A DNA stretch of 51,131 bases, taken from an uncultured Bacteroidota bacterium. GTDB lineage: Bacteria > Bacteroidota > Bacteroidia > Flavobacteriales > UBA7312. The translations under genes were made by a program, and so were the position numbers. The notes beneath the pieces are model-generated. The model had not been told where the DNA came from. It made no database searches and saw only the letters and a list, made by a program, of their open reading frames with translations. Below, piece after piece: positions 1 to 51,131 of this stretch (position 1 is its first letter; each line of letters starts with the position of its first letter). Location of the stretch: the NCBI GenBank assembly GCA_902580855.1, contig CACHMF010000010.1, forward strand, positions 1 through 51,131, in the 5' to 3' direction.

Positions 1-191
1 CATTGGAGTTATCAAGCGATATGGTAAAAACTCAGTTCAAATTACTTGATGCAAGAGGTAGGGTCGTTCGAAAAGGAAAAGTGAACAATAAAACAACAAT
101 AAACATCGAAAATTTATCTTCTGGAATGTATATAATGGAAGTTGTAGGAGAAGAGATAAGAGCTAGAAAAAAGTTTCTAGTCAATGAATAA
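1..191 (+). CDS. C-terminal end of a T9SS-secreted protein (type A sorting tail), 5' partial
   Basis: Only the last 62 or so residues are in the window and the reading frame is open to the left edge, so the start lies outside. What remains looks like a type A sorting tail of the type IX secretion system: a beta-rich segment with the pattern 'LDARGRVV', 'NIENLSSGMYIMEV' and a final basic stretch ending 'KKFLVNE'. Such tails direct export across the outer membrane and are removed or linked to anionic LPS. Nothing can be said about the function of the cargo. It overlaps the next gene by 8 bases, so the two are probably co-transcribed. The first in-frame start-like codon (TTG at position 3) is not a believable start. 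Confidence 0.75.
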   Translation, partial: LELSSDMVKTQFKLLDARGRVVRKGKVNNKTTINIENLSSGMYIMEVVGEEIRARKKFLVNE

Positions 192-2505
192 TAAACTGTA
201 CATAATTACAGTGTTGTGCTTTGGTTTCTTCGCTCTAAATGCGCAAATAGTTGTTGATACAAATCCACCTAATAATGATCCATTATTTTTAGTAGAGCAA
301 GTTTTGTTAGGAAATGGAATAACAGCTACTAATGTTGTATTTTCAGGCGAATTGGATCAAATTGGTTATTTCGATGGATCGGCATCCAATATAGGGATGT
401 CAGCAGGTATTGTAATGTGTACAGGAGAGGTGGTAGCTATGGATCCTAATCAAGGTGCAGCAGGTTGGTGGGGTCCAAATACTGTGACAGATCCAGATTT
501 ATTAAATGTTTCTAATATAGTTCCTCCTTTATTAGGTTTTACTGGGCCAACAGTAATTAATGATGTTGCTGTATTAGAGTTTGATTTTATTCCAAACTCG
601 GATGAATTGTCTTTCGATTTTATTTTTGGTTCTGAAGAATATTTTGGTTTTGAAAATACTGTTTTTAATGATGTATTTGGTTTCTTTTTGTCTGGGCCAG
701 GAATTACAGGACCATATTCTTCCCCCGCAGCTTTTCCAAATGGATCAGTTAATTTAGCAGTAGTACCAGGAAGCAACCCGGTTTTGCCTATATCTATTTC
801 TTCAATCAATTCAGTAACACCTATTAACGAACAGTTTTTTATAGATAATTCAAACTACACTACAGTTTCAGGTATGGATGGTTTTACTGTGAAATTAAAA
901 GCGAAAGCACAAGTTCAATGTGGGGAGACCTACCACATAAGGCTTGCAATAGCAGATGCAGAAGATCAGGCTTTAGATTCATATGTACTGTTTGGTGAAA
1001 AAAGTTTCTTATCTCCTTCAATAGAAATTACAAACAATCAAACGAATGATGATACAACGTACTTGGAAATTCCATGTGGTGGAGATGTGGATCTAGAGTG
1101 CTTGGTTTCTAACGGCACGTTTGATTTTCAGTGGTTTGAAGATGGGGTTTTAATGCAGGGGGAAACAAATAATTCTATAAATGTAGGACCAGGAATATAC
1201 AGTGTAGAAGCAAATGAAGTCGGAGGCTGTTCGTATTTTTCTGATACAATACAGGTAATTGAAGCTATTCCTACACTTACCTTAGGCTCTGATTATGAAA
1301 TTCCATGTAATTCAACTACATACATTGGCGCTACTGTATATGATGGCTCTCCACCGTTTAACTATTTATGGTCTAATGGATCAACAGACAATACTATTGA
1401 GGTTAGTTCTGGAACATATGATGTAATGGTGACAGATGATATGGGTTGTATTGCCTATGACACAATTGTTATTACATCTCAACAAGTTCCCGAGGGATTG
1501 GTAAGCGGTGGTGGATATGCTTGTGCGGATGGAACACAAGTAGATGTAGTATTTGACTTTATAGGAGCACCTCCTTATAATTTTATTTATTCGGATGGAA
1601 ATCAGCAATATAACCTAAACGGAATTAATGCTAATCAGTATATTTTAAGTACTAACAATCCCGGAACTTACTCTCTTATATCTTTAGATGACGCTAATTG
1701 TAATGGTATTTTTACAGGATCAGCTACAATAGAATTGAAGCCATTGCCAATAGTAACTATTACCGGAGGGGGGATTATTTGTCCTTTTGATAGTTCCAAG
1801 GTTAGTGTTCAAATAAATGGGAATTCTCCTTTTAGTTTCGATTTGTTTAATGGGTTATATAATCTTGCTTTTGATAGTCTTAACTCTAATATATTTGAAT
1901 TTTACACCAATAATGAAGGGGTGTATTCAATTTCTGAGTTAACTGATGGCTTTGGTTGTATAGCTTCTGAATTAAATGGAAACGCAGTAGTAGGAGTTCT
2001 TGATTTAATAGATCCTTACATTTTAACTACAGTCGATACTTTAATTTGCGCCATAGATGAACCGATTCAGTTAGAAACTGTAAACCCAGGAGGTAAGTGG
2101 TATGGTTTAGGTGTAGATGTAAATAATATGTTTCACCCACAGATAGCAGGAGTTGGAGAACATTGGCTTTATTATGTAATGGAATCAAATTGTCAAGAGA
2201 CCGATTCTTTACTAATAGAAGTAGGCTGTCATCTACAAGTATTTATTCCCAATACTTTTACCCCAAATGGAGATGAACACAACGATGTATTAGAAATTAG
2301 CGCTAAAAATGTATTGGAGTTTAGTTTTTCTATATACTCAAGGTGGGGTGAGGAATTGTTTAGTACTACAGATATAGCAGAATTTTGGGATGGCAGTTTT
2401 AACAATCAAATAGTACCAATAGGAATATATACGTATCATTTAAGAGCATATGGAAAAGATGCCCAGTTTGTTAGTAAAACAGGCACTATTAACGTTGTTA
2501 AGTAG
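184..2505 (+). CDS. Secreted choice-of-anchor L domain protein with T9SS type B sorting tail
   Basis: This 773-residue protein begins with a signal peptide (MNNKLYIITVLCFGFFALNA, cut before Q). Residues about 25-280 match the choice-of-anchor L family: 'VFSGELDQIGYFDG', 'GIVMCTGEV', 'FDFIFGSEEYFGF' and a late 'YHIRLAIADAEDQALDSYV'. Several Ig-like or PKD-like beta repeats with paired cysteines follow (about 285-680). The last 85 or so residues, starting at 'FIPNTFTPNGDEHNDVL' and containing 'YSRWGEELF' and 'WDGSFNNQIVPIGIYTY', are the gliding-motility-associated type B sorting domain. It is therefore an extracellular or surface protein exported by type IX secretion; ligand and role are unknown. 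Its start overlaps the preceding stop by 8 bases and its end overlaps the next gene. Confidence 0.85.
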   Translation: MNNKLYIITVLCFGFFALNAQIVVDTNPPNNDPLFLVEQVLLGNGITATNVVFSGELDQIGYFDGSASNIGMSAGIVMCTGEVVAMDPNQGAAGWWGPNTVTDPDLLNVSNIVPPLLGFTGPTVINDVAVLEFDFIPNSDELSFDFIFGSEEYFGFENTVFNDVFGFFLSGPGITGPYSSPAAFPNGSVNLAVVPGSNPVLPISISSINSVTPINEQFFIDNSNYTTVSGMDGFTVKLKAKAQVQCGETYHIRLAIADAEDQALDSYVLFGEKSFLSPSIEITNNQTNDDTTYLEIPCGGDVDLECLVSNGTFDFQWFEDGVLMQGETNNSINVGPGIYSVEANEVGGCSYFSDTIQVIEAIPTLTLGSDYEIPCNSTTYIGATVYDGSPPFNYLWSNGSTDNTIEVSSGTYDVMVTDDMGCIAYDTIVITSQQVPEGLVSGGGYACADGTQVDVVFDFIGAPPYNFIYSDGNQQYNLNGINANQYILSTNNPGTYSLISLDDANCNGIFTGSATIELKPLPIVTITGGGIICPFDSSKVSVQINGNSPFSFDLFNGLYNLAFDSLNSNIFEFYTNNEGVYSISELTDGFGCIASELNGNAVVGVLDLIDPYILTTVDTLICAIDEPIQLETVNPGGKWYGLGVDVNNMFHPQIAGVGEHWLYYVMESNCQETDSLLIEVGCHLQVFIPNTFTPNGDEHNDVLEISAKNVLEFSFSIYSRWGEELFSTTDIAEFWDGSFNNQIVPIGIYTYHLRAYGKDAQFVSKTGTINVVK

Positions 2506-3865
2506 TCTGTTTTTATTGATCATACCTTCTTTATCGTTTTCGCAAAACTTAATATGGTCCCAGCCAATTGAGGTTGCTTCAGGAGTTTCTGCTTCACTCA
2601 GGCCTAGAGTAGCCCTAGATAATCAAGACAATCCCATTGTGATTTTTGCGCAAAACGCAAACCCAAATCAACTTTACAAAACAAAGTTTAATAATAACGC
2701 TTTTGAGCCTATTGTTAATTTAGCAACAGCGGCCCCCTATGTTAGTTCGGCAGCAGGCCCTGAGATAGCTTTTGCAAACGATATAATTTACATTTCGTTT
2801 GAAAATGAGAACGAGGGCGTGTATATGTTGAAATCGATAAATGGTGGGAATACTTTTAGCGATACAGTTCGTGTAGATAATGTACACAATAAAGCTGTGC
2901 TACCTAATGTGAACATTAAAAGCGATTTCAATCCATTACTTTCTTTTACAAGGGTAAATTCTAGTTGGACTCAAATCAATCAAGTGGTGTCTAATTCTAT
3001 AGATGGTGGGCAAACTTTTTTGCCGGATGTATCGGCTTCTGTTATTACTCCAAACCAACCATGTGAATGTTGTTTTTCTAAGGTTGTTTCAGAAGGAAGT
3101 ACTCAGGCTTCCATTTTCCGTAATAACGATAATAATGTTCGTAATTTTTATGCTTCAGTTTCACATGATGGAGGACAATCCTTTTCCGATTATCTAGAAA
3201 TTGATTTATTAGACTGGAATTTAAATGCTTGTCCTGACGCTGGTCCGGATGCTTATTTGAAAAATGGGAAGCTGTTTATAACATACCGAAGCGGGTCATT
3301 AGGCCCAAATAGAGTTTTTGTAGCTCGAGTAGATCTTAATTCCTTAAGTGTTGAGCAAGTTACCCCTGTAGATGAAGCTTTGTCTTCTTCTATGGCGCAA
3401 AAATACCCTGATATTGCTGGTGATGAAAGCAATGTAGGAGTGGTTTGGATGGATAATCGATCTATGCTTAACGACTGTTTTTTCTCTTATTCGACAGATG
3501 GTTTTGATTCTTGGTCAACCCCTGTATACATATCTGATAGCTCTTTGATGGTGCAGTTTGTTGAGCCAGATGTGGCATATCGCAACAATAAGTTTCATTT
3601 TGTTTATAGAAATCAAAATCAGAATATTATCCTGTATAGAACAGCAGAGTTGCAAAATACTTCTTCACTTCATGAAGTTGTATTTAATTTAGAAATCAAT
3701 GATTCAAAAATTCAGTTGCCTGAACACTTGAATTATCAATTATTTGATGTGTCAGGAAAGTTAATTCAGAACGGTTTTGAAAGCACTTTAGATATTTCAG
3801 GACTATCTAAAGGATTATACCTCTTGAAAACTCCCACTTCTGTTCATAAGTTCGTGAAGGAATAA
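2450..3865 (+). CDS. Secreted Asp-box (BNR, sialidase-like fold) protein with type A sorting tail
   Basis: The 471-residue product has a hydrophobic signal segment (LLTLLSSLFLLIIPSLSFS) and a mature part with at least four Asp-box motifs, the S-x-D/N-x-G-x-x-F/W turns of six-bladed sialidase-like propellers: 'SINGGNTF', 'SIDGGQTF', 'SHDGGQSF' and 'STDGFDSW'. The tail 'YQLFDVSGKLIQNGF...ISGLSKGLYLLKT' is a type A T9SS sorting domain. I cannot see a complete sialidase active site, so enzymatic activity is not claimed. A CECC cysteine cluster sits after 'TPNQP'. The start overlaps the previous gene by 56 bases; a start at the ATG at 2459 (MPSLLVKQ) is equally possible. The three genes at the left edge look like one run of T9SS cargo genes. 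Confidence 0.75.
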   Translation: MEKMPSLLVKQALLTLLSSLFLLIIPSLSFSQNLIWSQPIEVASGVSASLRPRVALDNQDNPIVIFAQNANPNQLYKTKFNNNAFEPIVNLATAAPYVSSAAGPEIAFANDIIYISFENENEGVYMLKSINGGNTFSDTVRVDNVHNKAVLPNVNIKSDFNPLLSFTRVNSSWTQINQVVSNSIDGGQTFLPDVSASVITPNQPCECCFSKVVSEGSTQASIFRNNDNNVRNFYASVSHDGGQSFSDYLEIDLLDWNLNACPDAGPDAYLKNGKLFITYRSGSLGPNRVFVARVDLNSLSVEQVTPVDEALSSSMAQKYPDIAGDESNVGVVWMDNRSMLNDCFFSYSTDGFDSWSTPVYISDSSLMVQFVEPDVAYRNNKFHFVYRNQNQNIILYRTAELQNTSSLHEVVFNLEINDSKIQLPEHLNYQLFDVSGKLIQNGFESTLDISGLSKGLYLLKTPTSVHKFVKE

Positions 3866-3902
3866 GCTTATTCTAACACTCCTTTTTACATCTTTGTAGG
3901 TG

Positions 3903-6338
3903 ATGGCTTACGCAGATTTGATTTTACCATTACCTCTAGCGAACACCTTTACATACGAGATTCCTGAAAAGATCTCTGATGTAGAAAAAGGGATGCGTGT
4001 AGTGGTGCAATTTGGAGCTAAAAAACTTTACACCGCTTTAGTCTATGAGGTTCATCAAAATGCTCCTGATAAATATCGAGCAAAGCCTATTTTAGCTGTG
4101 TTGGATGATTATCCTGTGGTTGTTTCATCGCAGTTTAGTTTTTGGGAGTGGATTGCAGCTTATTATTGTTGCCATTTAGGAGAAGTGATGCAAGCCGCAT
4201 TACCTTCAGGACTGAAACTTTCTAGTGAAACAATTATAATTCCAGGAGAGAGTAATTTCAAACCAGATGAGCTTACGGATAAAGAGTACTTAATCATTGA
4301 GGCGCTTCAACAGCAAAACAAATTAGAGTTAATAGAGGTTGCTAAAATTCTAGATCAAAAAACCATTTTTCCGGTAATCAACTCTTTGCTAGATAGAGGT
4401 GCAATAGCTCTTCTTGAAGAACTGAATGATAAATACAAACCTAAAATTGTTCGAACAGTTCACTTAGCAACCAAAGAAGAGCAATTATCTGAAGTGATTG
4501 AAAAAACACAAAAAGCGCCTAAGCAATTGGCTGTTTTACAATCGTACCTTCAGCAAAAGAGCAAACATCCTGAACAAAGTGTAAAGACAGCAGATTTAGT
4601 GCGTTGGGCATCGACTACTCATCAATCGCTCAATGCTTTGGTCAAAAAAGGCGTGTTCAGTATAGAGGAAGAAATTATTGGGCGCTTAGAGAACTACAAA
4701 AACCCAATAGAAGAAGAAAAGGAATTGAGTGTTGCTCAGTCTACGGCATATCAATCCATTCAAAATAGTTTTAAAGAGAAAGATGTTGTCCTTCTGCATG
4801 GAGTTACTTCTAGTGGTAAAACAGAAATTTATGTTAAACTCATCAAAGAAACAATAGCAAAGGGTGAACAGATTCTATTTCTATTGCCAGAAATAGCGTT
4901 AACAACTCAAATCATCAATCGTTTACGAAAGTATTTTGGAGATCAAGTAGGTGTTTACCATTCGAAGTTTAACCAAAATGAGCGAGTAGAGGTTTGGAAT
5001 GAAGTTCTAAAAGGAAATAGGTTTCCGATTATTTTAGGAGCTCGTTCTGCTATGTTTTTACCATTTACGAAATTAGGTTTAGTTATTATTGATGAAGAAC
5101 ATGAAACAACCTTTAAGCAACACCATCCTGCACCCAGATATAATGGCAGAGATGCAGCTGTTGTTTTGGCAAAGTTTCAGGGAGCAAAAGTTTTATTAGG
5201 TTCAGCCACCCCTTCTTTAGAAAGCTATACCAATGCACACAATGGAAAGTATGGATTGGTTGAACTGCATGAGCGTTTTGGTGGTGTGGAAATGCCTGAA
5301 GTAGAAACGGTAGATATAAAGTATGTTCGTCACAGAAAACAAATGAAAGGCGCTTTTTCACCTTATTTGTTAGAAAACATTCAGCAAGCCTTGGACAAAG
5401 GGGAGCAAATTATTTTGTTTCAAAACAGGAGAGGATTTGCTCCTATTAGCGAATGTAAAGATTGTGGCTGGACTGCTAAATGCCGTAGTTGTGATGTAAG
5501 CTTAACCTACCATAAAAAGATTGATTTACTAAAATGCCATTATTGTGGGTATTCTGAGGCACCACTTAAAAAATGTAGTTCTTGCGGTAGTTTAGAGGTA
5601 AGTGTGAAAGGTGTTGGAACAGAAAAGATAGCAGAAGATTTACAACCATTTTTTCCAGATGCTGCTATCCATCGAATGGATTTAGATACGACCTCTAGAA
5701 AACATGCGCATCAAAAAATTATTTCTGCTTTTGAAGATAAAAGAATTGACATTCTTATTGGAACACAGATGGTTACAAAAGGGCTCGATTTTGATAATGT
5801 GAGTGTTGTTGGGGTTTTGAATGCAGACAGCATGTTGAATTTCCCTGATTTCCGTTCTTTCGAAAGAGCATATCAGTTAATGGCACAAGTGTCGGGTAGG
5901 GCAGGTCGAAAAAAGAAAAGAGGGAAAGTTATTATTCAAACTTATTCTCCTGATAATGATATTATTGAAGCTGTTAAAAAGAATGATTACAGAGGTATGT
6001 TTAAAGCTGAGATGTCGGAACGTAAAAACTTCTCTTACCCGCCTTATTGTAAACTTATTAAGGTAACAGCTATGCATAAGGATTATCAACTTACAAATTA
6101 TGCGGCTAGAGATTTAGCAATTATTATGCGTCAGCAATTTGGGAAAAATGTTTTAGGTCCAGAATACCCAACAGTGGCAAGAATTAAGAATAAATTTCTG
6201 AAACATATTCTACTTAAGATAGAAGGGGGTAGTTCAGCTCAACAAGCCAAAAATCAACTACAATATTTTATAGAGCAGCTGGATAAAAATAAGGAGTATA
6301 AATCTGTTCGATTTATTTTAGATGTGGATCCTGTTTAA
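3903..6338 (+). CDS. priA: Primosomal replication restart helicase PriA
   Basis: The 811-residue protein is of normal PriA size and restarts stalled replication forks by unwinding DNA and loading the replicative helicase. In order it shows the N-terminal DNA-binding domain, a helicase core with Walker A 'GVTSSGKTEIY' (about residue 300) and DEEH box (about 397), a cysteine-rich zinc insertion (CKDC, CRSC, CHYC, CSSC, about 517-560), and the C-terminal helicase half with 'IGTQMVTKGLDF' and 'QVSGRAGR'. I choose the ATG at 3903 over the GTG directly before it. CATCTTTG, one base off the Bacteroidota -7 element, lies 6 bases upstream, suggesting a very short leader. The gene's end overlaps the convergent pseudouridine synthase gene by 4 bases. 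Confidence 0.96.
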   Translation: MAYADLILPLPLANTFTYEIPEKISDVEKGMRVVVQFGAKKLYTALVYEVHQNAPDKYRAKPILAVLDDYPVVVSSQFSFWEWIAAYYCCHLGEVMQAALPSGLKLSSETIIIPGESNFKPDELTDKEYLIIEALQQQNKLELIEVAKILDQKTIFPVINSLLDRGAIALLEELNDKYKPKIVRTVHLATKEEQLSEVIEKTQKAPKQLAVLQSYLQQKSKHPEQSVKTADLVRWASTTHQSLNALVKKGVFSIEEEIIGRLENYKNPIEEEKELSVAQSTAYQSIQNSFKEKDVVLLHGVTSSGKTEIYVKLIKETIAKGEQILFLLPEIALTTQIINRLRKYFGDQVGVYHSKFNQNERVEVWNEVLKGNRFPIILGARSAMFLPFTKLGLVIIDEEHETTFKQHHPAPRYNGRDAAVVLAKFQGAKVLLGSATPSLESYTNAHNGKYGLVELHERFGGVEMPEVETVDIKYVRHRKQMKGAFSPYLLENIQQALDKGEQIILFQNRRGFAPISECKDCGWTAKCRSCDVSLTYHKKIDLLKCHYCGYSEAPLKKCSSCGSLEVSVKGVGTEKIAEDLQPFFPDAAIHRMDLDTTSRKHAHQKIISAFEDKRIDILIGTQMVTKGLDFDNVSVVGVLNADSMLNFPDFRSFERAYQLMAQVSGRAGRKKKRGKVIIQTYSPDNDIIEAVKKNDYRGMFKAEMSERKNFSYPPYCKLIKVTAMHKDYQLTNYAARDLAIIMRQQFGKNVLGPEYPTVARIKNKFLKHILLKIEGGSSAQQAKNQLQYFIEQLDKNKEYKSVRFILDVDPV

Positions 6339-7006
6339 AGGCAGGATTTCCAGATAGAATCTTTCTTTGGAGGAGTTGCAGAGATGCTTATAGGTTCTTT
6401 TTTAACAGGATGAATAAACTCAATTTTTCGAGCGTGAAGATGAATGCTTGCATCTTTGTTAGTCCTATCAGAGCCATATTTAATATCACCCTTTATAGGA
6501 CTTCCTATTTTGGAAAGTTGTACGCGAATCTGATGATGTCTTCCTGTTTTAGGTAATACCTCTAGTAAATGATAATTATCTAAAGATTTAATGAGTTGAT
6601 AGCTTAACTCAGATTTTAAGGTACCATCTTCTTCTCTGTTAAAAGCGGTTGATTTGTTCTTCTGTTGATTTTTCTTGAGGTAATGAACCAAGATGTCTTT
6701 CGTTGGGTTAGGCTTGTTTTTAACCACTGCCCAATAGGTTTTTTGCACTTGCTTACTTCTAAAAAGTTCATTTAACCTTGATAGAGCTTTACTTGTTCTT
6801 GCAAAGAGGATAACACCACTAACTGGTCTATCTAATCGATGTACAACACCTAAAAATACGTCTCCAGGTTTATTGTATTTTTTTTTGATATAATCCTTAA
6901 CAAATTCGCCAAGAGGTCGATCTCCTGTTTTATCACCTTGAACGATATCGGAAGGCTTTTTGTTAACCGCAATAATGTGGTTATCCTCATACAGGACTTC
7001 CAACAT
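6335..7006 (-). CDS. RluA-family RNA pseudouridine synthase
   Basis: The 223-residue protein has the RluA signature 'HRLDRPVSGV' with the catalytic aspartate at about residue 59, plus 'LPKTGRHHQIRVQL' and 'LHARKIEFIHP' near the C-terminus. There is no N-terminal S4 domain, as in the short RluA/TruC-like branch. It isomerises uridine in rRNA or tRNA, but the target cannot be told from sequence. Its ATG shares one base with the stop of panB (TAATG), so translation is probably coupled to panB. It is the last gene of the minus-strand operon SPOR protein, panB, synthase. Confidence 0.92.
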   Translation of the reverse strand: MLEVLYEDNHIIAVNKKPSDIVQGDKTGDRPLGEFVKDYIKKKYNKPGDVFLGVVHRLDRPVSGVILFARTSKALSRLNELFRSKQVQKTYWAVVKNKPNPTKDILVHYLKKNQQKNKSTAFNREEDGTLKSELSYQLIKSLDNYHLLEVLPKTGRHHQIRVQLSKIGSPIKGDIKYGSDRTNKDASIHLHARKIEFIHPVKKEPISISATPPKKDSIWKSCL

Positions 7007-7824
7007 TAGTACTGCTCTTTTTCGTTAGGAAAATCTACCGATTTTACATCCGATACATATTGTCCAACGGCATTTTTAATATCATCAAAAAGGTTTAGGT
7101 ATCTTCTTAAGAAGCGAGGGCTGAATTCATGTGTCATGCCAATCATATCATGAAGAACTAAAACTTGTCCATCTACACCACTTCCAGCGCCAATCCCTAT
7201 TACGGGAATATTGATTGATTCAGCCACTTTTTGCGCTAATGAAGCAGGAACCTTTTCTAGTACAATAGCGAAACATCCAGCTTGCTCAAGAAGTTTAGCG
7301 TCTTCTAAAAGTTTAGCTGCTTCTTCCTCTTCTTTTGCACGAACGGTATAAGTTCCGAATTTATAAATGGACTGAGGAGTTAGTCCTAAATGTCCCATAA
7401 CAGGAATTCCTGCAGTTAAGATGCGCTCGATCGACTCAAGAATTTCAGATCCACCCTCTAGTTTTACAGAGTGCGCACCTGCTTCTTTCATAATTCGAAT
7501 AGCCGAATTAAGTGCTTCTTTGGAGTTTCCTTGATAAGTTCCAAAAGGCATGTCTGCTACAATTAAAGCTCTATCAACAGCTCTAACAACAGATGCAGCA
7601 TGATAAATCATTTGATCTAAAGTGATTGGAAGAGTGGTTTCACGTCCTGCCATCACATTAGAGGCTGAATCGCCAACAAGAATCACATCAATACCACCTT
7701 CATCTACAATTTTCGCTAGCGTGTAATCGTAAGCTGTTAACATTGAGATTTTCTCTCTGTTTTGTTTCATCTCCTGTAAGGAGTTGGTAGTGACTTTTTT
7801 GTATGTTTTTTTATGTATTGACAT
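7006..7824 (-). CDS. panB: 3-methyl-2-oxobutanoate hydroxymethyltransferase
   Basis: This 272-residue enzyme adds a hydroxymethyl group from methylene-tetrahydrofolate to 2-oxoisovalerate, giving ketopantoate, the first committed step of pantothenate and coenzyme A synthesis. Family motifs are clear: '[19 protein letters not shown]', the metal-binding 'LVGDSASNV', '[10 protein letters not shown]', 'VKLEGG', '[10 protein letters not shown]' and '[20 protein letters not shown]'. It acts in the cytoplasm. It starts only 2 bases after the stop of the SPOR/coiled-coil gene and overlaps the pseudouridine synthase by one base, so the three genes form one transcript. No other pantothenate gene is in the window. 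Confidence 0.97.
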
Positions 7825-7826
7825 GC

Positions 7827-9692
7827 TTAAAACTTCACAATGTATGCGTCTTTATAACCTAGTTCTGCAACCTGCATTAAACGAACTTTTGCTTCAGAGT
7901 AACTATCAAACTTTCCAGTAATATAAATGTAATCACCATTTTGGGTAGGAATAGAAGTCACATCATTGATTCCATCAAATTCCATTTCTTGATTAAAAGT
8001 TCCGATTTGTACTCTGTAAATAGTGTTAGATTTTGTATTGTTTGATACGTTCACTTCACTTTGATTGAATGTAATCTCTTTTTGCAGCTGTCTGTTTTTC
8101 TGCACTTCTAATCGATAAGATTCTGCGAATTGAGCAGCAATTTGTTTTTGTTCGTTTAATTGAGTTGTTAACACTTGCTTTTCATCTATAAGATTCATTA
8201 CTTGTGTTTTTGTTGAACTTAGGATCTCTTTGATTTGTTGAAGCTCATTTTGAGTCTTTACTAATGTAGTATTCGTGTTTCTGAAATCGGATAAAGAATC
8301 AATATAAGCGTTATTCTTACTAGATAAAGATGAAATGATTTTTTGTTTTGAGTTTAACTCTTTTTGTAATTGACTAACTTTTGAGTCTAGTGTTGCTATA
8401 TCATTCTGCTTGTTTTCAATTTTACCATTCAATGAATTAATGGTTGCTTCCAGAGAACTGATAGAAGATTGTAAATTTTTGATTTCACTGCTAGAAGAAC
8501 TTACTTGCTTCTTAAGTTTGTTGATTTCAATATCTTTCTTGTTTAAGTCACTTTTTAAGTTTACAATAGCATCCGATTTGCTATTGCTAGACTGTGTCAA
8601 TTTATCATTTTCACTTATAGAATTAGATAAATCAGAATTTAAGGATAGAATTTCTGCATTCGAGATATCTAAATTGTTACTTAATTCTGTGTTCTTTTTT
8701 TCAAGATTTTCAATAGATTGATTTCTTTTGTTAATAATTTCAGCATGTTCAGAAATAGTATTTTCAAGATTTTTATTGTCTTTAATTAAAGACTCAATAT
8801 TTTCATCTTTTTCAGAAATAGAAGCATTTAAATCATTTAGAAGAGATTGAGCACTGTTAATTTGTATGTTTAAAGCGTCTGTAAGTCCTTCTGCCTCGGC
8901 TAGTTTATTTTTTACAAGTATTAACTCATCAATTGAATTATTATAGTTGTTTTCTAAAGTATTTTTCTCATCAATTAATTTTCTGAGCGACTCTTCAACC
9001 TCTAGTAATCGTTGGTTAGTTGTTGTGAACTCCTCAAAAGAAACAGCTTCTCCCTGTTTATAAATAAACGCAAAATCAACCCTTGCTTTAGAACTTCCCG
9101 ACAAAATGAAGCCCATACCACCGTTTTGGTAATCTGGAACAAAATAAGAGTCAACATATACATAGTTTAGATAAATGTCAAAAGAACCTTGATGTACAAC
9201 AATATCTAAGTAGTTGTATTCTTCAATACCTTTTAAGTTTTCTGCTTTTACCCATCCATTATTACTTCTTGTTCCACTAATATATTTTGGTTTTCCATCT
9301 TGAATTTGCCTCAGTCTATACTGATTTTTAGCATTTATTTCTATTGATACAGTTCCACTACCATCTAATTGTGTGTTTAAAAGAAGACCTACATAAGCCG
9401 TTTTATTGTTGGAAGGACCTAGCTTTAATGCAGTCTTAACTCTGTAACTATTTAGTTTTAATGGCGTTTTTGCAAATAAGCTGTAATCGCTTGATATATT
9501 TCTGCTCATGAATAAATCGCCATCATCTAAAATGATGTAATTATCACTAGTAGCACTTAATGGAAATTGTCCGGAGTTAAAGTTAAATGTTTCTTCAAAA
9601 ATAATTTTATTAAAGCTTCCAATAGCAAGCTTTTGAGCAAATGATGTTGCACTAAATAAAGTGCAAATTGTAAGTAATAAAAAACTTCTCAT
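7827..9692 (-). CDS. Exported coiled-coil protein with N-terminal jelly-roll-like domain and C-terminal SPOR domain
   Basis: The 621-residue protein has a signal peptide ([19 protein letters not shown]). Residues about 25-215 look like a LamG/concanavalin-like beta sandwich ('[20 protein letters not shown]', '[20 protein letters not shown]'). Residues about 220-535 are a long coiled coil rich in E, N, S, L and K. The last 65 or so residues ('[12 protein letters not shown]...[20 protein letters not shown]...AYIVKF') form a SPOR domain, which binds denuded glycan of peptidoglycan. It is probably a periplasmic, wall-associated structural protein; no enzyme activity is evident. It heads an operon with panB and the synthase, a pairing that looks like convenience rather than shared function. 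Confidence 0.8.
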
Positions 9693-9710
9693 GAGATATT
9701 ATTGTTTATA

Positions 9711-9737
9711 CAAATGTAATAATGATATCGGAACCAA
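9711..9737 (-). promoter_or_regulatory. Candidate promoter of the SPOR-protein/panB operon
   Basis: On the minus strand a TTG (9737-9735) is followed after 16 bases by TACATTTG (9718-9711), matching the Bacteroidota sigma-A form TTG-N17-23-TAnnTTTG apart from slightly short spacing. It ends 18 bases upstream of the ATG at 9692. Confidence 0.5.
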
Positions 9738-9757
9738 AAATACTTAAATTTGCTCGC

Positions 9758-10735
9758 ATGAGAAAAATTGTGATTTTATTTGTGATCAGTATTCTTTTAT
9801 GGTCTTGTGAGACAGACTTTGAAGTGAATGCGCCATGGAAAGATAAGACTATTGTGTATGGGCTTTTAGAAGCAAATAAAGACACACAGTATGTGAAGAT
9901 TTACCGCGCTTTTTTAGGTGAAGAAGATGCTTTGATGATGGCAAGTCACCCAGATTCTATTTACTATAACCCTGGAGAGGTAGGAGTGTTGCTAAATGAA
10001 TATACTCCTTCAGGTAACTTGAATAACACAATCGTTTTAAAAGATACATTATTAGGTGAGTTTACTGCAGTCAACGGAGCCAGTCCTATTCCGAATAAAG
10101 CATATTATTTTAATGAACCTCTAAATGATGCTTACGAATACGAACTAATTATTGCAAAAAAAGACACAATTAGAGCGCTAACATCTCTAGTACAAGATAA
10201 ATTGATTGATGAATCAGATAACAGTATTAACTTCATGTCTTTTATTAACCCTGAAAATTATGGTAATATGCGTTTGTCTTGGGATAACTTAGATAATGGG
10301 GTGGCTTATGAAGTGAAAATAAGATTCTTTTATGAAGAATTTTTAAATATTCAGAATGGTCATTCGTTAGGAATAGATTCTATTGAATGGAGATTACATT
10401 TTGGTATTGATGAGTTTGAATTAGACTATGCAGGTGAGTCTTTTTTCTCTAATGTTGCAAATCAGTTAGTTGCTAATGATTCAATTAAAAGGTTACCTGG
10501 AGACTTAAAGATAATTTTTACAGTTGCAGGACAGGAATTTTATGATTACTATGAATATTCTCAGCCTTCATTTTCTGTTTTATTAGAAAAGCCTGAATAT
10601 GAAGGTAATATTGAGGGAGGATATGGAGTTTTTTCTAGTAGAATTCAACAAGAAATCACAAGAAATTTACACTTTATTTCAAAGCAACGACTTGAGATCG
10701 ATCCTTATACTGAAGACCTAAACTTTTTTAATTAA
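9758..10735 (+). CDS. Outer-envelope lipoprotein, DUF4249-like, function unknown
   Basis: The 325-residue product has a lipoprotein signal (MRKIVILFVISILLWSC) with the lipobox cysteine followed by ETDFEV. The mature protein is beta-rich with 'KDKTIVYGLLEANKDTQYVKIYRAF' just after the anchor, resembling DUF4249-type lipoproteins of Bacteroidota; that family assignment is a guess. I prefer the ATG at 9758 to an upstream ATG at 9722, because the signal peptide begins there and TAAATTTG (a -7 element) lies at 9745-9752, leaving only 5 bases before the ATG. It is divergent from the SPOR operon and read towards dnaK; no TonB partner is adjacent. Confidence 0.7.
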   Translation: MRKIVILFVISILLWSCETDFEVNAPWKDKTIVYGLLEANKDTQYVKIYRAFLGEEDALMMASHPDSIYYNPGEVGVLLNEYTPSGNLNNTIVLKDTLLGEFTAVNGASPIPNKAYYFNEPLNDAYEYELIIAKKDTIRALTSLVQDKLIDESDNSINFMSFINPENYGNMRLSWDNLDNGVAYEVKIRFFYEEFLNIQNGHSLGIDSIEWRLHFGIDEFELDYAGESFFSNVANQLVANDSIKRLPGDLKIIFTVAGQEFYDYYEYSQPSFSVLLEKPEYEGNIEGGYGVFSSRIQQEITRNLHFISKQRLEIDPYTEDLNFFN

Positions 10736-10738
10736 ATC

Positions 10739-10784
10739 TGCCAAGATGACTATTTTATTTTAGATTAGACTGACAAAAATGACA
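10739..10784 (+). promoter_or_regulatory. Paired TGnCA-type boxes upstream of dnaK, possible heat-shock control
   Basis: Two related boxes, TGCCAAGATGAC (10739-10750) and TGACAAAAATGACA (10771-10784), lie 32 bases apart, about three helical turns, on the same face upstream of dnaK. No TAnnTTTG element is present in this gap, unlike many other genes here. The arrangement suggests a dedicated regulator or alternative sigma factor. The CIRCE element (HrcA operator) is not seen. Function is inferred from position only. Confidence 0.35.
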
Positions 10785-10859
10785 TAATAAAGGTGTGTTA
10801 CATACAGTGGCATGCCTTTTGCTTTTTCTTCTATTAGAAAACAATTTAAACTAAATAAA

Positions 10860-12758
10860 ATGAGTAAAATTATTGGTATCGATTTAGGAACAACTAACTC
10901 TTGTGTTTCTGTAATGGAAGGTAACGAGCCGGTAGTAATTCCTAATAGCGAAGGTAAAAGAACTACACCATCAATTGTAGCTTTTGTAGAAGGAGGAGAG
11001 CGTAAAGTTGGAGATCCTGCTAAACGTCAGGCAATAACTAATCCAGAAAAAACAATTTTCTCTATTAAGCGTTTTATGGGTGAGTCTTTCTCAAATATGA
11101 AGAAAGAAACTTCTAGAGTTCCCTATAAGGTGGTAAAAGGAGATAACGATACTCCTAGAGTACAGATTGACGATCGTCAGTTTACGCCACAAGAAATTTC
11201 AGCAATGACTCTTCAAAAAATGAAGAAAACTGCAGAGGATTACCTGGGACAAGAAGTGAAAGAAGCAGTAATTACTGTTCCAGCTTACTTTAATGATGCT
11301 CAAAGACAAGCAACTAAAGAAGCGGGTGAGATTGCTGGTTTAAAAGTAAGTCGTATCATCAACGAGCCTACTGCTGCAGCTTTAGCCTATGGATTAGATA
11401 AAGCTGATCAAGATAAAAAGATTGCAGTATTTGATCTTGGTGGAGGTACTTTTGACATTTCTATATTAGAGTTAGGTGACGGTGTTTTTGAAGTAAAATC
11501 TACTAATGGAGACACGCACTTAGGTGGTGACGATTTTGATCAAGTAATTATCGATTGGTTAGCTGAAGAATTTAAAGCAGATGAGAGCATAGATTTAAGA
11601 GAGGATCCTATGGCCTTACAGCGATTGAAAGAAGCTGCAGAAAAAGCCAAAGTAGAACTTTCATCTTCAACACAGTCAGAAATTAATTTACCTTATGTAA
11701 CTGCTACTCCCTCTGGTCCTAAGCATTTAGTTAGAACACTTACAAGAGCACAGTTTGAGAAATTAGCTGATAGCTTGATTCAAGCAACAGTAGTTCCTTG
11801 TAAAAATGCTTTAAATGATTCTGGCTATTCTGCATCTGATATTGATGAAGTAATTTTGGTAGGAGGGTCTACTAGAATTCCAGCTATCCAAAATATAGTG
11901 AAAGAATTCTTTGGAAAAGAACCATCTAAAGGAGTTAATCCAGATGAAGTTGTAGCAATTGGCGCAGCTATTCAAGGTGGAGTTTTAACAGGAGATGTAA
12001 CAGATGTATTATTATTGGATGTCACACCCCTTTCATTAGGTATTGAAACAATGGGTTCTGTAATGACTAAATTAATTGAGGCAAACACTACTATTCCAAC
12101 TAAGAAATCAGAGGTGTTCTCAACAGCGGCAGACAACCAACCTGCAGTAGATATTCATGTATTGCAAGGAGAACGCCCAATGGCAGCAGATAATAAGTCA
12201 ATTGGTCGTTTCCAATTAGCTGATATTCCACCAGCACCAAGAGGAATTCCTCAAATTGAAGTGACTTTCGATATTGATGCTAATGGAATCTTGAATGTGT
12301 CGGCTAAAGATAAAGCTACTGGTAAGGAACAAAATATAAAGATTGAAGCTTCATCAGGACTCTCTGAGGATGAGATCGAAAGAATGAAGCAAGAAGCGGA
12401 AGCTAATGCTGAAGCAGATAAAAAAGTGAAAGAAGAAGCCGATAAAGTAAACGCTGCAGATCAGATGATTTTCCAAACAGAAAAGCAGCTGAAAGAGTTT
12501 GGAGAGAAGTTGTCAGATGATAAAAAGCATCCCATTGAAACAGCATTGGAGGAGTTGAAAAAGGCTCATGAAAGCAAAGATTTAACAGCTATCGATTCTG
12601 CGATGGAAAACATCAATAATGCTTGGCAGGCTGCCTCAGAAGAGATGTACAAAGCAACACAAGAAGCACAAGCTGCCGAGGGAGCTGGAGAAGCAGCCAC
12701 AGAAGGAGTAGATGATGTAACTGATGTAGATTTTGAAGAAGTGAAAGAGGAAAAATAA
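10860..12758 (+). CDS. dnaK: Chaperone protein DnaK (Hsp70)
   Basis: The 632-residue protein is a full Hsp70: it binds exposed hydrophobic peptides and releases them in an ATP cycle driven by DnaJ and GrpE. It shows the start motif '[15 protein letters not shown]', the ATPase signatures '[12 protein letters not shown]' and '[14 protein letters not shown]', the linker '[16 protein letters not shown]', a substrate-binding domain and an acidic tail ending '[14 protein letters not shown]'. I choose the ATG at 10860, because the 16 extra residues from an upstream ATG ([11 protein letters not shown]) are not part of the family. dnaJ and grpE are not adjacent. A strong hairpin terminator follows. 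Confidence 0.98.
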
Positions 12759-12782
12759 TCTTATTATTCAAAATGATTGTTT

Positions 12783-12812
12783 AAAAAACCCTTGCATTCG
12801 CAAGGGTTTTTT
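12783..12812. terminator. Bidirectional rho-independent terminator between dnaK and smpB
   Basis: A perfect 13-bp stem (AAAAAACCCTTGC / GCAAGGGTTTTTT) with loop ATTC. The A and T runs on either side let it serve both convergent genes. Confidence 0.93.
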
Positions 12813-12814
12813 GA

Positions 12815-13261
12815 TTAGTAGCGTTTAGCTCTATCTATATCTCTTTGGGTATCTTTCTCTTTTAAACTATCCCGTTTATCGTGTAGTTTTTTACCTTTTG
12901 CGATTGCTATTTCTAATTTTGCCCATCCTTTTTCAGTAATAAATAGACGTAAAGGAACAATTGTTAACCCTTGGTCTTTTAATTTTTTTTGAATTTTTTC
13001 TAGTTCTAGTCTGTTTAGTAAAAGTTTGCGTTCTCTTTTTGGTTCATGATTGGTATAAGTTCCGAATTCATATTCAGTAATATGCATGCCTCGAATCCAG
13101 AGTTCATTTTTTTTAAAAGTACAAAAAGAATCAGTTATTAAAGCTTTTCCTAATCTGATAGATTTAATTTCTGTTCCGTATAGTTTAATGCCAGCAATAA
13201 ATGTATCGATTATTTGATACTCAAAACGAGCGCGTTTATTTTTAATATTTATATCTTTCAT
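12815..13261 (-). CDS. smpB: SsrA-binding protein SmpB
   Basis: The 148-residue protein binds tmRNA and brings it to stalled ribosomes for trans-translation. It has the core signature '[28 protein letters not shown]', '[15 protein letters not shown]', 'PKRERKLLL' and the basic C-terminal tail '[23 protein letters not shown]'. Length is typical. It stops 3 bases beyond the dnaK terminator and has its own promoter within the tail end of the ZIP gene region. Confidence 0.97.
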
Positions 13262-13268
13262 ATTTTGT

Positions 13269-13296
13269 CAAAGCTACACTTTTTAACCAAGTGCAA
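13269..13296 (-). promoter_or_regulatory. Candidate smpB promoter
   Basis: On the minus strand TTG (13296-13294), a 17-base spacer and TAGCTTTG (13276-13269) match the Bacteroidota promoter form. The -33 part lies inside the end of the ZIP gene and the -7 element is 7 bases from the smpB ATG. Confidence 0.6.
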
Positions 13297-14146
13297 CATC
13301 CAAAATCATCATTACGATAAATCCAGCAATAAGTCCCATCGAAGCTAAATCGGTATGCCCGCCTGATTGACTTTCAGGCACAACTTCTTCTACAACAATA
13401 AATATCATAGCGCCTGCAGCAAAAGCAAGTGCATAGGGTAGGATAGGAAGTGCATACATTACAGTGGTTGCGCCAATCACTGCAAAAATAGGCTCTACGA
13501 TTGCAGATAACTGTCCCCATTTCCAGCTTTTCCACTTACTAACACCTTGTCTTCTTATTGGCATAGAAACAGCAAAGCCCTCTGGGAAGTTTTGGATTCC
13601 AATGCCAATTGCTAATGCAATAGCAGAACCCATAGTAAATATAGAGGTTTCCCCTAAACCTATTAATTCAGGTGAGGCCAAAGCTCCAAACGCGACACCT
13701 ACAGCTAATCCTTCAGGAATGTTGTGTAATGCAATAGCAAGTACTAATAAAACAGTTTTTCTCCATTTTGTTGGCACTCCTTCTGCTTCCTCTCTTTTAG
13801 CAAAAAGATGTAAATGAGGTATTACTTTGTCTAAACCATACAGAAATGCTGCCCCTAAGAAAAATCCAATTGCAGGAGGAAACCAGTTTGGAAGTGAGGA
13901 TAATCCCATTTCATTTTGCATTTCTACATAAGCGATAGCAGGGGAGAGTAGCGACCAAAAACTAGCAGCAATCATAACCCCTCCAGTAAAGCCTAAAGAG
14001 CAGTCTAAAAATTTTCTACTAGAAGATTTAAAAATAAAAACCAATCCAGCGCCTAGAGCTGTTAGTATCCATGTAAATAAACCTCCTAAAAGGGCTTGTA
14101 ATATTGGAGATTGTATAATAAACCAATTGTAAAAGTTGTCTAGCAT
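13283..14146 (-). CDS. ZIP-family divalent metal transporter
   Basis: The 287-residue inner-membrane protein has about eight hydrophobic segments and both ZIP metal-site motifs in neighbouring helices: 'ALHNIPEGLAVGVAFG' and 'GIQNFPEGFAVSMPI'. ZIP carriers move Zn, Fe or Mn into the cytoplasm. Its ATG shares one base with the stop of the DtxR-type regulator gene (TAATG), so it is translationally coupled to the regulator. With the operator upstream of that pair this points to iron or manganese supply rather than zinc, but the metal cannot be decided from sequence. Confidence 0.92.
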   Translation of the reverse strand: MLDNFYNWFIIQSPILQALLGGLFTWILTALGAGLVFIFKSSSRKFLDCSLGFTGGVMIAASFWSLLSPAIAYVEMQNEMGLSSLPNWFPPAIGFFLGAAFLYGLDKVIPHLHLFAKREEAEGVPTKWRKTVLLVLAIALHNIPEGLAVGVAFGALASPELIGLGETSIFTMGSAIALAIGIGIQNFPEGFAVSMPIRRQGVSKWKSWKWGQLSAIVEPIFAVIGATTVMYALPILPYALAFAAGAMIFIVVEEVVPESQSGGHTDLASMGLIAGFIVMMILDVALG

Positions 14147-14799
14147 TATTGTTTAATTAAGATATTTTTAGCCACTTCTGAGCTGATATGAGTAGCTTTT
14201 CCGTTTATCTTGACCTCTAAAGATTGATCAAACTCTATTTTTTCAATGACTTGAATTTTACTTCCTAGCTGAATTTCTAACTTGTCTAAATACTGTAAAA
14301 AAGCAGGATTGTCCTGAGAAACACCTACAACTTTCCCTTTGCTTCCTGCAGCAAAATCAATAAGTGGAGCTGAAAATGATTTTGGAAATTCTCCATTTTT
14401 GTTTGGTATTGGGTCTCCGTGTGGGTCATATTGAGGAAAACATAAAAAAGTATCAAGATGTTCTACTAATTTTGGTGATTTAATATGTTCTAATTGTTCA
14501 GCGACATCATGAACCTCATCCCATTGAAATTTTAATTTTTTTAATAAAAAAACTTCCCAAAGCCTATGCTTTCTAACAATATGAACAGCAATCTCATGTC
14601 CTTTCTTTGTGAGGGATGTTCCTTGGTATTTCTGGTAGTTAACAAGTTTTTTTTCAGTTAGCTTCTTTATCATGTCTGTTACAGAGGATGCTTTTGTTTC
14701 TAGTTCTTCGGCAATAGCATTAGTAGAAACAGCTTCTTTTTGCTTTCCAGATAGTTTAAAAATTGCTTTTAGGTAATTCTCTTCTGCTAATGTGTTCAT
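14146..14799 (-). CDS. DtxR/MntR-family metal-dependent transcriptional repressor
   Basis: The 217-residue protein has the DtxR order: winged helix ('EENYLKAIFKLSGKQKEAVSTNAIAEELETKASSV' region, 'VTDMIKKLTEKKLVNY'), dimerisation and metal-binding domain ('HRLWEVFLLKKLKFQWDEVHDVAEQLEHI', 'CFPQYDPHGDPIP'), and a C-terminal SH3-like FeoA domain. It represses metal uptake genes when Fe or Mn is plentiful. I start it at the ATG at 14799; the longer frame adds 15 residues (MSKFIFNNFNYYFYC) translated from the operator region, which is unlikely. It forms an operon with the ZIP transporter and is divergent from a TonB receptor. Confidence 0.93.
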   Translation of the reverse strand: MNTLAEENYLKAIFKLSGKQKEAVSTNAIAEELETKASSVTDMIKKLTEKKLVNYQKYQGTSLTKKGHEIAVHIVRKHRLWEVFLLKKLKFQWDEVHDVAEQLEHIKSPKLVEHLDTFLCFPQYDPHGDPIPNKNGEFPKSFSAPLIDFAAGSKGKVVGVSQDNPAFLQYLDKLEIQLGSKIQVIEKIEFDQSLEVKINGKATHISSEVAKNILIKQ

Positions 14800-14835
14800 G
14801 CAGTAAAAATAATAATTAAAATTATTAAAAATAAA

Positions 14836-14851
14836 TTTAGACAAGCCTAAA
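14836..14851. promoter_or_regulatory. Probable DtxR/MntR operator shared by the regulator-ZIP operon and the TonB receptor gene
   Basis: TTTAGACAAGCCTAAA is an inverted repeat (TTTAGRC-AA-GYCTAAA, one mismatch between arms) in the 87-base gap between the divergent regulator and TonB receptor genes. DtxR-family operators have the same TTAGG..CCTAA character. The next gene on one side being the regulator itself supports autoregulation; binding is inferred. Confidence 0.65.
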
Positions 14852-14886
14852 AATATTTAAATTTACACGTCATTATTTACCCTAAA

Positions 14887-17076
14887 ATGAAAATTTGCAT
14901 ACTATTATTATCTTTTTTGTTATTAGTTCAAACCTCTTTTTCTCAAACAATAAAAGGTGAAATAACTAATGGTATTGAAGTAATCCCTTTTGCTAACATA
15001 TACGTTAAGGGTAATGGTGTAGGCACTGCTGCAGATGCTTATGGACAATTTACTTTAAATGATGTGCCAAAAGGAAAACAAGAGATAGTTGTATCTGCTA
15101 TTGGTTATATTAAGCATAAAGAGTCGTTCACTGTTAAAGCAGAAACAAATTTTTACAATCCTATTCTAGAAAAGTCTTCGTACGAGCTTGATCAGGTAGT
15201 TGTGACTGGAACAATGAAAGAAAGTTTTATTCAAGCATCACCAGTAAAAGTAGATGTTATTACACAGAGGTTTTTGGAAAAAGTAGCCACTACTAATTTC
15301 ATGGAGGTGATCGAAAATATTAATGGCGTACATAAGCAGGTGAATTGTGGGGTGTGTGGAACGAATGATATTCATATCAATGGTATGGAGGGGCCTTATA
15401 CATTGATTTTAATTGATGGAATGCCAATAATGAGTTCATTGTCAACAGTTTATGGTTTAAATGGAATTCCTACGTCATTGATAAAACAAATAGAAGTTAT
15501 AAAAGGACCATCATCTACATTGTATGGAACAGAAGCAGTAGCAGGAGTTATTAATATTATTACTAAGAAACCAACCGATGTTTCCTTAATTGAATTAGAC
15601 GTTTTTTTTAATTCAGATCTTGAGAAGAATTTAGATTTCGCTTATGCTCCTAAAATTAAAAATGTAGATATGTTGTTTAGTGGTAACTTATATAGCATGA
15701 CTAATTTCATTGATGAAGTTGGATATTCTAATGAAGGTGATGGCTTTTCAGATATTCCGTTATCTGAAAGATTGTCACTATTTAGTCGCTTATCAATTAA
15801 AAGAAAGAGTGGTAAATTATTAGATTTTTCTGCAAAGTATTACAATGAAGACCGAAATGGTGGCGTGAAAGAATGGACAACTGCTTATAGAGGAAGTGAT
15901 TCTGTCTATGGAGAATCTATTTATACCAAACGTATTGAGCTGATGGGAAAATATCAGTTTCCATTTAAAGAAAATATTCGAGTTGATGCTTCTTATAATT
16001 ATCATCATCAGGATAGTTATTATGGAGATACTAAGTATGAAGCTTGGCAAGAAGTTTATTTCGCAAATTTTATTTGGGATAAAAAGATTGATTTAAATCA
16101 CGATTTTTTAGCTGGATATACACATCGTTACCAAAGTTATATTGATAGCACATTAGCTAATGTAAATGAGCAAAAGTTTATCCCAGGTTTATTCGTTCAG
16201 GATGAAGTTAAGTTTCATTACAAGTTGAGCGTGTTGGCAGGATTGCGTGTTGATCATCATAAAGATCATGGATTTATTTATTCTCCAAGATTAAATGTGA
16301 AGTGGCGTCCAGAAACATATACAACAGCTCGTTTAAATGGAGGAACAGGATTTAGGACGGTCAATTTATTTACAGAAGATCATGCAGCATTAACTGGATC
16401 TAGAGATGTAATTGTAATAGAAAAGTTAAATCCGGAAGAATCGTACAATATAAATTTAAATGTTAATCATGTATTCACTTTAGGTAGTACCTCGGGAACA
16501 ATCGACTTTGATTTCTTTTACACCTATTTTAAAAATAAGATCTTACCAGATTATGAGACCAACGAAAACCAAATTATTTATGCGAATTTAGACGGAGTTT
16601 CTATTTCAAGAGGAGTTGCATTTAATTTTCAGCAAAACTTTGAAAATCTGTTAAGTATTACTGCAGGAGGCACAATTTTAGATCTATATTCTATTGATAA
16701 AAACGGAGTAGAACAAGAGGAGTTATTTGCTCCTTCTTTTACAGGGGTTTTCTCGATAAGTTATCAAATAGAGATGCACGATGCATCCATTGACTGGGCA
16801 GGTAAAGTATACGGACCAATGAATTTACCAACCTATGATGAACCATTTAGAAGAAGAGAAAATTCACCTTGGTTTACTTTACAACACCTTCAGTTAAATA
16901 AGAGGTTTAACAGTCAATTATCTACATATATTGGTGTCAAAAATATCCTTGATTATACACAAGAATCACCAATTATAGACTCAGAAAATCCATTTGGAGA
17001 AGACTTTGATACGGCTTATGCTTATGGTCCTATGCAAGGCAGAAGATTTGTCTTAGGAATTAGTTTTAAATTGTGA
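14887..17076 (+). CDS. TonB-dependent outer-membrane receptor, probably for iron or manganese
   Basis: The 729-residue protein has a signal peptide (MKICILLLSFLLLVQTSFS), a carboxypeptidase-like regulatory domain (about 21-105), a plug domain ('DQVVVTGTMKESF', 'LILIDGMPIMSSL', 'IEVIKGPSSTLYGTEAVAGVINIITK') and a 22-strand barrel ending in 'RRFVLGISFKL' with a terminal aromatic-like strand. It imports a metal complex across the outer membrane using TonB energy. In the plug the short motif 'CGVCGTNDIHINGMEG' carries two cysteines. The shared operator with a DtxR-type regulator and a ZIP carrier makes Fe or Mn the likely cargo; this is inference. A terminator hairpin lies 93 bases downstream. 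Confidence 0.9.
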   Translation: MKICILLLSFLLLVQTSFSQTIKGEITNGIEVIPFANIYVKGNGVGTAADAYGQFTLNDVPKGKQEIVVSAIGYIKHKESFTVKAETNFYNPILEKSSYELDQVVVTGTMKESFIQASPVKVDVITQRFLEKVATTNFMEVIENINGVHKQVNCGVCGTNDIHINGMEGPYTLILIDGMPIMSSLSTVYGLNGIPTSLIKQIEVIKGPSSTLYGTEAVAGVINIITKKPTDVSLIELDVFFNSDLEKNLDFAYAPKIKNVDMLFSGNLYSMTNFIDEVGYSNEGDGFSDIPLSERLSLFSRLSIKRKSGKLLDFSAKYYNEDRNGGVKEWTTAYRGSDSVYGESIYTKRIELMGKYQFPFKENIRVDASYNYHHQDSYYGDTKYEAWQEVYFANFIWDKKIDLNHDFLAGYTHRYQSYIDSTLANVNEQKFIPGLFVQDEVKFHYKLSVLAGLRVDHHKDHGFIYSPRLNVKWRPETYTTARLNGGTGFRTVNLFTEDHAALTGSRDVIVIEKLNPEESYNINLNVNHVFTLGSTSGTIDFDFFYTYFKNKILPDYETNENQIIYANLDGVSISRGVAFNFQQNFENLLSITAGGTILDLYSIDKNGVEQEELFAPSFTGVFSISYQIEMHDASIDWAGKVYGPMNLPTYDEPFRRRENSPWFTLQHLQLNKRFNSQLSTYIGVKNILDYTQESPIIDSENPFGEDFDTAYAYGPMQGRRFVLGISFKL

Positions 17077-17168
17077 TGCAACTTTTTTAAAATTTATTCG
17101 TAATATTAATTATGATGATGATTTTTCATTATTGTTAAGATTGGTTAATACACAAAAAAGCTACTACC

Positions 17169-17203
17169 AAAACCCGTCAGTAAATATTAAATGACGGGTT
17201 TTT
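17169..17203 (+). terminator. Rho-independent terminator
   Basis: AAAACCCGTCA pairs with TGACGGGTTTT (11 bp, 12-base loop) and is followed by a T run. It lies between the TonB receptor and elaA; an ATG inside its right arm (17191) is therefore not a good start for elaA. Confidence 0.85.
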
Positions 17204-17217
17204 CTTATTTTCGTTCC

Positions 17218-17667
17218 ATGCAAATTAGATGGATTTTTAAATCCTTTTCAGAACTAAATATATATGAATTGTACGCAATTATGGTTTTGCGTCAAGAAGT
17301 ATTTATTGTTGAGCAAGTTTGTCCTTATTTAGATGCAGATGGAAAAGATCAAAAATCTCATCATTTGTTAGGTTTCGATAATGATGGAGATTTGGTGGCT
17401 CACTTGCGTTTAGTGGCGCCAGGAGTAAGTTATCAGGAAATGTCTTTCGGACGTATCGTTACATCTGATAAAGTAAGAGGGAAAGGGGTAGGTAAACTAT
17501 TAATGGAAGAAGGAATAAAGCAATCAGAATTGTTGTACGGAAAGATGGCGAATCGGATTTCGGCCCAGTCTTATTTAATTCCTTTTTATCAATATTTTGG
17601 TTTCAAAATAGTAGGAGAGGAGTATCTAGAAGACGATATTCCTCACACAGAAATGTTGCGCTGTTAA
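17218..17667 (+). CDS. ElaA-type GNAT N-acetyltransferase
   Basis: The 149-residue protein matches the ElaA branch of GNAT acetyltransferases: 'LYAIMVLRQEVFIVEQVCPYLDADG' near the N-terminus, 'SFGRIVTSDKVRGKGVGKLLMEEGI' as the acetyl-CoA loop, and 'ISAQSYLIPFYQYFGFKIVGEEYLEDDIPH' at the end. The acetyl acceptor is unknown. The ATG at 17218 gives the family's usual N-terminus (MQIRW); an upstream ATG lies in the terminator hairpin. TATTTTCG, one base off a -7 element, lies 4 bases before the ATG. Confidence 0.9.
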   Translation: MQIRWIFKSFSELNIYELYAIMVLRQEVFIVEQVCPYLDADGKDQKSHHLLGFDNDGDLVAHLRLVAPGVSYQEMSFGRIVTSDKVRGKGVGKLLMEEGIKQSELLYGKMANRISAQSYLIPFYQYFGFKIVGEEYLEDDIPHTEMLRC

Positions 17668-17827
17668 ACAGATTGATCGGTATATATTTTTTAAATTTCT
17701 TTTCGGGATTTAGCTCATGGTTTTACACTGTAAGAATTGAGATTTTTGACAATGTTCTGTGCTAATTTTTGACGATTCATTGTGTCGATTAAATTTTTGA
17801 GTTGTTTTTTCCAATAATATTAAAATA

Positions 17828-18325
17828 CTATTGCAGGTAAACAGCCTCTTTATTTCCAAGCTCTACAGCAACATGCTCCTGCATAGTAGTTGAAAGAGAT
17901 AATCCAACTACATCTGCTTTGATTGGGTAGCGCTTGTAGTTTCTGTCAATTAGTACAGCTGTTGTCAACTTTTTCAATTGTTTTTGCATAAAGTATTGTG
18001 CGCCATACATCAGTGTTTTTCCAGACTTTAAAACATCATCTACTAATACAACTGTTTGATTTGTGAAATCTACTTCATCCACTTCAATAGGAGTGCCTAA
18101 AGGATTGGCTTTATCTAATTGAACGGACACTAATATCACTTCAATTTCTGAGATATTTGCTAATATTTTAGCGATTCTTTCGGCCAACACAAAGCCACGC
18201 TTAGCAATCCCAGCAACGATAATATTTTTCTCTGCATGGTTTTGCTCGTAAATTTCCCAAGCCATTCGTTGTATTTTCTGGCTCATTTGTTGTGTGTTTA
18301 GTACTAGTGTTTGTGTTGCGCTCAT
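17828..18325 (-). CDS. PyrR-like phosphoribosyltransferase
   Basis: The 165-residue protein has a type I phosphoribosyltransferase fold with the PRPP loop 'TVVLVDDVLKSGKTL' and 'NIIVAGIAKRGFVLAERIA'. It is closest in layout to PyrR, which in other bacteria is a uracil phosphoribosyltransferase and pyr mRNA regulator; in Bacteroidota the PyrR-like proteins are not proven regulators. No pyrimidine genes flank it. TATATTTG, a -7 element, lies 14 bases upstream of its ATG on the minus strand. Confidence 0.82.
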   Translation of the reverse strand: MSATQTLVLNTQQMSQKIQRMAWEIYEQNHAEKNIIVAGIAKRGFVLAERIAKILANISEIEVILVSVQLDKANPLGTPIEVDEVDFTNQTVVLVDDVLKSGKTLMYGAQYFMQKQLKKLTTAVLIDRNYKRYPIKADVVGLSLSTTMQEHVAVELGNKEAVYLQ

Positions 18326-18352
18326 CGAAATCTTTTTGTCAAATATAAGATT

Positions 18353-18931
18353 CTATCTAATAAGTTGGATAAAGAGCTCTCTTCCTTTTCTTGCTTCAAT
18401 GGAGTTGTTTGCTATCTCCATTTTTTGAATCCTAAATAAAGGAGAGAATAGTTTTATATATTCTTCTTTTGTACCGCCAAAAGGTGGGTGGTCGTTTTCA
18501 AATTCTTCATCAAAAAGAAGTCCAACTAATTTTCCTTTTCGGATAAGTAATTGGTGCATTTTATGCACATACTTATCTCTGAGTTCTGGGTTGATTGCAC
18601 AAAAGAAAGTTTGCTCTAAAATGAGCTTATAACTTCCTTGATGTTCGAAAAAATTTTCTTGTATTATGTGTTTTTTTGGAAAGTCAGGAACCCTTTCTGA
18701 AAACTGTTGTAATGCCATAGGAGCAATATCTAACAAGAAGACATTGTTAAAACCCTTTAGATGTAAATATTCAGCTTCATAAGCATTTCCACATCCAGGG
18801 ATTAGTATACGGATTTCTTTATTTTCAAGTTGGTCGATATAATTCTTTAATGGGGTAGAAGCATAGCCAATATCCCAGCCTGTTTCTTTGTTTTTGTAAC
18901 GATTATTCCAAAAATCTTTAGTTAGCTCCAT
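18353..18931 (-). CDS. TPMT-family SAM-dependent methyltransferase
   Basis: The 192-residue protein has the thiopurine methyltransferase-like start 'FWNNRYKNKETGWDIGYASTPL', motif I 'ILIPGCGNAYEAEYL', 'NVFLLDIAPMAL' and the loop 'LLFDEEFENDHPPFGGTKEEY'. Bacterial members methylate sulphur, selenium or halide groups; the substrate is unknown. Its ATG shares one base with the stop of rlmD (TAATG), so it is translated after rlmD. Confidence 0.88.
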   Translation of the reverse strand: MELTKDFWNNRYKNKETGWDIGYASTPLKNYIDQLENKEIRILIPGCGNAYEAEYLHLKGFNNVFLLDIAPMALQQFSERVPDFPKKHIIQENFFEHQGSYKLILEQTFFCAINPELRDKYVHKMHQLLIRKGKLVGLLFDEEFENDHPPFGGTKEEYIKLFSPLFRIQKMEIANNSIEARKGRELFIQLIR

Positions 18932-20340
18932 TAACGTTTTTCTAAAAGAACTACATTTTCTACATGAAATGTCTGAGGAAACATATCTACGGGCTGTACT
19001 TTTGTAACCTTGTAATGTTCATCCATCAGTGCTAAATCTCTTGCTTGTGTAGCTGGATTACAACTTACATAAACCACTTTTTTTGGAGTAACATCCAAAA
19101 TTTGTCCAACTACCTTTTTGTGCATTCCATCTCTAGGTGGATCTGTAATAATAACATCAGGATGTCCATTTTCATTAATAAACTGTTCCGTAAAAACTTT
19201 TTTCATGTCACCAACATAAAAAGTGCAATTATCAATGTTGTTTTTTTTTGCATTTTCTTTCGCTGCTTTAATAGCTTCAGGAACAGACTCTACACCAACT
19301 ACTTTTTTTGCTTTTCTAGATACGAATTGGGCAATAGTCCCTGTTCCGGTGTATAGGTCATATACTAGATCATCTTCTGAAATATCAGCAAAATCTCTAG
19401 TTACTTTATACAGCTCATAAGCTTGTGCCGAATTTGTTTGGTAAAAAGATTTAGGACCAATTTTAAATTTCAAACCTTCCATTTCTTCATAAATACAATC
19501 ATTTCCTTTGAAGGTAATTATGTCCAAATCAAAAATGGTTTCATTTCCTTTTGGATTGATGCAGTACAATAGCGAAGTAATTTCTCCAAACTTATTGGCA
19601 ATGTGATTTAACAAACCTTCTCTTTGCTCCACATTTTCATGAAAAAATTGGAAAAGCGCCATGATTTCTCCTGTGTTACTCATACGAATAATGAGGTTCC
19701 GTAAGAATCCTTCTTTTTCAGTAATATCAAAAAACTCAAGCTTATGCTCCAATGCATAATCTCTAGCAGCCTTTCTAATGGCATTAGATGGGTCTGCTTG
19801 CAAGTGACACTCGTTTAAATCTATTACTTTATCCCAAAATCCCGCAACACGAAATCCAACACCATTTCTTTCCAAAACCTCTTTTCCTGTTCCTCTTTCT
19901 TCTGTTGTAATCCACCTTTTATTTGTAAAGGCGTAGTCCATTTTATTTCTGTATCTGAATTCATCTTTACAACCCAAAATTGGTGAGATAGTAGGGATTT
20001 CTATCCCGCCTAATCTTGTCAAAGAATCTTCAACTTCTTTTTGCTTAAAGTATAGCTGGTGCTTATAATCCATAAACTGCCATTTACATCCACCACACAA
20101 GCCGAAGTGTTCGCAAACAGCTTCTCTTCTCAAATCGCTGTAAGAATGAAATTTAACAGCTCTTCCTTCCATGAATGACTTCCTTTTTTTATAAACTAAT
20201 ACATCACAAACATCTCCTGGAACAGCTCCCTCAATAAAGACTACCAATCCGTTATCTAATCGAGTAATTGCTTTTCCTTTTGCGCCTGCATCTGCTACAG
20301 TGATGTTTTCCAAAAGGATTTTTTTACGCTTTCGTGCCAT
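18931..20340 (-). CDS. rlmD: 23S rRNA (uracil-C5)-methyltransferase, RlmD/RumA type
   Basis: The 469-residue protein has an N-terminal TRAM domain, the iron-sulfur cysteines 'CEHFGLCGGCKWQFMDYKHQ', the SAM motif 'VYDLYTGTGTIAQFVS', and the catalytic 'VYVSCNPATQARDL'. Family members methylate uracil C5 in rRNA or tRNA; the exact position is not decidable here, so the symbol is provisional. I start it at the ATG at 20340 (MARKRKK); the longer frame runs through the promoter. TATCTTTG (20352-20345, minus strand) lies just 4 bases before this ATG. Confidence 0.88.
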   Translation of the reverse strand: MARKRKKILLENITVADAGAKGKAITRLDNGLVVFIEGAVPGDVCDVLVYKKRKSFMEGRAVKFHSYSDLRREAVCEHFGLCGGCKWQFMDYKHQLYFKQKEVEDSLTRLGGIEIPTISPILGCKDEFRYRNKMDYAFTNKRWITTEERGTGKEVLERNGVGFRVAGFWDKVIDLNECHLQADPSNAIRKAARDYALEHKLEFFDITEKEGFLRNLIIRMSNTGEIMALFQFFHENVEQREGLLNHIANKFGEITSLLYCINPKGNETIFDLDIITFKGNDCIYEEMEGLKFKIGPKSFYQTNSAQAYELYKVTRDFADISEDDLVYDLYTGTGTIAQFVSRKAKKVVGVESVPEAIKAAKENAKKNNIDNCTFYVGDMKKVFTEQFINENGHPDVIITDPPRDGMHKKVVGQILDVTPKKVVYVSCNPATQARDLALMDEHYKVTKVQPVDMFPQTFHVENVVLLEKR

Positions 20341-20424
20341 TCTGCAAAGATAGTTTATCAATAATAATTTGTTTAGGATAATATGTTTCAACTTTTCTAT
20401 CTTTGCTCCACAAAAAAATACACT

Positions 20425-21639
20425 ATGCGCAAATCTGAAGATTTAATAGCCTTAGAGGATAGATATGGAGCCCATAATTATCACCCTCTTCCAGTAGTCT
20501 TAGCTAAAGGAGATGGTGTTTTTGTATGGGATGTTGAAGGGAAAAAGTATTACGATTTTCTATCTGCATATTCTGCAGTAAATCAAGGTCACTGTCATCC
20601 AAAAATTATTAATGCTTTAAAGTCACAAGCTGAAAAACTTACTTTAACCTCACGAGCATTTTATAATGATTCTCTAGGTGAATATGAAAGATACATAACA
20701 AATTTATTTGGATATGATAAGGTTCTTCCAATGAATACGGGTGTTGAGGGTGGAGAAACAGCGAATAAGTTAGCGCGTAAATGGGGTTATTTGAAAAAAA
20801 ACATTCAGGAAAATAGAGCTAGAATAATATTTGCTAAAGGTAATTTTTGGGGACGCACCCTTGCTGCAATCTCTAGTTCAGATGATCCAATTTCTTACAC
20901 TGGTTTTGGACCATATATGCCTGGCTATGATTTAATACCTTATAACGATTTAGATGCACTGGAAAATGAATTAAAGGATCCAAATGTTTGTGCATTCATG
21001 GTTGAGCCAATTCAGGGAGAAGCTGGTGTTATTGTTCCGAATGATGGCTATCTTAAAGGCGTTTCAGATTTATGTAAAAAATATAATGTATTATTTATTG
21101 CTGATGAAGTCCAAACAGGTATAGGTAGAACAGGTAAAATGTTGGCTTGCGATCATGAAAATGTAAAACCAGATATTTTAATATTGGGTAAAGCACTTTC
21201 TGGTGGTGTTTTTCCTGTATCTGCTGTTTTAGCCGATGATCACATTATGATGTGTATAAAACCAGGAGAACATGGTTCCACATTTGGAGGCAATCCTCTT
21301 GCTTGTAAAGTTGCAAAAGCTGCATTGGATGTAATTATTGATGAGGAACTTTCCGAAAATGCAAATAGACTTGGAAAAATATTTAGAAAAGAATTAGAAT
21401 TAATTGAGTCCGATATGATTTCTTTAGTAAGAGGTAAAGGACTTTTGAATGCTATTGTTATTAAACCTAAAAATGGAAAAGAGGCATGGGATGTATGTAT
21501 AAAGATGCGTGATAATGGACTTTTAGCAAAGCCAACACATGGAGATATTATTCGATTTGCTCCACCTCTTGTAATAACCGAAGACCAATTAATAGAATGT
21601 ATAAACATAATTAAAACAACATTACTCTCTTTTGATTAA
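20425..21639 (+). CDS. rocD: Ornithine--oxo-acid aminotransferase
   Basis: The 404-residue PLP enzyme transfers the delta-amino group of ornithine to 2-oxoglutarate. Family motifs: '[29 protein letters not shown]', '[11 protein letters not shown]', '[18 protein letters not shown]', '[13 protein letters not shown]', '[16 protein letters not shown]' and the PLP lysine in '[18 protein letters not shown]'. The ATG at 20425 gives the expected N-terminus; TATCTTTG at 20398-20405 is a -7 element with a 19-base leader. It is read in the same direction as the metal-handling genes downstream, with a 53-base gap that contains its own promoter-like element. Confidence 0.95.
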
Positions 21640-21692
21640 TAGCTAAAAAACCTTTATCAAAATTGTCTCTTTTATTTTGTAACTTTGATTTT

Positions 21693-22076
21693 GTGAAAGA
21701 TTTATTTAAATACCTACTATCCAGTACCCTTGTAATACTTTTTTTGTTACTTAGTGTAGGTGTTTCTTATTCTACTTTTATTTGTTCAAAAACAGAAAAT
21801 CAAAAATGTTGTTGTGTTTCAGAAAAAATAACCTGTTGTACTATTGATGTTCCGGTCAACTGTTGTTATGAAAAAATATTAGTAATCCAGTTTGATTTTG
21901 AAACTCCAATAGTAAAGATTCAAGATGTTTCTAATTGCTTAACTTTTTTCACCACTAAATTGAGTTCTCAATCTAGTAATTTTAAGCTAATTCAAAAAAA
22001 TAGTTGGGCTCACGACTTACCTCCTCCTAAAAAAAATTCAAATAAATTATCAATTCTACAAGTTTATCTTTTATAA
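21693..22076 (+). CDS. Small exported cysteine-rich protein, HYC_CC_PP-like
   Basis: The 127-residue product begins at a GTG (VKDLFKYLL) and has a hydrophobic export segment (LLSSTLVILFLLLSVGVSYS). It is followed by clusters CCC, CC and CC within 45 residues and a PPP near the C-terminus, the layout of the HYC_CC_PP family found next to TonB receptors in Bacteroidota. TAACTTTG lies 5 bases before the GTG, so a TTG start at 21663 would fall upstream of the likely promoter. Cysteine content and the following genes suggest a role with thiophilic metal such as copper; the biochemical role of the family is unknown. Confidence 0.7.
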   Translation: MKDLFKYLLSSTLVILFLLLSVGVSYSTFICSKTENQKCCCVSEKITCCTIDVPVNCCYEKILVIQFDFETPIVKIQDVSNCLTFFTTKLSSQSSNFKLIQKNSWAHDLPPPKKNSNKLSILQVYLL

Positions 22077-22124
22077 TGTTTGGTCATTCTGTTTTCAAAT
22101 AGTTTGAACCATAAACAATTATTA

Positions 22125-24314
22125 ATGAAAAGATTATTTTTTAGCCTTTTAGGCATAGCGTTAGTACTATTTTGTAATGCGCAAACACCACAAGATTATA
22201 TTAAGGGTCAGGTAGTTGATCAAAACAACAATCCATTATTTGGTGCTAACTTGGTGTGGGAAGGGACAACAATTGGAATTATTTCTGATAAAGAAGGTTT
22301 ATTTCAAATTAATGCCCCTGATTCATATCCCAGAAAATTAGTTGTTTCATATGTTGGCTTTAAAAGTAAAGTTGTGAAAGTTGACAAATTAAAACATTAT
22401 CGAATTATTCTTAATGAATCAGTTCAATTGGACGGGATTGATGTGAATTCAAAAATCAATTCTACATCCATTTCTTTAATAAATCCTATTCAAGTTGAAA
22501 ATATTTCTTCTTGTGAGTTAGAAAAGGCAGCATGTTGTAATCTAGCAGAGAGTTTTGAAACAAATGCTACTGTTGATGTTAATTTTACAGATGCTATTAC
22601 TGGTGCACGTAAAATTCAAATGCTAGGATTAGATGGCGTTTACACTCAAATTACACAAGAAAATCTTCCTTTGATTAGAGGACTTGGTTCTGCTTATGGT
22701 TTGACTTACACTCCAGGAAGTTGGATTAATAAAATACAATTATCAAAAGGTGTTGGTTCAGTTGTAAATGGTTTTTCTAGTATTACAGGACAAATTGATT
22801 TAGAATTATATAAACCACAAACAGCATTACCCTTATTCTTAAACGGTTTTGCATCTTCAGAGGGTATGTTCGAAAAAAATGTCATCTTTTCTGAACAAAA
22901 AGGAGACTGGATTTCTGCTACTCTTCTATATGCATCAACATCATCAGTTACACATGATAAGAACGATGATGGATTTAGAGATATGCCCAATGGATATTTA
23001 TTAAGCGCTTTAAATAGATGGAATTATGTTGGTAATGATGATTTTTATGTGTCATTTGGTGTAAAAGCAACTATGGAAGATAAATTAGCTGGTAGTTTTA
23101 ACTCTGATGATTTTGAAGTAAAATTAAAAAATAATATCGTTGAGTTTTTTAGTAGTACAGGTTGGCTAAGATTATCTGTTCCTGGAAAAAGTATGGCTTT
23201 ACAAACTAATTTTATGTGGCATGATTTTAATAGCGTATTTAATCAAAAGAACTATGATGCCATGCAAAATAGTGCCTATATCAATTATATTTATCAATCT
23301 TTTGTTAATAGTAGAGATCATGTATATAAAACAGGCTTTTCATTTTATGCAGATAAATATGACAAACAAGGTAATATATTAGATTCTACATTCATTGATA
23401 TTATTAGTGGTGCATATTTAGAATATAGCTATTTAGGTAATCAGAAATACACTGTTGTTGCTGGATTACGCACAGATTATCATGATTTATATGGTGCTTT
23501 TTTTACTCCGCGTTTAAACTTTAAATGGAATCCTAGGTCAGATATGGTTGTCAGATTTTCAGGGGGAAGAGGTTTTAGAACATCTCAGCCATTAGTTGAA
23601 AACATTGGAGCTTTGGCTTCAAATAGAGAAATTTCGATTGCTTCAAATTTAATGCCTGAAGAAGCAAATAATTTTGGAGGGAATATTTCCAGGACATTTT
23701 ATCTTTTTGCAAAAGAGGGGAGTATAAATTTAGATGCTTATTATACATTGTTTGAAAATCAAGTAATAGTCAATAGAGAAACTCAAGGAACACTTAGTTT
23801 CGATAACCTTGAAGGAAACTCCAATTCTAAGGTTTTACAAATGGATATTAGCTACAATTTAGCAGAAGGGCTTGATTTCAAAGGGAGTTACAAAATGCAA
23901 GAGGTTGTAGCTACTTTTGATGGTGAGGAAAAATTCGTTCCTTTTGTACCTAAAGCGAGATGGCTGCTTAATTTTGCTTACCAAACACCTTTTGAAGATT
24001 GGAAATTTGATTTGACATTACAGAATATTGGTAGTAGTCGAATCCCTTATCACAATCTTTTAGTAGATAATTCGCAGTTAACAAATGAAGGTGGAGAGTA
24101 TTGGAGTGAACCTTTTCAAAAGTTAAATACTCAGATTACACATGTGATACGTAATTTTGAGCTTTATGTAGGAGGAGAAAATCTATTAGATTACAGACAG
24201 GAGTCTCCAATTTTAGATGCTTCAGACTCAGAAAATTTTGACGCTTCTTTAATTTGGGCACCAACAATGGGTCGTTTTTTCTATTTAGGATTCAGATATA
24301 AATTTAAAAAGTAA
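22125..24314 (+). CDS. TonB-dependent outer-membrane receptor of a metal-handling cluster
   Basis: The 729-residue protein has a signal peptide (MKRLFFSLLGIALVLFCNA), a carboxypeptidase-like domain, a plug with 'KIQLSKGVGSVVNGFSSITGQIDLE' and a barrel ending 'RFFYLGFRYKFKK'. Before the plug it carries 'SSCELEKAACCNLAESFETN', an extra cysteine cluster typical of the receptor class that accompanies HMA-domain proteins. The start at 22125 is chosen because the signal peptide begins there. It lies 48 bases after the HYC_CC_PP-like gene and 4 bases before the HMA gene, so the three form an operon. Copper or another soft metal complex is a reasonable guess for the cargo. Confidence 0.88.
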   Translation: MKRLFFSLLGIALVLFCNAQTPQDYIKGQVVDQNNNPLFGANLVWEGTTIGIISDKEGLFQINAPDSYPRKLVVSYVGFKSKVVKVDKLKHYRIILNESVQLDGIDVNSKINSTSISLINPIQVENISSCELEKAACCNLAESFETNATVDVNFTDAITGARKIQMLGLDGVYTQITQENLPLIRGLGSAYGLTYTPGSWINKIQLSKGVGSVVNGFSSITGQIDLELYKPQTALPLFLNGFASSEGMFEKNVIFSEQKGDWISATLLYASTSSVTHDKNDDGFRDMPNGYLLSALNRWNYVGNDDFYVSFGVKATMEDKLAGSFNSDDFEVKLKNNIVEFFSSTGWLRLSVPGKSMALQTNFMWHDFNSVFNQKNYDAMQNSAYINYIYQSFVNSRDHVYKTGFSFYADKYDKQGNILDSTFIDIISGAYLEYSYLGNQKYTVVAGLRTDYHDLYGAFFTPRLNFKWNPRSDMVVRFSGGRGFRTSQPLVENIGALASNREISIASNLMPEEANNFGGNISRTFYLFAKEGSINLDAYYTLFENQVIVNRETQGTLSFDNLEGNSNSKVLQMDISYNLAEGLDFKGSYKMQEVVATFDGEEKFVPFVPKARWLLNFAYQTPFEDWKFDLTLQNIGSSRIPYHNLLVDNSQLTNEGGEYWSEPFQKLNTQITHVIRNFELYVGGENLLDYRQESPILDASDSENFDASLIWAPTMGRFFYLGFRYKFKK

Positions 24315-24318
24315 AAAA

Positions 24319-24666
24319 ATGAAAAATATATTATTAATGGTAATTCTGATGCTGATGGGTTTTGGTTTGTTGGCACAAGAATATCATAAAGCAAAGTTTA
24401 AGGTTTGGGGCAATTGCGAAATGTGTCAGACAAAAATTGTAAAAGCTGCAAAATCTGTTGAAGGGGTAAAAAAAGCATATTGGAATATAGCAACTCTTCA
24501 GATGAGTGTTAAATTTGATGCTGAGTTAACTTCACTAGAAAAAATTCAAAAAGTTATTGCAGACACAGGTTATGATAATGAAGGATTTAGGTCAGAAGAT
24601 GAAATATATGAAAACCTACACTTCTGTTGTAAATATGAAAGACCACAAAAATTAAATGAAGAATAA
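24319..24666 (+). CDS. Exported heavy-metal-associated (HMA) domain protein
   Basis: The 115-residue protein has a signal peptide (MKNILLMVILMLMGFGLLA) and one HMA ferredoxin-like domain with the metal-binding CxxC in 'VWGNCEMCQTKIVKAA', plus 'GVKKAYWNIATLQMSVKFD' and 'IADTGYDNE'. A second cysteine pair occurs near the C-terminus ('LHFCCKYE'). Such proteins bind Cu(I) or similar ions; export to the periplasm suggests it takes metal from, or protects, the receptor encoded 4 bases upstream. No P-type ATPase is in the window. Confidence 0.9.
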   Translation: MKNILLMVILMLMGFGLLAQEYHKAKFKVWGNCEMCQTKIVKAAKSVEGVKKAYWNIATLQMSVKFDAELTSLEKIQKVIADTGYDNEGFRSEDEIYENLHFCCKYERPQKLNEE

Positions 24667-24724
24667 GATAAAAAAGATTATTTCTACATGACAATTCAAG
24701 AATGGTTTTAACTAAAAAGAAATA

Positions 24725-25045
24725 ATGAAATTTGGGGTCATTATATATAGCACAGATGCAGAATTAGTGTATAATGCGTTTCGTTTGGCTAACTTTTCCT
24801 TAAAAGAAGGAGATCAAGTTAAAGTATTCCTATTAGCTAGTGGGGTTGAGTATGAATCGTTGAATACGCAGAAGTTTAATATTATAGAATTAGCTCAAAA
24901 CTTACTAGATGAGGGCGGTGAAATACTGGCTTGCGGTACTTGTTTAAACTTGCGCAAACAAGATAGCACAGATTTATGCCCTATATCTAATATGAAAGTT
25001 CTATATGAGCTTATAAATGATTGTGATAAAACAGTTACATTTTAA
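24725..25045 (+). CDS. DsrE-family protein with CxxC motif
   Basis: The 106-residue cytoplasmic protein has the DsrE/DsrF sulfur-relay fold ('FGVIIYSTDAELVYNAFRLAN', 'GDQVKVFLLASGVE') and a CGTC motif ('EILACGTCLNLRKQD') in the position where family members carry the active cysteine. It may take part in persulfide or redox handling. It lies 58 bases after the HMA gene and overlaps a 31-codon membrane peptide gene by one base. Confidence 0.85.
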   Translation: MKFGVIIYSTDAELVYNAFRLANFSLKEGDQVKVFLLASGVEYESLNTQKFNIIELAQNLLDEGGEILACGTCLNLRKQDSTDLCPISNMKVLYELINDCDKTVTF

Positions 25046-25140
25046 TGTTAGTTGCAAAAATCATGATGGGAGTTGTAGCAATCGCTTTATTGATTACTCT
25101 GTTATTATGGCTTGAAAAAATGGACAATAAGAGAAATTGA
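25045..25140 (+). CDS. 31-residue single-pass membrane peptide, coupled to the DsrE gene
   Basis: An ATG sharing one base with the DsrE stop (TAATG) opens a 31-codon frame ending in TGA. The product has one hydrophobic helix (about residues 8-23, GVVAIALLITLLLWLE) and a charged end (KMDNKRN). The frame fills the space between the DsrE stop and the convergent nadC stop, leaving 2 bases. The TAATG junction occurs at five other gene pairs in this window, which supports real translation. Function is unknown; it may anchor or accompany the DsrE protein at the membrane. Confidence 0.6.
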   Translation: MLVAKIMMGVVAIALLITLLLWLEKMDNKRN

Positions 25141-25142
25141 AG

Positions 25143-25982
25143 CTAAATTGCTTTTAAACTTAAATCTAAGCTCGAAGCAGAGTGGGTAAGCGCGCCAACA
25201 GAGATAAAATCTACACCACATTCGGCATGTGCTCTTATAGTTTCCTTTGTAATTCCTCCAGAAGCTTCTATTTCATATTTACCATTTATCAAATTAACAG
25301 CGGTGCGTGTGTCTTCATAGCTAAAGTTATCTAGCATAATTCGATGAATATGACCAACAGCTAAAATCTCTTGTACTTCTTTTAAGTTTCTTGCTTCCAC
25401 TTCAATTTTAAGTGATAATCCTTTACTTTCTTGATAGCTAACTGCTTTCTCAATTGCTTGTTTAATGCCGCCAGCAAAATCAATGTGATTATCTTTAATC
25501 ATAATCATATCGTAAAGCCCAAAACGGTGGTTTGTTCCGCCACCGATTTTAACTGCCCATTTTTCTAGTAATCGAATGCCAGGAGTTGTTTTTCGTGTAT
25601 CTAAAACCTTCGCTTTTGTGCCTTCAATAAGTTTATTTATTTCATGCGTTTTAGTGGCTATTCCGCTCATACGTTGCATGCAGTTCAGTACGAGTCTTTC
25701 AGCAGTAAGCAAAGAACTAGAAGGTCCTTCAATAGTGAAGGCGATATCACCTATAGTAATAGCATCTCCATCCTTCAAAACAGAGTTCATAACAATTCGT
25801 TCATCTACTTTTTGGAAGATTAGTGCTGCTAAATCCATGCCGGCTAAAATTCCATTTTCCTTTACCAAAAGGTGAGCTTTTCCCATAGCATCATCAGGAA
25901 TACAAGCCAAGGAAGTATGATCGCCATCTTTAACATCTTCGTGCAAAGCACGCTCAATAAATTCATTTAATTCTTCTTGCAT
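25143..25982 (-). CDS. nadC: Nicotinate-nucleotide pyrophosphorylase (quinolinate phosphoribosyltransferase)
   Basis: The 279-residue enzyme converts quinolinate and PRPP to nicotinate mononucleotide, CO2 and PPi in de novo NAD synthesis. Motifs: 'ALHEDVKDGDHTS', 'LNCMQRMSGIATKT', 'VLDTRKTTPGIRLLEKWAV', 'GGGTNHRFGLYDMIMIKDNH', 'IEVEARNLKE', 'IMLDNF' and 'EASGGITKETI'. Length is typical. nadA and nadB are not in the window. Confidence 0.97.
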   Translation of the reverse strand: MQEELNEFIERALHEDVKDGDHTSLACIPDDAMGKAHLLVKENGILAGMDLAALIFQKVDERIVMNSVLKDGDAITIGDIAFTIEGPSSSLLTAERLVLNCMQRMSGIATKTHEINKLIEGTKAKVLDTRKTTPGIRLLEKWAVKIGGGTNHRFGLYDMIMIKDNHIDFAGGIKQAIEKAVSYQESKGLSLKIEVEARNLKEVQEILAVGHIHRIMLDNFSYEDTRTAVNLINGKYEIEASGGITKETIRAHAECGVDFISVGALTHSASSLDLSLKAI

Positions 25983-26043
25983 TATCGCTATTTTCTATCG
26001 AGTAAAATGAGTAATATTGTTGCAAAATACAAAACTTTTCTCG

Positions 26044-26517
26044 GTGAAAATTTTAGTGTTAGCAATTGGTAAAACTGATGAGCAATGGGTGCAAGAGGCT
26101 TTGTTGAAATACAGCAAGCGCTTGCAACATTATATACCTTTTGAATTTGAAGTAATCCTAGATTTGAAAAACACTAAAAATTTATCAGAAGCGCAACAAA
26201 AAGAAAAGGAGGGAGCGTTGATTTTGAAAAAGCTCAAACCTACAGATGAAGTTTTTTTGCTAGATGAAAAGGGAAAAGAATATCGTTCGGTAGAATTTGC
26301 TAAGTATTTGCAACATCAAATGAATAGCCGTGTGAAAAGATTGGTATTTATTATTGGAGGTCCTTATGGATTTAGTCTTGAATTATACGCCAAAGCAAAA
26401 GGGAAATTGGCACTTTCCAAAATGACTTTTTCGCACCAAATGATTCGTCCATTTTTTTTAGAGCAATTATACCGAGCAATGACTATTTTAAAAAACGAAC
26501 CTTATCATCACGAATAA
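26044..26517 (+). CDS. rlmH: 23S rRNA (pseudouridine1915-N3)-methyltransferase RlmH
   Basis: The 157-residue SPOUT methyltransferase has the family ends 'MKILVLAIGKTDEQWVQEAL' and 'QMIRPFFLEQLYRAMTI...YHHE', with the SAM-binding knot 'VFIIGGPYGFS' and 'LSKMTFSHQ'. The GTG at 26044 is chosen because the conserved N-terminus begins there; an upstream frame start adds residues without family match. Its stop shares one base with the next ATG (TAATG), coupling it to rdgB. Confidence 0.96.
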   Translation: MKILVLAIGKTDEQWVQEALLKYSKRLQHYIPFEFEVILDLKNTKNLSEAQQKEKEGALILKKLKPTDEVFLLDEKGKEYRSVEFAKYLQHQMNSRVKRLVFIIGGPYGFSLELYAKAKGKLALSKMTFSHQMIRPFFLEQLYRAMTILKNEPYHHE

Positions 26518-27098
26518 TGAAGATTGTATTTGCTACAAACAACCCGAACAAACTAGCCGAAATTAAACAATTGATGCCTGAAGGAATTGAGATTTTAAAC
26601 TTGAAAGACATCAATTGCTTAGAGGAGTTGCCTGAAACCTCTGATACATTAGAGGACAATGCAGCGCAAAAGGCTTTTTATGTTTTTGATAATTATGGAC
26701 ACAATTGTTTTGCAGATGATACAGGGCTTGAAATTGATGCTTTAGATGGAAGACCAGGCGTGTATTCTGCTCGTTATGCAGGACCGGAATGTAAGGCTGA
26801 AGACAATATTCAGAAGATATTAGGGGAGATGAAAGGAAAGATGAATAGAGGTGCTATCTTCAGAACCATCATTTCGCTAGTAATTGATGGAAACGAGTTT
26901 CAGTTTCAAGGAGGGGTAGAAGGACAAATTATTGCGGAAAAATGGGGAGAAATGGGGTTTGGGTACGATCCTATCTTTTTACCAGATGGACACGAAAAAA
27001 GCTATGCCCAAATGAGTATAGAAGAAAAAGGCGCCATTAGTCATAGAGGACTAGCTGTTAAAAAACTAATTCAATTCTTAGAGAAGAGAGTTAAATAA
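26517..27098 (+). CDS. rdgB: Non-canonical purine NTP pyrophosphatase, RdgB/HAM1 family
   Basis: The 193-residue enzyme hydrolyses dITP, dXTP and ITP to monophosphates, keeping them out of nucleic acids. Motifs: 'VFATNNPNKLAEI', 'CFADDTGLEIDALDGRPGVYSARYAG', 'GFGYDPIFLP' and 'AISHRGLAVKKL'. It is coupled to rlmH by a TAATG junction and its end overlaps the convergent NlpC/P60 gene by 8 bases. Confidence 0.96.
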   Translation: MKIVFATNNPNKLAEIKQLMPEGIEILNLKDINCLEELPETSDTLEDNAAQKAFYVFDNYGHNCFADDTGLEIDALDGRPGVYSARYAGPECKAEDNIQKILGEMKGKMNRGAIFRTIISLVIDGNEFQFQGGVEGQIIAEKWGEMGFGYDPIFLPDGHEKSYAQMSIEEKGAISHRGLAVKKLIQFLEKRVK

Positions 27099-27855
27099 TA
27101 CTCTTAATAAGCCTTAATTTATGGGTGTGTGTACGCTCTTCAGAATTGAAGATTCCTTCTTGATCTAATCGATCAATACGCACTTTTCCAGAAGCGTGAA
27201 TGATGTAGTTGTCCTTAAGGATAATACCCACATGGATAATTTTCCCTTCTGCATTATCGAAAAAAGCTAAATCGCCAGCTTCGCTTTCTTCAATAAAACT
27301 CAGTGTTGTTCCCACTTCTGCTTGTTGGTAAGCATCTCTGGGAAGTTCTACTCCTTGTAGGCGATAAACCATTTGTGTAAATCCAGAGCAATCAATGCCT
27401 AAAGGATTGCGTCCTCCCCATAAATAGGGGGCATTAAGATACATCATAGCGTTATTCACTAATGCTGATTTTTCAGTAAACCCTTTTGAAGTGTGTCCTT
27501 CTAATTGAAAAGTTTTTTTTCCAATTTTTAAAGAACCATCTTGAAAATATGGAAGTGTGCTTCCAATTACAATAGGTTGTAATTGCTCACCTTTTACTAT
27601 ATCTAGTAAATCGGTGGTAAGGGTGGGTATTTGCTGATCTAGTTCGGTGTAGGTGGTTTTGTCAATTTCTTCCCATTGCTTGTTACAAATCCAACCTTCA
27701 TATTTATCATGCGATAGTCGGATTTTACTCCACTTTTTACGTATCTCCAATACTTTGAAATGCTCACCAAACAAAACTTGATTAATCATTTCGGAAGCAT
27801 CGGCTGCTTCGGCACGCATGGGTGTAATGGCTAATTGTGCTATTCCGTATCGCAT
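27091..27855 (-). CDS. NlpC/P60-family C40 peptidase with bacterial SH3 regions
   Basis: The 254-residue protein has two SH3-like segments (about residues 15-120, with 'FKVLEIRKKWSKIRLSHDKYEGWI') followed by the C40 peptidase domain: catalytic cysteine in 'GIDCSGFTQMVYRLQG' and histidine in 'IIHVGIILKDNYIIHASG'. It is expected to cut gamma-D-glutamyl links in peptidoglycan stems or muropeptides. No signal peptide is visible, which fits cytoplasmic muropeptide recycling, as for YkfC-type enzymes. TAGATTTG lies 5 bases upstream of the ATG. Confidence 0.9.
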   Translation of the reverse strand: MRYGIAQLAITPMRAEAADASEMINQVLFGEHFKVLEIRKKWSKIRLSHDKYEGWICNKQWEEIDKTTYTELDQQIPTLTTDLLDIVKGEQLQPIVIGSTLPYFQDGSLKIGKKTFQLEGHTSKGFTEKSALVNNAMMYLNAPYLWGGRNPLGIDCSGFTQMVYRLQGVELPRDAYQQAEVGTTLSFIEESEAGDLAFFDNAEGKIIHVGIILKDNYIIHASGKVRIDRLDQEGIFNSEERTHTHKLRLIKSII

Positions 27856-27874
27856 CTATGCAAATCTAACAAAG

Positions 27875-27903
27875 AAAAAGCCCACCGAAAAGATGGGCTT
27901 TTA
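27875..27903 (-). terminator. Terminator downstream of the thiolase gene
   Basis: AAAAGCCCA (27876-27884) pairs with TGGGCTTTT (27894-27902) around a 9-base loop; on the minus strand it is followed by a T run. It separates the thiolase gene from the promoter of the NlpC/P60 gene. Confidence 0.85.
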
Positions 27904-27923
27904 ATATATATTAACAATAGATG

Positions 27924-29102
27924 TTAGATAAGTTCGATAACCATGGCAGAAGCACCACCTCCTCCGTTGCAGATTCCAGCAGCACCAATTTTACCATTAT
28001 TTTGTTTTAATACATTGATTAATGTTACAATGATACGAGCTCCAGAACAACCTAGTGGGTGACCTAATGAAACAGCTCCACCATTTACATTTACTTTATT
28101 AGGTTCTAAGCCTAATTTCTCGATATTTGCTAATCCAACTACAGAGAACGCTTCGTTTAATTCGAAGAAATCTACATCAGCAGTTGTGATACCTGCTTTA
28201 TCTAAAGCTACAGGAACAGCCTTAGCAGGAGCAGTAGTAAACCATTTTGGCTCTTGAGCAGCATCAGCGTAGCTTTTCACTTTTGCTAAAGGAGTTAATC
28301 CTAGCTTAGTAGCTTTTTCAGCACTCATTAAAACTAAGGCAGCAGCACCATCATTTAAGGTAGAAGCGTTTGCTGCAGTAACCGTTCCGTCCTTTTGGAA
28401 TACAGGGCGTAAAGCAGGTATTTTTTCCATTTTCACATTCTTGTACTCTTCATCTTCAGAAACTACTAATACATCACCTCTTCTTTGAGGAACTTCTACA
28501 GGAACTACTTCGTCAGCGAATTTTCCTGCTTCCCAAGCAGCCGCACTTCTGTTGTACGATTCGATAGCAAAAGCATCTTGTTGTTCACGGCTAAAGTTCA
28601 TTTCACTTGCACAAACCTCTGCACAATTACCCATGTGTACTTTATTGTAAACATCTGTTAAGCCATCTTTTACTAATCCATCAATTAGCTTCATATCGCC
28701 TAGCTTTTGCCCGTTTCTACCATTACCTAAGTAGTGAGGAACAACTGACATATTTTCCATACCTCCAGCAATTACAACATCATTATCACCACACATGATG
28801 CTTTGTGCTGCTATCATTATTGACTTCATTCCTGATGAACAAACTTTATTGATAGTAGTACAAGGAACATTTTGAGATAAACCAGCAAACATAGCTGCCT
28901 GGCGAGCGGGCGCCTGTCCTAAGTTGGCTTGTAATACATTTCCCATATATACTTCGTTCACTTCTTCTGGTTTAATACCTGCTATTTCAACAGCTCCTTT
29001 AATAGCAGCTGCACCTAACTGAGTAGCAGACAAAGAAGATAATGCGCCTCCAAAGCTTCCTATTGGTGTTCTTACAGCAGACACGATAACTACTTCCTTC
29101 AT
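27924..29102 (-). CDS. Acetyl-CoA C-acetyltransferase (thiolase)
   Basis: The 392-residue enzyme has all thiolase landmarks: active cysteine in '[15 protein letters not shown]' (C88), '[20 protein letters not shown]' and the late '[19 protein letters not shown]'. It condenses two acetyl-CoA to acetoacetyl-CoA or runs the reverse beta-oxidation cleavage; direction is not decidable. It stands alone, with a terminator on its 3' side. Confidence 0.95.
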
Positions 29103-29267
29103 TGAATTTTGAATTAAATTTAACTCTTCTTTTTTGCAACTGTGAAGTTAGTAAAATTGAGGAAATTATGGAAAATAAATACTGTTGAAAAGAAGGATAA
29201 TACTTTCAATAAGCTACTTATTCCTTGTTTCTATTTTTTGGTATTTTCGTTGAAGACAATTCAGCCA

Positions 29268-31370
29268 ATGATTTTTTCTAAAATTCGAAACCATCACTCT
29301 TTTTTACAAAAAGCCTTATTATTTCTTTTAACAACAGTTCTTATTGTTTTGCTTTTCCCCAAAACAGGATCGTTTAAATATGAGTTTCAAAAAGGAACTC
29401 CTTGGAAACATGAAACTTTAATGGCACCTTATGATTTTCCAATTTTAAAATCTGATGAAGATATAAGTAAGGAGCGAGCTGAAATCAAAGAAAATCACAA
29501 AGCTACCCTGGTAATAGACCCTTTTTTATTTGAGTTGAAAGCAGAAGAGTTTATTAATGATTTTGAAGAAAAATGGGCTATTGATAAGCAAGTAAAAAAG
29601 GACAATAAATTCACTTTTTTCAATCTATTTAAAGAGAAAAAAATCAGCATTAGATCTAAAAAAGCAACACTTGCTAACTATGGATTACAAGTGCTGGAAA
29701 ATGTTTATGAAAAAGGTATTATTCAGCTAACTGATGAATTAGAACTTAAATCTGAAGATGAAGAAGTTTTACTGAAACGAGATAACATTGCAAAAAAAAT
29801 AGAATTAGGCGATTTGTACACCATACAAACGGCCTCTAATCATATTCATTCACTTAGTAAATTATCAGATCAAGAAAGTAATTTTTTAACTCCATTATTG
29901 TTGGATGCTTTAGAGCAAAATGTCTTCTTTGATCAGTCTGCAACAGAAAAAATGTTACAACAAGAGCTAGACAATCTATCTACAGCAAGAGGGATGGTAC
30001 AGCAAGGACAAGTCATTATTTCCCAAGGAGAGTTAATTACAGACGAAAAATATTTAGCATTGACTTCGTACAAGCAAAACTTCGAAGGGCAAAACTGGAA
30101 AGATGGCTCTGGAAATTGGTTTTTGATAGGTCAATTGTTATTAGTATTTGTAGCCTTGTTAATTTTCTACCTCTTTTTACAACAATTCAGACCAGATGTA
30201 TTAGCAGATAATACTAAGATTACATTCTTATTATCTATGATACTTTTAATGGTGCTTATGGGATCTTTAACGGTAGCTATTTCTACCAAACTCTTGTATC
30301 TCATGCCATTTTGTTTATTACCTATAATACTTAAGGCATTTTTTGATACACGATTAGCCTTGTTTACACATCTAATAGCTATTGTTATTATTGGTTTTTT
30401 AGTACCTAACTCATTCGAGTTTTTGTATTTACAACTGATGGCTGGTATTGTGTCTATCTTATCCGTTTTACAAATGTATAAGCGTGCTCAGTTATTTACC
30501 TCTGCTGCTAAAATTATAGCCATTTATTTTGCTTCTTATTTTGCGATGGCTTTGACACAAGAGGGAAGTGTTGATAATATTAAATGGATGAATTTTGTTT
30601 TATTTGCAGGTAATGGAGCACTTACGCTTTTTGCTTATCCAATGATTTTTGCTTTTGAAAAAACATTTTCTTTAGTTTCAGATGTATCACTTTTAGAACT
30701 TTCAGATACGAACAGTCCATTATTAAGAGAGTTAGCACAAAAAGCTCCAGGAACTTTTCACCATTCAATGCAGGTTGCTAATTTAGCAGAAGAAGGGATA
30801 TTAGAGATTGGGGGAAATGCTCTTTTGGTAAGAGCGGGAGCTCTATATCATGATCTTGGTAAAATGAAAAATCCTCAGTTTTTCATAGAAAATCAAAACA
30901 CTGGAATCAACCCTCATGATGAACTTTCATTTGAAGAGAGTGCACAAATTATTATTGAGCATGTCAAAAATGGAATAGCTATTGCCAAAGCATATAATTT
31001 ACCTGATGAATTAATAGATTTTATTAGAACTCATCACGGAACAAGTATGGTGCAGTATTTTTACAAGCAGTATGTAGCAAGTTTTCCTGATGAGATTGAG
31101 GTTTCAGAAAAGTTTACTTATCCTGGACCTAAACCTTATTCAAGGGAGACTGCTGTATTGATGATGGCAGATGGTGTTGAAGCTGCAGCTCGTTCACTAC
31201 AACAGCCAACAGCAGAAAGTATAGATCATTTAGTTGAGGGTATCATCAATAAACAAATAGACGAGGAACAGTTTGTGAATGCAGATATTACGCTTAAAGC
31301 CATTACTCAAATCAAGAAATTGTTTAAGAAGAAATTACAAAGTATACACCATGTTCGTGTAGCGTATTAA
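29268..31370 (+). CDS. 7TM-HD (PgpH-like) membrane phosphodiesterase
   Basis: The 700-residue protein has an N-terminal membrane helix (ALLFLLTTVLIVLLF), an extracytoplasmic domain of about 280 residues, seven membrane segments (about 285-465) and a cytoplasmic HD domain with 'FHHSMQVANLAEEG' (H498), 'ALYHDLGKM' (H528-D529), 'DFIRTHHGTSMVQYFY' and 'MMADGVEAAARSL'. This is the PgpH layout; characterised members hydrolyse c-di-AMP. I start it at the ATG at 29268 (MIFSKIRNHHS); the frame upstream reaches 29142 but its extra 42 residues look like translated leader. Confidence 0.9.
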   Translation: MIFSKIRNHHSFLQKALLFLLTTVLIVLLFPKTGSFKYEFQKGTPWKHETLMAPYDFPILKSDEDISKERAEIKENHKATLVIDPFLFELKAEEFINDFEEKWAIDKQVKKDNKFTFFNLFKEKKISIRSKKATLANYGLQVLENVYEKGIIQLTDELELKSEDEEVLLKRDNIAKKIELGDLYTIQTASNHIHSLSKLSDQESNFLTPLLLDALEQNVFFDQSATEKMLQQELDNLSTARGMVQQGQVIISQGELITDEKYLALTSYKQNFEGQNWKDGSGNWFLIGQLLLVFVALLIFYLFLQQFRPDVLADNTKITFLLSMILLMVLMGSLTVAISTKLLYLMPFCLLPIILKAFFDTRLALFTHLIAIVIIGFLVPNSFEFLYLQLMAGIVSILSVLQMYKRAQLFTSAAKIIAIYFASYFAMALTQEGSVDNIKWMNFVLFAGNGALTLFAYPMIFAFEKTFSLVSDVSLLELSDTNSPLLRELAQKAPGTFHHSMQVANLAEEGILEIGGNALLVRAGALYHDLGKMKNPQFFIENQNTGINPHDELSFEESAQIIIEHVKNGIAIAKAYNLPDELIDFIRTHHGTSMVQYFYKQYVASFPDEIEVSEKFTYPGPKPYSRETAVLMMADGVEAAARSLQQPTAESIDHLVEGIINKQIDEEQFVNADITLKAITQIKKLFKKKLQSIHHVRVAY

Positions 31371-31401
31371 AATTAAAGCTCACATTTGCGGGCTTTAATT
31401 T
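31370..31401. terminator. Bidirectional terminator between the HD gene and the Opp operon
   Basis: AAATTAAAGC and GCTTTAATTT form a 10-bp stem with a 12-base loop directly after the HD stop and 19 bases before the convergent permease stop. Confidence 0.75.
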
Positions 31402-31419
31402 ATGTCTAGTTTTGGTCCT

Positions 31420-32745
31420 TTAACTCTTCAACCTAGGGTCTAATGCATCTCTTAATCCTTCTCCAATAAGGTTGTAAATGGTAATCGTTATAAAAATGGC
31501 AAATCCTGGGAACATTACCAACCACCAAGCTTCAAATTCCTGACGACCTAAGTTCAATAAAGAACCCCAAGTAACCATATCGTCTGGCACACCAATACCT
31601 AAGAATGAAAGAGAACTTTCAATCAAGATTGCTGAAGCAATACCAAAGGCTATAGAAACGAATACTGGAGCTAATGCATTTGGTAAAGCGTGCTTCACAA
31701 TAGCTCTAAAATTAGAGTATCCTAATGATTTAGCGGCTTGTACAAACTCTAATTCTCTTAAGCGTAAAAATTCCGCTCTCGTAAAACGTGCTATACCTGT
31801 CCAAGAAGTTAAACCAATAATAGTCATAATTAACCATATGCTTCTAGTGAAAATAGCTGATATAGTAATGATTAAAATTAATCTTGGAATAGAATTTAGT
31901 AATTCAATTCCTCTAGAAACAAAAGTGTCAATAGGTACACTTATTTCATCTTTGAGTTTTCCAATCATTAAGAATCGACTAATAAATCTTAATCCGACAA
32001 TAATAACTGTAATTAGTAATAAACTCAACAAGAGCTCCCAAGATCCACTTGATCCGTTTTCGAAGGCATTTGAAATAGTGTATTTACGTACTCCAAAGCC
32101 ATAAAATAAACCAAGAAAAACACCGAGGATTGTTAAGTAATACTTAATTCTTGGCATACGTAAGTTTCTGTCTCCAAAGAAGCCAGCAATAGCCCCTAAA
32201 AATACACCTATGATGCTTGCAATTCCCATCGCTATAACACCTACCAATAAAGAAATTCTTGTTCCATGTATTAATCCAGAAGCAAGGTCTCTACCAATAT
32301 TATCGGTTCCCATAAAATGTCGCAATCTTCTTGGAGCTTCTACTATTTCGTTATTAAAATTTTTGATACGCTGTTCACCAAAAGGCGAAACATATTCTCT
32401 GTTGTAACGATCTCCTTTGTCAGGAGAGTAAGGAATAGGAGCCCATACAACGCTTTCTAAATCTAATTGTCTCCAATCTGTAATATCGTACTGTAACTCC
32501 TCTGTCTTTCCTGTTTCTAAATCTGTAAATGATTTACGAACGGTAGGGTCTGTTAAAGTAGCGAATGCAGGATAAACACTTTCTCCTTTATACTTGGCAT
32601 ATAATGGTTGGTCGTTTGCTATAAATGGAGCAAAAACGGCAATTAAAATCAATGTAATCAATATATATAGAGAATACAGTGCTGGCTTGTTTTTCTTAAA
32701 CTGATTCCAAGCGTACTTTTTAAAAGAAAAATTATTCTGCTCCAT
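31420..32745 (-). CDS. Peptide ABC transporter permease, OppC/DppC type
   Basis: The 441-residue inner-membrane protein has the permease EAA loop 'EFVQAAKSLGYSNFRAIVKHALPNA' and 'LGTDNIGRDLASGLIHGTR'-type start ('FMGTDNIGRDLASGLIHG'). It is longer than the usual 300 residues: about 100 extra residues follow the first membrane helix, and extra membrane segments separate 'GDRNLRMP' from 'IDTFVSRGIELLNSIP'. With OppB it would form the channel of a peptide or nickel-type importer. It is the last gene of the operon oppA-oppB-oppC. Confidence 0.9.
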   Translation of the reverse strand: MEQNNFSFKKYAWNQFKKNKPALYSLYILITLILIAVFAPFIANDQPLYAKYKGESVYPAFATLTDPTVRKSFTDLETGKTEELQYDITDWRQLDLESVVWAPIPYSPDKGDRYNREYVSPFGEQRIKNFNNEIVEAPRRLRHFMGTDNIGRDLASGLIHGTRISLLVGVIAMGIASIIGVFLGAIAGFFGDRNLRMPRIKYYLTILGVFLGLFYGFGVRKYTISNAFENGSSGSWELLLSLLLITVIIVGLRFISRFLMIGKLKDEISVPIDTFVSRGIELLNSIPRLILIITISAIFTRSIWLIMTIIGLTSWTGIARFTRAEFLRLRELEFVQAAKSLGYSNFRAIVKHALPNALAPVFVSIAFGIASAILIESSLSFLGIGVPDDMVTWGSLLNLGRQEFEAWWLVMFPGFAIFITITIYNLIGEGLRDALDPRLKS

Positions 32746-32748
32746 GTT

Positions 32749-34245
32749 TTATTTATATGAAATTCTTGGGTCTACAACTGCGTATAGAATATCTGAGATA
32801 AGGTATCCAATCATCGTTAAGAAACCAATGATGGTAAATACTGCAATAATCATTGGGTAATCTGAATTCAGGATAGAATTATAAATTTCGAATCCCAATC
32901 CAGGAATTGTAAAAATTGTTTCAATAATGATAGAACCACCAACAGCTAATGGGAAAATATTTGCAAAGACTGTAATAATAGGTAGTAATGAGTTTCTCAA
33001 GGCATGTTTCATAACTACTGTTCCTTCACCTAAACCTTTTGCCCTTGCAGTACGAATGTAATCTTGTCCAAATACATCAATAACTCCTACGCGCATAATT
33101 CTACTTAAAAAGGCGAAAGAGCTATAAACATAAGTAACTAACGGCAATATAAAGAATGGTGCTCTATGTTTTAGTTTATCCCAATTACTCCATTCAGGGT
33201 CAAATAGTGTAGCATCTTGAATGCCTGAAACAGGAAACCATCTTAACATATCTGGATTTGCAAAGGTGTACAACAACAAAACGCCGATAAAGAAACTAGG
33301 CATTGAGTATAGGATAAATACAATAATAGAAGATATTCTATCGAAAGTAGAGTCTTTTCTGTAAGCTGAGTAAATACCTAGTGGAATACTAATTAAATAA
33401 GCCAATAACACCGAGATAATTGTGAATGTAAAAGAAATCCAAACACGACTCCAAATCTTTTCGCTAATTGGTTGACTATCAATATATGAAAAGCCAAAAT
33501 CTCCTCTTATCACTCCGTGTCTATCCTTACCATTTCCAAACAACCAAAAGTGATACTGATTACCTAATCCATACCAGATAATAGTTGGAATATAAGTTTT
33601 CCATCTTTCTTCATTCTCTAACATGAATTGGTATTTCTCTTTAGCATTTGTAAAGACAGGCTTTATTTCTCCGAAAAATGGATATGTAGTATAGAGTTTA
33701 TTTAAACTTTCCCATTTTGCATTTAAAACTGCAGGGCTTGCAGTTTCCATCATTGCACTAATATCAAAACTGGATTGTGTAATAACATCGTTTATTTCGT
33801 TTTTACTGTAAAGTGGCTTTCCGTTTTCATCCTTGAGGTTTATATGAATTTCATCCATATTTAATGAGGAATGAGCTAATTGAACTTCTGCTAACTGATG
33901 GAAATAATTAGAAACATTGTCCCAATTTCCATATTGATGCGATAACTCGCTTAATGTAGCAGCGTGTGCTTTATCTTCTACACGATACAGGGTGTCGCAA
34001 TCACTCTTAGAGCCAAAGCTGAAATAGAAAACAGGTAAATCTAACCCTAGTTTTTTTCGCAGTTCTTGTTTAACTTTTTTAGTAGCATTAGATTGTTCGT
34101 TTGCAGCCCCTTCCTTATCTGCAGAGTTTGATAACTTTTCTACAGGATCTCCTGGAGCATTGATGTTAATAACAAATGCTAATAGCGAAATAGCTATCAA
34201 CATAGGGATGAAAATGAGAATTCTTTTTACAATATATTTTAACAT
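32749..34245 (-). CDS. Peptide ABC transporter permease, OppB/DppB type, with large periplasmic insertion
   Basis: The 498-residue protein starts with the usual OppB helix (MLKYIVKRILIFIPMLIAISLLAFVI) and 'NAPGDPVEKL', then carries an insertion of roughly 180 residues before the canonical 'IRGDFGFSYIDSQPISEKIW' and EAA loop 'DYIRTARAKGLGEGTVVMKHALRNSL'. Normal OppB proteins have about 310 residues. The insertion is predicted to be periplasmic and could contact the binding lipoprotein. The two permease genes are separated by 3 bases. Confidence 0.9.
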   Translation of the reverse strand: MLKYIVKRILIFIPMLIAISLLAFVININAPGDPVEKLSNSADKEGAANEQSNATKKVKQELRKKLGLDLPVFYFSFGSKSDCDTLYRVEDKAHAATLSELSHQYGNWDNVSNYFHQLAEVQLAHSSLNMDEIHINLKDENGKPLYSKNEINDVITQSSFDISAMMETASPAVLNAKWESLNKLYTTYPFFGEIKPVFTNAKEKYQFMLENEERWKTYIPTIIWYGLGNQYHFWLFGNGKDRHGVIRGDFGFSYIDSQPISEKIWSRVWISFTFTIISVLLAYLISIPLGIYSAYRKDSTFDRISSIIVFILYSMPSFFIGVLLLYTFANPDMLRWFPVSGIQDATLFDPEWSNWDKLKHRAPFFILPLVTYVYSSFAFLSRIMRVGVIDVFGQDYIRTARAKGLGEGTVVMKHALRNSLLPIITVFANIFPLAVGGSIIIETIFTIPGLGFEIYNSILNSDYPMIIAVFTIIGFLTMIGYLISDILYAVVDPRISYK

Positions 34246-34255
34246 ATCTCAATCA

Positions 34256-36010
34256 TTAAGGCATAGGAGCCATGTTTTTGTATTCTTCTTTTAGTAGAAA
34301 GTTATTTATGATAAAACCTGGTTTCTCATAGAAGAAATCAGTGTTGTCAAATCTCTTATGTGCTACCAATTTTCTTTTCGGACTATACATAAATACATAT
34401 GGTTGGTCTTCATAGATTTTAGCTTGTAGTGCAAAAATTGCATTGCGGTGCTCTTCTGGGTCAATGGCTTTGTTTGCAGCATTAATTAAAGAGTCACTTT
34501 CTGCATCTCCAAATCCACAGAAATTAGAGCCTTTGTTTGCCCAAGAAGATGTGTGCCAAAGTTGATATGGGTTCGAATAAGAAGCAGAACCTCCCCAGCC
34601 ACCAAGCATCATATCAAAATCATGTTCTTGTGCATTTTTATAAAACAAAGTAAAATCCATCGGTGTTGGGATAGCTTCTACTCCTGCACGCCACATACTT
34701 TCTTTGATCATTAACGCCATTTCCTTAGACGATGCAGAGCTCATGTAACTCAATTGAAAAGAGAGTTGAAGCTTTTCTCCGTTCACCATTTTGTCTCGGA
34801 TATTATCTCCATCACTATCTGTCCAACCTGCCTCGTCAAGAAGTAATTTTGCTTTGTCTATATCTAGGGGAATTAACTCCAATGTATCATTATAATTCTT
34901 TTTTAGGTTTGATAGATTAGAAACCTGGCGAGAACCCTCTCCATGTAAAAGAACTTCAACAATTTCATCTACAGGGGTTAAGTAAGCCATTGCTCTGCGT
35001 ACAGTTACATCATCAAAAAAAGCCTTTCTCTTAATCCCGTCAGGACGCATGTTCATACCTAAGTAGTAAAAAGAATATTGGTTCATGAAGGCAGAATGGT
35101 AAGCATCATTAAAATAGTCGTGCTTTTGAAGTTTAAATAATTTAGACGTTCCAATTCTGTTCGTCACGTCTAATTCTTGACTTTTTAATGAAAGGAATAC
35201 AGCTGCATCATCTGTTATGATTTTAAAGATAATTTCTTTGGGATTGTTTTGATTATAGATAGAACTATCTGATTCTCCCCACCAATTATCTTTTTTTGCA
35301 ATAGTAATATAAGAACCTGTTTCCCATTCTGTTACCTGGTAAGGACCTAAGCCAACCAAGTTTTCCGGTTTGTAACGATTGTCTCCATGGTTAAAAGCAT
35401 TAAACCACTCCGACCATGATTCTTTTTCTTTGAATGTAGTTGCATGAATATCTTCAAAACTTAGGTCATCTAATACTCCGTCTGGATCCCAATGTGCTTT
35501 TTGTTGGATCCAAATTTCAGAATATATAGTAGAGTTTGACACATGCTTATCCCAAGCTATCATAGTAAACTTTCTTGGGTTTTCTGGATATAATTCTACA
35601 GACTTGATTACAGATGTATAATTTCCTCTAATTTGTGCATTATCTGTTAATGGACACAACTGTAATTTAGTTGTAAATAAAACATCTTCTGCTGTTATGA
35701 GTGTACCATCGTCCCATCTAATATCTTCTCTTAACTCAAAAGTATAGCGTAATCCATCTTCTGAAATTTCTGCTAGGTTTTTAGCTAGTGAAGGATAATA
35801 CTCTAAGCTTTCTAAATCAAGTTTTACCAAAGATTTTTGGGTGTAGTTAAAGATAAAAGAACGCATTACAGAGTTGTCATTAAAGGGATGTAGTCCATCT
35901 GGGTTCGATAGAATGTGACTCACCACAATGTTTTTAGAAAGGTCTCTTTTTTCTACGCAAGACGCTAAAACTGAAACGATTGCTAAAAGCCCTAAAATTC
36001 GTTTGAACAT
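34256..36010 (-). CDS. Peptide ABC transporter substrate-binding lipoprotein, OppA/DppA type
   Basis: The 584-residue lipoprotein (MFKRILGLLAIVSVLASC, lipobox LASC) belongs to the SBP_bac_5 family: 'YTFELREDIRWDDGTLITAEDVLFT', 'VGLGPYQVTEWETGSYITI', 'DVTVRRAMAYLTPVDEIV' and 'FDMMLGGWGGSASYSNPYQLW'. It binds peptides or similar solutes for the downstream permeases. The ATG at 36010 is chosen; one at 36031 sits at the -7 element TATCTTTG (36040-36033, minus strand). Genes for the two ATPases are not adjacent. Confidence 0.9.
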   Translation of the reverse strand: MFKRILGLLAIVSVLASCVEKRDLSKNIVVSHILSNPDGLHPFNDNSVMRSFIFNYTQKSLVKLDLESLEYYPSLAKNLAEISEDGLRYTFELREDIRWDDGTLITAEDVLFTTKLQLCPLTDNAQIRGNYTSVIKSVELYPENPRKFTMIAWDKHVSNSTIYSEIWIQQKAHWDPDGVLDDLSFEDIHATTFKEKESWSEWFNAFNHGDNRYKPENLVGLGPYQVTEWETGSYITIAKKDNWWGESDSSIYNQNNPKEIIFKIITDDAAVFLSLKSQELDVTNRIGTSKLFKLQKHDYFNDAYHSAFMNQYSFYYLGMNMRPDGIKRKAFFDDVTVRRAMAYLTPVDEIVEVLLHGEGSRQVSNLSNLKKNYNDTLELIPLDIDKAKLLLDEAGWTDSDGDNIRDKMVNGEKLQLSFQLSYMSSASSKEMALMIKESMWRAGVEAIPTPMDFTLFYKNAQEHDFDMMLGGWGGSASYSNPYQLWHTSSWANKGSNFCGFGDAESDSLINAANKAIDPEEHRNAIFALQAKIYEDQPYVFMYSPKRKLVAHKRFDNTDFFYEKPGFIINNFLLKEEYKNMAPMP

Positions 36011-36105
36011 AATCTTAATTTTTGAACTCATGCAAAGATAATATTCCACTTGATTTATGAAAGAAATACAGCATTAAAGTATGTAGAAATTATGCATGTA
36101 TTTTG

Positions 36106-36136
36106 TTTGCAGAATAATTGTTTTGATATAAATTTG
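36106..36136 (+). promoter_or_regulatory. Promoter of tRNA-Ser
   Basis: TTTG (36106-36109), a 19-base spacer and TAAATTTG (36129-36136) are an exact match to the Bacteroidota sigma-A consensus. The tRNA begins 15 bases further on. Confidence 0.85.
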
Positions 36137-36151
36137 CCCCCTCGTTCTTTT

Positions 36152-36238
36152 GGAGAGGTGCCGGAGTGGCCGAACGGGGCTCCCTGCTAAGGAGTTGTAC
36201 CTTTACGGGTACCGGGGGTTCGAATCCCTTCCTCTCCG
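36152..36238 (+). tRNA. tRNA-Ser(GCT)
   Basis: An 87-base cloverleaf with acceptor stem GGAGAGG/CCTCTCC, anticodon loop CTGCTAA giving GCT (reads AGC and AGU), a long variable arm as expected for serine (GTACC..GGTAC), and T loop TTCGAAT. Discriminator G; CCA is not encoded. Confidence 0.97.
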
Positions 36239-36254
36239 CATTTTTGAAATTGAG

Positions 36255-36285
36255 TTTGGCTGTGAACTAAAAATGTTTAGTTTTG
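36255..36285 (+). promoter_or_regulatory. Promoter of tRNA-Pro
   Basis: TTTG (36255-36258), 19 bases, TAGTTTTG (36278-36285): again an exact TTTG-N19-TAnnTTTG match, 10 bases before the tRNA. Each tRNA therefore has its own promoter. Confidence 0.85.
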
Positions 36286-36295
36286 CAGCCATTTT

Positions 36296-36370
36296 CGGGG
36301 TGTAGCGTAGCCCGGTTATCGCGCCTGCTTTGGGAGCAGGAGGTCGCAGGTTCGAATCCTGCCACCCCGA
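36296..36370 (+). tRNA. tRNA-Pro(TGG)
   Basis: A 75-base cloverleaf with acceptor CGGGGTG/CACCCCG, anticodon TGG in loop TTTGGGA on stem CCTGC/GCAGG, T loop TTCGAAT and discriminator A; CCA is not encoded. Its 3' half (from about 36345) is the likely attachment site of the island that follows, since an integrase gene lies 245 bases downstream in the same direction; the second copy of the site is not in the window. Confidence 0.97.
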
Positions 36371-36392
36371 CAAACATTTCACTCTAATTTTT

Positions 36393-36420
36393 AAGAGACT
36401 CTAATCAGAGTCTCTTTTTA
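36393..36420 (+). terminator. Terminator after tRNA-Pro
   Basis: AAGAGACTCT and AGAGTCTCTT form a perfect 10-bp stem with loop AATC, followed by a T run. It ends the tRNA transcript and marks the start of the 194-base non-coding stretch before the integrase. Confidence 0.9.
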
Positions 36421-36498
36421 TTTGCCTGATTTTCAGTATTTTATTGGATAAAGAGATTTAAATCTTATAACATTTATATATCAATTCTATATATAGGC

Positions 36499-36520
36499 TT
36501 TATCAGATTTTTATCAGATT
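36499..36520 (+). repeat. Perfect tandem duplication of 11 bp (TTTATCAGATT x2)
   Basis: Two adjacent identical 11-bp units in the gap between tRNA-Pro and the integrase. The unit length is one helical turn, so the copies face the same side of DNA. This suggests a protein-binding site such as an integrase arm site or directionality-factor site; not proven. Confidence 0.75.
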
Positions 36521-36591
36521 TATATAGTGTTAATTATCAAATAGTTATCACATAATATTATGTTTATCCTTAGAAAATTAGTTAATAATTG

Positions 36592-36613
36592 ACTCCCGAA
36601 TTACTCCCGAATT
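36592..36613 (+). repeat. Perfect tandem duplication of 11 bp (ACTCCCGAATT x2)
   Basis: A second, unrelated pair of adjacent 11-bp units ends one base before the integrase ATG, 93 bases from the first pair. Position over the start region suggests autoregulation of the integrase or an arm-type site. Confidence 0.75.
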
Positions 36614-36614
36614 A

Positions 36615-37781
36615 ATGAGTGATAACATTACTATCATAACACAACTAAGAAAATCAAAAAAGATGGACGGAAAATCCATGATTTATATAAGAGTTACTTA
36701 TAAAAAGAAAAGATTTGAATTTTCAACAAATCAACAAATCGAAACCAGTAGCTGGGATCCAATTAATAAAGTTGTAATTGATAACCACAAAGTAAACCTA
36801 AACATTTCTAGATCTATCAGTAAAGTATATACATCAATTGCTGAACTAGAATCAGAAGAAGAGTTTTTTACAAACGACCAATTAAAAAATAGAATATTAG
36901 GCATAACAAAGTCCGTTTCTCTTTTGGGTATTATTGAAACCCATAATAATGAAATGAATGATCTAATTCCTAAAAAGTATTCCCAAGGAACTTTAAAGAA
37001 TTACAAAGTTATGTTTAATCACATAAAGAATTTTTTGGCTGACAATAACCTTAAAGACATAGAACTTAAATACGTCAATCAAAAATGGATCAAATCATTT
37101 GAATTCTATTTACTTAAACATACTCAATGCACCAACAACGGGGCAATTAAGTATTTACAAATGCTGAAAAAAATCATTAACATTTCATATATAAATGGTC
37201 AGCTTAAAAAAAATCCATTTGAAGGAATAAAATTCACCAAAAAACCCTTTCAGAGAGGTTATTTAAACATACATGAGCTTAACAAAATTGAAAAAATTAA
37301 ATTATCAGACTCACTTGATAGAATAAGAGATTTATTTGTTTTTAGCTGTTATACGGGTCTCAGTTATATAGATGTAACTAATCTCAAAGAAGATGATATT
37401 ATAATAGGGGAGGATGGTTTAAAATGGATAATTATTAAAAGAGGTAAGACACAAACATTATGTAAAATTCCGTTATTAAATAAAGCTGAATCAATAATTG
37501 AAAAACATCTAGGTAACTATCCTGAAAGAGTTTTTAAAAAAATCAGCAATCAAAAGTTAAATCAATACCTTAAAGAAATCGCACAAAAATGCAATATTGA
37601 AAAAAATATCACTTTTCATTTAGCTCGACATACATTTGCTACAACCATAACTCTTAATAATAATGTTCCAATTGAAACCGTCAGCAAGGTCTTAGGGCAT
37701 AAAAAAATTGCAACTACACAGATTTACGCAAAAATTCTAGATAAAAAAATCAGTTCGGATATTAGAAAATTAGAACTGTAA
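36615..37781 (+). CDS. Tyrosine recombinase (CTnDOT IntDOT-like integrase)
   Basis: The 388-residue protein has an arm-binding N-terminus ('MIYIRVTYKKKRFEFSTNQQIETSSWD'), a SAM-like core-binding domain (about 100-205) and a C-terminal catalytic domain with H335-x-x-R338 ('FHLARHTFATT'), H362 ('VLGHKKI') and the nucleophile Y371 ('TTQIYAKI'). At the position of the first catalytic arginine it reads 'YTGLSYIDVTNL', with serine (S250). The same substitution is known in IntDOT of CTnDOT, so this is expected to be active with a relaxed mechanism. It probably inserted the island into tRNA-Pro. Confidence 0.93.
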   Translation: MSDNITIITQLRKSKKMDGKSMIYIRVTYKKKRFEFSTNQQIETSSWDPINKVVIDNHKVNLNISRSISKVYTSIAELESEEEFFTNDQLKNRILGITKSVSLLGIIETHNNEMNDLIPKKYSQGTLKNYKVMFNHIKNFLADNNLKDIELKYVNQKWIKSFEFYLLKHTQCTNNGAIKYLQMLKKIINISYINGQLKKNPFEGIKFTKKPFQRGYLNIHELNKIEKIKLSDSLDRIRDLFVFSCYTGLSYIDVTNLKEDDIIIGEDGLKWIIIKRGKTQTLCKIPLLNKAESIIEKHLGNYPERVFKKISNQKLNQYLKEIAQKCNIEKNITFHLARHTFATTITLNNNVPIETVSKVLGHKKIATTQIYAKILDKKISSDIRKLEL

Positions 37782-37828
37782 AGGGTTATTAAATATTATT
37801 AAATTGCGATTGATTAGATTCTCTTCAA

Positions 37829-39046
37829 ATGATTAAAGACAATATTTTTAAGTGTATAGGTTTCGTTGAGTTCAATCAAGAAAATATTGATGATTTCAAA
37901 TCATCGGGCTTTTCTATTGTAAAACCTGATGTTCAATTGTCCAACTTTCTAGAATCAACCTATCACTCTGAGTATATCAATATTATGTTTGGAGATGAAT
38001 GTCAACATTTAAACAAAAGCATAAATACTAGCATACATCTAAATCATCTCAAAAAAGATGTTTTATTGAACAAGCTTGATTTATATATTTTTAAAAGCAA
38101 TCTTAATTCGTTTACCGCTGTGTATTCGATAGATTATGTTTTAGATGTTGATGATCTAGCATTATTTTCTGATCTTTCTTTTAATTTAAAAGGACATTCT
38201 ACTGAGATAACAGTAAATGACAAAAATTATACATTAATAGATTTCATTTCTAAAAACCTGTTTAATGGAATTATTTTAAATGATATCAACTCCGATTTAG
38301 CTCAATTTTCAGGTAATAAATTCAAACATTATGCCATATTAGATTTTGAGAAAATTGATTTTGACCTGGATAACTTATTATTTGAATTAGGAACAAATTC
38401 AAAAGTTGGCTCTATTTCTTCCAAGAGTTTAGATTCTCCCTCTGAAAAATATTTTAATCAAATATTAGAAAATAAATTATCTTGTTTCAATAATTACTCA
38501 GGTCTTTCATTAAATGATTCTTTTGTTGTAATTGGAAAAAATAATTATGCAAGAGAAAATAAATATTCTCATTCAACATGGGATGAAATTTATTTTAAAA
38601 TATTTATTTTCAATCAATTTATAAAATCAACTTTACAGATTATTTCAAATTCCTTTTCCAAGGAACCAGTGAAATCTCGAAATACATTTGATAAATTCTT
38701 TAATACATATTTTTTCAATAAAATTTCATTTAATTTTTTACCAAATGAAATTTATAAAACCATTTATACATCTCTTGATATTGATGATGATATTGTTTTT
38801 TTAAGAGATAAATTAAATACATTATCTAATCAGCTTAACGAAACCCAACAAAAACAACAAGAATTTCTATTATTATGTCTATCTATATTAGCTGCACTTG
38901 AAATCCCACTACATATCGAGGGTATTAGAAATATTATTGGAATCAATAATTATGTCATTTATAATTCAATTATATATCCTTTAATTTTTATTACTCTTTT
39001 AGCGATTTTCATCATTAAATATTTAAGAAGGAAAAATTCTAAATAA
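37829..39046 (+). CDS. Membrane protein with large soluble N-terminus and two C-terminal helices, function unknown
   Basis: The 405-residue product is not recognised. About 310 residues of soluble, mixed alpha/beta sequence are followed by a helix likely to be coiled ('DDIVFLRDKLNTLSNQLNET') and two membrane helices (about 345-365 and 375-397) with a basic tail (KYLRRKNSK). The order soluble domain, long helix, two helices recalls CorA-type channels, but no GMN motif is present. Its stop shares a base with the next ATG (TAATG), tying it to the transglutaminase-like gene. Confidence 0.7.
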   Translation: MIKDNIFKCIGFVEFNQENIDDFKSSGFSIVKPDVQLSNFLESTYHSEYINIMFGDECQHLNKSINTSIHLNHLKKDVLLNKLDLYIFKSNLNSFTAVYSIDYVLDVDDLALFSDLSFNLKGHSTEITVNDKNYTLIDFISKNLFNGIILNDINSDLAQFSGNKFKHYAILDFEKIDFDLDNLLFELGTNSKVGSISSKSLDSPSEKYFNQILENKLSCFNNYSGLSLNDSFVVIGKNNYARENKYSHSTWDEIYFKIFIFNQFIKSTLQIISNSFSKEPVKSRNTFDKFFNTYFFNKISFNFLPNEIYKTIYTSLDIDDDIVFLRDKLNTLSNQLNETQQKQQEFLLLCLSILAALEIPLHIEGIRNIIGINNYVIYNSIIYPLIFITLLAIFIIKYLRRKNSK

Positions 39047-39900
39047 TGATAAAGCGTTTAGTCCATAATGTTGTTTCATATTTTGTTGGAATGTTTTTTA
39101 TTTCAATGATTTTTTCTGTAATTGGATTTTTTGCTGACTTATTCAGTGGAAATGATGATCAGAAAAAGGCCATTGACAAACAAGAAAAAAATGTTGTCAG
39201 TTCAGCCTCTCTTTTTAAAAAATACAACTCCTGGTACGATAATCTAAGTACAAATAAAGGATATGATGGTACGTTTACAGTGAGGCAAAGTGATTATTAC
39301 CAGTCGAAGTATTACAGAAATAATGATGGTTCTAATGTAAATACTTACACAGCATTTTACTCTAACTTAATAGGAAATGATATTGAAAAATTGGATTTAG
39401 TTTTAGACGAATTAGAAAGAATAGCTCTTAAAAACAATCTAACTAGACATCAATTTGCTAACGTTATAGTATCATTTGTACAGGATATACCTTATTCTTT
39501 ATTGATTCCACAAGACTGTCAATCATCATACTATTCTTCTGAAATTGTAAAAGATTTAATTGATCAAGGTTTTAAGTGCCATGGTAATGAGGTGGGAGGG
39601 TTATATAGTCCAGTTGAGTTTATTAAGAATTTTCATGGTGACTGCGACACAAGAACTCTTTTTTTGTGGAGTGTTCTTTCTTATTTTAACTACGATGTTG
39701 TTATTCTCAATAGTGAATTTTATGGTCATTCTATTTTGGGCTTGAATCAGGCTGCATCAGGTAAATATAAAACCATCTATGGAAAGCGATATTATGCATG
39801 GGAAACAACAGCTAAAGGCTACAAACTAGGAATGATTCCAGCGGACTGCTCTAACATGTATTACTGGGAGGTAGCCATGCCATCAATTAAAAACAATTAA
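39046..39900 (+). CDS. Membrane-anchored transglutaminase-like (papain-fold) protein
   Basis: The 284-residue protein has an N-terminal membrane helix (VSYFVGMFFISMIFSVIGFFADLF) and a domain with the transglutaminase-like triad: cysteine in 'FHGDCDTRTLFLW' (C200), histidine in 'FYGHSILGL' (H228) and an acidic residue in 'YAWETTAKGY' (E253). It may act as protease, amidase or acyltransferase at the membrane; the substrate is unknown. It is the middle gene of a three-gene membrane cassette. Confidence 0.75.
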   Translation: MIKRLVHNVVSYFVGMFFISMIFSVIGFFADLFSGNDDQKKAIDKQEKNVVSSASLFKKYNSWYDNLSTNKGYDGTFTVRQSDYYQSKYYRNNDGSNVNTYTAFYSNLIGNDIEKLDLVLDELERIALKNNLTRHQFANVIVSFVQDIPYSLLIPQDCQSSYYSSEIVKDLIDQGFKCHGNEVGGLYSPVEFIKNFHGDCDTRTLFLWSVLSYFNYDVVILNSEFYGHSILGLNQAASGKYKTIYGKRYYAWETTAKGYKLGMIPADCSNMYYWEVAMPSIKNN

Positions 39901-39916
39901 TATTATATATTTTATT

Positions 39917-40438
39917 ATGAATCAATCAGTATTTTTTTATTCACTCATAGAGATTGGAATATCATTAGTTTTAGGTTTAATTTTACTTTACACCACTTTT
40001 CGAATAATAGATAAGTTTATAAGAAGAAAATATAATATTGAACTCAACAATGTAGCATATTCTATTTTTACTTCTGCAGTTTTATTTTCCGTTGCATATC
40101 TTGTTAGTGGAATTAAGTCACCTATTTTAAACTCTTTGAGATTATTACAAGATCAAGTAGGGTATGATGGAGTTCTAATCATAGATGTGCTGAAATATAG
40201 CTCATTGTTTCTATTGGTTATTATAATTGCTATTGCAATGGTTAATTTTATCTCAATTTCTTTATTCACCTTAATGACAAAGGATATTAAAGAATTTGAA
40301 GAAATCAAAAACAATAATATAGCTGTAAGTATTATTACTGCTGTTGTAATAATTTCAATTTCAATTCTTGTTAAGGATAGTCTATACTTGTTATTAGAAT
40401 CTTTTGTTCCTTATCCAGAAGTTAGAAGTTTTCTTTAG
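39917..40438 (+). CDS. Four-helix membrane protein, DUF350-like
   Basis: The 173-residue protein has four membrane helices (about 8-30, 45-66, 94-118, 133-155) in two repeats, each repeat containing a polar 'NxAxSI' type helix start ('NNVAYSIFTSAVLFSVAYL', 'NNIAVSIITAVVIISISIL'), as in DUF350 (YjfL-like) proteins. DUF350 proteins occur in envelope-stress and peptide-modification operons. It lies 16 bases after the transglutaminase-like gene, and its stop overlaps the convergent NTPase gene's stop by 2 bases. Confidence 0.7.
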   Translation: MNQSVFFYSLIEIGISLVLGLILLYTTFRIIDKFIRRKYNIELNNVAYSIFTSAVLFSVAYLVSGIKSPILNSLRLLQDQVGYDGVLIIDVLKYSSLFLLVIIIAIAMVNFISISLFTLMTKDIKEFEEIKNNNIAVSIITAVVIISISILVKDSLYLLLESFVPYPEVRSFL

Positions 40439-41928
40439 GAAATAGCACCACGTTCTATCACAGTCTTTACAAATTCTTCAGAAGGATTAAAATTTGCTAT
40501 TGCACTAGAAACCGATTCTTCGTCCAGTCCAAGTAAAGGCTGCACAGATTTTAACTCATGTTGAGTGTCAAAATTGGGAAATTGATAATAACCCTCTCTG
40601 TAGGTGAATATCCATTTTATTTTTGCAGAACTATTCCAGCTTTCTGTAGCTTCACCATTGTCATCATAGTTAGAAAAATAGTCGCTAATATTATAATCAG
40701 AGTAGGCAACAGAAGCTTCATCTAATCCATCGATTATAATTACGAGGTTCCCCGTAGTATTCTTTCGGGTTGGAAAGAAGCATTCATCGATAAGGGTATG
40801 CAAAAGCATGATAACATCTGTATATTTACTTGGTAGCTTAGTAATTTTCTTTTGTAATTCCTCATCCTCAGTACTCCATAACTGCATCTTTTTACCTTGA
40901 AGGATTAAATGATATATGATAGCATGTAAATTATTAGCTAATCCGCTGCCGCAAAAATGATAAAGAACAGGAATATTCTCATCAGATAACTTAGAAATAA
41001 CATCAGCAATTAATGCTCCTTTACCCATACCGGCCTGAGAAAATATTGGCAATATATTTTTATCATTATCACTTGACGACCAGTCGATGATGTCTCGACT
41101 TTCCTTATCCCTTCCTACAAAACATTCATTATAATATTCAATTCTATTTCTATGATCAAATACTTGTCCGGCTCCACCCTTTAAGAGATTACGCATAGGA
41201 TCAAAAAGTACATCAAAATGATTGCTTTCTTTTTGTTGTTCTATATCACCATGAAAAGTGCTAATAAGCTCTGGAGTAGATTTATTATTATATAAACCTT
41301 GGAATATATAAGGAAGGCCATCAGCATTTCCTTTTTGTACAAATGGATGTAAATCTATTTCCTTTTCTTCTACTATAAAATAATATTTACCGTCCTTTTC
41401 CTTAAGTACTGTATTGCCATAGAGTTCATTTGCTTGTGAGCAAAATTGATTTAGGGTTTTAATACCTTTTTGTAGATCATTAACATACTGTGATTTAACA
41501 GATATCAATTCATGTACATATTTATTTCTAAGGGTAATGAATCTTTCTATTAGAGATTGTTTGCCTTTTTCATGTTCAACACATTTAGACCATTTGGAAC
41601 CGGGCTCACAACATATCTGCCAAATAGTTTTCCAATTAGTATCTGATGGTAATATTTCACGTAAGTTTTCCAAGATTTGTTTCATCAGTAATGCATCTTC
41701 ATCAGTGTCTCCTTCTTGTAGACGCTTAGAAAGTTGTATTACTGCACCCAAACGCAAGATTAGTGTACAGGCACCAAGACCTGACATAAATAGGTTGTTT
41801 AGCTCAGTAGGATTCTTACGCACTATTAAATCAAGTTCTTCTAGATTTATGTTTTCTAAAGCTAGAGATTCATATTGATTAAAAAATCTGTCTACATAGT
41901 TGCTGATTGGTTTTGGCAAAAAACTCAT
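40435..41928 (-). CDS. STAND/NACHT-like NTPase subunit, ending after the NTPase domain
   Basis: The 497-residue protein has a helical N-terminal domain with an Rx4H motif (R134-H139 in 'LRNKYVHE'), HEPN-like in pattern, a linker 'FVGRDKESRDIIDW' typical before STAND NTPases, and a NACHT-like domain: Walker A region 'FSQAGMGKGALIADV' (295-310), Walker B 'LVIIIDGLDEAS' (395-406) and sensor 'WIFTYREG' (439-446). The Walker A has glycine (G304) where serine or threonine should bind magnesium. It stops at 'FVKTVIERGAIS', where STAND proteins continue into a winged helix. That continuation appears as the N-terminus of the 1511-residue protein encoded upstream. ATGA overlap with the 513-residue gene couples the two. 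Confidence 0.8.
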   Translation of the reverse strand: MSFLPKPISNYVDRFFNQYESLALENINLEELDLIVRKNPTELNNLFMSGLGACTLILRLGAVIQLSKRLQEGDTDEDALLMKQILENLREILPSDTNWKTIWQICCEPGSKWSKCVEHEKGKQSLIERFITLRNKYVHELISVKSQYVNDLQKGIKTLNQFCSQANELYGNTVLKEKDGKYYFIVEEKEIDLHPFVQKGNADGLPYIFQGLYNNKSTPELISTFHGDIEQQKESNHFDVLFDPMRNLLKGGAGQVFDHRNRIEYYNECFVGRDKESRDIIDWSSSDNDKNILPIFSQAGMGKGALIADVISKLSDENIPVLYHFCGSGLANNLHAIIYHLILQGKKMQLWSTEDEELQKKITKLPSKYTDVIMLLHTLIDECFFPTRKNTTGNLVIIIDGLDEASVAYSDYNISDYFSNYDDNGEATESWNSSAKIKWIFTYREGYYQFPNFDTQHELKSVQPLLGLDEESVSSAIANFNPSEEFVKTVIERGAIS

Positions 41929-43466
41929 ACTTGTAGTGATTTATGTTGATATTCTAAATTGGTATCACGTCTTCCAATTGAGAAAAACACTCGTGAACTT
42001 TCATTAATCTCTTTTGGGAAATTATATAGTGGATCTATTTCATCTTGTTCAAAAGGAACTTCTTTTGTTTTTAGAAATGGATGTAGAATTGAAAATGCTT
42101 CATGTACAAATTCAGTAGAAAACTTATATTTATCAGCAAATCTTCTAGCTAAAACAAGTTTTTCTGTGTTTAGTTCATCAACTAATTTAGTTGTAATAGC
42201 ATGTAATTCTTTATATGCTTCACTTTCATCAGCAACATCTTTATTTGGCCCTTTAAATCTTAGATAATTATTAAATGATTCTTCCCATTCTTTTTCTTTA
42301 GGAAGATATGCGTCACTGTCAATTGTATAGCTATTGTTAAAGAATTTATCTAGAAAAGGATAATGATTCCCAAAAGTAACTAATAGTATATTGTTTTCGT
42401 AAAATAGGTCTTTTAGATGCAATAAATGGTCTGAATTAAAAAGATTGATGTGAATATTATGAAGTATAACAACTATTTTCTCTGTGCATTTTTTACTAAG
42501 TTGAATTAAAGCTTTTCTTGGGTCTTTACTAAAGGAGTCACTATTGCTCTGTTTTGCAAGTTTTTTTACTAATCTTTTTAATAAAAAGTCATCCGTTACA
42601 TTTACACCATGAGAATCTAAACTATAGAATACTTTTAGATATTTACTCTCATCTAGATGATTAATTAAGTTAGCATACTCAGAAAGCAAATTGTGATTAG
42701 GTCTAGCCCAAACAGACATTGAACCCTTACTGTTAGAATTAATAAAACTATCTACACTTTCTAATACTTTATCATTATTAGTATTCTGCAGAACAAGTTT
42801 TAGCTGATCCTCATCATATTTATCTGAAAGTTCATACTGGATATCTTTAGTTAATTCTCCAAAATCATGAGATTTGTCAAATAATTGCCATTGATTTTCC
42901 TCAATTGACCAGTCATCATTAAAGAAAATAATATCATCCGATTTAGAAAGGAAATGATAAGATGGTTCTTTATTTAATGAGAATAAATCAAGATCTATAA
43001 TTTGTGTTAGAATATTTCCAATATGATCTGCTTCTTCATGATTTCTAGAAGCTGGAAGAATAAAGAACCCATGCATTACAGCATTTCTAAGTTTCGATAA
43101 TCTATTTATATCTTGATTTAAAACTCCTTCTTTCCAAAAAAGCGAATGAATCTTTTTTGAAAAATCATCATCTAATTCTTTTACCATGTTAGCAGCCCAC
43201 CTGTAAAGAGGTCCAGCATTATAAGTATGAGATTTGGAAGTAAAAAGCTGTAGAATGAAGTCATTAAAAACCTGCTTTTGTTTTGGTTGAGACAGATATG
43301 CTGAAATTCCAATAGCAGCTATTTGAAGTAGTATTTCCTCACTTAAGGATACTAATTCGTCTGCAGCATATGACTCATCTTCATTTAATACATCATTTAT
43401 CCTCTTCGTTATAGAAAGAGGTAGCTTTTTACTGCCTTGAAATTTTTCTAATATTAATTTTTTCAT
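41925..43466 (-). CDS. Helical protein with Rx4H motif and degenerate NTPase-like domain, partner of the STAND NTPase
   Basis: The 513-residue protein is not in a family I can name. Its N-terminal helical domain has an Rx4H motif (R127-H132 in 'KLRNAVMHGF'), like its downstream neighbour. The second half reads like a STAND domain whose motifs have decayed: 'SMSVWARPNHNLLSEYANLI' where a P-loop would be, 'KIVVILHNIHINLF' in place of Walker B and 'NILLVTFGNHYPFL' as sensor strand. It may be an inactive regulatory partner of the 497-residue NTPase, to which it is coupled by an ATGA overlap. The gap to the 1511-residue gene upstream is 32 bases. Confidence 0.65.
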   Translation of the reverse strand: MKKLILEKFQGSKKLPLSITKRINDVLNEDESYAADELVSLSEEILLQIAAIGISAYLSQPKQKQVFNDFILQLFTSKSHTYNAGPLYRWAANMVKELDDDFSKKIHSLFWKEGVLNQDINRLSKLRNAVMHGFFILPASRNHEEADHIGNILTQIIDLDLFSLNKEPSYHFLSKSDDIIFFNDDWSIEENQWQLFDKSHDFGELTKDIQYELSDKYDEDQLKLVLQNTNNDKVLESVDSFINSNSKGSMSVWARPNHNLLSEYANLINHLDESKYLKVFYSLDSHGVNVTDDFLLKRLVKKLAKQSNSDSFSKDPRKALIQLSKKCTEKIVVILHNIHINLFNSDHLLHLKDLFYENNILLVTFGNHYPFLDKFFNNSYTIDSDAYLPKEKEWEESFNNYLRFKGPNKDVADESEAYKELHAITTKLVDELNTEKLVLARRFADKYKFSTEFVHEAFSILHPFLKTKEVPFEQDEIDPLYNFPKEINESSRVFFSIGRRDTNLEYQHKSLQV

Positions 43467-43498
43467 ATTTTGAAAATTATTTATGTATTAGAAAGTAG

Positions 43499-46400
43499 TT
43501 AAACTCTATTTATTATTTGTTCTGAATTTGAAAGAGAATCAATAAAGCTTTTTAACACATTTATCTTATCATAGAAAGTTGCCATAAGAAGGTTGTTATT
43601 TAGTTTAATGTTGTCATTTTTTATTATCCAGGCAAGACCATTAGAAAATTTAGACTCATCAATTCTAAATCTGTTTAAATTATAAAACTTGATAGCTTCA
43701 TTAAAATTTAAGTTTTGAAAGACTAAAAGAGAAAAATCAAAAAAGTCCTGTCTGTTTAAATCTTGAGATTTTTCATAAATTAAAGAAAGTAATTCTTTAC
43801 ATGCTGATAATTGCCCATTTTTAAAGTGATAATTATAGGTCATAATTAATACAACACATAACTTTTTTAAATTTAAAGACCTTATAGAATAATCCTCTAT
43901 CTCACTATTAATTTTTAAACATAAATTCATTGTTTCTGTAAAAAGATCAGAATAATTCCTAAACGCATTAATTGATTGAATATAAAAATTAACAAGATTT
44001 GAGGTATTTCTATCAAGGATTTCTTTATCACCTAAGCTAATTTCTGTTAGATTACTAATGGATTGTTGTAATAGTCTTCTTTCCTTAATTAAAATTTGCT
44101 CTGGCGCATTTATCTTTAGTAAACGTTTTAGTCTATTACTTCGGATTAAAATACGTCTATATGTGTCATTTAAATAATTTGCAACTACATAAACATTTGA
44201 ATCATGTTCCTTTATCATTGGCCTCAGTCTTGGTGAAACAACTGGAATGATATTGAAATTATATGAATCTATTTGATCAATTAACTCTTTTGGTAAATCA
44301 ATACTATTAGTAGTTGTTAAAGATTTAAACAATTCAGCACCTGTTTTTGCAATAAGATTGTCTTTATCATTGGTATCTAAATATTTATATTCTGTTGGAA
44401 TGCTATTTAATGCACTCATATACTCTTCCAATGTAAGAATATCCATAACTTTTAAAGGATTTTCTTGGATATCTACGGCTTTACCAGGTTGTATTACTAA
44501 ATAACACTCACAGTTGATAATTTTTTTCAAATCAGATACTTTAATCTTCAAAAAAGATGCAATTTCATTTAACAAAGAGGAGGATTTATCAATAAATACT
44601 GGTAATTCTGTACTAATGTGTCCAATTCTATTTATTTCATTATCATATATAATTTTAAAATCGCTATTCATAATTGAGTTATTATATGTCAACGATATTG
44701 TTCCAAATATCTTTTCACAGAATAATCCATCTTCACAAACTTCATTTGTTATTTCAATAATAGTGTCAGGTGTTAATACCTCGCCACATGATTTTTCAAC
44801 TATCTCAAAAGAAGATAAATTTGATAAAATTGATTTTAAAAATCTAAGTGGGCCGTTCTTCCTTTTCTTACTATTAGATAAAATATATTTGTAATTTGAT
44901 TCTGTATTAAAAATAATATTTTGACTACTAAAATCCACATTGGTATTTGCAAAACTTAAAGAATTCATTACTCTATTATAATTTTGAGCATCTTCTTTTT
45001 CAGAAAAATATTTTAACATAACACCATAAACAATATTTGGTATTGCATTGAAATGTAATTTAGGAAAAAGTGTTTTATCAAAATGTGTATGCTTTGTGAA
45101 ATGAGTCCAACAATTTAGCATTTGTTCTTCATTAATTTTAAAATAATTGAATGAGTTTTCTGCCTTTTGGACATATTCAAATGATAAACTCAAATAATCA
45201 TTTGCTCTTTCATCGCTGTGATTGTCAAGTAATTTATATATTTCAAAACAAAGTAACCCTTGACGTATAAATACACACTCGTACGCTAATATTTTTAAAT
45301 AAAATTCTTTACATACATCATTATTAAACCTTTCTGGATCATCTATAAAAGAAGAAAATGATTTTTCTAAACTTATAGCAGTTTTTAATAAGACTTGCGA
45401 GTTAGTTAAATAATCATTAGGTTTTTTTATAGAGTTTAGAGGATATATATTTATCAAATGATGCTCAAGAATTGGAAAAAAATATTCAAGTCTTAAACCT
45501 TTATTGTTTTGTTTGTAAAAAACTGATAATAAATCAATAATAGAAATACTATCTTCATGATTAGAATCTCTATTATTTGAAGAATTATTTAAATTTTTTA
45601 ATTCTATTTGTTCCTCTTGAGAATTAAAGTCATATGATGGTGAGTAATCGTTTTTAATTAGTTTTTCATTGAAAAAATCTTCAGAGTAATTTATCGATGA
45701 TAAATCAATTTTCCAAAATACAAGTGAAAAAATAGTTTCATTAGTTTGTAATTCTTTATGGATAAAATTGATGTGATTAGAATCTAATCTGCCTTCCCAA
45801 TCAAGATGTATAATATCTTTATTAAATGAAACCTCTCCGCTTTCTTCATCAACATAAGCATCAATACAACATTTAAAACATGAGTTTTTGACTAATTTTC
45901 TGCCTATGAATTTTGACAGCTTGCTAATTTCATGATTTGAATAATCATCAGATTTATATTTTAAAGGTTTTTCCTTAATATAGTAATATTCAAAAAGCAT
46001 ATCATAATTCAAAAATTCTTTTTTAATTGTATTTTTTAAAAAAGAATTAGCTTTTTTAATGTTATTTTCATCCTTAGGTTTTCGTGTTATTTGGTTATCA
46101 AAATTTTGTTCATTTTTTAAATGCGCAATATTTCTTTTTAATTCATTTTCTCTAAAAAAGCGATCTACATTTTCATTAAAAATATCTTTTGCAAATTGGT
46201 CAGATTTTTCAAAATATTGTGAAATATGTTCGTAAATTTTTTGTTTTTCTGTAACAGAGAAACTAGGAAAAATATCATAATTTTTACTGTCATCATCATC
46301 ATAAACCTGACTCTCTTGAACACTCTCCTTTAATTCTGAATAGGTGCCATTTATTTGGTTAAAAAACTTATCCAATAGTTGCTCTTTGAGTTCAATTATA

Positions 46401-48034
46401 GAAACAGCTTGTTTTTTTGTAAAATCTGATTTTATTTTTTTCTTTTCTGTTTGTTGCGTTACAAAAATCTTATTGTAAGCAATTATATATTTTTCTATTT
46501 TTTTTAAATTATGTTCAAATAAATCTGTAATTCTATAAAAAGCAGACATATTTTTATCAACTATTCTATGATAAGTATCTAAAAATGCTATTGCATAATT
46601 GAAAAGTGTTTTATCATAATAAGTTGCAGTTGTTAAATCCCAGCTATCAAACGGAATATCCTTGTGCAAGTGGCTGTTTTTTATCAAATAGTGTGGGTTA
46701 ATTTTTATTAAAGAATTAAGCAATTTTAATAAAACATCAAAGAAGTTATTCTTTTTATCTACATCTAAACCATCTATAAAGCAATAATCAGCATATGACC
46801 TATTAAAATCTTTAGATGAAAGTGTAATTAAAATGTTTAAAAATGTCGAAATTGCTAATTCATCATATTTTTGTCCAGTAATAGAAGCATACCTGTTAAT
46901 GTTGGAAAAGTCAAAATAGTAAGTTAAATGATCTATTAGTAGCGGGTAATCAACATAGTCTATAGATTGCCAAATAAATGTAAAATCAATGTTGCGCTTT
47001 TCTAACTCCAAATTAATAGAGAACATCACTTCTTGTGGAAAGAAATCTGACCAATGAATTTTTTTTAGTGTAATACCTTGTTTTGTTTTTTGTTTTGTAA
47101 TTTCTAAAACATTGCTTGAATCGTCAGTGAGTTTTTTTAGTTTATTTATTATTTGATTAAAAAATGAATTATCAAAACAATAAAATTTAAACTCACCCAA
47201 TAATGTTTTCATCAAAATATAGATGTAAATCCTAAACTGCATTTCTCCTTTCCAATTAGCAGCTCGTTTTAATGCTAACTCTATATCATTGTTACGTATT
47301 AGGTTAAAAATTTCTTTGTAATTTTTTTGCTCATCACTAATGAGATTAAGTTTTTTTATTGAAGACATTAAAGCATCTTTCTCATTATTTCGTCTAGCAG
47401 ATTCTTTTATTCCATATTTCAATGCTTCCTGACTCCACTTATACTCTTTAGATACTCTTACTTGTCTTTCCCAAAGATTTTCTTGACTTACAAATTCATA
47501 CAATCTATCATAGTTATTATCTAACTGTGATTCTACAGCCATATGTGTAGCTAAATGCTGTAAAGCATACTCATTAGCTTCATCGATAATATTACGCTCT
47601 AAGGCGGCCTCTAAATAGCTAATTAATGTTTCATTAATAGATTGAATTTCATGTGAGCTTAGTTTCTGAAGAAAGTATGTACGCAAGCGATCGTGATATA
47701 AAATGTATTTACCAGGCTCTGTTGAGTTAAACCACTTAGAGTAGGTATCAATGAGTGCTTTAGTTTCCTCTTCATCCTCTTGTAATATTTCACTTGCAAG
47801 ATGAGTGCTAACAGCTGCTTTAAACAGAGCCCAAAGTGCTAATCTTTTTAATAAAGATGTTCTTTCAAAAGAAGAGATGTTTGCTGGGAATTCATTTTCG
47901 AATAAACCAATAAAACCTTGCGGAAGTGCTGAGGCATTCGATGCATTTAATAAACCCTTATTAAGCCCATCATAAACATATCTAAGATATGTTGGTTCTA
48001 ATTTATTTATATACTGGCATTTATTTTTCTCCAT
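43499..48034 (-). CDS. STAND-like sensor subunit (winged helix and helical repeats) with an inserted RNA polymerase beta-prime-like domain
   Basis: The 1511-residue protein lacks its own NTPase. Residues 1-200 read as the part that normally follows a NACHT domain: 'KLEPTYLRYVYDGLNKG', 'LPQGFIGLFENEF', 'YHDRLRTYFLQKL', 'EYALQHLATHMA' and 'LWERQVRVSKEYKWS'. A long alpha-helical solenoid follows (about 200-1065), then a beta-prime-like domain (about 1073-1332, separate entry), then a final helical part. Its ATG lies 28 bases inside the end of the TPR gene. GC is about 35% in the first 150 or so codons (41/120 at 47581-47700, 43/120 at 47821-47940 by hand) and 21% in the middle (51/240 at 46021-46260). 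It is probably the sensor arm of the 497-residue NTPase. Confidence 0.75.
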   Translation of the reverse strand: MEKNKCQYINKLEPTYLRYVYDGLNKGLLNASNASALPQGFIGLFENEFPANISSFERTSLLKRLALWALFKAAVSTHLASEILQEDEEETKALIDTYSKWFNSTEPGKYILYHDRLRTYFLQKLSSHEIQSINETLISYLEAALERNIIDEANEYALQHLATHMAVESQLDNNYDRLYEFVSQENLWERQVRVSKEYKWSQEALKYGIKESARRNNEKDALMSSIKKLNLISDEQKNYKEIFNLIRNNDIELALKRAANWKGEMQFRIYIYILMKTLLGEFKFYCFDNSFFNQIINKLKKLTDDSSNVLEITKQKTKQGITLKKIHWSDFFPQEVMFSINLELEKRNIDFTFIWQSIDYVDYPLLIDHLTYYFDFSNINRYASITGQKYDELAISTFLNILITLSSKDFNRSYADYCFIDGLDVDKKNNFFDVLLKLLNSLIKINPHYLIKNSHLHKDIPFDSWDLTTATYYDKTLFNYAIAFLDTYHRIVDKNMSAFYRITDLFEHNLKKIEKYIIAYNKIFVTQQTEKKKIKSDFTKKQAVSIIELKEQLLDKFFNQINGTYSELKESVQESQVYDDDDSKNYDIFPSFSVTEKQKIYEHISQYFEKSDQFAKDIFNENVDRFFRENELKRNIAHLKNEQNFDNQITRKPKDENNIKKANSFLKNTIKKEFLNYDMLFEYYYIKEKPLKYKSDDYSNHEISKLSKFIGRKLVKNSCFKCCIDAYVDEESGEVSFNKDIIHLDWEGRLDSNHINFIHKELQTNETIFSLVFWKIDLSSINYSEDFFNEKLIKNDYSPSYDFNSQEEQIELKNLNNSSNNRDSNHEDSISIIDLLSVFYKQNNKGLRLEYFFPILEHHLINIYPLNSIKKPNDYLTNSQVLLKTAISLEKSFSSFIDDPERFNNDVCKEFYLKILAYECVFIRQGLLCFEIYKLLDNHSDERANDYLSLSFEYVQKAENSFNYFKINEEQMLNCWTHFTKHTHFDKTLFPKLHFNAIPNIVYGVMLKYFSEKEDAQNYNRVMNSLSFANTNVDFSSQNIIFNTESNYKYILSNSKKRKNGPLRFLKSILSNLSSFEIVEKSCGEVLTPDTIIEITNEVCEDGLFCEKIFGTISLTYNNSIMNSDFKIIYDNEINRIGHISTELPVFIDKSSSLLNEIASFLKIKVSDLKKIINCECYLVIQPGKAVDIQENPLKVMDILTLEEYMSALNSIPTEYKYLDTNDKDNLIAKTGAELFKSLTTTNSIDLPKELIDQIDSYNFNIIPVVSPRLRPMIKEHDSNVYVVANYLNDTYRRILIRSNRLKRLLKINAPEQILIKERRLLQQSISNLTEISLGDKEILDRNTSNLVNFYIQSINAFRNYSDLFTETMNLCLKINSEIEDYSIRSLNLKKLCVVLIMTYNYHFKNGQLSACKELLSLIYEKSQDLNRQDFFDFSLLVFQNLNFNEAIKFYNLNRFRIDESKFSNGLAWIIKNDNIKLNNNLLMATFYDKINVLKSFIDSLSNSEQIINRV
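44039..44818 (-). other. RNA polymerase beta-prime (RpoC) N-terminal clamp-like domain inside the 1511-residue protein
   Basis: Residues 1073-1332 contain, in RpoC order, 'SCGEVLTPDTI', 'EDGLFCEKIFG', 'RIGHI', 'YLVIQPG', 'LTLEEYMSALNSIP', 'LIAKTGAE', 'IIPVVSPRLRPM', and 'LNDTYRRILIRSNRLKRLL' followed by 'APEQIL' and 'KERRLLQQS'. The bacterial beta-prime equivalents are GEVLKPETI, DGLFCERIFGP, RMGHI, YVVIQPG, LSEEEY, IAKMGAEA, PVIPPELRPL and LNDLYRRVIIRNNRLKRL with APEVILRNEKRMLQES. The last block is the clamp coiled coil that binds sigma region 2. The zinc ribbon between the FG and MGHI blocks is missing, and the match ends before the catalytic NADFDGD. Confidence 0.88.
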
Positions 48035-51000
48035 TCATCAATATCTATTACCTGGCTTAATAAATTGAGTTTTTCTTCAATATATTCAGTATTATTAATA
48101 TCATATTTATTATATAACATACTCATTAAAATATCACCAAATGTTTTGATTTGGTTATGGAAATTACTCAAATACATATATTCGGAATCGACTTCTGTTT
48201 TTTTGAAAAAATTATTTGAAACTGGTACAATGAACGATTCAATATCATTTTTAAAATATTGTTTCCAAGACAAAATATTATCTTTAAAATTCATTTTAGA
48301 AAAGAAATCAGTATAAAATTCTCTCTTTTGTAAAATGTTTAATTTTTTATCGTTGATTATTAACTGAAGGGAATCAACAACATTACTTTCATTTAGCTTC
48401 CAAGCGATATTAAATATTGCTTCATAATATGGATCTTGGTAAGCGTATGGATTATCCCATTCGTTATAAATATAAGTATATACATTAGAATGAATTTTAT
48501 TAAGATTATAAAGAGACTTATTTATGTCTCCAATTTTTAAAAGTCTTTGAACAGCATTAGATAAAAACTGAGATTTATTACTTTCATTAATTATAGTTTT
48601 ATATTCTTTGCCCCAACGAGTATAAATATATCCTTCAATTAATTTAGAATTTTCTGCATTTTCAACTTCTTTAATAGCCAAATCAATGTATTCTTCTGCC
48701 TTTTTAATATTTGACATTTTATAATATATATCAGCAACCTCTAAGTAAGAGTATCCTTTCATTGGCCATTCTGTATGGTTGGCTAAACTTGAACCTTTGT
48801 CTATTAAATTAATTACCTTATCTAAATATTTTAACGAATATTCAGTTTTATTATCATCTATTAAATTATTGATATAGTAAAAATATACTTTAGCGATTTG
48901 ATTAGGTTCAAATAAATAAGTTGATATGGTTAGCGCTTCTTCTGGCCATCCTTCATCTATCAATCTCTGACATATTGATTGATAGATATAATATATATAA
49001 TTCCATGGCACAACTTTACCATAACTATTAGCAAAAGCATCTGAAGGGTCATCCTTTATTACTAAAAGATCTTTAAACTCTTTAGTAATATCCAAAACAG
49101 ACCCTATATCATCCTGATTTATCAATTCATAGAATGTACCTAATACTTTGTCAATATAATGATCCTTATGAGAACCATCCTTGAAAGATTCTAAATATAC
49201 TCTACAAGATATTCCAATCATTTTTAAGGCCTCTGTTTTTTTGTCTTTAATAATATAATTATTCTCCTGATCTTTAAATCTAATATCTATTGATTCAGGC
49301 ATATAATCGTTTAAAATCTTGACTCCCGTTTCAAAATATAATTCTGCTTTTGTCTCAGGACTCTTAATTTCCTCAGATAAAATATAAAACAAATTAATAA
49401 TAGAACCAGCCTTTAACAATAACAAAGGAGCAAGCTCTTTATTTATTTTATCTTTTTCCTCAGGGTATAAATTTTTTCTAAGTTTTAAAATTTGCCTAAT
49501 CTCATCATTTGTATAAACATCATTAATGAGATTTACATTTAGATTATTTATTAGTTTGATAATTTTAGATGAATCATTTGTATTATCATCAATATTTATT
49601 AGTTCAATTTTCCCGAAATTTTCTAATTTTTCTCTTATGATTTGAGTAACTGGTTGCAGTTGTTCATTGTAAATTTTTTCTCTCTTTAAACTATTAATTA
49701 CTTTTTTGAGAAAAAAACCAATACGAACATCTTTTTCAAAACCAACTCTATATTTTTCGACCTCAATAGGGTATTTTTCTAAAACCTCTGAGACTAAATT
49801 AGACATTTGATCTAGATTAGAATTATTTAAAAACTTTTCATTTTTGAGAATATTTTTATTTTTCTCACTCAATTTTAACTTCTCAAATTTTACATATTTA
49901 AATAAGTATTCCTCTGTTGTATCTTTCAGGAAAATCATTATCCCTAACTTTTTTATCTTATTTATTTTTTCATAAAGTAAATTATAGTGGTTTGAACCTA
50001 AAACATCTGCAAATTTGTCCGAGTTTATTTTTAAAAAGTTATGTAAGTCACTTATTTCTTTATTATTGGCAAACTCATGTATCTCATCTAGTTTGAGGTC
50101 ATAGTATATATCTTTGTCATTTTCAAGGTCTTCAACTACATCAATAATATATTTTAACAAATCAATTTTATTTAAATTTCTTGTCAACATTCTATGACTA
50201 ATCGCAAAGGATGTTTCATATGGAAGCCTGTGACCAAATTCTGGATATTTTTTTATTAATTTTAAAAGTTCTTTTTTGTTTATTAAAACTAGATTAGAGT
50301 CAATTTTCTCTAAAAATCTTCTAATACTTTTTTCTTTATCTTTTATACTCTCTAAGGTTTCAATAGCCTTTATAGCTTCAGATAATATTTGTTTTGATTC
50401 AATTAATAAGCCTGTCTCAAAGGTGATATTACACATTTGTGCATATATCTTGAATTTGAAATTTAAAATATTAAATGACTTGAAAATTGAAACACCAAGT
50501 TTATTAATTAAATTCAAGGCTTGATTAATGGCAGTTTTTGCTTCTTTATTTTCTCCTTTTTTACTATGAATTTCATACAATTTAAGCCAGAGATCAATGT
50601 TACATTCATACTCATCTAAGTAAAATTCTCTTTTATTATTAACGTCCTCCACTTTGAACATTTTTTGTTTCGCAAGAGATATAAATTTATCGACTTCTTG
50701 AAGCATATTATCAATGTATAACTCACGAGCTATTGATAAATATACTTCAGCTTTCTGCATGCCAGGCTTTGTAGCTATATCTGTAATTTTTTCAATTAAT
50801 AAAAACGCTTCTTTTTTCTTGTTTTTACTATACAAATATTGTGCCATTTCTACATAAATTTCATTATTTCGATTTATGCAGTCTTCTAACTTCCACTCCT
50901 TTATTGCTTGATTAAATGCAGGTTGTTTTTTTGGAGAATTCTTAGGATCTAAAAATTCAATTGCCTCAGAAACTTTATTTAAACCAATGAGAAACTTGCC

Positions 51001-51131
51001 ATACCAACTCATTAAAAAAGGAGCTATATTACAAATACCTTTAAAATCTTTTAAAATAAATTCATCAAGACCTTCATTTTGAATCCAAGGAAATAAATCA
51101 TTATCAATGATTATTTTGAATAATGTAGGTA
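48007..51131 (-). CDS. Very large TPR/helical-repeat protein with a GatB-tail-like insertion, 5' end outside the window
   Basis: The minus-strand frame is open to the right edge without a stop; the Met at 51012 is internal (about 39 further residues, 'FILKDFKGICNIAPFLMSWY', are readable upstream). At least 1040 residues are visible. They are helical repeats of TPR type ('GENKEAKTAINQALNLI', 'KKAEEYIDLAIKEVENA', 'ALTISTYLFEPNQIAKVYFYY'), the usual sensor part of STAND proteins. Counted from Met 51012, residues 400-463 resemble the GatB/YqeY tail (separate entry). The gene overlaps the 1511-residue gene by 28 bases. Whether an NTPase domain lies upstream cannot be seen. GC is 66/240 at 49201-49440 by hand count. 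Confidence 0.75.
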   Translation of the reverse strand, partial: PTLFKIIIDNDLFPWIQNEGLDEFILKDFKGICNIAPFLMSWYGKFLIGLNKVSEAIEFLDPKNSPKKQPAFNQAIKEWKLEDCINRNNEIYVEMAQYLYSKNKKKEAFLLIEKITDIATKPGMQKAEVYLSIARELYIDNMLQEVDKFISLAKQKMFKVEDVNNKREFYLDEYECNIDLWLKLYEIHSKKGENKEAKTAINQALNLINKLGVSIFKSFNILNFKFKIYAQMCNITFETGLLIESKQILSEAIKAIETLESIKDKEKSIRRFLEKIDSNLVLINKKELLKLIKKYPEFGHRLPYETSFAISHRMLTRNLNKIDLLKYIIDVVEDLENDKDIYYDLKLDEIHEFANNKEISDLHNFLKINSDKFADVLGSNHYNLLYEKINKIKKLGIMIFLKDTTEEYLFKYVKFEKLKLSEKNKNILKNEKFLNNSNLDQMSNLVSEVLEKYPIEVEKYRVGFEKDVRIGFFLKKVINSLKREKIYNEQLQPVTQIIREKLENFGKIELINIDDNTNDSSKIIKLINNLNVNLINDVYTNDEIRQILKLRKNLYPEEKDKINKELAPLLLLKAGSIINLFYILSEEIKSPETKAELYFETGVKILNDYMPESIDIRFKDQENNYIIKDKKTEALKMIGISCRVYLESFKDGSHKDHYIDKVLGTFYELINQDDIGSVLDITKEFKDLLVIKDDPSDAFANSYGKVVPWNYIYYIYQSICQRLIDEGWPEEALTISTYLFEPNQIAKVYFYYINNLIDDNKTEYSLKYLDKVINLIDKGSSLANHTEWPMKGYSYLEVADIYYKMSNIKKAEEYIDLAIKEVENAENSKLIEGYIYTRWGKEYKTIINESNKSQFLSNAVQRLLKIGDINKSLYNLNKIHSNVYTYIYNEWDNPYAYQDPYYEAIFNIAWKLNESNVVDSLQLIINDKKLNILQKREFYTDFFSKMNFKDNILSWKQYFKNDIESFIVPVSNNFFKKTEVDSEYMYLSNFHNQIKTFGDILMSMLYNKYDINNTEYIEEKLNLLSQVIDIDEWRKINASI
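49624..49815 (-). other. GatB/YqeY tail-like segment inside the TPR protein
   Basis: About 64 residues read 'LDQMSNLVSEVLEKYP', 'IEVEKYRVGFEKDVRIGFF', 'LKKVINSLKREK' and 'QPVTQIIREKL'. The C-terminal tRNA-binding domain of GatB has the pattern ...IVDEVLAENPKAVEDYR, AGKEKALGFLVGQVMK, ATKGKANPKLVNELLREKL. Shared features are VE-x-YR-x-G-x-EK, the GF-L-x-V core and the closing REKL. Similarity is weaker than for the beta-prime-like domain but runs without gaps for most of its length. Confidence 0.6.

Follow-up and report, generated by a model that had tools for sequence, protein, structure and literature searches.

A CorA-like membrane protein and a transglutaminase-like/DUF350 gene pair beside STAND/HEPN-type genes on a genomic island of an uncultured Bacteroidota bacterium

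The described systems closest to the locus reported here are Zorya, type III CRISPR modules with CorA effectors, Avs-type STAND proteins, LapG-type cysteine proteinases, and the MoxR-vWA ternary systems. ZorB of Zorya needs peptidoglycan binding for defense (PMC11890865), and CRISPR CorA effectors bind SAM-AMP (PMC10600005). The MoxR-vWA iSTAND ternary systems, present in Bacteroidota, join a STAND component to transmembrane (TM) proteins with peptidoglycan-binding OmpA domains (PMC7159879), and DUF350/YjfL proteins are present in PspA envelope-stress operons (PMC11237479). Here, we report a locus in which genes for a CorA-like membrane protein, a transglutaminase-like protein, and a DUF350 protein lie on an island beside STAND/HEPN-type genes, a combination described neither in PADLOC (2023) nor in the open PMC full texts searched. 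Those full texts held nothing relevant on DUF4407, on DUF350 together with a transglutaminase, or on periplasmic transglutaminase-like antiphage proteins.

The window (the whole stretch of DNA analyzed, 51,131 nucleotides) is contig CACHMF010000010.1, positions 1 to 51,131 of the forward strand, from GenBank assembly GCA_902580855.1 (Flavobacteriales; UBA7312). Its relevant features are as follows:

36296 to 36371, plus strand: tRNA-Pro (TGG; ARAGORN), the probable island integration site
36615 to 37781, plus strand: tyrosine recombinase (island integrase) with Pfam Phage_integrase, SAM-like, and Arm domains
37829 to 39046, plus strand: gene 1, 405 amino acids (aa), CorA-like membrane protein
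39046 to 39900, plus strand: gene 2, 284 aa, putative membrane-anchored transglutaminase-fold enzyme (Cys200-His228-Glu253)
39917 to 40438, plus strand: gene 3, DUF350 (YjfL-type) 4-TM protein, Pfam PF03994
40435 to 41928, minus strand: NPHP3_N/NACHT-type NTPase, 497 aa, with the HEPN-type motif RNKYVH, convergent with gene 3
41925 to 43466, minus strand: partner protein, 513 aa, with the HEPN-type motif RNAVMH
43499 to 48034, minus strand: 1511-aa protein with a LEPTYLRYxYDGL N-terminal domain
48007 to 51012, minus strand: 1001-aa TPR-type protein (Pfam TPR-type matches), first gene of the minus-strand operon

Genes 1 and 2 overlap by 1 base, and genes 2 and 3 are separated by 16 bases. The three open reading frames were confirmed as first read, each having homologs in other genomes, which excludes a chance reading. 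Hydrophobic segments in all three (two C-terminal in gene 1, one N-terminal in gene 2, four in gene 3) agree with the preliminary description, which had called them membrane proteins. That description also placed them on a mobile island, which is supported: the block begins after tRNA-Ser and tRNA-Pro, followed by the tyrosine integrase (Pfam Phage_integrase, E = 4e-18), and GC content falls from 0.342 to 0.274 beyond tRNA-Pro. Recombinases in the BLAST cluster of this integrase lie near gene 1 in three other genomes (G870, G819, and G783). A second att copy was not found up to the contig end (75%-complete assembly). No plasmid or phage home was found for gene 1, transglutaminase matches on plasmids were distant haloarchaeal ones only, and no viral contigs were found.

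Gene 3 is a DUF350 protein (PF03994, E = 5e-12; 46.3 bits against a gathering cutoff of 26.0), so that of the two domains to be sought by profile, DUF350 was recovered as anticipated; gene 2 had no family match, Pfam included, and did not itself reach the Transglut_core gathering score. Homologs of gene 2 were gathered from whole genomes and one scan of GTDB contigs, and one of them gave a subthreshold Transglut_core match at the active-site region. The AlphaFold2 model of gene 2 was confident (mean pLDDT, 90.5), and its top Foldseek matches, individually weak (E of ∼0.01; TM-score, 0.2 to 0.4), were mostly of the transglutaminase superfamily (TG2, LapG, bacterial TGase, and PNGase). Membership of gene 2 in that superfamily is supported, as judged from the model, with no close structural relative found; sequence searches of the PDB with all three families gave chance-level or weak matches only. 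The Cys-His-acid active site proposed at the outset held across about 88 homologs, C200 being kept in 88/88 aligned stretches, H228 in 87/88, and E253 in 88/88, with D199, D201, and the cysteine pair C158/C178 also invariant or nearly so (36-member alignment; ∼88 stretches). The active-site motif is GDC, and the acid residue, Glu, lies within ETT.

The gene 2 catalytic domain is predicted to be in the periplasm because of the basic N terminus ahead of a single TM segment in the window protein, a DnaJ domain preceding the membrane segments of one homolog, and the pair C158/C178, which fits an oxidizing compartment. DnaJ domains are cytosolic; the one in question stands at the N terminus of the homolog at L011:8324-10237, ahead of its TM segments, and suggests chaperone recruitment on the cytosolic side. 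Longer gene-2 homologs mostly have two to three hydrophobic segments in a simple hydropathy scan.

The DUF350 gene adjoins the transglutaminase gene on the same strand, usually a few bases apart, in 86 of 88 homologous loci; the two form an invariant unit, a near-obligate pair. Three contexts of this pair were distinguished. In Aquimarina, Ulvibacter, Altibacter, and relatives (context A), it sits at a fixed chromosomal site behind a LuxE-like gene, near tyrS and with a YHS-type neighbor, and no gene-1 or STAND homologs were found beside it in these Flavobacteriaceae. In context B, it forms an operon with two DUF4407 proteins, and its transglutaminase carries a long extension at the N terminus. 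In context C, comprising the window and L021 (a contig of G794, an uncultured Flavobacteriales metagenome-assembled genome [MAG]), it is convergent with a homologous pair of NTPase/HEPN-motif genes. The fixed chromosomal site of context A shows that the pair also serves at least one role off islands, where no STAND genes accompany it. Two genomes from another class of the same phylum have a distant version of the pair, its gene order reversed and no STAND genes nearby (L012:6646-8138 and L013:7301-8791). Nothing was found to tie the gene 3 DUF350 protein to a peptide-modifying enzyme, an association that had been proposed for such proteins.

Gene 1 has a soluble N-terminal domain, C-terminal helices with two TM segments, and a basic tail after the second. 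Residues 229 to 401 distantly match PADLOC models of CRISPR-associated CorA (E = 5e-9), a similarity repeated in four homologs; in all five proteins, it covers the C-terminal part only, and the N-terminal domain of gene 1 lies outside it. No Pfam or NCBIfam match was found. An FSGSKFK-type stretch in the N-terminal domain and an FLPN motif are conserved in a 15-member alignment, from which the GMN motif, the mark of canonical CorA channels, is absent. The AlphaFold2 model was too poor (pLDDT, 56) for a structure search. Homologs of gene 1 occur in 2 of 395 genomes of a phylum sample (two-member profile) and in 18 of 299 genomes in the order of genome G135 (three-member profile).

The preliminary description took the three genes for one cassette. 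This did not hold as a conserved unit: gene 1 forms a module of its own, which lies to one side or the other of the transglutaminase-DUF350 pair, from ∼1 kb to many kilobases off and in varying orientation, and the constant unit is the pair. A conserved three-gene operon was ruled out, as gene 1 was directly attached to the pair in no other genome read. In G075, gene 1 is present without the pair; its homolog there is directly 5′ of a 510-aa protein with a DUF4145-like N terminus (L019:2077-3609), a possible alternative partner. In most loci of the G135 order, a 160- to 190-aa protein of unknown family (L135:7252-7788 and homologs) lies directly 3′ of gene 1, and it is absent from the window.

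Of the minus-strand neighbors, the 497-aa protein matches Pfam NPHP3_N (E = 5e-12) and is 45 to 46% identical to homologs in other systems; the 513-aa protein is 42 to 43% identical to its own. A motif scan found the HEPN-type Rx4H motifs (RNKYVH and RNAVMH, respectively). The N-terminal part of the 1511-aa protein matches proteins of the related loci L123 (44%), L127, L010, and L128 by BLASTP. Its residues 1073 to 1331 match RNA polymerase Rpb1 domain 1 (E of ∼3e-10, above the Pfam cutoff), a match missing from the homologs in related loci, the C-terminal parts of which differ. The 1001-aa TPR-type protein had no homolog in related loci, and its part in the system is uncertain. In L123 (G794:C27), homologs of the 497-aa, 513-aa, and gene-1 proteins are split into several open reading frames (6290-9371 and 15944-17019), reflecting decay or sequencing error, with the transglutaminase, DUF350, and 1490-aa genes intact; intact copies of the split genes exist in other genomes.

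A link to the STAND genes had been suggested from their position beside the membrane genes, and co-inheritance with them across distant Bacteroidota extends it beyond mere adjacency. In the G135 order, the transglutaminase was present in 15 of 18 gene-1 genomes versus 1 of 74 gene-1-negative genomes (Fisher P = 2e-13, the 74 excluding three in which the 513-aa family is present), and the 513-aa family was present in 10 of 299 genomes, 7 of which also have gene 1 (P = 9e-8); these P values overstate certainty because related genomes are not independent, and MAG gene counts are affected by incomplete assemblies, the statistics coming from one order and the phylum sample. Gene 1 and the transglutaminase share a contig, at most 18 kb apart, in 11 of the 15 genomes. 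Five genomes (G000, G794, G135, G798, and G1024) have the 513-aa family, gene 1, and the transglutaminase pair within ∼20 kb of each other, in differing orders and orientations. The 497-aa and 513-aa genes belong with gene 1 and the pair, not as a single operon, since gene order and orientation vary.

Fuller versions of the locus occur in the G135 order, where the core reads DUF4407, DUF4407-like, a TM protein with an OmpA domain, transglutaminase, and DUF350. The OmpA domain (E = 1e-21) was accompanied by a match to ZorB models (E = 2e-14; PADLOC), and a comparison of this protein with the long transglutaminases for a shared N-terminal domain was no more than suggestive (29 columns; probability, 15%). 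A STAND protein associated with related loci combines an NTPase with repeats, the NTPase region resembling Avs2 (E = 9e-11), and in G135 itself, a CBASS cyclase, E2, and phospholipase set lies in the same region. The window copy has neither the DUF4407 nor the OmpA partners, and its genome, 75% complete, gave a single DUF4407 match, below cutoff. Searched against PADLOC, the transglutaminase, DUF350, DUF4407, and 513-aa families had no match (one chance-level match for the last).

We put at about even the chance that genes 1 to 3 act at the envelope as part of a mobile, multicomponent STAND/HEPN conflict system; from the island, the HEPN/STAND partners, and the CBASS genes in the G135 region, we infer that the system is probably antiphage. 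The preliminary description named separate neighbors or a housekeeping operon as evidence against a joint function, and the pair of the Aquimarina/Ulvibacter type indeed holds a fixed chromosomal position without gene 1 or STAND genes, set against co-inheritance elsewhere. An unlikely reading is that the pair serves envelope maintenance, the enzyme being a peptidase or cross-linker of the periplasm and DUF350 its membrane partner, and that it travels as island cargo, functionally apart from the STAND genes. The chromosomal site with LuxE-like, YHS-type, and tyrS neighbors, lacking gene 1 and STAND genes, favors it, as does the presence of DUF350/YjfL in PspA envelope-stress operons (PMC11237479), but in another order, gene 1 and the 513-aa family co-occur strongly with the pair, and in two distant genomes a STAND pair is convergent with it; both findings speak against this reading. 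It is quite possible that a maintenance function of the pair was later recruited into immunity.

In a further explanation, gene 1 would be a CorA effector like those of type III CRISPR, gated by a nucleotide signal, responding to a second messenger from elsewhere, and linked to the pair only through defense-island clustering. In its favor is the C-terminal similarity to CorA effectors, which are SAM-AMP binders (PMC10600005); we consider it improbable, as no Cas10 or phosphodiesterase/lyase gene was recognized among the neighbors read, the CorA models leave the N-terminal domain uncovered, and gene 1 is linked to one particular enzyme pair far more tightly than general island clustering would predict. 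That the membrane genes work by themselves, as a toxin or peptide-modification module with no relation to the STAND genes, takes up the earlier suggestion of a toxin and draws on the close coupling of these genes and their position on the strand opposite the STAND operon. Co-inheritance with the STAND/HEPN genes argues against it, no small peptide substrate or secretion gene was seen beside the pair, and we hold it highly improbable.

If genes 1 to 3 do serve a STAND/HEPN system at the envelope, gene 2 would have an inner-membrane anchor and a periplasmic thiol domain (Cys-His-Glu), with the DUF350 protein holding it or coupled to it, and would cleave or cross-link an envelope substrate, e.g., a protein or peptidoglycan peptide. 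Gene 1 may act in the membrane as a CorA-like effector or sensor gated by a ligand or by stress, and the NACHT-type NTPase and HEPN-motif proteins would be cytosolic, probably forming a nucleotide-switched RNase. The DUF4407 and ZorB-like peptidoglycan-binding proteins of the fuller versions suggest two directions of action: in all likelihood, the membrane part either signals damage to the envelope inward, in a Zorya-like manner, or delivers a lethal blow outward after cytosolic recognition. Inward envelope signaling is a serious option given that peptidoglycan binding by ZorB is required for defense (PMC11890865). We tentatively propose, at rather less than even confidence, an immune system of Bacteroidota, so far undescribed, whose peptidoglycan-anchored assembly (DUF4407, OmpA-domain protein, periplasmic transglutaminase-DUF350, and CorA-like protein) connects to a NACHT/HEPN switch in the cytosol and couples phage disturbance of the envelope to an intracellular RNase response through a periplasmic thiol enzyme, the window holding a compact mobile version. 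The associations offer a candidate function to three families that lack an assigned one (the gene-2 transglutaminase family, DUF350, and DUF4407) and to a CorA-like family outside CRISPR. If true, the proposal describes an immune switch of the STAND/HEPN kind that has a periplasmic enzyme as one of its arms; to our knowledge, no such arm is part of Zorya, Avs, or type III CRISPR CorA systems.

Compared with the type III-B CRISPR CorA effector, gene 1 shares the soluble N-terminal domain, the C-terminal helices with two TM segments, and C-terminal profile similarity, but it has a transglutaminase of the periplasmic type, DUF350, and STAND/HEPN genes for partners. No CRISPR genes (Cmr/Cas10), NrN/DEDD, phosphodiesterase, or SAM-AMP lyase were recognized among the neighboring window genes profiled; a type III CRISPR CorA module was rejected, as no CRISPR genes were recognized and only half of gene 1 matches. 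Zorya (ZorAB with ZorC/D/E) was likewise rejected, there being no ZorA/C/D/E: the DUF4407 proteins tested showed no similarity to ZorA (MotA-like), and the window operons contain no ZorA or ZorB gene. The fuller loci share with Zorya a TM protein with a peptidoglycan-binding OmpA domain and cytosolic effector-type proteins, whereas the window copy lacks the OmpA-type protein, the ZorB-like form of which is confined to related loci. A MoxR-vWA ternary system was excluded because no MoxR or vWA domain was present in the eight window proteins scanned (36615 to 51012); a STAND component, OmpA-domain TM proteins, and occurrence in Bacteroidota are common to both (PMC7159879), but the STAND family and the membrane proteins here are different ones. 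With Avs-type STAND proteins, the associated protein of related loci shares an Avs2-like NTPase plus repeats, while the window NTPase is short (497 aa), bears a motif of the HEPN type, and has a 513-aa partner. Gene 2 resembles LapG and bacterial transglutaminase-like cysteine proteinases in its Foldseek matches, predicted periplasmic placement, and GDC active-site motif, and it differs in its acid residue (Glu within ETT), membrane anchor, near-obligate DUF350 partner, and lack of a sequence-level match to a PDB chain. The resemblance to each known system is at the level of a part.
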